From: Halobacteriovoraceae bacterium
GTDB taxonomy: Bacteria; Bdellovibrionota; Bacteriovoracia; Bacteriovoracales; Bacteriovoracaceae
Reading direction: 5' to 3'
DNA length: 50,875 bases
Assembly (NCBI GenBank): GCA_002711995.1
Contig: PASN01000022.1
Coordinates: forward strand, 1 to 50,875
Shown: one piece after another, positions 1 to 50,875 of the stretch
How positions within the stretch are numbered: position 1 is the first letter of the stretch
How the letters are laid out: every line of letters begins with the position of its first letter
Translations under genes and position numbers: made by a program
Notes under the pieces: model-generated
The model's database searches: none
Seen by the model: the letters and a program-made list of their open reading frames with translations, nothing else
Told to the model about the DNA's origin: nothing

Positions 1-71
1 CACTTGCTATTGGTCGATCCAAATGAAGCCATTGAAACTAAAACCATAAATCCTAATAAAAACTTTTTCAT
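1..71 (-). CDS. Small exported protein, N-terminal fragment (cut by window edge)
   Basis: Only the first 23 codons lie in the window. They begin MKKFLLGFMVLVSMASFGST, a short positively charged start followed by a hydrophobic core, which is a typical Sec signal peptide. An AAGGAG Shine-Dalgarno sequence sits 6-7 bases before the ATG. The gene lies last in a minus-strand run of small exported proteins, and its leader carries the 16-bp GGTTT/AAACC inverted repeat seen before neighbouring genes. The mature protein is not visible, so no function can be given. Confidence 0.7.
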   Translation of the reverse strand, partial: MKKFLLGFMVLVSMASFGSTNSK

Positions 72-99
72 GTATATTCTCCTTGTGTTTTAAATTAAT

Positions 100-115
100 G
101 GTTTATATCCAAACC
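100..115. promoter_or_regulatory. 16-bp inverted repeat GGTTTATATCCAAACC in a gene leader
   Basis: Five-base arms GGTTT/AAACC with a six-base centre, 29 bases upstream of the start codon at 71. Related 16-bp sequences lie 26 bases (603-618, GGTGGAAGTCCAAACC) and 27 bases (1474-1489, GGTTTATGTTTAAACC) before two other exported-protein starts. Confidence 0.45.
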
Positions 116-168
116 GTGTTTATTGTTTCTCTGTATTGTTTAAACGTGAATCAAACCTTGATATTAAA

Positions 169-245
169 GACGATCTTTCGTGACCGAAATGGAGTTTTGT
201 TTTAAGTCTCTGCCTTTCTAAACAGAGACTTATTGGTGACTTATT
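169..245. repeat. Conserved intergenic element, copy 1
   Basis: It lies just after the stop of the gene at 275-577. It contains GACGATCTTTCGTGACCGAA, then TTTTAAGTCTCTGCCTTTCT and CAGAGACTT. The AAGTCTCTG/CAGAGACTT arms (204-212, 223-231) form a perfect nine-bp hairpin without a T run. Confidence 0.6.
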
Positions 246-274
246 ATTTGTACCTGATTCAAAAATTGGTACTT

Positions 275-577
275 TTATTCAGCCTCAACTTCCAGGCAAG
301 TTGCGGATTCCGCGGCATCCTGACATACACTTTCTGATGAATTCCTGCGGCACTTTAATACAAAATTGTTACGAGCAAGTTCTTCAGCTCCAGCAGAAAC
401 CTCTATATTTATTGTAGAGTAAGCTGGGTCCTTCCCGACACACTTTATAACATTTGCCTTGGTTGCCTCACAAAATTCAACCCCAGTATTGAAGCCGCGT
501 TCAAATTCAGAAAATTCTTGCGCGAACACTGGAACTGAAGCGATTAAAACACTTAGCAGTAAAATTAGACTTTTCAT
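275..577 (-). CDS. Small exported cysteine-containing protein, unknown function
   Basis: A 100-residue protein with a clear signal peptide (about residues 1-19, ending VPVFA before QEFSEF). The mature part has five cysteines spread along about 80 residues, which suggests disulphide bonding after export. I do not recognise a family. The leader has a good ribosome site (GGAGAAAAT before ATG) and a variant of the 16-bp inverted repeat found before nearby genes. A conserved roughly 75-bp element follows its stop codon. It is one of several small exported proteins read in the same direction here. They do not look like sequence paralogs, although their intergenic regions do. Confidence 0.7.
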   Translation of the reverse strand: MKSLILLLSVLIASVPVFAQEFSEFERGFNTGVEFCEATKANVIKCVGKDPAYSTINIEVSAGAEELARNNFVLKCRRNSSESVCQDAAESATCLEVEAE

Positions 578-602
578 ATTTTCTCCGTATGTTTAATGGA
601 AT

Positions 603-618
603 GGTGGAAGTCCAAACC
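603..618. promoter_or_regulatory. 16-bp leader element, variant copy
   Basis: GGTGGAAGTCCAAACC lies 26 bases upstream of the start at 577. Its right half is identical to the copy at 100-115, and the inner TGGA-AG-TCCA is itself a palindrome. Confidence 0.4.
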
Positions 619-659
619 GTCTTATTAAAATCTCTATATACTTATCAAACCATGAACTA

Positions 660-730
660 AAAACGATCTTCATTGATCAAAAGGAATATGCTTTAAGCCT
701 CAACCATTTAAAGTGTGACTTATTAGTTAT
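660..730. repeat. Conserved intergenic element, copy 2 (diverged)
   Basis: It lies just after the stop of the gene at 735-995. It shares AAACGATCTTCATTGATCAAAA, CTTTAAGCCTC and GTGACTTATTA with copy 1, but its hairpin is degenerate. Confidence 0.45.
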
Positions 731-734
731 CTAG

Positions 735-995
735 TTATTTTTGATGACGGCAAAAGTTAACCTTATCTTCGTTCTCGATATTGTAGTCTGATGCCATATT
801 CAAAATATCTTCAATTAGGTCTTCCGCAATGAAATTTTGCCCATTTTTCAAAAACAGTTTTGCTTTAATTGACAGCATCTCAATTCTTAAAAGCTTGTAT
901 TCAGGCGAGTTTTTATCTTTGCATTCACTCCCAAACGCAAGTGAACTCATTAAAAAGAGTAAGGTAATACCAATTGCATCAATGGTTTTCTTCAT
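735..995 (-). CDS. Small exported helical protein, unknown function
   Basis: The likely start is the ATG at 995, with AAGAAGGA just upstream. A TTG 15 bases further up would only add MKKEK. The 86-residue product has a signal peptide ending around FGS, then a mostly helical, charged mature part with one cysteine near its beginning and one near its end (ECKD...NFCRHQK), consistent with a single disulphide clamping a helical hairpin. No known family is recognised. A copy of the conserved intergenic element follows the stop codon at about 660-730. Confidence 0.65.
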   Translation of the reverse strand: MKKTIDAIGITLLFLMSSLAFGSECKDKNSPEYKLLRIEMLSIKAKLFLKNGQNFIAEDLIEDILNMASDYNIENEDKVNFCRHQK

Positions 996-1033
996 TTTTT
1001 CCTTCTTCAAAAAACTTTCATCAGCCCATGATG

Positions 1034-1110
1034 TTAAACGATCATTCTTAATCGAAGTAAAACATGTTTTAAGTTTCTGCCTTTCTAAAAACAGAGACCT
1101 TTTCAGTAAT
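1034..1110. repeat. Conserved intergenic element, copy 3
   Basis: It lies just after the stop of the gene at 1118-1447. It shares AAACGATCATTCTTAATCGA and GTTTTAAGTTTCTGCCTTTC plus CAGAGACC with copy 1, including an 11-base identical loop region. Confidence 0.6.
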
Positions 1111-1117
1111 TCGTAAT

Positions 1118-1447
1118 TTATTCAACTCGGTTTAGGCACTCATCCAGAACTGATATTTTTTCGCTTATCTCAGCTCTAAGGTTTGCCAGAGATCTATTCG
1201 TAAGTGCTCTATGGTCATCAAATTTATGAGCACTTGGATAATAGCGACCATTTTGACCTCGATCCCAAAAATCATAAAACACACTCGCATTATTTGCTTC
1301 TACGGTATAGGCCTCTTCTGCAATGTTTAGAGCATCAAGGCTCTTTTTTAAAAGAGAGTGATAATGTTCTTCGTAACACTCGACTTTAGTTCCAGCTAAA
1401 GACGACATCGTAGTTAAAAGAGTTAACCCTAATAGTGTTTTCTTCAT
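1118..1447 (-). CDS. Small exported protein, unknown function
   Basis: I place the start at the ATG at 1447 (MKKTLLGLTLLTTMSSLAG), which has GGAGAAAAAGGG upstream and a signal peptide. Longer in-frame starts would translate the leader, including the 16-bp inverted repeat at 1474-1489. The mature protein of about 90 residues is helical and charged, with one cysteine near each end (VECYEEH and LDECLNRVE), a layout similar to the neighbour at 735-995. A distant structural relation between them is possible but not shown by sequence. No function is assigned. Confidence 0.65.
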   Translation of the reverse strand: MKKTLLGLTLLTTMSSLAGTKVECYEEHYHSLLKKSLDALNIAEEAYTVEANNASVFYDFWDRGQNGRYYPSAHKFDDHRALTNRSLANLRAEISEKISVLDECLNRVE

Positions 1448-1473
1448 AATAAACCCTTTTTCTCCACCTTGAT

Positions 1474-1489
1474 GGTTTATGTTTAAACC
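1474..1489. promoter_or_regulatory. 16-bp leader element, most symmetric copy
   Basis: GGTTTATGTTTAAACC has six-base arms GGTTTA/TAAACC with a four-base centre, 27 bases upstream of the start at 1447. Confidence 0.45.
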
Positions 1490-1770
1490 TTGTTTATAAT
1501 TTATTGGCTTTAACTTTATTTTTAGAAGAGGCATGCCCTTTCTCAAAAAAGAACTCTCATCCCAAACTCAAAAGTAGACGAACACTACCGCAGTGCAGCA
1601 CCATGTACAAGGTCGAAACTATGCTCATGAATTTTTTACACTTCCCCTCAACGAATCTAAATACTTACAAGTAGTCAGTTTTCCAGTTAGAATAATAGAG
1701 ACACTATTGTGACAGAGTTTGGATTTTGCTGGAATAAATATGCATGACAAGTGGGAAGGTGCTGTTGACA

Positions 1771-1851
1771 TCACTTGATCAAGTCAAGAATTGCAACGGC
1801 TAATTGCAAGACTATCACGATCAAATCCAGGACCCTTGTCATGTCTTCCAT
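1771..1851 (-). CDS. TisB-like 26-residue hydrophobic peptide, candidate type I toxin
   Basis: A 26-codon reading frame encodes MEDMTR followed by VLDLIVIVLQLAVAILDLIK. This is an amphipathic membrane-spanning helix with aspartates and glutamine on one face. From memory, E. coli TisB contains VDIAILILKLIVAALQLLD; aligned without gaps over 19 positions, seven residues are identical and most others are conservative. The ribosome site (AAAGG, eight bases before ATG) lies at the 3' edge of a leader that can fold: TGTTAGA-GG pairs with CC-TCTAACA around an inner TCCCCAA/TTGGGGA hairpin. That could limit translation, as known for tisB. A plus-strand terminator at 1978-2004 suggests an antisense transcript over the leader. 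The peptide is short, so chance coding cannot be excluded. The longer 73-codon version of this frame starts inside the terminator hairpin and is unlikely. Confidence 0.5.
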   Translation of the reverse strand: MEDMTRVLDLIVIVLQLAVAILDLIK

Positions 1852-1854
1852 AAC

Positions 1855-1977
1855 AAAAACCTTTGTTAGAGGCTCCCCAACATTTGGGGAGTTATGGAAT
1901 ACTGCAGACCTTCTAACAGGACTGCAGATGGTATTTCTTTTAAGTTTGACAAAGTTTTGCGGTTTTGAAATATGAAG
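1855..1977 (+). ncRNA. Inferred antisense RNA opposite the TisB-like leader
   Basis: This is inferred from the orphan plus-strand terminator at 1978-2004 and the absence of plus-strand coding potential upstream. The start is not defined. A TTGACA at 1946-1951 is too close to the terminator to drive a useful RNA, and no better promoter was found. The arrangement parallels the tisB/istR pair, in which the antisense RNA blocks a ribosome standby site. Confidence 0.35.
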
Positions 1978-2004
1978 GTGCCTCTTTCGCAAGAGGCACT
2001 TTTT
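1978..2004 (+). terminator. Plus-strand rho-independent terminator with no plus-strand gene before it
   Basis: A perfect nine-bp stem (GTGCCTCTT / AAGAGGCAC) with a TCGC loop, followed by five T. All protein genes upstream are on the minus strand, so it must end a non-coding plus transcript, which would run antisense to the leader and coding region of the TisB-like peptide. Confidence 0.85.
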
Positions 2005-2027
2005 ATGTGATCAGTTTTAGATAAGAA

Positions 2028-2450
2028 TTATTCTTGTAGGAGATATGCTAAATGGGCAATGTTTCTATCGCTAAGCTCCCCTACAGACAGATCATATCCT
2101 TGCTCTGAAAGAGCTACTTCAAATTTCTCAGAGTTGTTTTCGAGCTCTTCTTTAAAAACACTAAGCTCAGGAAGTTCAGATATTGGTGTATCAAATGCTA
2201 GCACTTCCAAAGATTGATCCTTTAAACCTCTATAGAAAAAGATATCTCCATCAACAACCTTGGTAACTGCAATCGCAAGTCCTGTTACTGTAACTGGAAT
2301 TGGGTAGACGACTGCAACAGCTCCTGCAGTGGAAGCTATGGTAACCGATCCACCAATATAGGCGTAAAGGACGCCTTCCATATTGCTTGCTTTAGCTGCG
2401 CTAGAAAAAAGACAAGTAGATGCGATTGTTGCCATTAAAAACTTTTTCAT
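2028..2450 (-). CDS. Exported or membrane-associated protein, unknown function
   Basis: A 140-residue protein with a signal peptide (about residues 1-22, ending AAKAS), an Ala/Val/Gly-rich hydrophobic stretch at about residues 28-65 that could form one or two membrane helices, and an acidic, helical C-terminal half. TAGGAG precedes the ATG. I do not recognise the family. It sits between the candidate toxin locus and the divergent recombinase/riboflavin operon, and its leader holds a weak, 15-bp version of the array's inverted repeat. Confidence 0.65.
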   Translation of the reverse strand: MKKFLMATIASTCLFSSAAKASNMEGVLYAYIGGSVTIASTAGAVAVVYPIPVTVTGLAIAVTKVVDGDIFFYRGLKDQSLEVLAFDTPISELPELSVFKEELENNSEKFEVALSEQGYDLSVGELSDRNIAHLAYLLQE

Positions 2451-2629
2451 AAAAACTCCTAAATTGTGCTTTAGCTTTGGTATGTCGGTATATCCATAAC
2501 CTTAACTCTGCGCAAAAGAATAATGCTCTAACGAATTTTTTACAGTATGCTCTCCCACTGAGCCTAACTATCGAATAATATTGAAGACTAGGAATATACG
2601 TGGTATCTTCGGGCCATCAGGAGAGCGTA

Positions 2630-3574
2630 TTGAGCAGTTTAGATTTATTAAAACTTCAGACCGAGTTTTTGCGTGGCCTTGAAATAAAAGGCAAGACCTT
2701 TAACACAGTTAAAAACTATCGAACCGACTTAAATATCTTCAATCAATATCTTGAAGCAAATGGCAGATCTTTGATGCTCACAGAGTTAACTCTTCAGCAG
2801 GTTAAAGAGTATTCTTCTCATCTGGAAAAAAAATACAACTCTCCAAACTCAATAAGAAGAAGAGTTCAGGCCCTTAGAATATTTTTTGACTGGCTTATCG
2901 AGAGAGGGCTCTACCAAGAAAACCCAGTGAAGAAGGCGTTAGTTTCACCTAAAGTTGTGGATCCACCAAGACCATTGGAATTTAAAAATATATTCACCCT
3001 TTTTAATCATTTGGAGTCTCTGATAGAAAACTCTCAAGGCCTAGAGAAGCTTATTCATATGAGAAACAAAATCATCTTCTATTTAATTTATGGTTCAGGC
3101 CTCAAAGTAAGCGATATTGAGCCTCTTTCTGAGTCCTCCATATTTCCTGGAAGCCCAGGAAGAGTAATGGTGGCGCACCCTAAAAGAGATCCATACACAA
3201 TTCCTCTGCCACCAGGCTTTAATCAATTTTATATTGAGTTTAAAGAATCGTTGGAAGAGCAAAAAGACAAAGACAAGATTAACTTCAACAACCTTTTATT
3301 TAATGCCAACCCTTACAAGATCTTAAAGCGCGGTCTTAGCTCAAGAGGCATAGAGGTTATTTTTAAAGAGCTTTCAAAAAAGTTAGACATGCCGTTTACT
3401 GCAAAAAGTTTGCGACAGTCATGTATCATAAAGTGGCTAAACAAGAACGAGTCAGATTCGCAGGTAAAAGAATGGATGGGCGTTCAACCCGCTTACTCCT
3501 TGAAGGCCTACAAGCAGTATCTTGAAGAGGAAGATCACGCAAAAGAGTTTAGCGAAATTGGGGAAAAGATTTGA
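2630..3574 (+). CDS. Degenerate XerC/XerD-type tyrosine recombinase homologue
   Basis: A 314-residue protein with a phage-integrase SAM-like N-terminal domain (about residues 5-95) and a tyrosine recombinase catalytic domain (about 115-300). I choose the TTG at 2630 because AGGAG lies six bases upstream; the GTG at 2600 has no good ribosome site. Most catalytic residues are changed. The first Arg (GLRVSE in Xer) is Lys at about 159, the HxLRH box reads KSLRQ (Arg about 262 kept, His about 259 lost), and the LGH histidine is Val at about 285. The Tyr at about 294 and a candidate β2-β3 Lys at about 185 remain. It overlaps ribD by four bases, so the two are translationally coupled. It probably binds DNA or has another role without recombining. 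Confidence 0.75.
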   Translation: MSSLDLLKLQTEFLRGLEIKGKTFNTVKNYRTDLNIFNQYLEANGRSLMLTELTLQQVKEYSSHLEKKYNSPNSIRRRVQALRIFFDWLIERGLYQENPVKKALVSPKVVDPPRPLEFKNIFTLFNHLESLIENSQGLEKLIHMRNKIIFYLIYGSGLKVSDIEPLSESSIFPGSPGRVMVAHPKRDPYTIPLPPGFNQFYIEFKESLEEQKDKDKINFNNLLFNANPYKILKRGLSSRGIEVIFKELSKKLDMPFTAKSLRQSCIIKWLNKNESDSQVKEWMGVQPAYSLKAYKQYLEEEDHAKEFSEIGEKI

Positions 3575-4659
3575 GTGATAAAAACTTTATGAACATGTGC
3601 CTGGATCTTGCTCAAAGAGCTTGGGGCAATGTTTCACCAAATCCATATGTGGGCTCTGTCATAGTTAAAGACGGAGAAATTATCTCCTCAGGATACCACA
3701 GAGGCCCGGGCCTTGCGCACGCTGAGCTTGACGCTATAAACAATGCAAAAGTTAGTGTTAAAGGCTCCACACTATATTGTAATTTAGAGCCATGCTGCCA
3801 CACGAATAAACGAACCCCCCCATGTGCTCAAAGAATAGTGAAGGAAGGGATTAAACGAGTTGTGATTTGCAATCTGGACCCCAACCCGCATGTTGCAGGC
3901 AAAGGTGTTCAAATATTGAAAGATGCTGGAATTGAAGTTGAAACAGGAATACTTAAAGAAAAAGGCCTTGTCCTTAACGAAGTATTCTTTAAACACATTC
4001 AAGAAGAAAGCCCTTTTGTTCACCTGAAATGGGCGCAAACCCTGGATGGCAAGATTGCAGCAAAAGACTCTACTAGCAAGTGGATTACTTCCGATAGATC
4101 TAGAGCGCTAGTTCATCGCGAAAGAATTTCTCATGACGCCATCCTTGTGGGAGCTTCAACTCTTAGAGTAGACAACCCTTCACTAACTGCAAGAGAGGAT
4201 GGAAATGTCGTGAAAAGGATCAAGAGAATAGTTGTGGCGAGCAAAGATGACTTTGATCATGACTTAAAGTTTTTCAGCGACGATTACAAAGACGATAGCA
4301 TTTTAGCTCTCCCTGAAGGGCAGACTTCCAATTCAGATGTTGAGACTATATTTTGTAAAACAACAGCACATGGCAAGGTTGATTTGAACGACTTATTGGC
4401 CAAGCTCTATGAAAAGGAAATCTATTCCATATACGTGGAGGGCGGCCAAGGCATTCTCACTCAGTTTCTAAAGCAAAAGCTTTTCGATAGAGTTAGTGTT
4501 TTCATGGCACCAAAAATTGTGGGTGAAGGCGCTTCTCCCCTAGGATATATAGGCATTAACTCAATGAAAGAGGCATTGTGCCTTGAAAATCCAAAAGTTG
4601 AACTTTTGGGTGACAATATTTACATAACAAGCAGAGGTTCAAAGTGTTCACTGGACTAA
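3571..4659 (+). CDS. ribD: Riboflavin biosynthesis deaminase/reductase RibD
   Basis: A bifunctional cytosolic enzyme of 362 residues. The N-terminal zinc deaminase domain acts on the pyrimidinone phosphate made by GTP cyclohydrolase II, and the C-terminal domain reduces the ribosyl side chain. Visible motifs are HAELDA and the zinc-binding EPCCHTNKRTPPC of the deaminase, then LKWAQTLDGKIA and VEGGQG of the reductase. The TTG start at 3571 overlaps the recombinase stop, with GGGGAAAAG just upstream. It heads a tightly packed ribD-ribE-ribB-ribH operon. No ribA is in the window, so the GTP-opening step must be encoded elsewhere. Confidence 0.95.
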   Translation: MSDKNFMNMCLDLAQRAWGNVSPNPYVGSVIVKDGEIISSGYHRGPGLAHAELDAINNAKVSVKGSTLYCNLEPCCHTNKRTPPCAQRIVKEGIKRVVICNLDPNPHVAGKGVQILKDAGIEVETGILKEKGLVLNEVFFKHIQEESPFVHLKWAQTLDGKIAAKDSTSKWITSDRSRALVHRERISHDAILVGASTLRVDNPSLTAREDGNVVKRIKRIVVASKDDFDHDLKFFSDDYKDDSILALPEGQTSNSDVETIFCKTTAHGKVDLNDLLAKLYEKEIYSIYVEGGQGILTQFLKQKLFDRVSVFMAPKIVGEGASPLGYIGINSMKEALCLENPKVELLGDNIYITSRGSKCSLD

Positions 4660-5273
4660 TCAAAGACATAGGCACAATTGAAAGTGTCAAAAGCAACAGC
4701 GAAGGCAAAGAGTTCATAATCAGAGCTCCAAACCTTTACAAAGACATTCAGATCGACGACTCAGTCGCGACTAATGGCGTGTGTTTAACTGCAACGGAGA
4801 TAAAAGGTGAAACCTTTAAGATCCAAGCTGTTCACGTAACTCTAGAAAAGACAAACATAGGAAAGCTCAAGCAAGGTGATAAGGTGAACTTGGAGCTTGC
4901 CCTTAGACCTATGGACAGGCTAGGCGGACACTTTGTTCAAGGCCATGTGAATGGTGTTGGAGCAATTAAAAGCGTCAAGCAAAGGGGTAAAAACTGGGAA
5001 ATATCCATAGAGGCTCCAAAAGACCTTTTTCGCTATATTATTGAGGAAGGATCAATTGCGGTTGACGGGATCAGTCTAACTGTTGCAAGGTTAAGCGAAA
5101 GAGAATTTACGGTGTCCATCATTCCACACACTTATGAATACACCATTCTCCACACAAAAAAAATTGGGGATTCAGTCAACATTGAAGTAGATATGATGGC
5201 CAAGTACTTGGAGAATTTTTTGCAACATGATAAGAGAAAATCTAAGTTTGAAGAGATGGTAAAAGATGCTTAG
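4644..5273 (+). CDS. ribE: Riboflavin synthase alpha subunit
   Basis: A 209-residue enzyme that dismutates two 6,7-dimethyl-8-ribityllumazines into riboflavin. It begins MFTGLIKDIGTI, the hallmark start of the family, and contains two homologous lumazine-binding barrels, the first with GVCLTA and the second with GISLTV. The GTG start lies 16 bases inside ribD and the end overlaps ribB by eight bases, so all three are probably translationally coupled. Length is normal for the family. Confidence 0.95.
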   Translation: MFTGLIKDIGTIESVKSNSEGKEFIIRAPNLYKDIQIDDSVATNGVCLTATEIKGETFKIQAVHVTLEKTNIGKLKQGDKVNLELALRPMDRLGGHFVQGHVNGVGAIKSVKQRGKNWEISIEAPKDLFRYIIEEGSIAVDGISLTVARLSEREFTVSIIPHTYEYTILHTKKIGDSVNIEVDMMAKYLENFLQHDKRKSKFEEMVKDA

Positions 5274-5877
5274 CTCAATAGAACAGGCCTTACAAGACAT
5301 ACAAAACGGAAAAATGGTTATCGTAATCGATGATGAGAACCGGGAAAACGAAGGTGACTTCGTTATGGCCGCGGAAAAGATTACTCCTGAAGCGGTAAAC
5401 TTTATGGCCGTTCATGGCAGAGGCCTAATTTGCACTCCTATTACAAAAGAAAGAGCAAAAGAGCTTGACCTACCTCTTATGGTGGATGCTCCTGAGGACT
5501 CTCTTAAAACAGCATTTACCGTGTCAATTGACGCTAAGGACGGAATCACGACTGGCATTTCAGCAAGTGATCGTTCCAAAACAATAGAGCTTTTAGCAAA
5601 AAAAGAAACCACTCCTGATGACCTTTGCAGGCCAGGACATATCTTCCCTCTCATAGCTAAAGATGGTGGTGTATTGGAAAGAGAGGGCCATACAGAAGCA
5701 GCTGTGGATCTTTCTGAACTTGCAGGACTTCATCCTTCAGGTGTGATCTGTGAGATCCTAAACGATGATGGCAGCTGCTCAAGACTTGATGATCTTATGA
5801 AGCTTGCACATAAGCACAGAATCAAAATCATAACCATTGAAAACCTAGTGGAATATAGAAAACAACAACAACAATAA
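5266..5877 (+). CDS. ribB: 3,4-dihydroxy-2-butanone 4-phosphate synthase
   Basis: A 203-residue enzyme that converts ribulose 5-phosphate to dihydroxybutanone phosphate plus formate, supplying the four-carbon unit for lumazine. The acidic metal/substrate loop DDENRENEGD, the ITTGISASDR segment and RPGHIFPL are all present. It is a stand-alone domain, not fused to GTP cyclohydrolase II as in many ribBA genes. The ATG overlaps the ribE stop codon. Confidence 0.95.
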   Translation: MLSSIEQALQDIQNGKMVIVIDDENRENEGDFVMAAEKITPEAVNFMAVHGRGLICTPITKERAKELDLPLMVDAPEDSLKTAFTVSIDAKDGITTGISASDRSKTIELLAKKETTPDDLCRPGHIFPLIAKDGGVLEREGHTEAAVDLSELAGLHPSGVICEILNDDGSCSRLDDLMKLAHKHRIKIITIENLVEYRKQQQQ

Positions 5878-5889
5878 AGGCGAATTGAA

Positions 5890-6363
5890 ATGAGTCAAAC
5901 AATCTCGGCAGGTCTAACTCTTAAAGACCAAAAAATTGCAATCGTAGTCTCAAGATTTAATGAGTTCATCACAGGAAAGCTTCTTGGTGGAGCGAAAGAC
6001 TGTCTTGAAAGACACGGACTTAAAGAAGAAAATATCACTATCGTTTGGGCCCCTGGAGCATTTGAGCTTCCATTTGCAGCGCAACAACTAGCTCAAACAA
6101 AAAAGTTTGACGCAATCATCACTCTTGGATGTGTAATCCGTGGGGCTACACCTCACTTTGACTACGTATGTTCAGAAGCTGCAAAAGGTGTTTCGGCTGT
6201 TTCTATGAAGTACGACCTACCAGTGGCATTTGGCGTGCTTACAACTGACACTATCGAGCAAGCAGTTGAGAGAGCGGGTACAAAAGCCGGCAACAAAGGC
6301 TGGGAAGCGGCCATGGCAACCATCGAGATGGTAAACTTAGCTGCAAAAATCAAAGAGCTATAA
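5890..6363 (+). CDS. ribH: 6,7-dimethyl-8-ribityllumazine synthase
   Basis: A 157-residue enzyme joining the ribB and ribD products into lumazine. The family signatures [10 protein letters not shown], the PGAFELPF loop, the [14 protein letters not shown] active-site segment and AFGVLTTDT are clear. It is the last gene of the riboflavin operon, 12 bases after ribB, with AAAGGCGAA as ribosome site, and is followed by a strong terminator. Confidence 0.96.
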
Positions 6364-6371
6364 ATAAAGAA

Positions 6372-6395
6372 AAGGCCTTCCGCTCGGAAGGCCTT
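6372..6395. terminator. Bidirectional rho-independent terminator
   Basis: A perfect 10-bp stem (AAGGCCTTCC / GGAAGGCCTT) with a four-base loop lies between the convergent ribH and the exported protein at 6428-7153. The plus side continues TCTATT and the minus side TTTTCTTTATTT, so it can end transcripts from both directions. Confidence 0.85.
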
Positions 6396-6427
6396 CTATT
6401 GCACACTATAAAATTAAATCTTAAGCT

Positions 6428-7153
6428 TTAGTCCAGTTGATAAGTGCTAATCCCTTTGTCGTGCAAGCTGCTTAGACTGGAATTGGCCTTATGGTAGTAA
6501 ATTTTGCTGCCTGCGGCTCCCACATTTCTCACCTGACCTGAGTAACAGCTAATTGCAGTCATTTTATCGCCTGAAGTTGTGCTAGAAAAAGTTCCATCTG
6601 ATTTTAGACTAATAGCGTAGTCACTTGAACTCTCGTACTCTGCAGTGTCTTTTAAATATTCTTCATAACCAAAAAGAGAACAGGCACCAGGAGCGCTGTA
6701 ATAAATGTCGTATACATCATTGCCGTGTAAAATTTTTGGATTGATAAATGAAACGGAACCATCTGGGTTTTCGATAATCTCATCGGCTTTTCCCGCTTTT
6801 TCATGTTCCTCTTTATTAATACAGGTAATCTCATTGAGAATATAACCGCTAGTGGTTGAGGAGTAGTTTCCACTACTACTCAAAGAAACAATATTGGCAA
6901 AAGTTTCATCAGAGTAATCAACAGGACCGCTTAAGTGCTCGTCAAAACCAAAAAGTACACAGGCCGCATCATGGCTTCCATAGTAAATAGGCATGCTTTT
7001 ATGTCCACGTAGCATGCGGGGAGCAACGATGGTGTAAGAACCGTCTGGATTAGCAATAATCCCTTCATCAGTACTGCTCATATTGGATTGTGCTAGGGCT
7101 TGCCCCATTCCACTAGCAAGTAAAATTGCGATTAGAGACATTTTGATTTTCAT
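6428..7153 (-). CDS. Exported protein with two tandem copies of an ~80-residue domain
   Basis: A 241-residue protein with a signal peptide ending QALAQ. The rest is an internal duplication. The first copy (about residues 35-112) runs from NPDGSYTIVAPRML to SSTTSGYILNEITC, and the second (about 128-205) from NPDGSVSFINPKIL to SSTTSGDKMTAISC. Each copy has two cysteines at matching places (ACVLFGF/ITC and ACSLFGY/ISC), so each unit probably holds one disulphide. The family is not recognised. AAGGAG precedes the ATG, and transcription ends at the shared terminator with ribH. Confidence 0.75.
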   Translation of the reverse strand: MKIKMSLIAILLASGMGQALAQSNMSSTDEGIIANPDGSYTIVAPRMLRGHKSMPIYYGSHDAACVLFGFDEHLSGPVDYSDETFANIVSLSSSGNYSSTTSGYILNEITCINKEEHEKAGKADEIIENPDGSVSFINPKILHGNDVYDIYYSAPGACSLFGYEEYLKDTAEYESSSDYAISLKSDGTFSSTTSGDKMTAISCYSGQVRNVGAAGSKIYYHKANSSLSSLHDKGISTYQLD

Positions 7154-7465
7154 GGTTTCTCCTTAAAACTAACTTGAACCAGTTTTTAAACGCTTTAAAT
7201 TGGTAGAATATAAACCACGCAAAATAACGCAACGCAACACATAAAGCCTAAGCGTGAACATATTTCAGGCACATGTCTCCTTTTTCCCTTGAAAAATCTT
7301 CGTAAGTTGTATAAAACAGGGTGTTCTTTTTGGAGACAGGCAGAAAGAGCAGATTCTTATGAAAAACCGTTTCCTGTCCTTAGAATTCAACGGAACTCGA
7401 ATTTTAAATCCTAAAATTCATGTCCCTGAATTCTTTGCTTAATGACAAGAGCAAAGGAGCTATCA

Positions 7466-8101
7466 ATGTCAAAAACAACTATGGGCAAAAAATCTGCCTT
7501 TAAAATCCAAAGAAGATTGGGAACTGAGCTTCCAGGTCTTGGTAAAGCTGGTGCGCTAGAAAGAAGACCTTACGGTCCTGGTATGCACGGAATGAAAAGA
7601 AAGAAGCTTTCTGACTACACCATCCGTCTAATGGAAAAACAAAAAGTTAGATTTCACTACGGTGTACGTGAAAAGCAACTTGTTAAGATGGTTAAGAACG
7701 CTAAGAAAGACACTTCAAGAGCATGGGTTGACACTCTAGTAGTAAACCTTGAGCAAAGACTTGATAACGTTGTATTCAGACTTAACTGGGCGCCATCTAT
7801 TGCAGCTGCAAGACAAATGGTAAGCCACGGTCACATCAAAGTTAACGGTAAGAAAGTTGACGTTGCTTCTGCTAAGATCAGCGTAAACGACGAAATCTCT
7901 ATCACTGACAAAGGTGCTAAATCTGGAAACTACCTACAGGCTAAAGCGAAGCCAAGACTAAGCGCGATTCCTGCTTACCTTGCTTCTGAAAAAGACGGTG
8001 AGAAAGAAAAAGCAAAAATGGTTTCTGAGCCACTTCCAGAAGACATTCCATTTCCATTCGAAAAACGTCTAGTGATTGAATACTACTGGAAAGTTAGATA
8101 A
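7466..8101 (+). CDS. rpsD: 30S ribosomal protein S4
   Basis: A primary 16S rRNA-binding protein of 211 residues, including the S4 RNA-binding domain (about residues 99-160, LDNVVFRLNWAPSIAAARQM then GHIKVNGKKVD). I choose the ATG at 7466 because AAAGGAG lies six bases upstream; the ATG at 7442 has none. The N-terminus lacks the four-cysteine zinc motif, so it is the zinc-free type. The gene stands alone here, not in an alpha operon beside rpsM/rpsK/rpoA, and has its own strong terminator. Confidence 0.95.
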   Translation: MSKTTMGKKSAFKIQRRLGTELPGLGKAGALERRPYGPGMHGMKRKKLSDYTIRLMEKQKVRFHYGVREKQLVKMVKNAKKDTSRAWVDTLVVNLEQRLDNVVFRLNWAPSIAAARQMVSHGHIKVNGKKVDVASAKISVNDEISITDKGAKSGNYLQAKAKPRLSAIPAYLASEKDGEKEKAKMVSEPLPEDIPFPFEKRLVIEYYWKVR

Positions 8102-8131
8102 TCATAGTTTTATACTAAGATTAAATATAAG

Positions 8132-8160
8132 GCCTCGCTTTTTAGCGGGGCTTTTTTTTT
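8132..8160 (+). terminator. Rho-independent terminator of rpsD
   Basis: An eight-bp stem (GCCTCGCT / AGCGGGGC, one G-T pair) with a four-base loop, followed by nine T. It lies about 30 bases after the rpsD stop codon. Confidence 0.92.
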
Positions 8161-8238
8161 GTAAATTAATTTCTACATACGGCCTATGTATCACTCCCCC
8201 TAAAGCGAAACCGTTTCTTGCAATGATAATTTAGGTTA

Positions 8239-8850
8239 ATGAGAAACCTACTAATATTTATAATACTTTCAATATTCGCCTTTAGTGCTCGCGCAAATTC
8301 CTACTTCACCTATCTTTTACTTCAACAGGAAAACTCCTACAGAGAACTTGGCACAATTGGCGCACAGGATATTAAATATGAACACGACTTTGAAAGAGAT
8401 TTTGGAGCTGGACTTGAGTACCGCTTTATGGACGATGGAAAGTTTTTTTTAGGTGCGGGTGTTGAGTATCAGGCCCCCATTAAAATTAAGCAGAATACAA
8501 CAATATTAGATCAAGGCCAGGACCCTTCGGCCTTTACCTCAAGAGATGATCTCCAGCACATATCGTTCATTCATACATATCTTAATGCACACAGCAGAGT
8601 TGATGACACACTAACTTTTCTTATTGGAGTTCAGGCCACCATGCCGGACGTGCGCTCACATGGAAGATTTGACAAGTACAGGCTCTCAAATGGACTAGGG
8701 TACAGAGTTGGATTGGAACTCAGAATCTACAAAGACTGGAAGGCTCAGTTTCATTATCGCGAGGTCGTCCTGGATACTGAGGATGCAAACTCCTACGAAG
8801 GTGAACTTGATATAAGTTCGCTTATGGCAGCACTTGGTTACGAATTTTAA
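8239..8850 (+). CDS. Predicted outer-membrane beta-barrel protein
   Basis: A 203-residue protein with a signal peptide (ending SARA) and a mature part of alternating hydrophobic/polar strands such as FGAGLEYRFM, FFLGAGVEYQ, LTFLIGVQAT and YRVGLELRIY. It ends MAALGYEF, a terminal aromatic residue typical of BAM-assembled barrels. Its size suggests about eight strands. It is not clearly paralogous to the four barrels that follow on the other strand, though it faces them. Its stop codon interlocks with that of the convergent neighbour. Confidence 0.7.
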   Translation: MRNLLIFIILSIFAFSARANSYFTYLLLQQENSYRELGTIGAQDIKYEHDFERDFGAGLEYRFMDDGKFFLGAGVEYQAPIKIKQNTTILDQGQDPSAFTSRDDLQHISFIHTYLNAHSRVDDTLTFLIGVQATMPDVRSHGRFDKYRLSNGLGYRVGLELRIYKDWKAQFHYREVVLDTEDANSYEGELDISSLMAALGYEF

Positions 8851-9383
8851 AGACCTAAATTAATGGGAGCTGAGACGCTAAATAAAAGATAAGTCCCTCT
8901 CTCGTCAGTCGTGGCATTAACTCCATTTACATCTTCTCTTTCTTTGTAATTGATTGTTCCGTATTCAGCGTTAGCGCTTAGATATGGAAAGAATTTATAT
9001 CCAACACCCAGTGTGTAGCCAGACGGCTCAAGATATTCATTGTCGTCATCATCGGTTGCGTTGCCTCCAATAATATAACTAGCATACACTCTTAAAAGGA
9101 TAGGAAAATCGTAACCTACAAAGGCGGCCATATGGTTGTAAGAGAACTCTGTGCTTGTGTCGTTGTCTATTTCCCACTCACCTTTTCGGCCATCTAGTCC
9201 AAGCATCAATCCCATTTTTTGAATTCCAACACGTCCGCCGTACATTGTGCCGCTAAATTGATTAGTGGAACTTGTGTCGTCTTCGCTCCATCCTCCATTG
9301 AAATTGAATCCTGCGTAAGGCTCAATTAAGAACGAAGCGTTAACATGCAAAGACACACAAATAAGAGTAAATAAAATCTTCAT
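8847..9383 (-). CDS. Small outer-membrane barrel, tandem family member 4
   Basis: A 178-residue exported protein and the last of four tandem paralogs. After the signal peptide it begins SFLIEPYAGFNFNG, and it has strand-like stretches (GGRVGIQ, LRVYASYIIGG, YTLGVGYKF, LSANAEYGTIN) and a C-terminal VSAPINLGL. The shared plan is: LIEPYAG strand, acidic loop, GxRxGxQ strand, Y-DFPIL turn, GxxLGVGYK strand, final strand. A small eight-stranded barrel of OmpW/OmpA-N type is likely, but the family is not recognised. It may have become the shortest-lived copy, as its last strand ends GL rather than an aromatic. Confidence 0.7.
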   Translation of the reverse strand: MKILFTLICVSLHVNASFLIEPYAGFNFNGGWSEDDTSSTNQFSGTMYGGRVGIQKMGLMLGLDGRKGEWEIDNDTSTEFSYNHMAAFVGYDFPILLRVYASYIIGGNATDDDDNEYLEPSGYTLGVGYKFFPYLSANAEYGTINYKEREDVNGVNATTDERGTYLLFSVSAPINLGL

Positions 9384-9410
9384 GATTTCTTTTCCCTTGA
9401 GAAATTTATT

Positions 9411-9938
9411 TTAAAAATTAATTGGAACGGACACAGAGAATAAAAGGTTTTGCCATTCCAGATCGCTGTCGTCTCCTGGTTCGACCTCATCATACTTGAA
9501 AGTCATATATTCCAAGTTTAAAGAAATAATTGGAAAACCTTTGTAACCAACTCCTAGAACAGAGCCTGAGCCCTCAGAAAACTCCAGTCCAGGCGCGGAG
9601 GCATCCCCACCGACACCGAGTCCTGCCCACACTTTAAAGAAGGCCGGAAATTCATAACCTACAAAAGCGTAGTATGTTTCAGTGTCGAGAGTTTCATCTT
9701 CAAGAGTGGTTCCCGCCTCTGTTGCATCAACTGAGAATGTTCCAATTCGGTAATCAATACCGCCAAATAGATTTAGGTATTGAGCGCCAAATTTAATCCC
9801 ATATCCAGGGCCATAAAATTGGGCATCGGTTGAGGATTCTTCCAACTCTCCCGATACACTCAATCCAAAGTAGGGCTCAAAAAGAATTGAGCCCCATGCG
9901 GAAAAAGATATAAAGAAAAGAGTTAGAAGTTTAAACAT
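9411..9938 (-). CDS. Small outer-membrane barrel, tandem family member 3
   Basis: A 175-residue paralog of its neighbours. The signal peptide is followed by SILFEPYFGLSVSG, then GIKFGAQYLNLFGGIDYRIG, YEFPAFFKVWAGLGVGG and GSVLGVGYKGFPIISLNLEY, and it ends SVSVPINF. Loops are rich in Asp, Glu, Ser and Thr. It lies 27 bases before the next copy and 9 bases after the previous one, so the four are probably one transcript. Confidence 0.7.
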   Translation of the reverse strand: MFKLLTLFFISFSAWGSILFEPYFGLSVSGELEESSTDAQFYGPGYGIKFGAQYLNLFGGIDYRIGTFSVDATEAGTTLEDETLDTETYYAFVGYEFPAFFKVWAGLGVGGDASAPGLEFSEGSGSVLGVGYKGFPIISLNLEYMTFKYDEVEPGDDSDLEWQNLLFSVSVPINF

Positions 9939-9947
9939 AGTTTCCTC

Positions 9948-10481
9948 TTACAAGTTTAACGGCAAAGAGATGCTCAGTAAGTAGTGATTTCCCTCTAAAT
10001 CTGTATCACCACTGATAACCCCTGCATCATACTCATCGTATTTCCAACTAACCATTTCAAAGTTAACACTCAAAAATGGAAGTCCAGTATATCCAATACC
10101 TAAAACAGTGCCTGAAGGTTCTTTGTAATCGAGAGAATCAAGTTCTGCTTCTCCACCGAAAATATATTCTCCCCAAACTCTAACAAGTATTGGGAAGTCG
10201 TATCCCAAAACAGCCGCATAAGTTGTGGCATCAAGATCCTCGTCCGACTGCCCATCCTCTTCAACGGTAAACGACGACTTTCTAAAGTCTAGGCCGCCAA
10301 AAAGACCCAACTGTTGAAACCCAAGTCTAGCTCCAATTGTGCTTCCGCTATAATCACCATCTGCCGCTCCATTTTCCCAACTGCCACTAAGCGCCGCGCC
10401 AGCATAAGGCTCAATAAGCAGGCCTGCTTTAGAGTTCGCAATCATTGCAAAAAACAACAAGATCAGTAAATTCTTTTTCAT
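9948..10481 (-). CDS. Small outer-membrane barrel, tandem family member 2
   Basis: A 177-residue paralog. The ATG at 10481 (MKKNLLILLFFAMIANSKA) has AAGGA upstream, whereas a TTG six codons earlier has no good site. The mature protein starts GLLIEPYAGAALSG and shares GARLGFQQLGLFGGLDFR, YDFPILVRVWGEYIFGG and GTVLGIGYTGLPFLSVNFE with the adjacent copies. It ends SLPLNL. It is closest in layout to member 3 (9411-9938). Confidence 0.72.
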   Translation of the reverse strand: MKKNLLILLFFAMIANSKAGLLIEPYAGAALSGSWENGAADGDYSGSTIGARLGFQQLGLFGGLDFRKSSFTVEEDGQSDEDLDATTYAAVLGYDFPILVRVWGEYIFGGEAELDSLDYKEPSGTVLGIGYTGLPFLSVNFEMVSWKYDEYDAGVISGDTDLEGNHYLLSISLPLNL

Positions 10482-10529
10482 GATACATCCTTTTATCAAT
10501 CTTAATTAACAATCCTTGTTAACTTTTTC

Positions 10530-11045
10530 TTAGAAATCCAGTGGAAGAGAAACAGTTGCAAGAATATTTGCTGCGTCTACATCATAATCCTGTCCAAGAA
10601 CTTCAACTTCGTATTTTTCAGCTCCGGCCTCAAGGTTCAGACTTACGAAAGGAAGACCTGTAAATCCAACGCCTACTGCATAACCGCTTTTAAAGTCATA
10701 ATCAAAATCATTGTCGCTGTTTTCAAGATCTGAAGAGAATGTGTACTTGCCGTAAAATCTCAAAAGAATCGGAAGGTCCACTCCTACGAAAGCTGATGTG
10801 CTTGTTCTATCATAATCGCCAGCACTCCCAGTGTTGTAGTCAATTCCAGCTGAAACTAAAAGAAAGCTATACCCAAGTCGACCACCAACAAAAGCTCCAG
10901 CTTCAGTTTCATTGTCATCAGAGGGAACATCTGTTGTTGTAGCAATGGTTCCATACCCAGCATAAGGCTCAATTAAAAAACCTGCATAAGATTGAACGCT
11001 GAAGACGGCGCAGATTAGGGCGATAAATAGTTTACTAGTTTTCAT
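10530..11045 (-). CDS. Small outer-membrane barrel, tandem family member 1
   Basis: A 171-residue protein and the first of the four paralogs. The signal peptide ends QSYA, then GFLIEPYAGYGTIA, GGRLGYSFLLVSAGIDYN, VGVDLPILLRFYGKYTF, GYAVGVGFTGLPFVSLNLE and the terminal VSLPLDF. CAAGGAG precedes the ATG. The likely operon promoter lies in the 212-bp divergent region shared with the TauE-like gene. Confidence 0.72.
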   Translation of the reverse strand: MKTSKLFIALICAVFSVQSYAGFLIEPYAGYGTIATTTDVPSDDNETEAGAFVGGRLGYSFLLVSAGIDYNTGSAGDYDRTSTSAFVGVDLPILLRFYGKYTFSSDLENSDNDFDYDFKSGYAVGVGFTGLPFVSLNLEAGAEKYEVEVLGQDYDVDAANILATVSLPLDF

Positions 11046-11181
11046 TTAAACAACTCCTTGTTTATTTGCATCACGAATTCCTGACTTGATTTTAATGGAA
11101 AATGAAAGTTCTGGTACAGCTTGAGCAACATTTGCATAGCTGAACATAGGCATTATTTTCACGAAATCTTCCCTGATACAC

Positions 11182-11210
11182 GTGTTATAGTTCTAAGTAT
11201 ATGATAACAC
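11182..11210. promoter_or_regulatory. Inverted repeat in divergent promoter region
   Basis: Perfect seven-base arms GTGTTAT and ATAACAC are separated by 15 bases in the 212-bp gap between the barrel operon (minus) and the TauE-like permease (plus). A good -10 match (TATGAT, 11200-11205) overlaps the right arm. Position and symmetry suggest an operator for a dimeric regulator. The regulator is not identifiable. Confidence 0.4.
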
Positions 11211-11257
11211 TATTGATTTAATAGACAATATTAATCTTGAACTTTTAAAGGGCATTA

Positions 11258-12052
11258 ATGGAGTTATTAGCATTATTTGTGACAGGGCTTGCAGTGGGAC
11301 TTGTAAGTTCTTTTTTCGGCATAGGCGGAGGCTCCATCATAATACCCGTCCTCTATATTCTGTTTCCATCCTTGCCACCGGCAGCGGTAATTTCAACATC
11401 ATTGGGAGCAATAGCTTTAAGCACAAGTTTAAACACATCAAGGTTTTATAAAGCTGGACTGACTCCGGGTAAAAAACAAATCATTTCCCTATTTGCAGCA
11501 ACTGCAATTGGGGCAGTAATAGGCTCACAGTTTGTCTATATACTCCCCGCTCCAGTTCTTAAAAAGTTCTTCTCGATAGTGTTAATAATCTTGGCAGTTA
11601 AAGTCTTCATAAAAAAGGGCACGCCATCTCCCTCAAATGAAAGTGAGAACAGAGACAAGTTATTAAGGGCCGTGTGCTTTTTTGGCGGTTTTATTTCAAG
11701 TGTCACTGGCCTTGGCGGTGGAGCGATATTTGTTCCCTTCTTCATAAGTCTTGTTAAACTCCCTATGAAAAAGATCTATCCTTATTCAAATATTGCTATG
11801 GTGGCGGCGTCTGTAACAGGAATAATTCCTCACTTTTTTAGGCATGGTCAATTTAATTTAAATAGCGCTTTCGCTCAAAACGCTTTTATTGGACATGTGA
11901 ATGTCTTGTTCATTCTTTGTCTCTTTGGTGGAGCTTTTGTAAGTTCAAAGCTAGGCGTGCGCCTTAACGAGGGAGTTGATGAGCAGTTAAAAAAGTTTCT
12001 ACTATCGCTTCTTCTTCTTGGCCTAGGTTTGAAAATTCTTATATCCAGCTAA
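11258..12052 (+). CDS. TauE/SafE-family membrane permease
   Basis: A 264-residue integral membrane protein with about eight helices in two homologous halves. Each half carries the glycine-rich family motif: FGIGGGSIIIPVL at about residues 21-33 and GLGGGAIFVPFF at about 151-162. The family exports sulphite, sulphoacetate or related small organic anions through the inner membrane; the substrate cannot be told from sequence. AAAGGG precedes the ATG. No sulphur-metabolism gene is adjacent, and a terminator follows. Confidence 0.85.
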   Translation: MELLALFVTGLAVGLVSSFFGIGGGSIIIPVLYILFPSLPPAAVISTSLGAIALSTSLNTSRFYKAGLTPGKKQIISLFAATAIGAVIGSQFVYILPAPVLKKFFSIVLIILAVKVFIKKGTPSPSNESENRDKLLRAVCFFGGFISSVTGLGGGAIFVPFFISLVKLPMKKIYPYSNIAMVAASVTGIIPHFFRHGQFNLNSAFAQNAFIGHVNVLFILCLFGGAFVSSKLGVRLNEGVDEQLKKFLLSLLLLGLGLKILISS

Positions 12053-12096
12053 TGTTTTAAATATATGTGCTAAACTTAATAAGGGAGCAAAAAGAA

Positions 12097-12120
12097 AAAG
12101 GCCTGCTTGCACAGGCCTTT
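12097..12120 (+). terminator. Terminator after the TauE-like gene
   Basis: A nine-bp perfect stem (AAAGGCCTG / CAGGCCTTT) with a six-base loop, about 45 bases after the stop codon. The T run is part of the stem's 3' arm. Confidence 0.7.
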
Positions 12121-12231
12121 AACTTCAAAACGTACACTATCGTTTGCTACCGATATGGGAATGTGTAAAAAAAGTATGCACCAACAAACATGTGTTTGCA
12201 AGCCCAAACAAAGTTTGATAAAATTAATTTT

Positions 12232-12333
12232 ATGAAAAAAGAAATTATTCAAAGAACATTAAAACTCATCGAAGACCTAGAGCTGATCAACGATCAGGTT
12301 AAAAAGAACTCAAAAAATCCCAAACGCTCTTAA
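12232..12333 (+). CDS. Possible 33-residue charged small protein
   Basis: An ATG-started frame encodes MKKEIIQRTLKLIEDLELIN followed by DQVKKNSKNPKRS. This is a helical, coiled-coil-like segment with a basic tail. There is no convincing Shine-Dalgarno sequence. Two small inverted repeats (CAAACA/TGTTTG at 12185-12198 and CAAAC/GTTTG at 12205-12217) precede it. It is the only plausible frame in the otherwise non-coding 12053-12828 gap, and could be a chance ORF within an RNA. Confidence 0.3.
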   Translation: MKKEIIQRTLKLIEDLELINDQVKKNSKNPKRS

Positions 12334-12468
12334 TCCGAGTGGTTTCATCTCTTAAGGCTGTTAAGGCCAAGAAATTATTTCTATTTCAAAGTTTGCCTAA
12401 AAATTTCCTTTTAATTTCAGGAGCATGAAATAAACTTAAGTTACTCACTTTTCTGATTAAACACACAC

Positions 12469-12507
12469 TGTTTCTTTTGCAAAAAAGGAATTTTTGCAAA
12501 AGAAACA
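12469..12507 (+). terminator. 17-bp perfect hairpin in a long non-coding gap
   Basis: Arms of 17 bases (TGTTTCTTTTGCAAAAA and its exact complement) flank AGGAA and are followed by CATTTTTC. It may terminate a small RNA or the 33-codon transcript beginning near 12150-12230, or may be a stand-alone structured RNA. The rest of the 12121-12828 gap is AT-rich with no further gene visible. The DksA-type gene's promoter must lie in 12600-12820, but I see no clear -10/-35 pair. Confidence 0.5.
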
Positions 12508-12828
12508 TTTTTCTTAAATCACATTTCTAACATCAGTTTTAGGCCGTAAGTTTTTTGCAAAATCTTTTTGCTTAATTCTTTTTGTCTAGCAACTTATTTC
12601 CCGCTGCGCAACACGCTTTTGTCAGCAATAATGGGCATTTAGATCATACAGATTTTATTGTGACACTCTGTATCTTCGTTAACAATTGATAACTTTTTAT
12701 GAAGAAAACATTAATTTAGGCCTGTAAGGTCTAATAATTTCTTACATGCGATTGGCAAACGAAACCACCGTTGGTTTAATGCTTTCACACACATGAGAGT
12801 AAAGGTTTATTAGACAAGGAGAGCTTTA

Positions 12829-13263
12829 ATGAGCAGTAGACTTAATGATCACCTCACGGAAGGTCAGTTGGAAACCTTGAGAGACAAAGTAATGGCTGAG
12901 ATCGAAAGAATCGAAAACAAGCTTGCTACCGAGAAGACCCACATGGAAATGGCGAACTCCGGACGCGACGAAGTTGATTCCGCAAATGATGACATTATCA
13001 AGCACGCTGAGTTGAGATTCACAACTCGCGAGACGCTTTACCTAAAGAAGCTTAAAAAAACACTTCCAATTTTCGACACAGACGAATACGGCGTTTGTGA
13101 AGATTGTGGAGCTGAAATTAGCTTTCAAAGACTAATGGCAAGACCTACCAGCACAATGTGCATAGGCTGCAAGGAAGAGTCTGAGAGAGATGAATTGCAA
13201 AGCTTCCACGGCAGAAGGTCCAAGTCACTTGGACAGCAAGTTAACCTTACAGCTAGAGTTTAA
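12829..13263 (+). CDS. DksA/TraR-type zinc-finger transcription regulator
   Basis: A 144-residue protein with a helical coiled-coil N-terminal part (about residues 8-75) and a C4 zinc finger, CEDC-17-CIGC, at about residues 90-115, followed by a C-terminal helix. Family members bind the RNA polymerase secondary channel and tune transcription with ppGpp. DksA itself has acidic residues at the coiled-coil tip; here DEVDSANDD lies in that region. AAGGAG precedes the ATG. It is monocistronic with a strong terminator. It could be true DksA or a paralog. Confidence 0.88.
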   Translation: MSSRLNDHLTEGQLETLRDKVMAEIERIENKLATEKTHMEMANSGRDEVDSANDDIIKHAELRFTTRETLYLKKLKKTLPIFDTDEYGVCEDCGAEISFQRLMARPTSTMCIGCKEESERDELQSFHGRRSKSLGQQVNLTARV

Positions 13264-13270
13264 AATAATT

Positions 13271-13296
13271 GGCCTCTTTTAATAAGAGGCCTTTTT
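13271..13296 (+). terminator. Terminator of the DksA/TraR-type gene
   Basis: A perfect eight-bp stem (GGCCTCTT / AAGAGGCC) with a five-base loop, then five T. It lies between convergent genes; the minus side has no good T run. Confidence 0.88.
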
Positions 13297-13300
13297 GTTT

Positions 13301-14479
13301 TTATCTGGCCGTGTCGCCTTGATAGAAGTTGGTGATCCTAACATCATCAAAGTAGACGTATCCTGAAACTTCATTGGAGTGTTGCCAGTTCCCGTTGATT
13401 GACAGGTCGATAAACTCACCCACTTCAATATTATCCTGTTCAACAGCGGGTATGCCGTCAGTCTGGCCAGCTTTGCCCCAATACATTTTATAAGAGCCAT
13501 CCGCCGCCCCCTTTACAGACTCTCTCTCAAACACCTCTTCAAAGTAATACCAGGTGTCTCTTTCTACCGATTTGCTTGTAAATGCTCCTCCTCCTGGTCC
13601 TTTAAGATAAATCCTCTCGCTTCTTTGGACTGTAATGGTAAGTACATTCGAATACCTTTTATTGTCGGGACCTTTCCTAAAGTGTGAGTAGGTCAACTTA
13701 AAAGTAATTGCCGGAAGCTCAGTCTCCGATGGAATGTACATATAGAACCTTCTCGATAGTCTTCCTCTGTAAGGAAACACATCATTCTTTTTGCCAGTGT
13801 TTCTAAAATAGTTAATGGATTTGTCACAGTCAGACCTTCTATTTACAGATCCGCCAATACCAGCGCCTTCAGTCCAACACATTTTTGGAAAGCTAATCTT
13901 ATCTCCTGCCGAGATTCGATCGACTTCGCCTGATATTGATTTTTTTTGCGGTCTTGATTTATCTAAACATATTTTGCCAGTTTTCTTTACGTAAGACCTC
14001 ACTTGCCATGTCGAAAACCCGTTTGTTTTATTGTAGGCTAGCCCGTCATAAGTTCGATTGGAAGGTAACTCCACGCAACCTGAATCCGCTTCAGACTGGC
14101 TGAGCTCTATAGTCTTTGTTCCACAAGTGTTGCAAAAGTTATTTCTGCCACCAAAATTCAATCTAAGAGACTTGTTTCCCCTATAGGCCTTATCCCGTGA
14201 TATATAATAAATATCTTCTGGCCCATACATCATTCCATTATCCATAGGTCTGTCGGCCTTTAAAAACTTAAATGATGGACTTGGCTCGAAGAAGTCTTCT
14301 TCCTCAAAGCTGCTAGAAAAGTGAACGGTTCCGTCTACAGGCACAGGTTCAGGCCCATTACCAACAGGTTCGCTTTTAACGCATAGATTGTTTTCCAAGA
14401 CATATCCTTCCTCGCAGGCAATTGGCACTTCACACGATGATGAAAACAAAACTATAGAAAAAATAAAAAGCCTTTTCAT
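13301..14479 (-). CDS. Exported lipoprotein with beta-sandwich (lectin/lyase-like) architecture
   Basis: A 392-residue protein with a lipoprotein signal (FSSSC, lipidated Cys16) and a Pro/Gly linker (about residues 36-50). A large Trp/Tyr/Gly-rich region follows and ends GYVYFDDVRITNFYQG, the kind of final strand seen in concanavalin-like jelly-roll domains. FSSSFEEEDF at the domain start fits the same fold. Eight to ten cysteines suggest disulphides. It may bind or cleave polysaccharide, but no catalytic motif is identifiable. GGGGAGAGG precedes the ATG. Confidence 0.65.
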   Translation of the reverse strand: MKRLFIFSIVLFSSSCEVPIACEEGYVLENNLCVKSEPVGNGPEPVPVDGTVHFSSSFEEEDFFEPSPSFKFLKADRPMDNGMMYGPEDIYYISRDKAYRGNKSLRLNFGGRNNFCNTCGTKTIELSQSEADSGCVELPSNRTYDGLAYNKTNGFSTWQVRSYVKKTGKICLDKSRPQKKSISGEVDRISAGDKISFPKMCWTEGAGIGGSVNRRSDCDKSINYFRNTGKKNDVFPYRGRLSRRFYMYIPSETELPAITFKLTYSHFRKGPDNKRYSNVLTITVQRSERIYLKGPGGGAFTSKSVERDTWYYFEEVFERESVKGAADGSYKMYWGKAGQTDGIPAVEQDNIEVGEFIDLSINGNWQHSNEVSGYVYFDDVRITNFYQGDTAR

Positions 14480-14645
14480 AATCCTCTCCCCTGCTGTGCC
14501 AACCTAAGCTTAAAACAACGAAGAAGATTTTCTAAAGGGTTTAGGAATACAGCGAATAACCAGTTGATTTTATTGTTTTTTGCCGAGATCATACCGGAAA
14601 AAATGGCAACTATAGTTGGCAATTTAACAAGTATGACCAGCTTTA

Positions 14646-15350
14646 TTAGTACAAGGCAGGCGTTCTTTCTTTGAGGATTCTTTCACTTACTTCCTGGGCA
14701 ATTCTCCCAATTACATAAGGGGCTTCTTCTCTCATGTTTTCTTCACCATGAAGAAAACCAAGAAGGTGAATCCACTCATGAACCAAATTGTTCACCATTT
14801 GAGGAGCTGAATATTTAGAGTAAAACTTGTAGTTTATTTTAATCCATTCGCTTGAGCTTGGATTGGTTGAGCCTATAACTTTTCTGCACCAAATTCCGGC
14901 CCTCTCCCACCAAGAACACTTTTTAATCCAGCTGTAGATGTTCATCTCACCATAAGTGCCGGGTAAGGCGGCTTCATCGCCTCTCATTAGAACATTATAA
15001 ATGTCCTCATTTGAAAGCCTTTCTGCCTTATTGTTCCAAAGGTAGTTTTTTTGGAAAAGTCTTTTTCCATCACTTCTTCTGTAAGAAAGAACTTTATGTT
15101 TGAATTCTTCGCTATTGAGAGTCTCCTCTAAAAGGGATACTGCAAGCTCAAATTTGGCCTGTTGACCTATGGAAAGCACAGAGTAATGTGTTTCTTCGGG
15201 AACAACTCTTAAGTAACTCTCATCAAGCTTTTCTCTAGGTACTACATAGTTTGGATCGAAATCTAAATAGGCCTCAACCCCATCGTGCATGGTAGCAAAA
15301 GCTGGTGAAGTCAAAAGCCACGTCATGGCCAGAACAAACAACCTCTTCAT
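14646..15350 (-). CDS. Exported metzincin-like zinc metalloprotease
   Basis: A 234-residue protein with a signal peptide (ending SPAFA) and the extended zinc site HEWIHLLGFLH at about residues 191-201. This matches HExxHxxGxxH, where three His bind zinc and Glu activates water. The domain before it is helical and contains a two-cysteine segment (KKCSWWERAGIWCRK). A methionine turn is not obvious. AAGGAGAG precedes the ATG. It probably acts in the periplasm or outside the cell. A second exported protein with the same motif lies at 20255-21811. Confidence 0.75.
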   Translation of the reverse strand: MKRLFVLAMTWLLTSPAFATMHDGVEAYLDFDPNYVVPREKLDESYLRVVPEETHYSVLSIGQQAKFELAVSLLEETLNSEEFKHKVLSYRRSDGKRLFQKNYLWNNKAERLSNEDIYNVLMRGDEAALPGTYGEMNIYSWIKKCSWWERAGIWCRKVIGSTNPSSSEWIKINYKFYSKYSAPQMVNNLVHEWIHLLGFLHGEENMREEAPYVIGRIAQEVSERILKERTPALY

Positions 15351-15436
15351 AAACTCTCCTTATGGAGAGCATTTCGACCAAACTCAACCAGACCTGAGAG
15401 TTCAGGGGCGTCTTAGAAAAATATTCCTGGACTTGA

Positions 15437-15907
15437 TTAATTCTTTTTATTGAGGTGAGTTAAGAGATTTTGACAGCAGTCCTCCAAAATATCCAAGACT
15501 AGCCCAAAACCATCCTGTCCCCCAAAGTACGGGTCAGGAACAAAGTTTAATTCTGAATTTGAGCTATAGTCGGTAAGTTTGAAGACTTTATGCGCATGTT
15601 CTTTGTCAGGATCAAGCTTTGTCACATTTTTGAAATTTGAGTCATCCATAACTACTATCTGATCAAAAATATCAAAGTCTTTTTTAACAAATTGCCTTGA
15701 TATTGAAGGCACCGAAATTCCTCTAAGTCGCGCCTCCTCGATCATTCTAGGATCAGCATTGTCCCCTGTGTGAAAGGCGCTTGTGCCTGCAGAGTCAACC
15801 TCGAAGTGTTCCGAAAGCCCTTTAGCCTCAACCAGCTTTAAAAAGACTGCTTCAGCTGCGGGTGAGCGACAAATATTGCCAAGACAAACAAAAAGAATCT
15901 TAGTCAT
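15437..15907 (-). CDS. Low-molecular-weight protein tyrosine phosphatase
   Basis: A 156-residue cytosolic phosphatase with the active-site P-loop CLGNICRS (Cys8, Arg14) near the N-terminus, VDSAGTSAFHTGDNADPRM, and the general-acid DPYFGG near residue 127. It dephosphorylates tyrosine (or protein arginine) residues. In capsule loci such enzymes (Wzb) reset the BY-kinase, but this one overlaps cysS by eight bases and is some 16 kb from the polysaccharide genes, so its target is unknown. Confidence 0.92.
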   Translation of the reverse strand: MTKILFVCLGNICRSPAAEAVFLKLVEAKGLSEHFEVDSAGTSAFHTGDNADPRMIEEARLRGISVPSISRQFVKKDFDIFDQIVVMDDSNFKNVTKLDPDKEHAHKVFKLTDYSSNSELNFVPDPYFGGQDGFGLVLDILEDCCQNLLTHLNKKN

Positions 15908-17366
15908 TTAATATGACTCTCCACCCTCTAGATTGTCCATCACTGAGCTCAACTCCAAGTCCTGCAAGTTCATCGCGGATTTGATCTGCGGCTTCCCAAT
16001 CCTTGTTTTCACGTGCCTTATTTCTTTTGGCCACAAGCTCTTCAACTTTATTCTTGTCGATATTTTTTAAACGGATTGAGACTTCGTCCAGCTTGTTAAT
16101 CATTTCCGAAGGCTCTTCATTAAATAGCGCACTCATGTCGCCGTAAGTTTTCATCCAAGAAATAAACATTTCAGAGCAGCCTTTATGGACTGGGTTTCTT
16201 TTCTTTTTATTGCCAAACCCAAGAGCGTTAAACGTTCTTACCCCTTCAAAGATAAGTGAAATAAACTCTGCGGTGTTGAAGTCATCGTTTAAGGCCTTTT
16301 TAATTTTTGAATCAAGGGCTTCAAGCTTCTTTTTAAAACCATTGTCTGGCTGTCCCTCAGCATCTACCATCTTCACAGTTTCACTAGCGAGCTCAAGCGC
16401 ATTGTAGATTCTATTGAGTGCCGCAATTACCTGAAGCACCCTATCATCGCTTACAGAGAAAACAGTTCTGTAGTGGGCCGATAAAAACATATATTTAAGA
16501 ATCTCAGCATCATAAGTTTCCATAAATGAGCGGGCCGTCATAATATTTCCAAGAGACTTGCTCATCTTTTCATCATTCATATTGATAAAATTGTTATGGA
16601 CCCAATAGTTACAGTACTTACAACCTGTGCAGCCTTCGCCCTGAGCAATCTCGTTTTCATGGTGTGGAAAGATTAAATCAATTCCTCCACCATGAATATC
16701 GATAGTACCCTTAAAGATTGCTTGAATCATGGCACTACATTCAATATGCCATCCCGGGCGCCCTTTGCCCCAAGGAGAATCCCAAGAAAGTCCTTCACCT
16801 TCTTTGGCCGGTTTCCAAAGAACAAAGTCATGAGCGTCGCGCTTTCTCTGATCGACTTCAACCCTATGGCCTTCATCAAGCTCATCAAGTTTCTTTTTGG
16901 AAAGCTGCCCATAATTCTCGAAACTTTTCACAGAGAAAAAGACTTCTCCGTCCACCTCATACGCCTTTCCATTTTCAATAAGCTTTTGAACGCTTTCAAT
17001 GATATGTGGAATATGATCAGTAACCTTTGGATTGTGATCATGAGCTCTTAGTCCCAAGGCCTTAAAGTCTTTTTCAAATTCGGCAATGTACTTTTCGCTT
17101 ATCTCACTTGGAGGAACTCCCTCCTCATTTGCGCGTTTAAGGATCTTGTCATCAACATCGGTGTAGTTGTATGCCATCTCAACTTTGTAGCCTATATGCT
17201 CCATCCAGTTTCGCATTAGATTGAATGTGATTGGCCCTCTAAAGTTTCCAATATGCAAGTAATCGTAAACGGTCGGCCCACACAGATAAAGCTTAACTTT
17301 TCCCTCTTCAAGGGGAACAAACTTTTCTTTCTTGCCACTCATTGTGTTGTATACCGATAACGCCAT
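15900..17366 (-). CDS. cysS: Cysteinyl-tRNA synthetase
   Basis: A class I aminoacyl-tRNA synthetase of 488 residues. The zinc-binding LYLCGPTVYDYLHIGN contains the HIGH-type motif (HIGN, about 38-41), and KMSKSLGN is at about 265-272. GWHIECSAM and HHENEIAQ add further zinc and ATP-site residues, and a helical anticodon-binding C-terminus follows. Length is normal. It is the third gene of a four-gene minus operon (DUF2797, B-box-like protein, cysS, phosphatase). Confidence 0.97.
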   Translation of the reverse strand: MALSVYNTMSGKKEKFVPLEEGKVKLYLCGPTVYDYLHIGNFRGPITFNLMRNWMEHIGYKVEMAYNYTDVDDKILKRANEEGVPPSEISEKYIAEFEKDFKALGLRAHDHNPKVTDHIPHIIESVQKLIENGKAYEVDGEVFFSVKSFENYGQLSKKKLDELDEGHRVEVDQRKRDAHDFVLWKPAKEGEGLSWDSPWGKGRPGWHIECSAMIQAIFKGTIDIHGGGIDLIFPHHENEIAQGEGCTGCKYCNYWVHNNFINMNDEKMSKSLGNIMTARSFMETYDAEILKYMFLSAHYRTVFSVSDDRVLQVIAALNRIYNALELASETVKMVDAEGQPDNGFKKKLEALDSKIKKALNDDFNTAEFISLIFEGVRTFNALGFGNKKKRNPVHKGCSEMFISWMKTYGDMSALFNEEPSEMINKLDEVSIRLKNIDKNKVEELVAKRNKARENKDWEAADQIRDELAGLGVELSDGQSRGWRVILND

Positions 17367-17379
17367 TAACCGCTCCTTA

Positions 17380-17958
17380 TTAGGCCATGAATGAAAGTTC
17401 TTTTTGTATATAGTCGCAATCTTCCTTGCGGGCTATTATAACTGTGAACGCTTCTATTTCGTCATTTTGAACATTAATTTTATAGTGTCCCTGCACTATC
17501 ATTGGAAGTGAGTTCTCTTCCCAGAGACAACGCTTAACTTTAACCAATCTATCAACCGCGTCTTGTGACACCTCTGCATTGGCCATCATCGCGACCTCAA
17601 CCCACTCACTATCCAAGTATAGGTCTAGAAACTTTTTAGCAACCTTAATATCTTTCTGTTTAGTTAGACAGTGCTCGCAGTAGGCCTCTCCAGAAATTGC
17701 GCAGTGCCCGGTCGCCACCTGATCTTCATGGTCCACACAGTAAAGGCCTGTCTTCAGCTGAGTTCTTATTGACTTTAATACATCTGAAGGAGCTTTGGGC
17801 CTTGTCTGCAGGACTTCGGGTTCTTGAGCGTCTTTTTTAGGTTCGTTCTTTTGCTCTTGAAGCTTGAGATATCTATGCCCAGTCCAAACTAGAAGTCCGA
17901 TGACGCCAATTAGCGCCAGCAACAAGACAATTACCAAAGTTAAGAGCAAATTTTCCAT
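17380..17958 (-). CDS. Membrane-anchored protein with B-box-like cysteine/histidine cluster
   Basis: A 192-residue protein with one N-terminal membrane helix (residues 3-26), a charged Pro/Glu/Lys linker, then a zinc-ligand-like cluster: C-x2-H, GHC, YCEHC at about residues 74-97. The order resembles a short B-box zinc finger. A C-terminal alpha/beta domain of about 90 residues follows (VEVAMMANAEVSQDAVDRLV..FTVIIARKEDCDYI). The soluble part should face the cytoplasm if the helix is a signal anchor with the N-terminus out. Function is unknown; it lies 13 bases upstream of cysS. Confidence 0.65.
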   Translation of the reverse strand: MENLLLTLVIVLLLALIGVIGLLVWTGHRYLKLQEQKNEPKKDAQEPEVLQTRPKAPSDVLKSIRTQLKTGLYCVDHEDQVATGHCAISGEAYCEHCLTKQKDIKVAKKFLDLYLDSEWVEVAMMANAEVSQDAVDRLVKVKRCLWEENSLPMIVQGHYKINVQNDEIEAFTVIIARKEDCDYIQKELSFMA

Positions 17959-17970
17959 GATCGAATTCGT

Positions 17971-18765
17971 TTAAAAATCTAGTGTGATCTCATACCCTTG
18001 ATGCTTTCGCATATTCAACGCTCCGCAATCAAATATAAGGTACTGACCTTTAATTCCCAACAAAGTTGATTCTATCACAGGTTTTTTAAGAAGGTTTAAA
18101 GAAGTAACTTTCTCCGGATACTTTATGGCCGGATACTCAAAGGATAAGACTTCTTCATCAATTTTTTTAGCGCCGTGTCTATTTATAAGCTCGTCAAATT
18201 CTTTGAAGACTGTTTCTCTAGCGGCGACCAAATCAATTTCATCATTGTCATTTTTAAGCATCCTTCGCCAATTGGTTTTATCTCCAAACTTTTTGGCGAT
18301 TTCAATCTCGATAAGCCCTGAAGTTCTTCTATCTTTGACTTCTAAAATAGGAAGAGCGAAAACTGCCCCCTGATCCATCCATCTATGAGGAACATTTACC
18401 TTCCTTGTAATACCCACTTTTAGCTGGGAAGAGTTTGCTAAATAAATTATATGCGGCTGAAGACAATGCTTTTCTCCCCACTCTGGATCTCTGCATGTTC
18501 CATTGGAGTAATGACAAAGCTCAGGCTTCACAATACATGTGTCACACTCTGGAAGGGTTACAAACGACTCCCATGAGTAACCTTGTCCATAGGACTTCTT
18601 GATCTTTTTGCCAGTATCTATACAGTAGATGTTTTGGGTGAATTCAAGCTTAAGCTCTTTTCCAACAAGCTCATTCAACTCAACCACTTCCTCACCTAGT
18701 TTTAGAGAGTATTTTACGGTTTCTTCATGCTTGGTTCCAAGCTTGCTTATGGTTCCCTTAATCAT
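17971..18765 (-). CDS. DUF2797 family protein
   Basis: A 264-residue protein. The ATG at 18765 (MIKGTISKLG) has GGAG upstream; a longer start would translate the folE2 terminator. Visible family features are a cysteine cluster (CDTC...CHYSNGTCRDPEWGEKHCL, about residues 90-122) and PHIIYLANSSQLKVGITR...HRWMDQGA at about 124-157. The latter looks like a GIY-YIG-type nuclease core (YLA..KVGIT). Its biological role is not established. It is the first gene of the cysS operon. Confidence 0.8.
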   Translation of the reverse strand: MIKGTISKLGTKHEETVKYSLKLGEEVVELNELVGKELKLEFTQNIYCIDTGKKIKKSYGQGYSWESFVTLPECDTCIVKPELCHYSNGTCRDPEWGEKHCLQPHIIYLANSSQLKVGITRKVNVPHRWMDQGAVFALPILEVKDRRTSGLIEIEIAKKFGDKTNWRRMLKNDNDEIDLVAARETVFKEFDELINRHGAKKIDEEVLSFEYPAIKYPEKVTSLNLLKKPVIESTLLGIKGQYLIFDCGALNMRKHQGYEITLDF

Positions 18766-18786
18766 ATATTGCTCCAAAAAATACCA

Positions 18787-18829
18787 TAAAAAAACTCCCG
18801 AACTCACGAAGTGAATTCGTGGCGGGAGT
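18787..18829 (-). terminator. Rho-independent terminator of folE2
   Basis: On the minus strand ACTCCCG pairs with CGGGAGT around an inner CGAA/TTCG hairpin, followed by seven T. It lies 30 bases after the folE2 stop and just before the DUF2797 start, and so separates the two units. Confidence 0.88.
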
Positions 18830-18858
18830 CTATTTAAGATTAAATTTGTCTTAAAGTT

Positions 18859-19839
18859 CTAGAAAATTGTATCAGCTCTAAGCCCGCCTTGTACACCTTT
18901 ATAGATTACAGCTGCAGCGTTGTGGCTGTGAAGCGACTCAATATGCTCTAGTTGAACTAGCCAATCAAGAATCACATGCTCATTAGCGTTGAAGGACTTG
19001 TAAACACGCTTAGTTGCATGCTCAACAAACATTGGGTGTGCTCCATTAAGGATAGCAAACGCTTGTTCATCCAGTCTCTTAACAAGAGATTGAGTCTCAG
19101 TTGGGATAGCAAGTTTTAAAAGTCTTACAAGATCCTCAACATAAAATTCTTCATCAGGGTTAATTTTAACTTTTGCCGTAAGCTTGCTTCGTTGACTGTG
19201 AGGTACTCCAATACCGCTCCCCTCAGTTGTTTTGCCTTCAGCAAATTCTTTCTCATATTGCTTGGCCATTGAAAGAGAACATGGGCAAGTTGAAGAGTAT
19301 TCGTACGTCATTGTTAGAAAGTATTCAAAGCCACGCTCTTCAGTTTCAACAGCTTCGATTTCCACAGGGTAGTATTGCCATCCCCAATTTTCACTTTTTA
19401 GAGACTTTTGCTTAACCGGGTAGTTGAACTTAAGCTTTAAAAATGCTTTTTCAATGAGGTCTTTGTCCGTCTCATCTCTAAGCTCTTCTCTGTATCTGGC
19501 CATAATGGTTTTTAAAGTATCCACATTCATTGGAGACTCTAAAGACTCCGCCTGAAGAATCGAACAAAGGCGGCTCATGCTTACGCCATTTTTGCTTTCA
19601 TTCAAAGATACGTACATAGCTGCTTCAGCATCATGAGATCTAGTTTCCCCGTATTTATTGTTAATAATTACAGGTAGGCGAAATCTATTTATCCCTACTC
19701 GAGGGATAGCAATATTGTCGTTGCTTGGCAGCTTTTGAAAGTCATTAAGACCTGATTTGTCTTTGAGATCGCACTGCATTACATCGTCTATAACTTTATT
19801 TTTAAGTGAGGCAAATTCACTGTAAGTCTGATCCATCAT
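18859..19839 (-). CDS. folE2: GTP cyclohydrolase FolE2 (type IB)
   Basis: A 326-residue enzyme converting GTP to dihydroneopterin triphosphate for folate (and possibly modified tRNA bases). Family motifs are clear: the catalytic YSSTCPCSLSMA, GVPHSQRS and LNGAHPMFVEHA. I choose the ATG at 19839 (or the next codon, also ATG) with TTGGAG upstream; the in-frame extension to 19917 has no support. Type IB enzymes are not strictly zinc dependent, unlike FolE, so they suit low-zinc conditions. It is monocistronic with its own terminator. Confidence 0.93.
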   Translation of the reverse strand: MMDQTYSEFASLKNKVIDDVMQCDLKDKSGLNDFQKLPSNDNIAIPRVGINRFRLPVIINNKYGETRSHDAEAAMYVSLNESKNGVSMSRLCSILQAESLESPMNVDTLKTIMARYREELRDETDKDLIEKAFLKLKFNYPVKQKSLKSENWGWQYYPVEIEAVETEERGFEYFLTMTYEYSSTCPCSLSMAKQYEKEFAEGKTTEGSGIGVPHSQRSKLTAKVKINPDEEFYVEDLVRLLKLAIPTETQSLVKRLDEQAFAILNGAHPMFVEHATKRVYKSFNANEHVILDWLVQLEHIESLHSHNAAAVIYKGVQGGLRADTIF

Positions 19840-20040
19840 AATCTTGTTCTCCAATTTAGCCGCCTGTTTTAGCATACTTATACAATACAGGCAAAGTGTA
19901 GGCCACAAATAGGGCAAATTCCCCCTTATTTTAAACCACCCGTTTCGAATTGACCACCCAAAAACGCCAAAACCCTATGTATAAAGCCGACTTACACGGT
20001 TTCATTTACTTTGAATGCCTTTTGAGAGATAAGTAGGAAA

Positions 20041-20289
20041 ATGAAAAAGCTAATCTAAACAATAATAATATTTCCAATCAGACTGTACCAATACGCTATC
20101 TCCCCGCTCTTAGGAAGCAATTGTCGCTTCTACCCAAGTTGTAGTGCATATGCGATTGAGGCCATTGAGAAGCTGCCTCTATACAAGTCAATACCTAAAG
20201 TTATTTGGAGAATTTTAAGATGCCATCCATTTAGCGCTGGCGGAAACGATCCTGTTAATCCAGGACATCACTCTTTAAAAAAGCATTGA
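20041..20289 (+). pseudogene. yidD: yidD (membrane insertion factor) interrupted by in-frame TAA at codon 6
   Basis: The frame reads MKKLI, stop (TAA 20056-20058), then [19 protein letters not shown], continuing open for about 77 codons. The YidD signature is intact: [35 protein letters not shown], with three conserved Cys. YidD assists YidC in inserting membrane proteins. A ribosome site (TAGGA) precedes the ATG, and no ATG, GTG or TTG lies between the TAA and the conserved core. So the gene is either broken by an AAA-to-TAA change, started at a rare codon (ATA/ATC), read through, or contains a sequence error. It stands away from the usual rnpA-yidC setting, and its end overlaps the convergent protease gene by 35 bases. 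Confidence 0.75.
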
Positions 20290-21811
20290 TTTCGGCCTTA
20301 AGAGGTATATATTCGGCACTCTCCTCTACATGCCTTAATAGGCCTTTTAACAAAACAAGACTCTCGTCTACTCTTTGAACAGATGTGCTCATAGAACTGT
20401 GAACACGTGACCTCAACAACTCTCCAACTTTAAGATTAACTAGTTCGTTGTAAGCCTTTTTTTCATCTCCATCCACAACAAAGGTTTTAAAAAACTTGGC
20501 AAAAGAGTCATTAAAAAGCTTTTCGCCAGTCTTGCCCTCCCATGTCTCACCAGCTTTGACCTTCCATTTTTTCCTTAGGGATTCGTCTTTAATTAACGGT
20601 AACAACTCACCCGCAAGTGACTTTCCAAACCTGCCTTCGTTTACAAAAAAGTATTCGAGCAAACTTGATAAGCGTCTGTCATTCCAATCAATCTTTTTGT
20701 TTTTACTCAGCACCAAGTGACGAAAAGCATAGGACTGTCTCTTACCTTCATACAATGCAAGGTCTTCCATATAGCGCTCATCGGTATTGCTTTCATAGTC
20801 TCCTGCGCACAATCTACAAGCAACATTTCCATCATCCACGATATCACGTTCCCTAAGCTTTCCCCCACTAAAGCAACACCCTTCACAAGTGTAGGCCATA
20901 TCAAGTCCAACATTGTGGGAGTAGCCCATATTGTGAATCATTTCATGAAAAATACTTCCCTGAAATTCCTCATCTTCAAAACTGTGATTGCCACTTTTAA
21001 TGCCCCCCCAAAAGCCAGACTTAAAATTTGGGTTCAAGATTACAAAGGGGTGATTCAACTGATGCTCTCCATAACCTTTATAAGGAGCTGTTGAGCCAAC
21101 TGCTGTTACTCCCTCCCACTTCAAGCTTTTCTCACCACATGCAATCTCGGTATTGGCAGCACCGTTTTCATAATGGATCTTAAACATATCTAAAAGATTA
21201 AAAAGCTCTATCCTTTTTGGAGATTTTTTATGTTTGTTTCCTAGCGTGGCAAGACACCTCATGCCTCGTTTTACAGTTTCTTTGGCATGCTCATTAAAAT
21301 CTTCTGAGTCAAAGTTTTTATAACAACTCTTATGGATACTTAGATTGTAGTCAATATTGGTAAAATCATTTCTAGAGTGATTTAGAATTTGAGTGAAACT
21401 ATTTGTGAAGTTTTCAAAAAAGCTTATTGTTTGATCCCGAACCTGCACGCAATCTTTAGCTTGGGCCTGAAGAAGATCTCTACTCTGCTTGCTTTCTATT
21501 TTATAAGTATCGCCATGCAAACGGGAGGTCCACACAACTATTTTCTCACCAACAACTTTTGCCTTCTTCTCAATTTCAAACGTGCCATCGTAGTCAGAAT
21601 CTATCTTCGTAACATATGAATACCCCTCAACAGAGAAGTCTTGAATGAAGTCGAATTTCCCATCCAAATTGTAATCAATTTTTCTAACGCTGATCTCTTC
21701 ACCTACATAAGTGAGTAGGAAGTCTGTATGCCCGTCTTTGTTTTGATCAAACTTAAAAGTTTTTCCAAATATAGAGAAGGCCAATGTAAGAGTTAAGACT
21801 AGTGTTTTCAC
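20255..21811 (-). CDS. Large exported metzincin-like metalloprotease with calcium-loop repeats
   Basis: A 518-residue protein (GTG start) with a short signal peptide. Three EF-hand/dockerin-like calcium loops follow ([30 protein letters not shown]; about residues 22-85). A central domain bears [11 protein letters not shown] at about residues 288-298 (HExxHxxGxxH zinc site), followed by a cysteine-rich segment (CEGCCFSG and [10 protein letters not shown]). The C-terminus is helical. It is likely secreted and degrades protein outside the cell or in a prey periplasm. It shares only the zinc motif with the protease at 14646-15350. Confidence 0.75.
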
Positions 21812-21842
21812 ACCAAACTTATCGGATTTTTCTAGCTCTGAC

Positions 21843-22421
21843 TTAAGTTTCTAAAATATGCCTAAAAGTAACGTTTATCCTAGGTTCTGTAGGCCTTGAA
21901 GTTTTCGAAATTCCGTGCTCCCATTCATGCTGACAAGTGCCTCCCATCACAAGAAGGCTTCCATTTTTCAAAGAGATGCTGACTTTAGAGGACTTATCCT
22001 CTTTTTTACGAAACTTAAACACCCTTTCCGCCCCTAAGCTAAGAGAGGTAACCACAGGGTTTGAGCCAAGTTCTTTCTCATTGTCCCTATGCCAGCCCAT
22101 GTAATCGCTTCCATCTCTGTATTTGTTAATCAGGCAGCTGTTAAACAACTCACCTGAGACAGCTTCAACTTTCTCTTTAAGCTCTAATATTGTGCTAGTC
22201 CAAGGAGTTGGTTTCAAGATTAATCCTGAGTACTTATAGGGCAGATCACTCTGCCAGGAGATTAGCCTGGGCTGAGGTACAAGCTTTCCAAATATCTTAA
22301 TACTTTCCTGACGCCATAAAAGCTCTTTATCCAGCCTATTCAACAAGGATCTAGATTCTTCCTGTTCAATAAAATTTGGAAAGTAAAAGGCATGGGCCTG
22401 GCCACTTAAAAGGTTGTTCAT
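21843..22421 (-). CDS. AlkB-like Fe(II)/2-oxoglutarate dioxygenase
   Basis: A 192-residue enzyme of the ALKBH2/3-like group that oxidatively removes alkyl groups from bases. The iron ligands are visible as H111-R-D113 (MGWHRDNE) and H169 (EWEHG), and the 2-oxoglutarate arginines as R181 and R187 (RINVTFR). The FPNFI and PQPRLISWQSD segments match the substrate lid. The ATG at 22421 has AAGGAGAG directly upstream, so the longer start is rejected. It is monocistronic and close to the divergent ART-like gene. Confidence 0.9.
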   Translation of the reverse strand: MNNLLSGQAHAFYFPNFIEQEESRSLLNRLDKELLWRQESIKIFGKLVPQPRLISWQSDLPYKYSGLILKPTPWTSTILELKEKVEAVSGELFNSCLINKYRDGSDYMGWHRDNEKELGSNPVVTSLSLGAERVFKFRKKEDKSSKVSISLKNGSLLVMGGTCQHEWEHGISKTSRPTEPRINVTFRHILET

Positions 22422-22474
22422 CTCTCCTTTTCTACCACACAAGAGAATTCGTTAAAACTGTTTAAAGTTTTGAC

Positions 22475-22514
22475 ACCCGTTTTAAATCCATACGTTTAAT
22501 TAAATTTAACGGGT
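22475..22514. promoter_or_regulatory. Inverted repeat upstream of the 596-residue exported protein
   Basis: Seven-base arms ACCCGTT and AACGGGT, separated by 26 bases, sit in the 165-bp divergent gap between the AlkB-like gene and the ART-like gene. It could be an operator or a structured leader. There is no U tract in either direction. Confidence 0.35.
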
Positions 22515-22586
22515 TCTTAGAGTTAATTGTAGACTCGTCTACTTGGAATACTATTTGCAATTGATTAACTACGGTAAATTTTTATT

Positions 22587-24377
22587 ATGAAAAAACTGGT
22601 CGCACTCTTTTTATTAATAAGCTCATTCGGCGCACATGCAGATTTAAAGCTGTTTGATCTCATTCGAGATGGGGAGCACAACTACTTTATTCACCACAGG
22701 TGTAGGGAGTTCTTTTTAGACGAAGACAATAGAAAGCTCTTAGTTAATCAAGCTCTTCAAGAAGCCACCAGCACCTTAGAAGAACTTGGCTTTGACAAAT
22801 ATTATTTCCACTACACCAACAACACCTATCCTAAAAATTTAATCGAAAGAAAAGGTATAGCTGGATTTGAGGATATTTTAAAGTATCAAATGACTCACTT
22901 CGGGGCACTCGATAATGTATCCGGGGTAGGTCTATATGTTGCTGCGAACCCATTTAGCTCTGCAACCTACGGTAACAACCAAATAATGCTCACAATCGAT
23001 CAATCGGCAAGAGTGTTTGATGAGTACAACTATTCTAGTAAGAAGGTCCTCCCCAATGCCATTTACGAAGTTAATAGACAAAGAAAGGGATTTGAAAGTT
23101 GCAACTATAGACTTCAGAAATCGGTAATATGGGATGAAAATGGTATTGATCTAGTTTTCTACTCTTATGGAGATGAATGGTTTGTCATTTTTAATGAGGA
23201 CATCATTGAAGACACTGAAATCACCAATACCGGAACAAGTAGGGGCTTTGGTATTCTTAGAAAGATGAAAGAAAAACAAAATATTGCTCCCTTATTTGAC
23301 AACTCTTGGGAGTTTGGAACAAAACAAAAGTATGTTCACCTTTTGGGCTTCAATGGTTATGAGCTGGATGAATTACTTGAGCAAAGCCTAGGTTCTGTAA
23401 ATTTAAAAGGAAATGAGAAGCTCTACTTAGCGATGTTAGAGAGATTCCAGCCTTCGGATTATAAGGAAGCGGTGGGAAAAATCAGATACGTTTATAAAGA
23501 CATCGATTCCGTCCTTATAAATGAGGGATTGGAACATAATGATAACTCTGAAGTTCGTGAGCAATACTTAGAAATATTGTTATCAGGCACAATCCCCACA
23601 AATAAGAAGACCTTAGTAGATAATCTAATTTTACTTAGCAACAAGAAAGATATAAAAAATGAAGACGTAATTAAAGTGGCAAAAGAAAACTCAGCTATGG
23701 ATATACTATCCAAAGAGTACGAAGCAATTAGTTACAACAGGGAGTTAAAATCCAAGTTAATCATAGAGTTTTTAAACAGTGACCAGGGGATATTTGAGAG
23801 TTTCTTGCCTTCACAGAAAAACAATTTAATTTTTAATTATCTCATAGAGGGTGACCCTTCATTGATGCCTCAATTTGTGGGACGTCTTCAAGAAGTAGGA
23901 GTCGACTTGGAAGAGTGGTATAAAATTACAAGTAAAGCTAGATATCCAAGAGGCAATGATTCTATTTTTTTGGCAGAGGTAATTAAACTTCGTCCCGAAC
24001 TAGCGACACCTTCATATGAGGATGAGAAAAGCTTCAAATTTTCCTATGAATCATTTCACAAAGACGGTCATGCAGCTTCCTTACTTTCAGCTCCATTCGT
24101 ACTAAATGATCAAGAACTGATCGAAAAATTAATGGCCTATGTATCTGAAGACTATCCTAAGATCACAGGCCATATCGAGCCCTTTATGGCCTACTATCTG
24201 GAACATGACAGGCCTGAGTTTATGGAGTCGCATATCAAAACTATCCTATGTGAAAAGATCGACGGATACAAAGGTTTAAGACAATGGTATAAGGCCGCAC
24301 AAGAAGACGAAGAGAGATCTGCTAGAAAAGACATTTGGATTGAAAAATGTGACGTAAGTTGGCCTTATCTTTGGTAG
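22587..24377 (+). CDS. Exported ADP-ribosyltransferase-like protein (short paralog)
   Basis: A 596-residue protein with a signal peptide (ending AHA, residue 18). Residues about 70-210 resemble an ART fold of the H-Y-E kind: His75 in YFHYTN, Tyr117 in SGVGLYVAANPFSSATYG, and Glu204 in WFVIFNEDII. Compare the PARP/diphtheria toxin order of His, GxY...S..Y, then E. The remaining 380 residues are helical and repeat-like. The tail from residue 550 on, ending WIEKCDVSWPYLW, is nearly the same as in the 1005-residue paralog at 32643-35660. ART activity is inferred from motif order only. A secreted effector is plausible; a structural or regulatory role cannot be ruled out. Confidence 0.7.
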   Translation: MKKLVALFLLISSFGAHADLKLFDLIRDGEHNYFIHHRCREFFLDEDNRKLLVNQALQEATSTLEELGFDKYYFHYTNNTYPKNLIERKGIAGFEDILKYQMTHFGALDNVSGVGLYVAANPFSSATYGNNQIMLTIDQSARVFDEYNYSSKKVLPNAIYEVNRQRKGFESCNYRLQKSVIWDENGIDLVFYSYGDEWFVIFNEDIIEDTEITNTGTSRGFGILRKMKEKQNIAPLFDNSWEFGTKQKYVHLLGFNGYELDELLEQSLGSVNLKGNEKLYLAMLERFQPSDYKEAVGKIRYVYKDIDSVLINEGLEHNDNSEVREQYLEILLSGTIPTNKKTLVDNLILLSNKKDIKNEDVIKVAKENSAMDILSKEYEAISYNRELKSKLIIEFLNSDQGIFESFLPSQKNNLIFNYLIEGDPSLMPQFVGRLQEVGVDLEEWYKITSKARYPRGNDSIFLAEVIKLRPELATPSYEDEKSFKFSYESFHKDGHAASLLSAPFVLNDQELIEKLMAYVSEDYPKITGHIEPFMAYYLEHDRPEFMESHIKTILCEKIDGYKGLRQWYKAAQEDEERSARKDIWIEKCDVSWPYLW

Positions 24378-24378
24378 G

Positions 24379-26385
24379 TTAAAATATCTGAACAGGGTCG
24401 ACATCAATTTTATAGCTCACATTTGATATGGACTTATAGTTTTGTTCAAAGGTGTTAAGTAGATTGTGAAGCTGGTTTACATTCTCAGTCTTAAGCATGA
24501 TGGCCCATGTGAATTGGTTTGCCTTCTTCTCAATTGTAAGAGGACTTGGACCCATAAGCCTCACCTCGGGAAAATTAGTTGCAATAACCTTTTGAAGATT
24601 ATTGGCCACCTCGCCTATCGTTTTAACAACACGATCTCTAAATCTAGAACTAAAATACAAAATGGTCATCTTAGAATAAGGTGGGCAAAAGCAAATTTGT
24701 CTGAGCATCAATTCGTCTTTATAGAATCCATCAAAGGAATTTTCCCGAATAAAATGGAATACATTGTGCTCAGGAGTCATGGTTTGAACTAGCACTTCAC
24801 TGTCTGGATTATACCTTCCGGCCCTCCCAGCAACCTGCTTGGCAAGTTGATACATTCTCTCCGTAGAGCGAAAATCTGAAAAGTTGAGCATCGAGTCCAC
24901 GCCGAGCATGACAACTAAGTTCACTTTCTCGAAATTATGGCCTTTTGCAAGCATCTGGGTTCCAACAAATATATCAATTTCTTTACTATGAAACCTATCC
25001 AGTTTGTCGTTCAGGTCCTTTAAAGTGCTAATCTCGTCCCTGTCAAAACGCTCCGTTTTATATTCAGGCATCTCCTTCTTAAGAACGCTCTCCACTTTTT
25101 CAGTACCAAAGCCTTTATTGAGTAAAGATATCGATCCACAATCTGGACATTTCTCCGGAAGGGGCTGCTTGTATTCGCAGTGAGCACAACTTAAAAGATT
25201 TCTTCGTTTAAAATATCTAAGGTTGTTTTCACACCCACATTTTTCGTTCATAAACTGGTGCCCGCAAGAGCGGCATTGCACGTAATGGGAATATCCAAGC
25301 TTGTTTATGAAAATCAAAACCTGCTCCCCCATCTCAAGTCTTTTTCGAATGGCCGCTAAGGTTTCAGGCATTAGAGGATATGCAGGGTCGTTTTCTTTAA
25401 ACTGGTTTTTAGCGTCGAGGAGGCGCAGTTTCGGAAAATGTCCCTCACCAACTCTATTTTTTAATGTGTAGTAGTGGCGACCGCCTGCTCCTTTGGAGAA
25501 AAGGTGATAGTTCTCCATTGTAGGTGTGGCACTTCCCAGCACAACTGTGGCATTAGATAGCTGTGCCTTTTTTATGGCCACATCTCGGCCGTTGTACGGG
25601 CATCTGTCATTTTGTTTAAAGGAGTTGTCATGCTCCTCATCTACAACGACCAATCCAAGGTTTTGTATTGGAAGAAAGATTGAGCTTCTAACACCCATTA
25701 CAAGCACAGGTTCCTTGGACTCTTTTAAAGCTTTCCAAATATTGTATTTTTCAGATGGTGTAACACCACTGTGATAGGAGAAGACTTTATGTCCTAAGTA
25801 GGCCTGAAACATTTTTACAAACTGTGGGGTAAGATTAATCTCAGGAAGAAGAAATTGAGCGGATCTTCCACTCTCCAATACTTTTTTTATGAGGTAAAGA
25901 TATACTAAAGATTTTCCAGAACCTGTAACCCCGTGAATATAATGTTGAGAAAAACCGGAGTCCAAACCGCTTTCGATAGCGTCGTAAACCTCTTTTTGAT
26001 CAGGACTTAAATCGAAAGGCAGATCCTTTCCATCACCATCTTCAAACTTTGGTTTCTTTGGTCTTTTTAAAATTTTAGGAAGGCTGTCAAAGATAAGCTT
26101 GCCCAAAGAATAGTGATAATACTTTGACATCCACTTGTAGATTTCAAGCTCGTTTTTATCAAGAGAAAAAGAGCCTTCGATTTTCCCCTCGAGCTCTTTG
26201 ACCTTTGAATTATCCACGTCGTCAATTTGTTCGGGAGAGCTGACACCCATTACAACGCCTTGGCTCTTACGCTTGCCCAGCGGCACGTTGACCAGGTCGC
26301 CAATAAAAAGCTCTTCACTTGATTTATAGGTTAATTCGCTATTAATCTTGGGAAAGTTTACCGCAACTTGATAGTAACTACTCAT
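24379..26385 (-). CDS. priA: Primosomal protein N' (replication restart helicase PriA)
   Basis: A 668-residue 3'-5' helicase that reloads the replisome at stalled forks. It has an N-terminal DNA-binding domain, Walker A GVTGSGKS at about 150-157, DEEH, and the zinc module with paired cysteines CRSC..CGC..CAHC..CPDC at about residues 375-425. QMLAKGHNFEKVNLVV and QVAGRAGRY are helicase motifs V and VI. It overlaps cdd by eight bases and is last in the uvrA-pyrC-cdd-priA operon. Its stop lies one base from that of the convergent gene. Confidence 0.96.
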   Translation of the reverse strand: MSSYYQVAVNFPKINSELTYKSSEELFIGDLVNVPLGKRKSQGVVMGVSSPEQIDDVDNSKVKELEGKIEGSFSLDKNELEIYKWMSKYYHYSLGKLIFDSLPKILKRPKKPKFEDGDGKDLPFDLSPDQKEVYDAIESGLDSGFSQHYIHGVTGSGKSLVYLYLIKKVLESGRSAQFLLPEINLTPQFVKMFQAYLGHKVFSYHSGVTPSEKYNIWKALKESKEPVLVMGVRSSIFLPIQNLGLVVVDEEHDNSFKQNDRCPYNGRDVAIKKAQLSNATVVLGSATPTMENYHLFSKGAGGRHYYTLKNRVGEGHFPKLRLLDAKNQFKENDPAYPLMPETLAAIRKRLEMGEQVLIFINKLGYSHYVQCRSCGHQFMNEKCGCENNLRYFKRRNLLSCAHCEYKQPLPEKCPDCGSISLLNKGFGTEKVESVLKKEMPEYKTERFDRDEISTLKDLNDKLDRFHSKEIDIFVGTQMLAKGHNFEKVNLVVMLGVDSMLNFSDFRSTERMYQLAKQVAGRAGRYNPDSEVLVQTMTPEHNVFHFIRENSFDGFYKDELMLRQICFCPPYSKMTILYFSSRFRDRVVKTIGEVANNLQKVIATNFPEVRLMGPSPLTIEKKANQFTWAIMLKTENVNQLHNLLNTFEQNYKSISNVSYKIDVDPVQIF

Positions 26386-26809
26386 CTAATACTTTTGGCA
26401 ACTCACTATATTGATTTGGCATAAGGTCTTTGAATTTAACCTTTTTAAGAATTTCATCTTTATTTGCAATATAGATGTCGAGCTCTGGAGAACAGAATTC
26501 AGACATCACCTGCAGGCAGACTCCACATGGCAATAAAGCTGGCCTAGTGTTGGAGCACACCACAACAAATTCTATTTCAGGTTTGCCACCAAGTTTTGTA
26601 ACCATCCCGGAAACAGCACTTCTTTCTGCGCAAACACTGGCGCCATTAACGACAACTTCCCCATTAGAGCCGTGAAAAATTTCATCAGAGCCCTTGGCCT
26701 TCATCGCAGCACCAACTTTGACCTTGGAGTAGTCAGCGTAGGCGTTTTCTCTGGCCTTTTGGGCCAACTTGAAGGCTTTTTGTACAATATCGCTAATAGG
26801 CTCTTTCAT
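26378..26809 (-). CDS. cdd: Cytidine deaminase
   Basis: A 143-residue homotetrameric-type zinc enzyme that deaminates cytidine and deoxycytidine for pyrimidine salvage. The catalytic motif CAERSA and the PCGVC zinc ligands are present, with the FHGSNGEVVVNGAS substrate segment before them. GGAG precedes the ATG. It is downstream of pyrC, forming a pyrimidine pair inside a DNA-repair operon. Confidence 0.95.
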   Translation of the reverse strand: MKEPISDIVQKAFKLAQKARENAYADYSKVKVGAAMKAKGSDEIFHGSNGEVVVNGASVCAERSAVSGMVTKLGGKPEIEFVVVCSNTRPALLPCGVCLQVMSEFCSPELDIYIANKDEILKKVKFKDLMPNQYSELPKVLDE

Positions 26810-26826
26810 TAATTCTCCAATAAATA

Positions 26827-28134
26827 TTATAGGTCTGAGTGCACGACTCTCCCCTCTAATAGGGTAAGTTTAGCGCGGCCAAACAGTTTTAGGCCAATAA
26901 AGGGTGAATTTTTGGACTTGGAGGCAAATTGAGAAGGGTCAACGGTGTATTCGCGATCCAAATCAAATAGGGCCAAATCCGCCAATTCTCCCTCCTCAAG
27001 TCTTCCATGGGGCAGGTTAAAAAGTTCAGCGGCCCTAAGACTCATGAGCTCAATACAGCGGCCCAAACTAATCTTCCCAGTTTTTACAAACTTTGTATAA
27101 ATTAATGGAAAAGCTGTTTCCAGTCCAATAATGCCAAATGGCGCTTTTTCTATGTGTGCTTCTTTCTCATGAGGAGCATGAGGCGCATGGTCTGTGGCAA
27201 TAGCGTCGATTGTGCCATCGATTAGCGCTTCAACACAGGCCTGCCTGTCTTCTTTTGATCTAAGTGGAGGGTTCATCTTCCAATTGGCGTCCAAGGTGCC
27301 ATCTTCCCTCTCTGGGATATCCTCATCACACAGTAAAAGGTGGTGGGGCGAAACCTCTGCCGTCACGTTAAGACCTTTGCTTTTTGCTTCCCTAACATGT
27401 TCTATGGATTTTTTGGTGGAAATATGAAGCACATGGTAGTGAGCGCCTGTTTGTTCTGAATACGCACACCCTCGCCTTACGTGTTCGGACTCTGAATTTG
27501 AATCAATGCCCTTTATTCCGTACTTCTCACTTATTTTGCCTTTATGAATAGAGCCGCCCATTGAGAGGGATTCATCCTCGCTATGGTCCAGAATCGGCAA
27601 GCTAAACTCTTTTGCTTGCTTCATGGCCTTTAAAAAAACTTCGTCTTTTTGAACGCCTTTTCCATCGTCAGTTATGGCAACTGCGCCTGCATCCTTAAGC
27701 TTTTTAAAGTCAGTGATCTCTTCACCCTTCAGATTGAATGATAGCGCCCCAGTTGGGTACACACGGCAAAGCCCAACTTCTTTTTGTTTATTCCACATTG
27801 CTTCAACGACTTCTGGATTATCTGCAGTCGGAGAAGTGTTGGGCATCGACACAACTGCTGTGAATCCGCCACGAGCCGCGGTCTTACTACCCGATTCGAT
27901 GTCTTCCTTATACTCCATTCCAGGTTCCCTAAAATGAACCTGAGGATCAACTAGCCCTGGAGAAAGAAACATTCCTTTCCCGTCTATAATGTTTCCTTTG
28001 AAATCTTCTATTGGAGTTTGGGACAACTTCGACACTCTTCCCTTTTCTATTAGACAATCTACCGAATATAATTGGTCTTTGTTGTCAAGGCCTAGATATC
28101 TACCCAACGTCTTCGCATTTTGAATGAGTGTCAT
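26827..28134 (-). CDS. pyrC: Dihydroorotase (class I)
   Basis: A 435-residue amidohydrolase closing carbamoyl-aspartate to dihydroorotate in pyrimidine synthesis. Motifs are DPQVHFREPG, GFTAVVSMPNTSP, ILDHSED, HISTKK, VSPHHLLL and IATDHAPH. The first metal histidine of the usual DxHxHxRE is Gln here (DPQVHFRE), a variant that I recall from other bacterial dihydroorotases. Other metal ligands are kept, so it is probably active. It lies 11 bases after uvrA. Confidence 0.92.
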   Translation of the reverse strand: MTLIQNAKTLGRYLGLDNKDQLYSVDCLIEKGRVSKLSQTPIEDFKGNIIDGKGMFLSPGLVDPQVHFREPGMEYKEDIESGSKTAARGGFTAVVSMPNTSPTADNPEVVEAMWNKQKEVGLCRVYPTGALSFNLKGEEITDFKKLKDAGAVAITDDGKGVQKDEVFLKAMKQAKEFSLPILDHSEDESLSMGGSIHKGKISEKYGIKGIDSNSESEHVRRGCAYSEQTGAHYHVLHISTKKSIEHVREAKSKGLNVTAEVSPHHLLLCDEDIPEREDGTLDANWKMNPPLRSKEDRQACVEALIDGTIDAIATDHAPHAPHEKEAHIEKAPFGIIGLETAFPLIYTKFVKTGKISLGRCIELMSLRAAELFNLPHGRLEEGELADLALFDLDREYTVDPSQFASKSKNSPFIGLKLFGRAKLTLLEGRVVHSDL

Positions 28135-28145
28135 GGATCAATCCT

Positions 28146-30938
28146 TTATAGCAATTTTTTAAGGTACTTTCCTGTAAGTGACTTCTTGTTTTTAACCACT
28201 TCCTCGGGGGTGCCCTGAGAAACAATTTGACCACCACCTTTTCCGCCTTCAGGCCCAAGATCAAGGATATAGTCAGCGCTTTTGATAACGTCAAGATTGT
28301 GTTCGATGACGACAACGCTGTGGCCTTTATCAACAAGCTTGTTCATAGCATTCAATAGTACTTGAATGTCTTGGAAGTGAAGCCCTGTGGTAGGTTCATC
28401 CAAAATATAAAGACACTTTCCACGAGTAGCCTTGCTAAGCTCTCTGGAGAGCTTCATCCTTTGCGCCTCACCGCCAGAAAGAGTTGTTGAGGACTGGCCG
28501 AGTTTTATATATCCAAGTCCGATTTCATCTAAAACCTTAAGCGCTCTGTGAATTTTTTTGTGATTGTGAAAAAAGTCTTTTGCTTCTTCTATAGTCATAT
28601 CGAGAACATCAGCGATGTTCTTTCCACGATATTCAATATTTAAAGTTTCTTGATTGTACCTTTTTCCAGAACACTCCGCGCATGTAACGTAGACATCAGG
28701 GAGAAAATTCATCTCGACTTTGATAACTCCATTCCCTTCACAGGTTTCACACCTGCCGCCTTTCACATTAAAACTGAACCTTCCGTTTTTATAGCCCCTA
28801 ACCTTTGCTTCGTTTGTGTTTGCAAAAAGATTTCTGATACTATCAAAAAGCTTGGTATAGGTTGCAGGATTGGACTTTGGAGTTCGTCCTATTGGCGATT
28901 GATCAATCTCCAATATCTGATCAACATTTTCAACTCCACTAATGGACTTGAAGTATTCTTTTGATCTAACATGCTTTCCAAAAAAATTCTTCACTCCAGG
29001 CGCCAAGGCCTTGTGGACCAAGGTGGACTTTCCAGAGCCACTGACGCCACTAACTACAACCAAACCTTCCAAAGGGATCCTGGCATTAAGACCTTTAAGG
29101 TTGTTGATGGTGACGCCCTTCAGCTCAATAAATTTATCAAGCTTCCTTCTCTGCTTAGGAGTTGCAATTTTCTTTTTACCGCTAAGGTACTGCGCAGTTA
29201 TTGAATTCTTTTTGGAAAACTGCTTTGGATTGCCCTGAGCAACAATTTCCCCGCCATGCACTCCAGCTCCAGGGCCTATGTCGATAAGATAATCCGATGC
29301 CAGCATAGTGTCTTCGTCATGTTCAACGACAATCACGGTGTTTCCAATATCCCTAAGACTTTTCAAAGTTTCAATAAGCCGGTCGTTATCTCTTTGATGC
29401 AACCCAATACTTGGTTCATCAAGAACGTACAAAACACCGCTTAGCGCCGAACCAATTTGGGTTGCGAGTCTTATTCTTTGCGCCTCGCCACCAGAGAGTG
29501 TGTTGGCGGCCCTATTAAGAGTTAAATAAGAAAGTCCCACATCGTTTAGAAACTTTAAGCGGTTGTTTATTTCTTTAAGAAGCTTTTTGGCGATGATTGC
29601 TTTAGTGCCTTTAAATTTAAGCTTTTTGAAGAATTGATAAGACTCATCAATCGGCATTTTGGAAATATCCATTATTCCATGATCTTTGACTTTTACTGCT
29701 CTTGCATAGTCATTGAGTCTTTGTCCATCACAGCTTGGACACTCCTCAATGTTCATATACTCTTGAAGTTCATTTCTTATTTTTTCAGATCCAGTCTCGT
29801 TGTACTTCTTCTCAAGCCAAGTCTCAATTCCTGGGAAGGCCTTTTTGAATGTGTACTTTGAGTTTTCAGACTCAAAGTTGTAAGTATATTCTTTTGAGCT
29901 TCCTTCTAAGACTGTTTTTCTAACCTTCTTCGGCCATTTTTTAAGAGGAGTGTCTTCACTAACACCTTCTGCGTCTAAAATGCATTTAACCATTTGATAA
30001 TAGAATCCGCTTCTCTTTGCCATTGGAGCGATCGCTCCCTCGCTAAATGAAAGCGCCTCATCAGCGATGTATTTATTTTTATCAAAGACCTTTGTTTCTC
30101 CAAGGCCATTGCATTTCGAGCAAGCTCCCAACGGTGAGTTAAAAGAGAATAACCTTGGCTCCAACTCGGGGTAGCTTTTATTGCTTTTATGACTGTAGAA
30201 GTGTTCTGAGTAAAACTCTTCTTCATCATCCGAGAGCACAAAAATATTTCCCTCGCCGATTTTGAGAGCTTGTTCAACGCTGTCTGATAGACGTCCTTTA
30301 ATGCCGTCTTTTACGACAATTCTATCAATGACAACTTCTGCGTTGTTCTTTTTAGTCTTATGGAGCTTTACCGACTCATCAAGTGGCAGAATTTCTCCAT
30401 TTGCTCTAATTTTCGAAAAGCCCATCGACATAAATTTGCCAAGAAGCTCTTTGTGCTCTCCTTTTTGATTGGAGACTATAGGAGCAAGAATCTGTAGTTT
30501 AGTTTTAGCTTTCTTCTCCAATAACTTCTCAACAATCTGTTGAGCGGACTGGGCCTCTAAGAGCTCACCTGATTCAGGACAGTAGGCATCCCCGGCCCTA
30601 GCGAAAAGCACTCTCAAATAGTCATAGACCTCGGTAATTGTCCCAACTGTCGATCTAGGATTGTTGCCTGTGGATTTTTGATCGATGGCTATGGCGGGAG
30701 ATAATCCTGTAACACTTTCAACATCTGGTGGTTCCATTTGCCCTAAGAATTGCCTAGCGTATGAGCTCAGCGATTCTATGTATCTCCTTTGACCCTCTGC
30801 ATACAAAGTGTCAAAAGCAAGAGAAGACTTACCAGAGCCTGATGGCCCTGTAATAACTGTCAAAGTGTTCCTAGGAATGTCCACTTCGATGTTTTTCAAA
30901 TTGTGGGCCTTTGCGCCTCTAATTGATATATGGTCCAT
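28146..30938 (-). CDS. uvrA: Excinuclease ABC subunit A
   Basis: A 930-residue damage-recognition ATPase of nucleotide excision repair. It has two ABC modules with Walker A GPSGSGKS (residues 31-38) and GVSGSGKST (about 640), two LSGGEAQR signatures and DEPSIGLH/DEPTTGLH Walker B segments. Zinc modules are at CSKCNGLGE and at CETCEGNG...CAECSGKR. Its length is normal. It is the first gene of the operon and divergent from the FecR-domain gene. No recognisable LexA box is seen in the 57-bp gap. Confidence 0.97.
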   Translation of the reverse strand: MDHISIRGAKAHNLKNIEVDIPRNTLTVITGPSGSGKSSLAFDTLYAEGQRRYIESLSSYARQFLGQMEPPDVESVTGLSPAIAIDQKSTGNNPRSTVGTITEVYDYLRVLFARAGDAYCPESGELLEAQSAQQIVEKLLEKKAKTKLQILAPIVSNQKGEHKELLGKFMSMGFSKIRANGEILPLDESVKLHKTKKNNAEVVIDRIVVKDGIKGRLSDSVEQALKIGEGNIFVLSDDEEEFYSEHFYSHKSNKSYPELEPRLFSFNSPLGACSKCNGLGETKVFDKNKYIADEALSFSEGAIAPMAKRSGFYYQMVKCILDAEGVSEDTPLKKWPKKVRKTVLEGSSKEYTYNFESENSKYTFKKAFPGIETWLEKKYNETGSEKIRNELQEYMNIEECPSCDGQRLNDYARAVKVKDHGIMDISKMPIDESYQFFKKLKFKGTKAIIAKKLLKEINNRLKFLNDVGLSYLTLNRAANTLSGGEAQRIRLATQIGSALSGVLYVLDEPSIGLHQRDNDRLIETLKSLRDIGNTVIVVEHDEDTMLASDYLIDIGPGAGVHGGEIVAQGNPKQFSKKNSITAQYLSGKKKIATPKQRRKLDKFIELKGVTINNLKGLNARIPLEGLVVVSGVSGSGKSTLVHKALAPGVKNFFGKHVRSKEYFKSISGVENVDQILEIDQSPIGRTPKSNPATYTKLFDSIRNLFANTNEAKVRGYKNGRFSFNVKGGRCETCEGNGVIKVEMNFLPDVYVTCAECSGKRYNQETLNIEYRGKNIADVLDMTIEEAKDFFHNHKKIHRALKVLDEIGLGYIKLGQSSTTLSGGEAQRMKLSRELSKATRGKCLYILDEPTTGLHFQDIQVLLNAMNKLVDKGHSVVVIEHNLDVIKSADYILDLGPEGGKGGGQIVSQGTPEEVVKNKKSLTGKYLKKLL

Positions 30939-30958
30939 GGGAGTATCTTAACGAATTA

Positions 30959-30997
30959 ATTAGACTTCATCTATAGAACTTTTTATAGTTGTCTAAT
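30959..30997. promoter_or_regulatory. Nested inverted repeats in the uvrA/fecR-like divergent promoter
   Basis: Perfect arms ATTAGAC (30959-30965) and GTCTAAT (30991-30997) enclose CTATA/TATAG (30971-30975, 30984-30988). They fill most of the 57-bp gap and reach the start codon of the FecR-domain gene, so a bound protein would affect both genes. Confidence 0.35.
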
Positions 30998-31589
30998 GAA
31001 GACCATTTTAATTAGTACCCTATTGCTTTTTTCCATTAACTCTTTGGCCAATGTTGCAATAATTGAGCAATTAAGAGGTCAGGTATTTCTAGGCACCGCC
31101 AAATTGAAGGAGAAGGCCCGAATAAAACAGGCCGGAGTTCTTCGCTCTGAAAGTGGATCCTTTGCAAAAATTCACATTCCCCACATGGCATCAACCATAG
31201 TTCTTGGCCCAAATTCAAAGCTAGAGTTAAAACTTAATAAAAAAAATAACCAGTTAACTCTCACAGACGGTCTTGCCCGCTGGATAAGCAACAACACCAA
31301 ACCAAGCTTGAAGTCTAAAAGGTCAATTTCCACCGAATCTGCGGTAATGGGAGTTAGAGGCACTGACTTTCTATTGGTGGCAAACACGCTCTTAAAAGAA
31401 ACGGAAATTGTCATGTTTGAAGGCCAGGTTGACTTTAAAAACCGTGCAGATCCAAGTGACGCCAGACTATTGGAGAAAAATCAGTGGGGCGGCCTAGGTG
31501 GACGCTTTGGAGGAGAAATCGGCAAAGTCCTAACTCTACCTCCAAACATTATTGAGGCCTTTAAGGGGAAGATCCCTAAAAACCTCTAG
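30996..31589 (+). CDS. Exported FecR-domain protein
   Basis: A 197-residue protein with a signal peptide (ending SLA) and a FecR-like domain: VAIIEQLRGQVFLG, SGSFAKIHIPHMASTIVLGP, ESAVMGVRGTDFLLV and EIVMFEGQVDFKNR. This domain is common in exported proteins that bind the envelope or signal across it. There is no membrane helix or sigma factor partner here, so a classical FecIR system is unlikely. It is divergent from uvrA and converges on the sugar transferase with interlocked stop codons. Confidence 0.85.
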   Translation: MKTILISTLLLFSINSLANVAIIEQLRGQVFLGTAKLKEKARIKQAGVLRSESGSFAKIHIPHMASTIVLGPNSKLELKLNKKNNQLTLTDGLARWISNNTKPSLKSKRSISTESAVMGVRGTDFLLVANTLLKETEIVMFEGQVDFKNRADPSDARLLEKNQWGGLGGRFGGEIGKVLTLPPNIIEAFKGKIPKNL

Positions 31590-32293
31590 CCATCGAGAAC
31601 AACGTTTGCTGTTGATCGCATGAGCACCATTTTTTTGGCGGTGTGATACGCTATCAACAGGTTTAAAAACACGCTGTGTCTGTGGTTTATATACATCAAA
31701 TCATACTTCAGCTTTTCTTTTGCAGGAGCATCATACCCGCAAGCAATTTGTGCAAGCCCAGTAATCCCAGGCTCCACTTCATGTCTTTTTTCATAGTTAT
31801 CAATCTCTTGCTCAAAAACTAAAGTAAATTCAGGTCTCTCAGGTCTAGTACCAATAAATACCATATCCCCTTTCATAACATTTATAAGTTGGGGCAACTC
31901 ATCTAGGTGAGACTTTCTGAGCAACCTTCCAAGAGGTGTAATTCTTGGATCTCCCTCCCAGCTAAGGGTATGGCCTGTGGATTCCTCTGCATTCACCACC
32001 ATGGTTCTAAATTTTAAAACTTCAAACAGTTTTCCGTTTTTTCCAACTCTGGTTTGTTTGTACAACAAAGGTCCAGGCATAAAGGCCTTGATTCCAAATG
32101 ACACAATGAAAAGTACTGGAGAGAAAACAATTAAAAGTATCACCGCGCAGAGGCGGTCTATCAAATTGAGCTCAGCCCCTGCCACTGAAAACTCATCAAA
32201 GTACCACTTAAGACCTGGATCGATCCACCTCGCCTGGACATCACTTTCTATATTAAGCGCACTTGGGTTTCCTTGAATTGTTGAAGTCTTCAT
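31586..32293 (-). CDS. Undecaprenyl-phosphate sugar-1-phosphate transferase
   Basis: A 235-residue initiating glycosyltransferase of the short (PglC/WcaJ-C) type. It has one membrane-embedded helix (about residues 45-72), then KQTRVGKNGKLFEVLKFRTM, the SHLDELPQLINVMKGDM core and GTRPERPEF. It transfers a sugar phosphate to lipid carrier to start a polysaccharide repeat. The long N-terminal membrane half of WbaP-type enzymes is absent. It marks the left edge of the polysaccharide locus. Confidence 0.92.
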   Translation of the reverse strand: MKTSTIQGNPSALNIESDVQARWIDPGLKWYFDEFSVAGAELNLIDRLCAVILLIVFSPVLFIVSFGIKAFMPGPLLYKQTRVGKNGKLFEVLKFRTMVVNAEESTGHTLSWEGDPRITPLGRLLRKSHLDELPQLINVMKGDMVFIGTRPERPEFTLVFEQEIDNYEKRHEVEPGITGLAQIACGYDAPAKEKLKYDLMYINHRHSVFLNLLIAYHTAKKMVLMRSTANVVLDG

Positions 32294-32642
32294 TGCCTAA
32301 TCTCCTTGATAGGCAACTGTTTTAACTTACGAGAAAAATAGTGAACAGGGCCGTAAATTAAACGTTGGGTGGACACAGAGAAGCAGTTCTTTATTTTAAA
32401 TTAGAATAACTTTCACTTCACCATGTACAAGCATATGTGCTCAAAAATGTGGCGACCTAATTATTAAAACTAAAAATTTATTAAGCATATCTCCAATTAT
32501 TGTCACTTATTATTGTCACTGCCTAAAAACTGAACACTGATCACACTTTATTACAAAGCTACGCTCCTAACCCACTGTTTTAATTAGGTTCCGTTTGGCA
32601 CCTGAATTGCTCAAATATGGGTAAGGTCAGGACTAAATTTAT
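32294..32642. other. Divergent regulatory gap before the long ART-like gene
   Basis: This 349-bp AT-rich stretch lies between the sugar transferase (minus) and the 1005-residue exported protein (plus). It contains a tandem direct repeat, ATTATTGTCACT at 32496-32507 and 32509-32520, with 13-bp spacing. It could bind a regulator, but I see no clear promoter hexamers and no coding frame. Confidence 0.4.
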
Positions 32643-35600
32643 ATGAAACGAATTATTTCAAAAACGAATGCAATTGCCTTTGCGGCAACTCTTCTCTTTG
32701 CTTTTTCAGCAAGAGCTGACCTTAATTTGTTTGACCTCATAAGAGACGGAAAGCATCGGTACAGCATAAATTATTATTGTAAGAGTTTTTTCAGTAAGGA
32801 GGAAAATAGAAAAAAATTGCATTCTCAAGCTTTCCAAGATGAAATTCAATCCCTCGAAGAGCTTGGCTTTGATCCTTACTACTTTCACTATACCAGGAGT
32901 CAAACAAAGAAAAAGCTTAAAACGTTTTCCATAATCCACGATGCGAGCATAAACAAGGAAAACGGATTTAGAGATATCCTTAAGCATCAGATGACTTACT
33001 ATGACGCACTCTCAAATGCAGCTGGTACTGGTTATTATATCTCTGCAAATCCCTTTAGTTCCGCAAATTATGGAAACGAACAAATCTTATTAACAGTCAA
33101 ACAAACCGCAAAGGTCTATGATACAACAGACAAAACGAAGAAAAAGATCTACGATTCAGAGATGAGCAGATTGTGGACAGTAACAAGTCTTAATGAATGC
33201 CCTGCAAAACTAATAATGTCCCTCTTGATGGATGAAAACGGAGTTGACCTTTGGTATTATAGTAAGAACTCCCAGTGGTTTTCTGTTTTCAATGAAGATA
33301 TATTTGAAGATAGCTCAATATTAAACATTGGGTCAGAGTACAGTAGCCTTATTACAAAAAAAATGGCTGAAGAAGGAAAGTTAGCCCCCCTATTTGATAG
33401 CGTACTAGAATTTGGTGCTAAAGATTATTCTATTTTCCTATCGGAATTAACCCCTTACTTGGAGGGGCACTCAGGTCGTATTGTCGATGAAGCTTTAAAA
33501 ATTATTCCTTTCAAAGGAAATGAACTAAAGTTTAGCAATATGTTAAAACTAATGGACGGACAAACATTCCATGAAGATCTTTTAACTCTAAAGACACTAG
33601 ACCCAAACTTCAATGATCACTTGTTCAATGTAAGTTTAGAAAATTCAAGCCAAGAGTTCAAACAAACTTACTTGGACCTATTGCTGTCAGGAAAGAAAGC
33701 TGGGGACAATGACATTCTACTTAAAAACCTAAGGTTGTTATTAAGGTGGGAAAAGATAAATACAGATGAATTCATTGGCATCGCAAAAACTAATTTTGAC
33801 AGCTCTTACACGAAAACATTCACAGAGTTTGAACTTGATTATTATCCTAAGGGTCTGAGTGCTGCTTTAATACTTGAAGGTCTCAAAAATCCAGACTCTA
33901 GAACAGAATTGATTTCACTACAAAGCAGGTTAATCTTAAATATTATGAAGTATGCGGAACCATCAGATACTTCAACATATTTTAGTTTGATTGAGAAGGA
34001 TTACGACCTTATAGATCTTTTCAATCAAGTGAAAAGAAATCCTATTCTCTCTGAAGTTAACATACTGTGGAATCAATTTGTAACAACAATGTTCCTATAC
34101 AAACCTGAACTTTTAAACATGGAAAATGCAAGAATCTTTTCCTCACACCAAGCTTCGTATCCGAAACAACTTAGAGCAACTTTGCTTTTTCTTCTCGGCA
34201 AAAAGACCACCCACCAGGCCGTCTGGGAGTATTATTATAAATATGCCAAAACCATTAATACTATCGACCTTTCTTCTTGGTTCAATAGCCCAGGCCTTGC
34301 CCCTCTTCTAAGCTCAAATGAAAAGATAGAGCTCTTTCATACAATTTTTTCAAAGCATGGTCCTCGTTCTCAGCAGTACATTGACTTCCTAGCGAATGCG
34401 GAGTTAATGGAAAAAGAATATGATCTCGTGATGGCCATGAAAGATCTTTCAGAAGACCAAAGATTGTTTTACATTGAACGTTTTAAAGACAACCCTGCAA
34501 CCTCAAAAAGATTTGCTAACATTCCAAACGAAGATTCAGTATGGAGTTTCTTTACCCCTAATGATAAAGCTTCTGAAGTGACTAGGGCAATTATAGATAT
34601 ATATGAATCAAAGCTGATTCGCAATGTCGACATGTTTGAACAACATGCAGGAGCTGAGGCCTTAGCTATTCTATCTACTCCGGAAAGAATTTTAAGAAAT
34701 CTAGACGTCTTGAACAATGGACACAAGGTCCACTATATTGTCGATGCTTTGGAGAGAGAACATGAACCTTTCACCTATAAACAACTGTATGATTCAATTG
34801 AGCTCAACATTGCAACGGCCAGTAGCATAATTGAAGGTTTAATTACAGCCAACGTTCAAAGGTTTTCAGAATTTAATAAGCTTCTTTTAACTCGTCCTGA
34901 GATTCTAAGTAATTCGAGTCTTGAAACTTTTGATCGCTACCTTGATCATGTCATCAAAGGCAAGGTCGAAACTTTAGATGAATTGAAACTGAGTCTCAAG
35001 AACCTAACACTTGACTTTTTAAAAGCTAAAACAGCGATTTTAAAGTTTGGCAACCTTGACCAAGAAATTACGGATTCGATAATTGCTAAAAACCTTCAGC
35101 TCAGCAAACTTTCCCAACCCCAAACAGACGAGCTCCATAGAGCGTATGAATTGAACTATGAAGGAAAACGATTTATCCGAGTCCCATTTTGGGATAGCTA
35201 CATCTCAAAGTATTCCAACGACTTGGACACCGCTGTAAAGGCGCTGCCCTTGAATCACCTTGAGGTCGACCATTTGAGATCAATTATTAGTGGCTACTTT
35301 GAAACGGATCAGACTCACCTTCACTTGAAAGAATTAGTAGAGTCCAAAGAAGCAAATGTAAACATTTATTCTCTGGCCGCAAAGCTAGGTGATGATCAAC
35401 TTATGTCTCGAATTGTCGAGTTTGTTTCACCTGAATATCCTACGAATAAGGATTACATTCCTGCCTTTATGAGCTACTACTTGAAACATAACAGGCCAGA
35501 ATTCATGGAGGATCATATATCTCAAAAACTATGTCCAAAAATAGATGGATATAAAGGCCTTAGGGAGTGGTACAAATCAGCAGAGGAAGATGACGAGGAG

Positions 35601-35660
35601 GACGCCCGCAAAGATATTTGGATTGAAAAATGCGACGTCTCCTGGCCTTACCTCTGGTAA
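32643..35660 (+). CDS. Exported ADP-ribosyltransferase-like protein (long paralog)
   Basis: A 1005-residue protein with a signal peptide (ending ARA, residue 25). Its N-terminal 230 residues align with those of the 596-residue paralog: DLNLFDLIRDG, His82 in YFHYTR, Tyr131/132 in AGTGYYISANPFSSANYG, and Glu218 in WFSVFNEDIF. A long alpha-helical, repeat-like region (about residues 240-930) follows. The C-terminus ends WIEKCDVSWPYLW, as in the paralog. The extra 400 residues lie in the helical region. It is embedded in the polysaccharide locus but in the opposite direction to most of it. Enzymatic activity is an inference from motif order. Confidence 0.7.
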   Translation: MKRIISKTNAIAFAATLLFAFSARADLNLFDLIRDGKHRYSINYYCKSFFSKEENRKKLHSQAFQDEIQSLEELGFDPYYFHYTRSQTKKKLKTFSIIHDASINKENGFRDILKHQMTYYDALSNAAGTGYYISANPFSSANYGNEQILLTVKQTAKVYDTTDKTKKKIYDSEMSRLWTVTSLNECPAKLIMSLLMDENGVDLWYYSKNSQWFSVFNEDIFEDSSILNIGSEYSSLITKKMAEEGKLAPLFDSVLEFGAKDYSIFLSELTPYLEGHSGRIVDEALKIIPFKGNELKFSNMLKLMDGQTFHEDLLTLKTLDPNFNDHLFNVSLENSSQEFKQTYLDLLLSGKKAGDNDILLKNLRLLLRWEKINTDEFIGIAKTNFDSSYTKTFTEFELDYYPKGLSAALILEGLKNPDSRTELISLQSRLILNIMKYAEPSDTSTYFSLIEKDYDLIDLFNQVKRNPILSEVNILWNQFVTTMFLYKPELLNMENARIFSSHQASYPKQLRATLLFLLGKKTTHQAVWEYYYKYAKTINTIDLSSWFNSPGLAPLLSSNEKIELFHTIFSKHGPRSQQYIDFLANAELMEKEYDLVMAMKDLSEDQRLFYIERFKDNPATSKRFANIPNEDSVWSFFTPNDKASEVTRAIIDIYESKLIRNVDMFEQHAGAEALAILSTPERILRNLDVLNNGHKVHYIVDALEREHEPFTYKQLYDSIELNIATASSIIEGLITANVQRFSEFNKLLLTRPEILSNSSLETFDRYLDHVIKGKVETLDELKLSLKNLTLDFLKAKTAILKFGNLDQEITDSIIAKNLQLSKLSQPQTDELHRAYELNYEGKRFIRVPFWDSYISKYSNDLDTAVKALPLNHLEVDHLRSIISGYFETDQTHLHLKELVESKEANVNIYSLAAKLGDDQLMSRIVEFVSPEYPTNKDYIPAFMSYYLKHNRPEFMEDHISQKLCPKIDGYKGLREWYKSAEEDDEEDARKDIWIEKCDVSWPYLW

Positions 35661-35666
35661 TCTTAC

Positions 35667-38600
35667 CTATTGATGTGCATGACTCCTCCCCTGGGCTTCA
35701 TGTATGAATGCCAAGCGGTTTAAGGTTGAAAGGTACCTCCTTCCAACCTCACCCTCAACTTTAATATTTAAACGTTTAAGAAGAGCTAAGCGAGCCTCTA
35801 AAAACTTATGCTCAAGCAATAAGTTGAAACTTGCTTTTTCTTTACGTGTTTCTCTATTTCCATCAATCGTGATAATTTCCACCTCTTCATCAAATAGACG
35901 CAATATCTCAGCAACTTTAGACGCCAATAAGGCCCCCTCAGTTGCTCCAGCAAAAGTGTAAGGAGCCATAATATTTGCCTGTTTTAGGTTGTGAACATAG
36001 CCAAGAGCAATATCAAGTGAAGAAATTGAATGAATCCTGGCTTTGGAAATGGAACGCCCTAGTAGGCCATATACTGGGCGACCACGAAGGGTCGTGGATA
36101 GTCCAGCGTGTGGAAACTCCCCATCAAACTCAGGAAAAAGAATGACTGGCCGGCCATCGCCATAGGGTCTAATGTTACGTATACCAGGCGCATCAACACT
36201 TACTGCGTTTGCTACCATTTTATTAACGACATTTTTGGGAACAGTTCTTTTCTTCTTCGGGGCAGGAAGCTTCTTTTTATCAATTTTTAATGTGGGAGTA
36301 AGTGGAAACTCTTCAAGATTTATAAAGTGTGAAGGCACCATATACATTGGAAGTTTTTTCTTAGCATGCTCTCTAAGCTTCTTTTCATCAACATCATAAC
36401 CTTTGATGTAGGCCACCAATCTTTGGTCTCCAGGAGAATCTTCTCTTAAAAGTACAACTACCTGTTGAACACCGCTTGGCGTTTGTAGAACAGCTTCTAT
36501 TTCCCCCAGCTCCACTCGATGCCCCCTAATTTTTACTTGAGTATCCTTTCTTCCAATATACTCCAAGAGCCCCTTGCGGTTGAATCGCACGAGATCACCA
36601 GAACGATACATTTTACCTTCTCCGACAAAAGGATCATCCACAAATAAGCTGTTAGTGAGCTCTTTGTTATTGCAAAATCCCTTAGACACTCCAACTCCTC
36701 CGATATAAAGCTCACCTATCGCACCAATAGGAACAGGGTTTAGATGTTCGTCAAGAACATAGAAGGTGGTGTTTTCAATTGGCCGTCCCAAGTAAAATGG
36801 CACCTTTGGGGATTCAACTTGGTGTGCGGAACACCACACTGTGGTTTCTGTAGGCCCGTACATGTTCCAAACTGATCGACACGATGGAACTAGCACCTTC
36901 GCAAGAGAAACAGGAAACGGCTCCGCTCCGCAAAGTGCCGTCAGTTTTTTTGAGGGCTCAAGGCCAGCTTCCAATAAAAGTCTCCAGGTGGCGGGCGTTG
37001 CTTGAATAAAATCAACCTCGAACTTCTCCACTATTTTTTTAAGCAACCTTCCATCCAAGCTATCTTCTTTAGATGCTAGAGCGATTGAAGCTCCTGCAAG
37101 CAATGGCAAAAAGATTTCTAAAATTGAAATATCAAAACATGTGGTGGTGTGGGCAAGAACTGTGGACTCTGCGTTAATACCTGGAGCCTTTTTCATGGAG
37201 TTTAAGAAGTTTAAAACATTTTTAAATGTCGCCTGAACGCCTTTTGGCCTGCCGGTACTTCCGGAGGTGAAGATCACATACATCACATCATCAGAATCAC
37301 ACTCTAGTGGTCTAATGAGACTTTTATTTAGATCTATATCCTCGAGATTAATTTTACGACAAGTAAGTCCAGATAACTTTTTTTTACTGAATGTATCACA
37401 GATAACGGAGTGGCATTTTGTCTGTGAAACCATGTAGTTCAAACGATCTTCCGGAAAGTAAGGGTCCAAAGGAACATATGCTATCCCTATCATTGCGGCT
37501 CCTAACATTGCAGCGACCATTTCAGGAGTTCTCTTCATGCAAATCCCAACAAAATCACCAGATTGTATCCCCGCTTCACTGTAATTGGCGGCAAAGCCTT
37601 TGGCCTTTGTGAATAGGGTCTCGTAACTAATGGAGTTCCCATCAAAGTAAATTGCCGTCTTATCTGGGAATTCCTGCGATCGTTGAACCAATTTATCAAC
37701 AAGACTTTCCCTTGGGGTGTCCAAGACATACTCGTTGTTTATATTTGAGAGGACTCTTTCATGGGATATTGAGCGCATGTCACTCCATGTCCCACTCGAG
37801 CCTGAAGCAACAAAACTTAGTACATCACGATAGTATTCGGCCATTAGTCGAGCACTTTCAGGGTCAAAAAGATCCTTTCGATACTCAATTATGAATTGAA
37901 CTCCATCATTGCCAGGAATTACATAGCAATCAAAGTCCGTATAGATTGACCCTCTATCAACATATAAGATTTCATAATTTGAATCCCCAAATGGGCAAAA
38001 CTCCGTTTGAAAGTCCTGGAACGAGAAATGTGTCTGGTAAAGTGGACTTCGAGATGAGTCTCTTGCAACCTTACCCAGTCCCAACATTTCAGAGTGTGGA
38101 ATTTCTTGGTTGTCCAATATTTCGGCGAAGTTTCGTTGAAGCTCTACGAAGAACTCTTTAACCGAATTTTTCTTTTGGCCCTTCACCGGCAAGGCGTTTG
38201 CGAAACACCCTATTGTTGAAAATAGGTCTTTATCTGGCCTTCCCATGACCGGAACCCCCACAACGACTTCATCCTGTTGTGAGTAGTCCATAAGCATTTT
38301 CTTATATGAGCCGAGAAATAACGTAAATAAACTAACACCCCATAGTTTTGATTTTCCACGAAGCTTTTCAAGAAGATCCTTTTCGACAACGAGTCGCTCC
38401 ACTCCTCCGTTGTATTGGATTGCTGGAGGTCTAGGATAGTCAGTGGGCACCTCTAAAACAGGAAGCCCCCCCTCAAGTTTCTTTCGCCAAAACTCTTTAT
38501 CTTTTTGAAACTGCTCTGAACCTAAATACTCATTTTGCCAAATACAAAAATCAACAAAACTAAATTTCTCAGGTGTTAACTCTTTACCTTCATAAGCGCG

Positions 38601-39314
38601 ACTTAATGAGTCCACAAACACTTCAAAGCTGTAGCCATCAAAAAACGCATGGTGAAAAACAAGCAGTAGAATATGGTCATTCGCATTTAAACGATAAAGT
38701 TTCACAGAAACAATGGGTGCTTTAGAAACATCCAATGGCTCCCTTGCCACAAGTTCCATGTCTCTCATAGCGGCTTCAAAACTTTTAGGTTCCATATATT
38801 GGATATAAAAATTTTTGCGAACCACATCTAAGCTTTGCAATACTTGCAGCGGTCCCTTTTCTATAGTCATTCTTAACGCCGGATGGTTTTCAAAAACTTG
38901 AATGAAGGCCTCATGCAACTTTGTAGCGTCAATTTCAGCTCTTATTCTCATGCCATAAGGTAGATTGTGCATATTTGTCCCTGGGTTAACCTCCTCCAAG
39001 TACCAGGCCTGCTTTTGATGAGTTCCGAGTGCACTCTTTTCAATTAAATTGTTTTTACGAAGTTCGTGGTCTTTAAAGCTCTGAGTGGAATCAATACTTA
39101 TCAATTTGGAGAAATCTTGCAATACAGGCCTCTGAAGGAGATCCTTTAGCCCTAGGTTTACTCCGGTTATTCTTTTTAATTCATGGCAAACATCAACTCC
39201 AAGAAGTGAGTGGCCACCAATAGTAAAAAAGTTTGCGTTGTCTGGAATCCCTTGCACCCCAAGAGCTTTTTCCCATACTGATTTTACCAAATGAATTTGT
39301 TCTTGATTTTTCAC
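35667..39314 (-). CDS. Nonribosomal peptide synthetase, carrier-condensation-adenylation-thioesterase-like
   Basis: A 1215-residue cytosolic enzyme (GTG start, AAGGAGAG upstream). Domain order: peptidyl carrier (1-75, phosphopantetheine Ser36 in GGHSLLG), condensation (about 95-525, HHAFFDG at 221-227), adenylation (about 540-1040, TSGSTGRPKG at about 683, NMYGPTETT, YRSGDL, LKIDKKKLP), then a thioesterase-like domain (about 1080-1200). The adenylation pocket reads D-I-L-Q-L-G-M-V-W-K by eye, close to the known glycine code DILQLGLIWK. The thioesterase nucleophile elbow reads GATEG instead of GxSxG, so it may be inactive. No carrier follows the adenylation domain. It sits in a polysaccharide locus and may provide an amino-acyl decoration. 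Confidence 0.85.
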   Translation of the reverse strand: MKNQEQIHLVKSVWEKALGVQGIPDNANFFTIGGHSLLGVDVCHELKRITGVNLGLKDLLQRPVLQDFSKLISIDSTQSFKDHELRKNNLIEKSALGTHQKQAWYLEEVNPGTNMHNLPYGMRIRAEIDATKLHEAFIQVFENHPALRMTIEKGPLQVLQSLDVVRKNFYIQYMEPKSFEAAMRDMELVAREPLDVSKAPIVSVKLYRLNANDHILLLVFHHAFFDGYSFEVFVDSLSRAYEGKELTPEKFSFVDFCIWQNEYLGSEQFQKDKEFWRKKLEGGLPVLEVPTDYPRPPAIQYNGGVERLVVEKDLLEKLRGKSKLWGVSLFTLFLGSYKKMLMDYSQQDEVVVGVPVMGRPDKDLFSTIGCFANALPVKGQKKNSVKEFFVELQRNFAEILDNQEIPHSEMLGLGKVARDSSRSPLYQTHFSFQDFQTEFCPFGDSNYEILYVDRGSIYTDFDCYVIPGNDGVQFIIEYRKDLFDPESARLMAEYYRDVLSFVASGSSGTWSDMRSISHERVLSNINNEYVLDTPRESLVDKLVQRSQEFPDKTAIYFDGNSISYETLFTKAKGFAANYSEAGIQSGDFVGICMKRTPEMVAAMLGAAMIGIAYVPLDPYFPEDRLNYMVSQTKCHSVICDTFSKKKLSGLTCRKINLEDIDLNKSLIRPLECDSDDVMYVIFTSGSTGRPKGVQATFKNVLNFLNSMKKAPGINAESTVLAHTTTCFDISILEIFLPLLAGASIALASKEDSLDGRLLKKIVEKFEVDFIQATPATWRLLLEAGLEPSKKLTALCGAEPFPVSLAKVLVPSCRSVWNMYGPTETTVWCSAHQVESPKVPFYLGRPIENTTFYVLDEHLNPVPIGAIGELYIGGVGVSKGFCNNKELTNSLFVDDPFVGEGKMYRSGDLVRFNRKGLLEYIGRKDTQVKIRGHRVELGEIEAVLQTPSGVQQVVVLLREDSPGDQRLVAYIKGYDVDEKKLREHAKKKLPMYMVPSHFINLEEFPLTPTLKIDKKKLPAPKKKRTVPKNVVNKMVANAVSVDAPGIRNIRPYGDGRPVILFPEFDGEFPHAGLSTTLRGRPVYGLLGRSISKARIHSISSLDIALGYVHNLKQANIMAPYTFAGATEGALLASKVAEILRLFDEEVEIITIDGNRETRKEKASFNLLLEHKFLEARLALLKRLNIKVEGEVGRRYLSTLNRLAFIHEAQGRSHAHQ

Positions 39315-39323
39315 TCTCTCTCC

Positions 39324-40325
39324 TTAAAGTAAAATTAAAAGAGCTATAGATGTTATGATTGAAGCGATCTGACCTAATCTTTGAAAAACAAGATCTGCAG
39401 TTGTTCTCTTAGACGACTGTAAAAGGATAATATCATTGGGTGCTATGGCGGGAATCGCGTTCATCTCATTAAGGTCAAACTTTATTTTTTTAAGACCTTG
39501 CTCTGTTGTCCTTATGACATAGGATTCACTGTAGTCTAAATTGTCTATAGCTCCTCCACTTTTTCCTAAATAGTAAAACAAATGGGCACGATCTTGATAA
39601 AGCGTCTTACCGGGTGAGCGGACTCCCCCCAATACTGTTACGATAGGCAGTGTGCTGGTCATTTCGCTTTCGTCCAGTTCAGTGATAAAAACCTTATCTC
39701 CACCTGTCCAAGTAAAAACATTTGAATATTTGCTGTCTTGGAAATACTGATTAAGGCTTACCGAGTAGTTGACACCTTGTTGCTTAATAGAGGCCTTATA
39801 AAACTTTTTTTGAAGGTCCCCTCTTAGTCCACCCGCCTTGTCTATTAGCTTGTCAATTCCTTCTTTCCTAGAAACATAGTATCGTCCGGAGTCTTTTACA
39901 AAGCCCCTAACTTCAACTAAATAGTCCTTTCTAAGAAGTTTAAACTGCATGTTTTCAACGCCTCTTTGAAAAAATTTTGAATAGCGTTTTAACACCTCGT
40001 CTCTTACTTCCCTAAATGTAAGGCCCTCGGCCTTAATCACAACGTTGTAAGGAAGACGCAGCCGACCATTAAAATCAACTCTAAATCTACCCTTTAGTTT
40101 TTCATCCGATGGATGATTTAAGTAAAATAAAAATCCAGGTGCGATTTTGTTTTTACGTGCCTTATGTTGGGGCACATCTTTAAAGTCAGTTACGAGCCTG
40201 CCATTTTGCTTTACAACTGGAGTGCTTTCAAATTGGTCATTATAGGTTTCATAATTAAGCACTTCATCCCTGCTGGCACAGGAACTGAATAAAGCAATAA
40301 TTAGTATAAAAACAGCTGCACGCAT
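39324..40325 (-). CDS. Wza-like polysaccharide export lipoprotein
   Basis: A 333-residue outer-membrane lipoprotein (LFSSC, Cys16). It has a poly-export domain (about residues 55-140, PGFLFYLNHPSDE then FRVDFNGRLRLPYNV) and SLBB-like domains (about 140-290, VRGFVKDSGRYYVS.. and VLGGVRSPGKTLY). The C-terminal hydrophobic helix (IASIITSIALLILL) would cross the outer membrane, as in Wza. It forms the exit channel for capsule or exopolysaccharide. It lies ten bases downstream of no other gene and just upstream of the NRPS, probably co-transcribed with it. Confidence 0.9.
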   Translation of the reverse strand: MRAAVFILIIALFSSCASRDEVLNYETYNDQFESTPVVKQNGRLVTDFKDVPQHKARKNKIAPGFLFYLNHPSDEKLKGRFRVDFNGRLRLPYNVVIKAEGLTFREVRDEVLKRYSKFFQRGVENMQFKLLRKDYLVEVRGFVKDSGRYYVSRKEGIDKLIDKAGGLRGDLQKKFYKASIKQQGVNYSVSLNQYFQDSKYSNVFTWTGGDKVFITELDESEMTSTLPIVTVLGGVRSPGKTLYQDRAHLFYYLGKSGGAIDNLDYSESYVIRTTEQGLKKIKFDLNEMNAIPAIAPNDIILLQSSKRTTADLVFQRLGQIASIITSIALLILL

Positions 40326-40497
40326 TTAACTTCCCCTTATTTAAAGCTTCAAAGCAATCTCGGCCATTTTTGGCACACGAGATGTGGAAACTCCATAGTG
40401 TGAATTCAAAATGTCACATTTATCAAACTTAAGAGGATGCAAATAAGGTGGAAAGCGCACTATAAGAAGTTATGAAAATGAAGGTCATGGGATAAAA

Positions 40498-41907
40498 ATG
40501 TTAAATAAACTTAAGTCTGGCCCCTGGCCTATTTTTATATTGAGCAGCTTCTCATCAATTGCAAACTTGTATCTGCCTATATTTCTAGCAAGAACCATGT
40601 CGCCAGAGCAGATGGGCGTCTATAAAATATTTTTCTTATATCTAGGGGCTATCCCATTTTTATTTCTGGCCGGAGGACCACTTAATTCAGTTTATTACTG
40701 GGTTGGCAGATCAAGTAAGGAAAGAACACAGTATCTTCAACAATGTTTCTTCCTAATATTGGCATTGTCTTTAGGCATCTTAATGCTGGGCCTGCCTTTC
40801 ACAGAAAGAATTGCGATATTCACAAACCTTACCGGAGACAATATATACTACCTTCTTTTTGGAGCGTTCGTTGCAGTGCCATCAAGTTTTTATTCAGAAA
40901 CTAAAGTTGCCTTAGGACACACAATAAAAGGTTCTTTATTTGATACATCCTTTGAGGTTTTGAAGGTAGTGGTGTTTATTGCAGTTGCTCTGCAAACAAA
41001 AGATGTTCAAAATATATTTATAGCGTTCTGCGCTATATTCACAGTAAAGTTTTCTATTTCTACAGGTCTAAAGATTAAAAGTGGACATGTTGCATTCTTG
41101 CCTCAAAAGAAAAAACTAAAGGAAATTTGGTTTTACTGTTTGCCAATCAGTCTATCCGGACTTGTTACATTTGGAATGGATAAAATTGATCAATTTGTAC
41201 TTTCGGCGCATCTGGGCACGGAAGAGTTTGCTTTCTACTCGATGGGTTGCTTAATTGTGCCTCCTCTCTATCTTATAGAAATGAGCGTTAGCCGGGTTTT
41301 GATTCCAAAACTTTCATCTACGAAACCTAATGAAGAGAATTTAAAAATCAATCATTTCAAATCTGCAATCACAGATATTTCTATAATAATTATCCCGGCC
41401 TTTTTTGGTCTTTGGATCTTCTCCGATCAAATAGTGGAGTTTCTCTACACTGACAAATTCATAGATTCGGCAAAGTATCTTAAAGTGTTTGCTGTAAGCT
41501 ACCTATTCCTAATGATGCCTTATGATGCAATTCCTAGGGCGACGGGAAAAACAAAATTCATTTTTCACCTAGCACTAATTTTTGGTGTTCTATCGGTGAT
41601 TGCGGTCACAGGAGCAGCATTGCATTTAAGTGCCCTTCAAGTTTTAATGATCTCTTTAATTTTTAAATTTCTATCCAGGTTCGCTGGACTCGTTTATTCA
41701 TCCAAAATCATGGGGTGGCGATTAAGAAGTATGATTCCCTGGATAAACCTTACGAAGATTACCGCAGTCTGCTGCGCTTTGTACATATTATGTGAAGTGG
41801 CAAGACCATTCTTCAAAGAAAACTTGCAATGGTTTTACTTCTGCGCTCCGGCCTTCGCTTTGCTATACTTTATAGTTCTTGCAAAGGACTACAAAAGAAG
41901 AAATTAA
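40498..41907 (+). CDS. Wzx-like polysaccharide repeat-unit flippase
   Basis: A 469-residue inner-membrane protein with about 12 to 14 helices, of the polysaccharide transport (MATE-like) family. It begins with LPIFLARTMSPEQMGVYKIF, the typical amphipathic first motif, and has the internal YCLPISLSGLVTFGMDKIDQF start of the second half. It flips lipid-linked repeat units to the periplasm. It is divergent from the Wza-like gene, and its stop interlocks with the GT2 gene. Confidence 0.9.
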   Translation: MLNKLKSGPWPIFILSSFSSIANLYLPIFLARTMSPEQMGVYKIFFLYLGAIPFLFLAGGPLNSVYYWVGRSSKERTQYLQQCFFLILALSLGILMLGLPFTERIAIFTNLTGDNIYYLLFGAFVAVPSSFYSETKVALGHTIKGSLFDTSFEVLKVVVFIAVALQTKDVQNIFIAFCAIFTVKFSISTGLKIKSGHVAFLPQKKKLKEIWFYCLPISLSGLVTFGMDKIDQFVLSAHLGTEEFAFYSMGCLIVPPLYLIEMSVSRVLIPKLSSTKPNEENLKINHFKSAITDISIIIIPAFFGLWIFSDQIVEFLYTDKFIDSAKYLKVFAVSYLFLMMPYDAIPRATGKTKFIFHLALIFGVLSVIAVTGAALHLSALQVLMISLIFKFLSRFAGLVYSSKIMGWRLRSMIPWINLTKITAVCCALYILCEVARPFFKENLQWFYFCAPAFALLYFIVLAKDYKRRN

Positions 41908-43049
41908 CGCTTTGGCTCCCACGTTGGCTTTAGTTCCGAAGAAAAGGAATAGTAAACAGCGGTCAAGGCAGCTGCGTTAACTACAAAAAAGTAGTGAGCG
42001 AAGCTGAAAATTTTTGAATTACCTTTTTTTGAGTCAAAAAGTGAGGCGCACAGAGCAGTGATATAGAACACCAACTGAAGACTAAAGATAAAAAATACGA
42101 ATGCACTATCTCTATAGAGGGCTACTTCCAACCAGCATGAAATAAATAGAGAGATGGCTATTACTGGCGCAAACCACCTCAGAAGCTTATGACTTATTAG
42201 TTGAAAGCTTACAAATGGGTATTTTAACGGATTAAGCAGCTCTTTTGCATAGGCAAGCCCAGTGAGACCGCCTCTAACAACTCGTACTCTCATATCCCAC
42301 TCATCACCGGTTTTTTCGGTCGTTAATTCCTCGCAGACCGCTTCTGGTTCAAAAACGACTCTCTTCCCCTTCTTGATCATCATTAATGGCTCGGTAAAAT
42401 CCTCTATAACATTGGCCGGCAAAGGAGTGTAGTCTTTAGTTCTAAATGCGCTGGCGCAACCCACGGAGCCTGTGAGGGTTCCAGAGAAGGTTTGCGCCTT
42501 CTTTAAAAGACATTCATATTTCCAAAATAGTTTTTGGCCAGCTCCTACTTGTGTCCCCTTAGGATCTATATACTTCAAATGCCCTGTAACCATGCCGACT
42601 TCAGAATCTGCAAAGTTTCGCACAAACATCTTTATAATTTTTGGGTCATACACAGTAGTAGCGTCGGAAAACACCACAATTTCGGAGTCAACTTGCTTAA
42701 TGGCAGCATTCCTTGCTTCTGTTTTTCCTACTCGGCCTCCCACTCGGATAAGACTAACTCTCTCAGATGGGTAATCAAGGACCAATTGGTCGGTCTGGTC
42801 CGAACTAGCGTCACTTACAACTGCAATTTGAAGCTTCTCAGCTGGGTAGTCAAGCTCCATGCAATTGTCTAGTTTTGCGACGATGTTTCTCTCCTCATTG
42901 TAAGCTGCGATCATTAGTGTAACTGAAGGTAGAATTTCTTTCTTATTTACTCTTTTCCGTCTTAGCGCGCCTAGGCCTAGCGCAAGTACAAGATATCCAA
43001 AATAAGTATAGATTATTAGAAAAAAGAAAAAGATACTCATTTGTTCCAT
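41904..43049 (-). CDS. Membrane family 2 glycosyltransferase
   Basis: A 381-residue enzyme with an N-terminal membrane helix and three to four C-terminal helices. The catalytic domain is about residues 35-270: SVTLMIAAYNEERNI, VVSDASSDQTDQL, VFSDATTVYDP (DxD-like metal site), VIEDFTEPLMM and RVVRGGLTG (a QxxRW-like position). It resembles processive synthases such as PgaC in topology. It is likely to add or polymerise a sugar for the locus. It overlaps the upstream polymerase gene by 13 bases. Confidence 0.88.
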   Translation of the reverse strand: MEQMSIFFFFLIIYTYFGYLVLALGLGALRRKRVNKKEILPSVTLMIAAYNEERNIVAKLDNCMELDYPAEKLQIAVVSDASSDQTDQLVLDYPSERVSLIRVGGRVGKTEARNAAIKQVDSEIVVFSDATTVYDPKIIKMFVRNFADSEVGMVTGHLKYIDPKGTQVGAGQKLFWKYECLLKKAQTFSGTLTGSVGCASAFRTKDYTPLPANVIEDFTEPLMMIKKGKRVVFEPEAVCEELTTEKTGDEWDMRVRVVRGGLTGLAYAKELLNPLKYPFVSFQLISHKLLRWFAPVIAISLFISCWLEVALYRDSAFVFFIFSLQLVFYITALCASLFDSKKGNSKIFSFAHYFFVVNAAALTAVYYSFSSELKPTWEPKR

Positions 43050-44503
43050 GCAAGCTCTCCAATGGTTTTGGCTTCAATTTCTTCTATTGTTTTTTCCCGC
43101 ACCATATATGAATGCGTGATACAGATTCCTGTAAGGATATAAGGGTATAATTGATAAGCATGAGATAAAAAGCTGGACGCCACTCCGTATCCCACAAGTC
43201 CAACGAAGTACTCAGGTGAGTTCTTTCTGTCATGCCAACTTCTTTTTAAGGCAAACACCCAAAGACCAAAATATAGAGCAAAGCCAATAAATCCATTTTC
43301 TGATAGAACTTGGATCCACGAGGAGTGGGCCGTCATATGCCCTCCTTCAGAGCCAAGTTTGCCACCAACCGCGTATGATGGAAGATTGATGTTGTAGCCC
43401 CAAAAGCCAACACCAAAGAGCGGATTCCTAACAGCCATATTAAGCCCTGCTTTCCAATAAATTATCCTGTTGTTTGAAGATCCTTCTAAATCTGCTTGTC
43501 CACGGTTTAGTAGGGAAAAAGATCCTATTGCGACACTTAAAACAAGACAACCTACAAGAAACATGGATTTTTTAGTTTTTAGTTTTGTGAATAAGAAGGC
43601 CCCAATACAGGCCGCAAGTGCCAAAAGCGCCCCCCTTGATTGTGTGCTCCATATGAGCCAAAAAACGGGAGAGCAAATCAATGCGGAAATCAGGTATGTT
43701 ATAGTTCTTGGTTTCAATTTTCCAAACAAAAACCAACAAAATGGAAGTGCCAGGACAAGGATTGCCGCAATATCGTTTGAATTGCCGAGGATCCCCACGG
43801 TCTTGAGCCTTTGCGAGCCTTCAGAAGTAATTGTCTGAAACTGCTCTAAGTAGGTCGAATAGAAACTTATCGTTCCTAGATCTAAAATGGCCAACGCCAG
43901 CGCGAGTTTAGCTGGAAGAAGATCCTCCTTTGACTCAAATGAATTTTGAAGAAATAAAAAGAGAATTACTCCTTTTACAAACACTTCCTGATACTTAACC
44001 ATTGCCTCAGCAAAATGGGAGCTTAAAAATCCGCTTAGAAATGCCCATATGGAAAAACCGATCAGTAAAACAGTGCCAAGGTTGAAGCGGAAGTATACTT
44101 CTTTTTTTGCAAGCTTATGCCCTATAAGGGAGATACAGCAAAGATAAAAAATATCTTTAGGCATAGTCTGCATGAGATCATTTGAATAGGTTTCCCAAGG
44201 CCTTGTCAGTAATAAGAATAAAAAGAAACTAGCAGCGTACTTGGGTGAAACAAGGCTAATTGCGCATAGTAGACCAAACTGTATAGAAAACCAGCTCCCA
44301 GCTCCTTGCCATACATCTAAAAAGGCTGAACTCAACCCGGCACCTATTATGACAATGAAAGTAGTATAAAAAATCCTTCTCTCTCTACTGACACCAGCGT
44401 TGAGTTTTCGAACGTCCAAGATGATCGAAAAACAAAAAGCAAGGGTCAACAATCCAAAAAAGATTTGATGAGAATCAAGAATAAATTTTTCCAGCTCTCC
44501 CAT
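43037..44503 (-). CDS. O-antigen ligase/polymerase (Wzy/WaaL-like) membrane protein
   Basis: A 488-residue protein with about 12 membrane helices and a large periplasmic loop of the Wzy_C type: NRIIYWKAGLNMAVRNPLFGVGFWGYN..MTAHSSWIQVLSENGFIGFALY, in which an Arg and the H-S-W segment match the conserved loop. It polymerises repeat units or ligates the chain to an acceptor. Overlaps both neighbours closely (GT2 and Wzz-like), so it is cotranscribed. Confidence 0.88.
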   Translation of the reverse strand: MGELEKFILDSHQIFFGLLTLAFCFSIILDVRKLNAGVSRERRIFYTTFIVIIGAGLSSAFLDVWQGAGSWFSIQFGLLCAISLVSPKYAASFFLFLLLTRPWETYSNDLMQTMPKDIFYLCCISLIGHKLAKKEVYFRFNLGTVLLIGFSIWAFLSGFLSSHFAEAMVKYQEVFVKGVILFLFLQNSFESKEDLLPAKLALALAILDLGTISFYSTYLEQFQTITSEGSQRLKTVGILGNSNDIAAILVLALPFCWFLFGKLKPRTITYLISALICSPVFWLIWSTQSRGALLALAACIGAFLFTKLKTKKSMFLVGCLVLSVAIGSFSLLNRGQADLEGSSNNRIIYWKAGLNMAVRNPLFGVGFWGYNINLPSYAVGGKLGSEGGHMTAHSSWIQVLSENGFIGFALYFGLWVFALKRSWHDRKNSPEYFVGLVGYGVASSFLSHAYQLYPYILTGICITHSYMVREKTIEEIEAKTIGELAWNK

Positions 44504-44505
44504 TG

Positions 44506-45672
44506 CTAGTGGTTTAAAATCTGAGGCTCAGTTCTTGCTCTATGCCCTATCGAACTTGTTTTGTATTTTTCTGTAGGGCACTTTAAGGCACCAAGGAATA
44601 TTGTATTGGAACTCTTTGCCTCACTCTTCATAAGCTCAACGCGGCTAGGCGCATAGAGTTCTTTCAACACAATATAAATAAAGGCGAAACTCACACCCAA
44701 CAAAAACCCAAGTGAAGCAAACAACCTTCTTTTTGGCCAAATGGGTGTTATTGGGAGCTGTGGTCTTTCAATAACACCAATGTAAGATGCCAAGGACTTC
44801 TTCTCTATATCCAGCGCCATATTAAAGTCATGAAACTTTGCAAAGAACTTACCAGTCAATTGTCCATTAACTTCTTTATCCATAGGCATGGCCACGGCCG
44901 CCCCTTGTGCCTCCAGGCCGTCAAATTGACTTTTAAACTCTTCTAGCCAATTGGAAATAGTCTCTTTCCTTTGGAATAACTCTTGAAGCTTTGGATGACT
45001 TTTGTTGTATTGCTTTTGAAGGGCAGCGATATTGGTGTTAATTTTTTTAAGTTCAGCGCTGAGCACTTCAGGCGATCTCGAAGCTAGCGCCTTGTCTGAG
45101 CCGGATGTTGTAATTTTTTGAGAGGCATTAAGCGCTTGAAGCCTCTGAAGCATTATCTGTTTAACCACCTCAATCGTATCGATGCGGTTATTGATGAAAT
45201 GCCCGCGTACCCTATCCAATGTTGTTTCAGCAATTTTTTTTGCCCTATATGGATCTGAATCTTCAAATGAAACCCTATAACTTTGTCCACCTGTTGAGTA
45301 GTATTTAAAGCGCTCTCTTAACATTTGCCTTTGTCTGGCGACTTTTTCTTCAGGAAGATCGAGAGAGTAAAACTTGTAATCATGCGCAAGCTGATCAAGG
45401 TAGTCGTCATTGATCGCCTCCTTAACCATCGAGTCTATTGTGAAACGCATCTCAGGAATGTTGTAGACACCGGGCACGATTTCCGAAATAAGTGGATTTT
45501 TGAAATACTTTGAATAAATATTAACTTCAAATTGGGATTTGTAACTTTTTTGTAGAAACTCGGACAAACTTAACGAAAAGCTTAAAAAAGTACCGACGAT
45601 TAAAATTATAGAGATTTTATACTTAAAGAGTTTACTTAAAACATCTTTAACGTTTACTTTATCATTGTTCAT
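44506..45672 (-). CDS. Wzz/GumC-like polysaccharide chain-length protein
   Basis: A 388-residue inner-membrane copolymerase. It has a first helix at about residues 17-38, a periplasmic domain with coiled-coil (about 190-250), and the second helix (about 335-355) preceded by the typical proline-rich RPQLPITPIWPKRR. The cytoplasmic tyrosine-kinase domain found in Wzc is absent. A separate P-loop-like protein is encoded directly upstream (45674-46075), and the pair may correspond to the two halves. Confidence 0.88.
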   Translation of the reverse strand: MNNDKVNVKDVLSKLFKYKISIILIVGTFLSFSLSLSEFLQKSYKSQFEVNIYSKYFKNPLISEIVPGVYNIPEMRFTIDSMVKEAINDDYLDQLAHDYKFYSLDLPEEKVARQRQMLRERFKYYSTGGQSYRVSFEDSDPYRAKKIAETTLDRVRGHFINNRIDTIEVVKQIMLQRLQALNASQKITTSGSDKALASRSPEVLSAELKKINTNIAALQKQYNKSHPKLQELFQRKETISNWLEEFKSQFDGLEAQGAAVAMPMDKEVNGQLTGKFFAKFHDFNMALDIEKKSLASYIGVIERPQLPITPIWPKRRLFASLGFLLGVSFAFIYIVLKELYAPSRVELMKSEAKSSNTIFLGALKCPTEKYKTSSIGHRARTEPQILNH

Positions 45673-45673
45673 T

Positions 45674-46075
45674 CTACACCTGGTTTAAAATTAGTCCCAA
45701 TATTGGAAGATTTGCATCCTTAACAAGGTCGCTTATGTACCTATTTTTCTTAAGGCCTAGAGAGCGTTTACTACGAACTATAATCGCTCCATCAATTTGA
45801 CCTTCGTAAAGTCGATTTGCTGTTGGGTTTCTTTTCACTTCGTGCACATATAATGAAATTTCGCTCGCTTTAAAATTTCTTCTATTAACGGCAAGATCAA
45901 TCACCCGCACGTGTCTTCTATAGTAACGTTCCAAAAGTTCCTTAACTTGAAAGGCCACTTCAAGGTGCCCCTCATTAGGGTAATCGGCTACAATAAGTAT
46001 ATTTTTTGCGTTAAGCTCTCTAATTTTAAAATCTAGATTCTTAACCACTTCAATTTCTGGATTTAAATTTGCCAC
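45674..46075 (-). CDS. Degenerate BY-kinase/ParA-like partner of Wzz
   Basis: A 133-residue protein (GTG start, AAGGGA upstream). Its plan follows the BY-kinase/CpsD domain: KNILIVADYPNEGHLEVAFQ stands where xTSxxPGEGKSTxxxN is expected, then RRHVRVIDLAVNRR for the RVLLIDxDxR strand, and DGAIIVRSKRSL...ILGLILNQV for the final strands. The Walker A lysine and Ser/Thr are absent (NEGHLE), and there is no tyrosine-rich tail. It therefore probably does not bind ATP or phosphorylate. It may act as a structural partner of the adjacent Wzz-like protein. The assignment is by motif order and is moderate. Confidence 0.6.
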   Translation of the reverse strand: MANLNPEIEVVKNLDFKIRELNAKNILIVADYPNEGHLEVAFQVKELLERYYRRHVRVIDLAVNRRNFKASEISLYVHEVKRNPTANRLYEGQIDGAIIVRSKRSLGLKKNRYISDLVKDANLPILGLILNQV

Positions 46076-46089
46076 AGAGCAATCCCTTT

Positions 46090-46125
46090 AAAGAAAACCT
46101 CCCCTGGTTACTACCAGAGGAGGTT
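46090..46125 (-). terminator. Rho-independent terminator between the 421-residue gene and the Wzz unit
   Basis: On the minus strand AACCTCC-CTGGT pairs with ACCAG-GGAGGTT (13 bp with one mismatch and a four-base loop), followed by TTTTCTTT. It directly follows the stop at 46130 and lies upstream of the BY-kinase-like gene, so the polysaccharide genes beyond need their own promoter or readthrough. Confidence 0.85.
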
Positions 46126-46129
46126 ACAA

Positions 46130-47395
46130 TTATTTTAAAGTTTGAAAGTATGCAGGGTTTACTTCCCCATTAAGAGTTGAGAAAGAAGCACCTTTCCAGA
46201 TAACTCCACTGGTGGCAGATCTATAGGCCAACACAAGCTTAACTCTGTCATTGTGAGTTAATGAGATAATTCCTCTTTTTGGAAAAACCTTTCCTTGAAA
46301 GTCCATTACAAGCTCTCCATTGCTGGAAACGAAGCTTGCTGAGTAGGTGCTTGAAGAAAACTTTCTAATTGAAAGCTCCCCTTCAACTCCAAGGATTGTG
46401 CCTTTCATTGTTCCAATAACATCACTTTCGCTAATTGCTCGTGGTGCCTCCCCGGCCAGTAAATCTTGAACAGTAAACTTTCTCTCCCCAGAGAACCTGA
46501 TAGATTCGGTTCTAGTAGTTTGAACCTCTCCGCTTATGGCCCCTGTCGCCCTGTCAAAGCTAAGGCTAAAACTAGAGCTAGGCCCGCTTGAGCTAATGCT
46601 AGCGCCGGAGATGCTATTTCCTAAAATTGTTGCATGATGGAAAGAGAAGGCCGTTCTATTAATTTTGGAGTTTATAAAATGAACGGTAAGATTTTTTGAA
46701 GAAGTAGAGTCTAGAACTACAATTTTATCAAAGCCCAGTACCCTGGTACCCTCTATATCCATCGTCACTTCATATACACCTTCATGCACCGGCTCCAATG
46801 CAACAAGTTTAACTGAAGCGTCTGAAATCATACTTGCAGCAGCTCTTTGGATCCATGGCTCGTCTCCCACCTTTGCAGAGTAATCTTTTGCCATTGATCC
46901 AAAAGCTATGATTTGCTCTAGGACTTTTACATCCTCAATAGCAAAAACTTGTTCATGCCAGTACTGGATTACCTCATATCTTTTTGTAGCGCTGTCCAAT
47001 TGCATAAAAAGTTCACCAATGGCCTTGCCATTCATGGAGGAGTATTTTGCAAGGTTCAAAATCGCATTGTTCGCTAACGTGGCCGCCTCTCTTACCACCC
47101 AATCTTCGTCACCCATTTCAAGTGACACTGCTTGGAGCTTTCTTCCAAACTCAATTAAGTTTTGGAGTGTTGCAACATCTTTGGTTCTTGCATGTTCATT
47201 AACAAGATTGTTGGCGTAGTTGTATCGTTGATTTTGGTTCATTGTCCTCATTTGCTCAATAGTTTCCTGAACATCGCAGATAGGTACCTCACACATTTGA
47301 GTTATAGTTAGTGTGGGACTGCTAGCAATTGCACCAGTAGCTCCTACGGCACTTATAAGCGCAATGGCAGTAAAGATTTTTAGGTTTTTAAACAT
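46130..47395 (-). CDS. Exported protein with helical repeats and beta-rich C-terminus
   Basis: A 421-residue protein with a signal peptide (ending AIAS). The N-terminal half has two similar helical repeats at about residues 78-117 and 159-199 (LQNLIEFGRKL..GDEDWVVREAATLA and LEQIIAFGSMA..GDEPWIQRAAASMI), HEAT-like in spacing. The C-terminal half (about 205-421) is rich in Ser, Thr and Val and looks like a beta sandwich or barrel (SFSLSFDRATGAISGEV). AAAGGAG precedes the ATG. It is directly downstream of the TolC-like genes and ends at a terminator. Function is unknown; the context suggests an envelope or export role. Confidence 0.65.
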   Translation of the reverse strand: MFKNLKIFTAIALISAVGATGAIASSPTLTITQMCEVPICDVQETIEQMRTMNQNQRYNYANNLVNEHARTKDVATLQNLIEFGRKLQAVSLEMGDEDWVVREAATLANNAILNLAKYSSMNGKAIGELFMQLDSATKRYEVIQYWHEQVFAIEDVKVLEQIIAFGSMAKDYSAKVGDEPWIQRAAASMISDASVKLVALEPVHEGVYEVTMDIEGTRVLGFDKIVVLDSTSSKNLTVHFINSKINRTAFSFHHATILGNSISGASISSSGPSSSFSLSFDRATGAISGEVQTTRTESIRFSGERKFTVQDLLAGEAPRAISESDVIGTMKGTILGVEGELSIRKFSSSTYSASFVSSNGELVMDFQGKVFPKRGIISLTHNDRVKLVLAYRSATSGVIWKGASFSTLNGEVNPAYFQTLK

Positions 47396-47411
47396 TTTAA
47401 TTCTCCTTTGT

Positions 47412-47915
47412 TTATATTCTTAGCTCAATATTTCTTTTTAACACTTCCCCGTTTTGAAAGAAGATTAGGGCAGCTCCTCTTAGGGGACGATCAGAGGGAA
47501 CATTTAGCGTGACCTGAAAATTGTCATGCTGAATAAATGACTTAATGTCGCTAATTCCATTTGATTCAAAACTGTAAGTCACATAGCTGACCTTTTGAAC
47601 AAGCTCAGCCGGAAGAACGGTGCTAAGAGTTGCCGCCCCGCCCCTTTCAGAAGTCTCAAATTCAATGTCCATTGAGGAAAGATCTGAATTCTTCACGTTT
47701 CCAAGAGCTATTCGCTCTAAGTCATCCAACTTTTGAAGTGCCTCATAATGAAATACGACCGTTTGGGCGAAATCTTTTATGTAATATAGATTTGCCTCAA
47801 TTAACTTATCGATGGAAATTCTTTGGGCCTTAAACAGCTCAAGTTGAGCAAGCATAAATCTTTTTGAATTTTCCATAATATTTATTTCACGAGCTAGAAC
47901 TTCGACAGAGTTCAT
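47412..47915 (-). pseudogene. C-terminal half of a split TolC-like protein
   Basis: A frame of 167 codons begins with an ATG that has no good ribosome site. Its first 70 residues are long coiled-coil helices (REINIMENSKRFMLAQLELF..KLIEANLYYIKDFAQ) of TolC type. The remainder is a beta domain (SYVTYSFESNGISD..LRGAALIFFQNGEVLKRNIE) matching the C-terminal extension of the intact paralog at 48900-50321 (VSVIYGGDIFDYR..VTASLLLSSGDIVKLE). Upstream of the ATG the same frame stays open back to the A5 run at 47968-47972, where it joins the preceding gene after a -1 shift. It is therefore the second half of one gene rather than a separate one. Confidence 0.7.
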
Positions 47916-47959
47916 AAGTTTGGCCTCTTTGCTATAAACATCGTTTTGGATATTTACTT

Positions 47960-48886
47960 CTAATGCCTTTTTGCGTGAATTGCTTGATTAACTTTAGAGC
48001 CGGCCAAATGCACTCGCTGCAAATAATCAAATCCCAAACCTGCAAAGCTTAGGATTGACCATTTAGCGGATCGCTTTGCATTATATGCAGCATAGATCAT
48101 CTGTTGAGAAGCCTTCATTTCATGTGAGCGATTTAAGGCCGTCAGTGCGAGCTCTTCAGGGTTCACTTTAAATTCATCTACAGACAAGAACTTCTTAACA
48201 GGTTGAAAGCTAAGGGCCTTCTCATGATAATCCATTCCCAAAAGCATTTTCAATGAAGCTTTAGACTCCTCAAGATAGCTTTCTAACTTTAAATACGCCT
48301 CTCTCTTCTTTAGAGATTGATACTCAAGCTCATCAAGCTGTTGCTGAGTGGCCACACCAGCTTGGACCTGAACACGCATTGCTTGCATCAATTTTTCAAG
48401 CATAACAAGCTCATAACTGGCCAAAGCGATAATCGCCTCTTCCTTTAGCGTTTCGTAGTAAAGATTCGCGACTTCATTTTTAACATTCTCTTTGAGAGCG
48501 GCCAAAGTGTGGCTTTGAGCATTTTTGAGATGGTGCGTTCTTTTTACATTAAACCACTTGCTTGGGATGGAAGTCACAAGCTCAGCAAGGATTAGTGGAT
48601 TCCAGAAGTCAGTCGCCTGAAGCACTAACACTTCTCCCACGCCATAGGGAAAGTATTGTGATCTCGCCTGACTAATTTTTTGTTGCGCTTGGTAAAGTCT
48701 TTCATATGCGATTCGAGCGTCCACATTCTCCCCAGCGGCAAGTTCTTTAACTTTCTCTAGGGATATTGCGCCATCACGAGACTCTAAAACGCTATTAGAA
48801 ATGTCTAATGCCCTCAGGTGCTCATCACTTGCCAGAGCATGTAGTGAGAAAGCAAATGAGAGAGTTATTGATATTATCAGTTTCAT
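47960..48886 (-). CDS. N-terminal part of a TolC-like outer membrane factor (frameshifted)
   Basis: A 308-residue frame with a signal peptide (ending HALAS), then ISLEKVKELAAGENVDARIAYERLYQAQQ and long coiled-coil helices. It aligns with the first two thirds of the intact paralog (48900-50321): RSAKWSILSFAGLGFDY against RGAKWSFLSFTGIGFGY. It stops at AIHAKRH just where the paralog continues, and the next residues in the -1 frame (KKALEVNIQNDVYSKEAKL) restore the match. The whole was an outer-membrane export duct protein. TAGGAG precedes the ATG. Confidence 0.75.
   Translation of the reverse strand: MKLIISITLSFAFSLHALASDEHLRALDISNSVLESRDGAISLEKVKELAAGENVDARIAYERLYQAQQKISQARSQYFPYGVGEVLVLQATDFWNPLILAELVTSIPSKWFNVKRTHHLKNAQSHTLAALKENVKNEVANLYYETLKEEAIIALASYELVMLEKLMQAMRVQVQAGVATQQQLDELEYQSLKKREAYLKLESYLEESKASLKMLLGMDYHEKALSFQPVKKFLSVDEFKVNPEELALTALNRSHEMKASQQMIYAAYNAKRSAKWSILSFAGLGFDYLQRVHLAGSKVNQAIHAKRH
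47966..47973 (-). other. Frameshift site in the TolC-like gene
   Basis: On the minus strand the zero frame reads GCA AAA AGG CAT TAG. Re-reading one A of the A5 run gives GCA AAA AAG GCA TTA, which stays open and restores the TolC-like sequence. The heptamer A-AAA-AGG resembles but does not equal the classical A-AAA-AAG slippery site, and no strong downstream stem is seen. A mutation or a homopolymer sequencing error is as likely as programmed shifting. Confidence 0.65.
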
Positions 48887-48899
48887 ACAGAACTCCTAT

Positions 48900-50321
48900 T
48901 TACAGACTCACAATGGTCTCAAGTTTCACAATATCTCCAGAACTCAGAAGAAGAGACGCCGTCACAGCTTTTTCGCCCGTCCCACGAACCTTCGTATAAA
49001 GATAAAAATTTCCAGTTGTGTTTAGAATTCGGTAATCAAAAATATCTCCACCATAAATAACCGAAACGATTTGATCCTTTAATTCTGGAGCGATATCAAT
49101 ATTTACTGACACCTTGGATCTTCTTGAACGTTTCTCAACGTCCACAATTAAAGCGGCGTTCTCAAATGGCGTAACGTCAAATTTGTTTACTGAAGAGTCC
49201 AGACCTAAGAGTCTCTGGGTTTTTGCAAGTTGCATTCTCTTTTCCATTCTCAGTGAAATAAGATTTCTACTTTCTTCGAAGTAAAGCCTCTTCGTTCTCA
49301 CAACTTCGTAAAAGTCAACTGTGCCAGCATGATGAAGCTCAATTGATTGCTCCATATTCTCTTTTGCGGTTTGAACAATCTCTTTTTGAATTTCTAACCT
49401 TTCTTCAATTAAATCCATTTGCTCATATGACAGAGCTATTTGATTTTCGATCTTGTTTTGAACTTTTCCTTTCTTCAGCTCAATCTCAGTGACTTTAGAC
49501 CTTTCGATCGCCAAGGCCGATGGATAACCAAAACCGATTCCGGTGAAGCTTAGGAATGACCACTTGGCTCCACGAACCATGAACCTGGCTCCCTCAGTCA
49601 TAAACGTATGAGCGGCCAGTTCGGGCGATCTCTCCACTCCCATTTCAATTGCAGACTCAGTGCTTTCAGGCATTTCAAAAGTTGTGTCAGAAAGCTCGGC
49701 CAGTTCCACCTTTTGCTCAGGAGATCTATTTAGCGCCATCATAATTCCTTCTTTCTGAATCGCCATGGCGCTTTCGAGCATGTACATCTGCTGTTGATGC
49801 TTCATTAAGTTTCTAGTGTGAAAAAATACGTCAGATTCAGATCCTAATCCCATTTTCAGTCTAGTTTCGGCCATCGACACAGCTCTTTTTAAAAGTGCCT
49901 CTTCCTCTGTCATAGAGTCCAAAAGCTCTTCTTGATGCTTAACGCTGATGTATGAGAGAGTAAGGTCTCTTAAAATGTTAAGCTTAATTGATTCGCTCAC
50001 GTACCCTTCGGCCAAAGAGAGCTCTTTACTCGCCTGATAATAAAACCAACTTGTTGGGTTTGGTGAGATTGCGTATAAAAGGGCGTAAGAGGTGTTCCAA
50101 AAAAACATTTGAGCGGTAAGGTTTGGTAGAAATTCTCCCAAGCTGTTTTTAACACTTCTTTGGGCCTGATAATACTTTTCATACTGAACCTTAATATCAA
50201 TGTTGTTGTCTAAAACCTCCGAGCGCATATCTTCAAGAGAAAGCCTCTCCTGAGAATAAGCGCCCAGTGAGAAGGCGAACATTAAGGTTAAGGGTAAAAT
50301 CTTTTTAAACACTAAAATCAT
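48900..50321 (-). CDS. TolC-like outer membrane protein with C-terminal beta extension
   Basis: A 473-residue protein with a signal peptide (ending GAYS). It carries two TolC repeat units: LSLEDMRSEVLDNNIDIKVQ at the start, long coiled-coils at about 85-190 and 260-385, and the QRLLGLDSS element. An extra roughly 90-residue beta-rich domain (about 385-473) follows, which standard TolC lacks. It is probably a trimeric duct through the outer membrane for efflux or type I-like or polysaccharide export. GGAG precedes the ATG, and it begins the operon that continues into the frameshifted paralog. No inner-membrane pump or adaptor is in the window. Confidence 0.82.
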   Translation of the reverse strand: MILVFKKILPLTLMFAFSLGAYSQERLSLEDMRSEVLDNNIDIKVQYEKYYQAQRSVKNSLGEFLPNLTAQMFFWNTSYALLYAISPNPTSWFYYQASKELSLAEGYVSESIKLNILRDLTLSYISVKHQEELLDSMTEEEALLKRAVSMAETRLKMGLGSESDVFFHTRNLMKHQQQMYMLESAMAIQKEGIMMALNRSPEQKVELAELSDTTFEMPESTESAIEMGVERSPELAAHTFMTEGARFMVRGAKWSFLSFTGIGFGYPSALAIERSKVTEIELKKGKVQNKIENQIALSYEQMDLIEERLEIQKEIVQTAKENMEQSIELHHAGTVDFYEVVRTKRLYFEESRNLISLRMEKRMQLAKTQRLLGLDSSVNKFDVTPFENAALIVDVEKRSRRSKVSVNIDIAPELKDQIVSVIYGGDIFDYRILNTTGNFYLYTKVRGTGEKAVTASLLLSSGDIVKLETIVSL

Positions 50322-50595
50322 GTAACACTCCTATGGCTAATTTAGTTTGATTAAAAATCAATTTGAAAGGGTATAACCTACAAACTTGGTAAAAAGAATT
50401 TGACGAATGTTCTCTCTCAAAAAATCTAAACAATGTTCACTTTCTAAATTAAACGCTTAATTCAAATCCCTTCAAACAACCGACTAGATGCGGATTGAGG
50501 CAGCTTTTGCCCGCTTAAGTTTTTCTAAAGGTCCAGCGTAATATCCCCTGAAGCGCGCGCACCTGCTTAAAAAACTTTTAATACTAGAGGTAAAA

Positions 50596-50875
50596 ATGCT
50601 TATAAAGAATTTAACGGCAATCCTACTTTTGGTTTTCCTTGCCACTGCATGTGAAGACCCCTCGGCTCCAACACCTGGACCAATTACAGATCCAATAGAT
50701 AATCGTGACGACAATACACCTGACCCAACTCCAACACCGGACCCAGATCCAACTCCGACTCCGGACCCAGATCCAACTCCAACACCGGACCCAGATCCAA
50801 CACCGACTCCGGACCCAGATCCAACACCGACTCCGGACCCAGATCCAACACCGACTCCGGACCCAGATCCAACAC
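50596..50875 (+). CDS. Lipoprotein with Pro-Thr-Pro-Asp repeats, N-terminal part
   Basis: The frame starts MLIKNLTAILLLVFLATAC (lipobox ATAC, Cys19), with AGAGG before the ATG, and runs off the window edge. After EDPSAPTPGPITDPIDNRDD it becomes the repeat PTPTPDPD, coded by 24-bp units. This is an extended, rigid, negatively charged linker from the membrane to a domain not seen here. The reverse frame in the same repeat is only a shadow of it. Confidence 0.75.
   Translation, partial: MLIKNLTAILLLVFLATACEDPSAPTPGPITDPIDNRDDNTPDPTPTPDPDPTPTPDPDPTPTPDPDPTPTPDPDPTPTPDPDPTPTPDPDPT
50725..50875 (+). repeat. 24-bp tandem repeat coding PTPTPDPD
   Basis: Six full 24-base units and seven bases of a seventh run to the window edge. 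Units differ by one to three bases (CCAACTCCAACACCGGAC.. versus CCAACACCGACTCCGGAC..), and the last three complete units are identical, suggesting recent expansion by slippage. Confidence 0.9.

Follow-up and report, generated by a model that had tools for sequence, protein, structure and literature searches.

A reduced paralogue of a glycine-coded NRPS module within a Wzx/Wzy-type polysaccharide locus of a Halobacteriovoraceae bacterium

The window (the whole stretch of DNA analysed, 50,875 nucleotides) carries a gene for a small non-ribosomal peptide synthetase (hereafter mini-NRPS) amidst genes of polysaccharide assembly and export, with the following features:

31586..32293, minus strand: phosphoglycosyl transferase (PGT, Bac_transf), the initiating sugar transferase, by domain search
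35667..39314, minus strand: mini-NRPS gene, 1215 aa, PCP-C-A(Gly)-dead TE, a reduced paralogue of NRPS2 (see below)
35670..36227, minus strand: thioesterase remnant of the mini-NRPS, without catalytic Ser and His segment, the second carrier in front of it deleted
36270..37682, minus strand: adenylation domain, predicted Gly code DILQLGMVWK, catalytic Lys at residue 1010
37761..39029, minus strand: condensation domain, HHAFFDG intact
39099..39287, minus strand: N-terminal carrier (PCP), FFTIGGHSL carrying the phosphopantetheine Ser
39324..40325, minus strand: Wza-like outer-membrane export protein (SLBB/Poly_export), sole copy in the genome, in one operon with the mini-NRPS
40498..41907, plus strand: Wzx flippase (Polysacc_synt_3), sole copy of its kind
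41904..43049, minus strand: GT2 glycosyltransferase, by domain search and synteny
43037..44503, minus strand: Wzy polymerase (O-antigen ligase family; Wzy_C / PEP_O_lig_1-like), sole copy
44506..45672, minus strand: Wzz-like chain-length protein (XrtA ChnLen-like), by domain search
45674..46075, minus strand: orf133, conserved locus member
46130..47395, minus strand: orf421, conserved secreted locus member
47412..50321, minus strand: outer-membrane efflux-type proteins (OEP), one of which seems to be broken into two ORFs

The mini-NRPS gene lies 9 bp behind the Wza-like one, opens with a GTG start that has AAGGAGAG directly 5' of it, and possesses a good ribosome-binding site. The carrier-first single module (PCP-C-A-TE-like) proposed by the earlier note was borne out by the order of the Pfam domains (PP-binding at residues 10-72, 9e-8; Condensation at 96-518, 1e-72; AMP-binding at 545-880, 9e-75; AMP-binding_C at 938-1008, the A domain thus spanning 545-1008) and by the tail of about 190 residues past residue 1015, which had no Pfam match and aligned with the thioesterases of homologues. 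The carrier retains its phosphopantetheine Ser (FFTIGGHSL at residue 29), the C domain its HHxxxDG motif (HHAFFDG at residue 221), and the A domain all core motifs together with the A10 Lys. The absence of a second carrier after the A domain, likewise claimed earlier, was recovered by alignment as a deletion relative to all NRPS2 proteins and solo homologues. In the thioesterase-like tail, GATEG stands in place of the GGSMGG of homologues, the C-terminal His segment is missing, and neither a Ser-Asp-His triad nor a GxSxG motif was found in the alignment with them; an AlphaFold model of this part (pLDDT 82) matched TE domains in the PDB with TM-scores of about 0.5, as expected for a truncated fold. 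Since GATEG replaces GGSMGG and the C-terminal His segment is absent, the tail is, as far as its sequence tells, a dead remnant, and with both a working thioesterase and the second carrier gone, the mini-NRPS should therefore be unable to release a product hydrolytically.

The code residues of the A domain (728, 729, 732, 771, 794, 796, 818, 826, 827 and 1010) read DILQLGMVWK, as had been called by eye and likened to the glycine code, and differ by one conservative residue from the DILQLGMIWK given for Gly-activating domains in a 2025 survey of 2051 A domains (PMC12283262). An identical Gly code is found in the PCP-C-A-PCP-TE homologues. With this pocket code of Gly-activating domains, the A domain of the mini-NRPS is predicted to be glycine-specific.

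The Wza-like neighbour and the nearby Wzx, Wzy and Wzz-like genes previously noticed were all recovered by domain search as parts of a real Wzx/Wzy-dependent locus, in which PGT, Wzx, Wzy, Wzz-like and Wza-like proteins occur together in the window (Wza and Wzz falling just under the Pfam cut-offs on some models). The window carries a single glycosyltransferase (GT2), and three GT4 genes reside on another contig of the same genome (C19). orf421 belongs to no Pfam family and gave no convincing match in a PDB fold search; its model (pLDDT 85) is an alpha-solenoid plus a beta-barrel-like part. Within the family, orf421 and Wzy were found in the identical 24 of 129 genomes, and across the phylum orf421 marks the polysaccharide locus in 32 of the 369 genomes sampled. 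At 47412-48886, two ORFs (167 and 308 aa) seemingly derive from one broken outer-membrane efflux-type gene, the counterpart of which is a single gene of about 400-510 aa in relatives. Two large, mutually related ORFs without Pfam matches lie at 32643-35660 and 22587-24377; the former separates PGT from the mini-NRPS and is absent from that place in the sister species G124, where PGT directly adjoins the mini-NRPS.

Throughout the family the locus recurs as a full set comprising OEP, OEP, orf421, orf133, Wzz, Wzy, GT2, a methyltransferase, GT4, GT4, Wzx, GT4 and Wza, followed by a phosphopantetheinyl transferase (PPTase), NRPS1, NRPS2, a GH123-like secreted hydrolase and PGT. Full-locus synteny was seen in G004, G008, G009, G019, G025, G029, G030, G080, G085 and G091, and fragments in G100, G116, G118, G124 and G125; in some of the family loci individual genes are absent or relocated, NRPS2 occurs as two ORFs in G080, orf421 and the OEP genes lie on the opposite side of the block in G085 and G091, and the NRPS pair is found 70-80 kb away from the remaining locus in G037 and G039. 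NRPS1 is organized as A-PCP-KS-AT-ACP-aminotransferase (with a proline-type code, DVQFxAHVVK, in most genomes) and NRPS2 as C-PCP-C-A-PCP-TE with a Gly code and a normal TE. In relatives, Wzx homologues adjoin the Gly-module NRPS, and the hydrolase beside NRPS2 matched glycoside hydrolases in the PDB (5l7v and 5l7r at 1e-11; Pfam GH123 weak).

Among the 129 family genomes, the Gly-module NRPS (E<1e-100) and the polysaccharide markers were found together in 22, the markers alone in 2 (G013 and G014), the NRPS alone in 1 (G062) and neither in 104 (Fisher p 2e-21, computed without correction for kinship). By synteny and by co-occurrence, the placement of an NRPS inside a polysaccharide locus, which the earlier note had read from the single stretch, is a conserved association across relatives. 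Each half can exist alone, since G062 lacks this Wzx/Wzy set and yet harbors NRPS1, NRPS2 and the hydrolase, and G013 harbors the polysaccharide locus without any NRPS. A relative lacking the gene while its polysaccharide kept the same composition had been named as a refuting case; G013 supplies the gene half of that case. Beyond the family, orf421-type loci with NRPS1-like genes and a PPTase were identified in G353 and G365, and neither was seen near the orf421 copies examined in G174, G351 and G176.

NRPS2 has a normal TE, which suggests release, and four genomes (G004, G080, G091 and G030) hold NRPS-Wzx gene pairs apart from any further polysaccharide genes. From this one could suppose that the product of the PKS-NRPS line is a free small molecule, which the flippase and outer-membrane proteins export, and that its polysaccharide neighbours are incidental. 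We regard this as rather improbable, given that the line co-occurs and is interleaved with Wzy, Wzz, Wza, PGT and four glycosyltransferases, that a glycoside hydrolase lies next to it, and that the genomes with solo pairs also carry the full locus. Taken together, the co-inheritance, the interleaving with glycosyltransferases, the GH123-type hydrolase and the NRPS-Wzx pairs point to an NRPS product that would travel with the glycan.

The pairs themselves consist of Wzx and a divergently oriented PCP-C-A(Gly)-PCP-TE NRPS (L038:6390-12045 in G004, L039:6430-12079 in G091, L043:5422-11076 in G080 and L044:6519-12093 in G030), with no other polysaccharide genes nearby and the full locus elsewhere in the same genomes; they are a second, independent escape of the glycine module. 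These pairs prompted the notion of a peptide exporter made up of Wzx and the NRPS alone, which was rejected, as full loci interleave many sugar genes. Another Gly-coded NRPS (C-A-PCP-TE), unlinked to polysaccharide genes, was observed in L037, L040 and L041 (G124:C233, G037 and G029, respectively), with conserved neighbours encoding a protein of 400-430 aa, one of 270-290 aa and a small membrane protein.

As to the origin of the mini-NRPS, the A-domain tree nested it, together with its G124 counterpart, inside NRPS2, and the C-domain tree grouped the minis with the NRPS2 of their own genus (clade 99/99). The two trees are in small conflict, attributable to either recombination or noise, the mini being placed beside the NRPS2 of G125/G029 by the former (97/84) and beside that of G000 (this genome) and G124 by the latter (91/79). 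Its carrier shares 57-60% identity with the first carrier of NRPS2 (this genome and G124) as compared to 26-40% with all others, and the gene sits between PGT and Wza, a site held elsewhere by the hydrolase, NRPS2, NRPS1 and the PPTase. Trees, carrier identity and position therefore indicate a duplication of the locus and a reduction of its NRPS to a single protein: judged from sequence comparison, the mini-NRPS is a shortened duplicate, specific to the genus, of the NRPS2 terminal half, and relative to the NRPS2 end has lost the first C domain, the second carrier and the thioesterase triad. Rather than a free-standing system, the gene is thus a reduced paralogue of the last PKS-NRPS module, belonging to a shared pathway. 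No mini-NRPS was seen in G125 (same genus; genome 81% complete), and a contig search with the mini-NRPS protein matched only distant clostridial NRPSs.

While G124 retains both loci, contig C19 of this genome (with orthologous flanks) has lost the OEPs, orf421, orf133, Wzz, Wzy, GT2, Wzx, Wza and PGT and retains the methyltransferase, three GT4, PPTase, NRPS1, NRPS2 and the hydrolase; in whole-genome searches Wza, Wzx, Wzy and orf421 were found in one copy each, all in the window. The window and C19 thus apparently constitute one pathway split over two loci, which, given the complementary gene loss and the single copies, must cooperate if the pathway works at all here. The Sfp-type PPTase by NRPS1 (G000:C19:336581-336841) was the sole ACPS-superfamily PPTase found genome-wide, and may serve fatty-acid synthesis too, or else a divergent AcpS may have been missed.

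The G124 mini-NRPS begins straight at the C domain, without any carrier and with a degraded C-domain start, and the middle of its gene falls in an assembly gap. The A domains of the two minis share 66% identity (as compared to 57% for the NRPS2 A domains of the same two genomes), with pN 0.25 and pS 0.81, values given in place of a true dN/dS for the A part, as synonymous sites are saturated between the two genus members; the TE remnants share 24% identity, with pN 0.55 and pS 0.62, a poor alignment inflating pN. The loss of the second carrier and of the TE triad, the almost unconstrained TE part and the loss of the first carrier as well in the sister copy would all suit a slowly decaying relic, left over from the NRPS2 of the duplicated locus once the need for it was gone. 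This we consider unlikely, in view of the 1215 open codons and the good ribosome-binding site, of the strongly purifying pN/pS of the A part (and its higher identity than that of NRPS2), and of the intact A core motifs, C motif and carrier Ser. Because the G124 mini has no carrier, the activity conserved across the genus is predicted to be glycine adenylation, and, the C-domain start being degraded there and the carrier absent, the condensation step may not be conserved.

Outgroup architectures bear on which carrier would receive the glycine. The NRPS2 equivalent of G353 has two A domains, both with a Gly code, and that of G365 has an A domain (Gly code) in the first C-A-PCP unit only, the second being C-PCP, which is the opposite of the family NRPS2 with its A domain in the second unit only. 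These architectures are most simply read as a single Gly A domain that would charge two carriers with glycine; by this reading, the first NRPS2 carrier (devoid of an adenylation domain of its own), which is the one kept in the mini-NRPS, is probably a glycyl carrier. The suggested loading of the mini's own N-terminal carrier is consequently only partly upheld: outgroups with two Gly A domains or a shared one favour it indirectly, and the carrier-less G124 mini argues that it is not conserved.

The same first carrier, inferred to hold Gly, could be put to a more direct use, in which, without any part being played by NRPS1 and NRPS2, the mini-NRPS would load its own carrier and its C domain would pass the glycine to an amino sugar in the repeat unit. 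The intact carrier Ser, C motif and Gly A domain, the operon shared with Wza, and the GH123-like hydrolase of the parent locus (pointing to an N-acyl hexosamine in the polymer) are consistent with such a glycyl transferase, which nevertheless appears rather unlikely, considering that the mini of the sister species lacks a carrier, that the ancestor of the C domain uses carrier-bound acceptors, and that NRPS1 and NRPS2 are kept in both genomes.

We favour a glycine-activating helper that would charge the carrier of the mini-NRPS itself, the first, A-less module of NRPS2, or both, with direct glycyl transfer to sugar and slow decay as less probable but live rivals. To this reading, in which the reduced NRPS2 paralogue acts as the glycine-charging helper of a polysaccharide-linked PKS-NRPS pathway, we assign a probability of roughly 0.5. 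In this scheme its A domain would activate glycine and charge its own N-terminal carrier and/or (in trans, as suggested by the carrier-less mini of G124) the first carrier of NRPS2, and its condensation domain would then hand glycine to an amine. The PKS-NRPS line would make a short acyl-peptide (a Pro-derived beta-amino acyl-Gly-Gly), which would end on the lipid-linked repeat unit ahead of flipping by Wzx. The wider proposal, that an acyl-peptide built from Pro, malonate plus transamination, Gly and Gly is fixed to the repeat unit before flipping, and that mini and solo copies diversify this decoration, we put forward tentatively, at somewhat short of even odds. Overall, the data suggest that the slime or capsule of these bacteria carries a small, enzymatically made peptide, the attachment to sugar being the step that we infer.

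The usual association of PKS-NRPS lines is with free natural products, and that of surface polysaccharides is with sugar chemistry. In the present case, an entire line, a PPTase and a Wzx/Wzy set co-travel within one family and are met again in two further families of the phylum; if the proposal is true, this would amount to a pathway for peptidyl-polysaccharides that employs a whole assembly line. Should the product be polymer-bound, bacteria would possess a route for writing small designed peptides onto surface glycans, and natural-product mining should look inside capsule loci. Moreover, the mini-NRPS represents a clean natural experiment, in which the carrier and thioesterase were lost and the glycine-activating domain is still selected. 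In the open-access literature searched we found no NRPS or PKS-NRPS in a Wzx/Wzy locus described as a polymer-modifying pathway; all the parts are of known kind, and what that literature did not yield is their joining, with a complete PKS-NRPS line placed inside a conserved Wzx/Wzy locus.

Among known systems, the best PDB match of the mini-NRPS is the PCP1-C2-A2 part of LgrA (linear gramicidin synthetase; 1000 residues, E 2e-196), with which it shares the PCP-C-A order. The substrate of LgrA module 2 is glycine, although the pocket letters of its A2 differ in the alignment from DILQLGMVWK; LgrA continues to PCP2-E and a peptide antibiotic, whereas the mini, set among polysaccharide genes, lacks a second carrier and ends in a dead TE. 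The terminal modules of AB3403 and EntF (C-A-PCP-TE) have the C, A and TE-type folds in common with the mini, which differs from them by a carrier at the front, none before the TE, and absent TE catalytic residues. The D-alanylation of teichoic acids resembles the proposed pathway in outline, a small-amino-acid adenylation (DltA) feeding a cell-surface polymer; no DltB-type acyltransferase was seen in the locus, and the mini scored 241-249 bits against DltA models with cut-offs of 476 and 560, so that its identity as a DltA D-Ala ligase was rejected. The Wzy and Wzz homologues resemble the branch found in XrtA/PEP-CTERM exopolysaccharide loci (TIGR03098, PEP_O_lig_1, ChnLen), which also hold AMP-forming ligases and carrier proteins; the mini as the XrtA ligase TIGR03098 was rejected (179 vs 592 bits). 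All scores against the models of this branch fall far under the curated cut-offs, and, in distinction to XrtA loci, a complete PKS-NRPS line takes the place of the single ligase.
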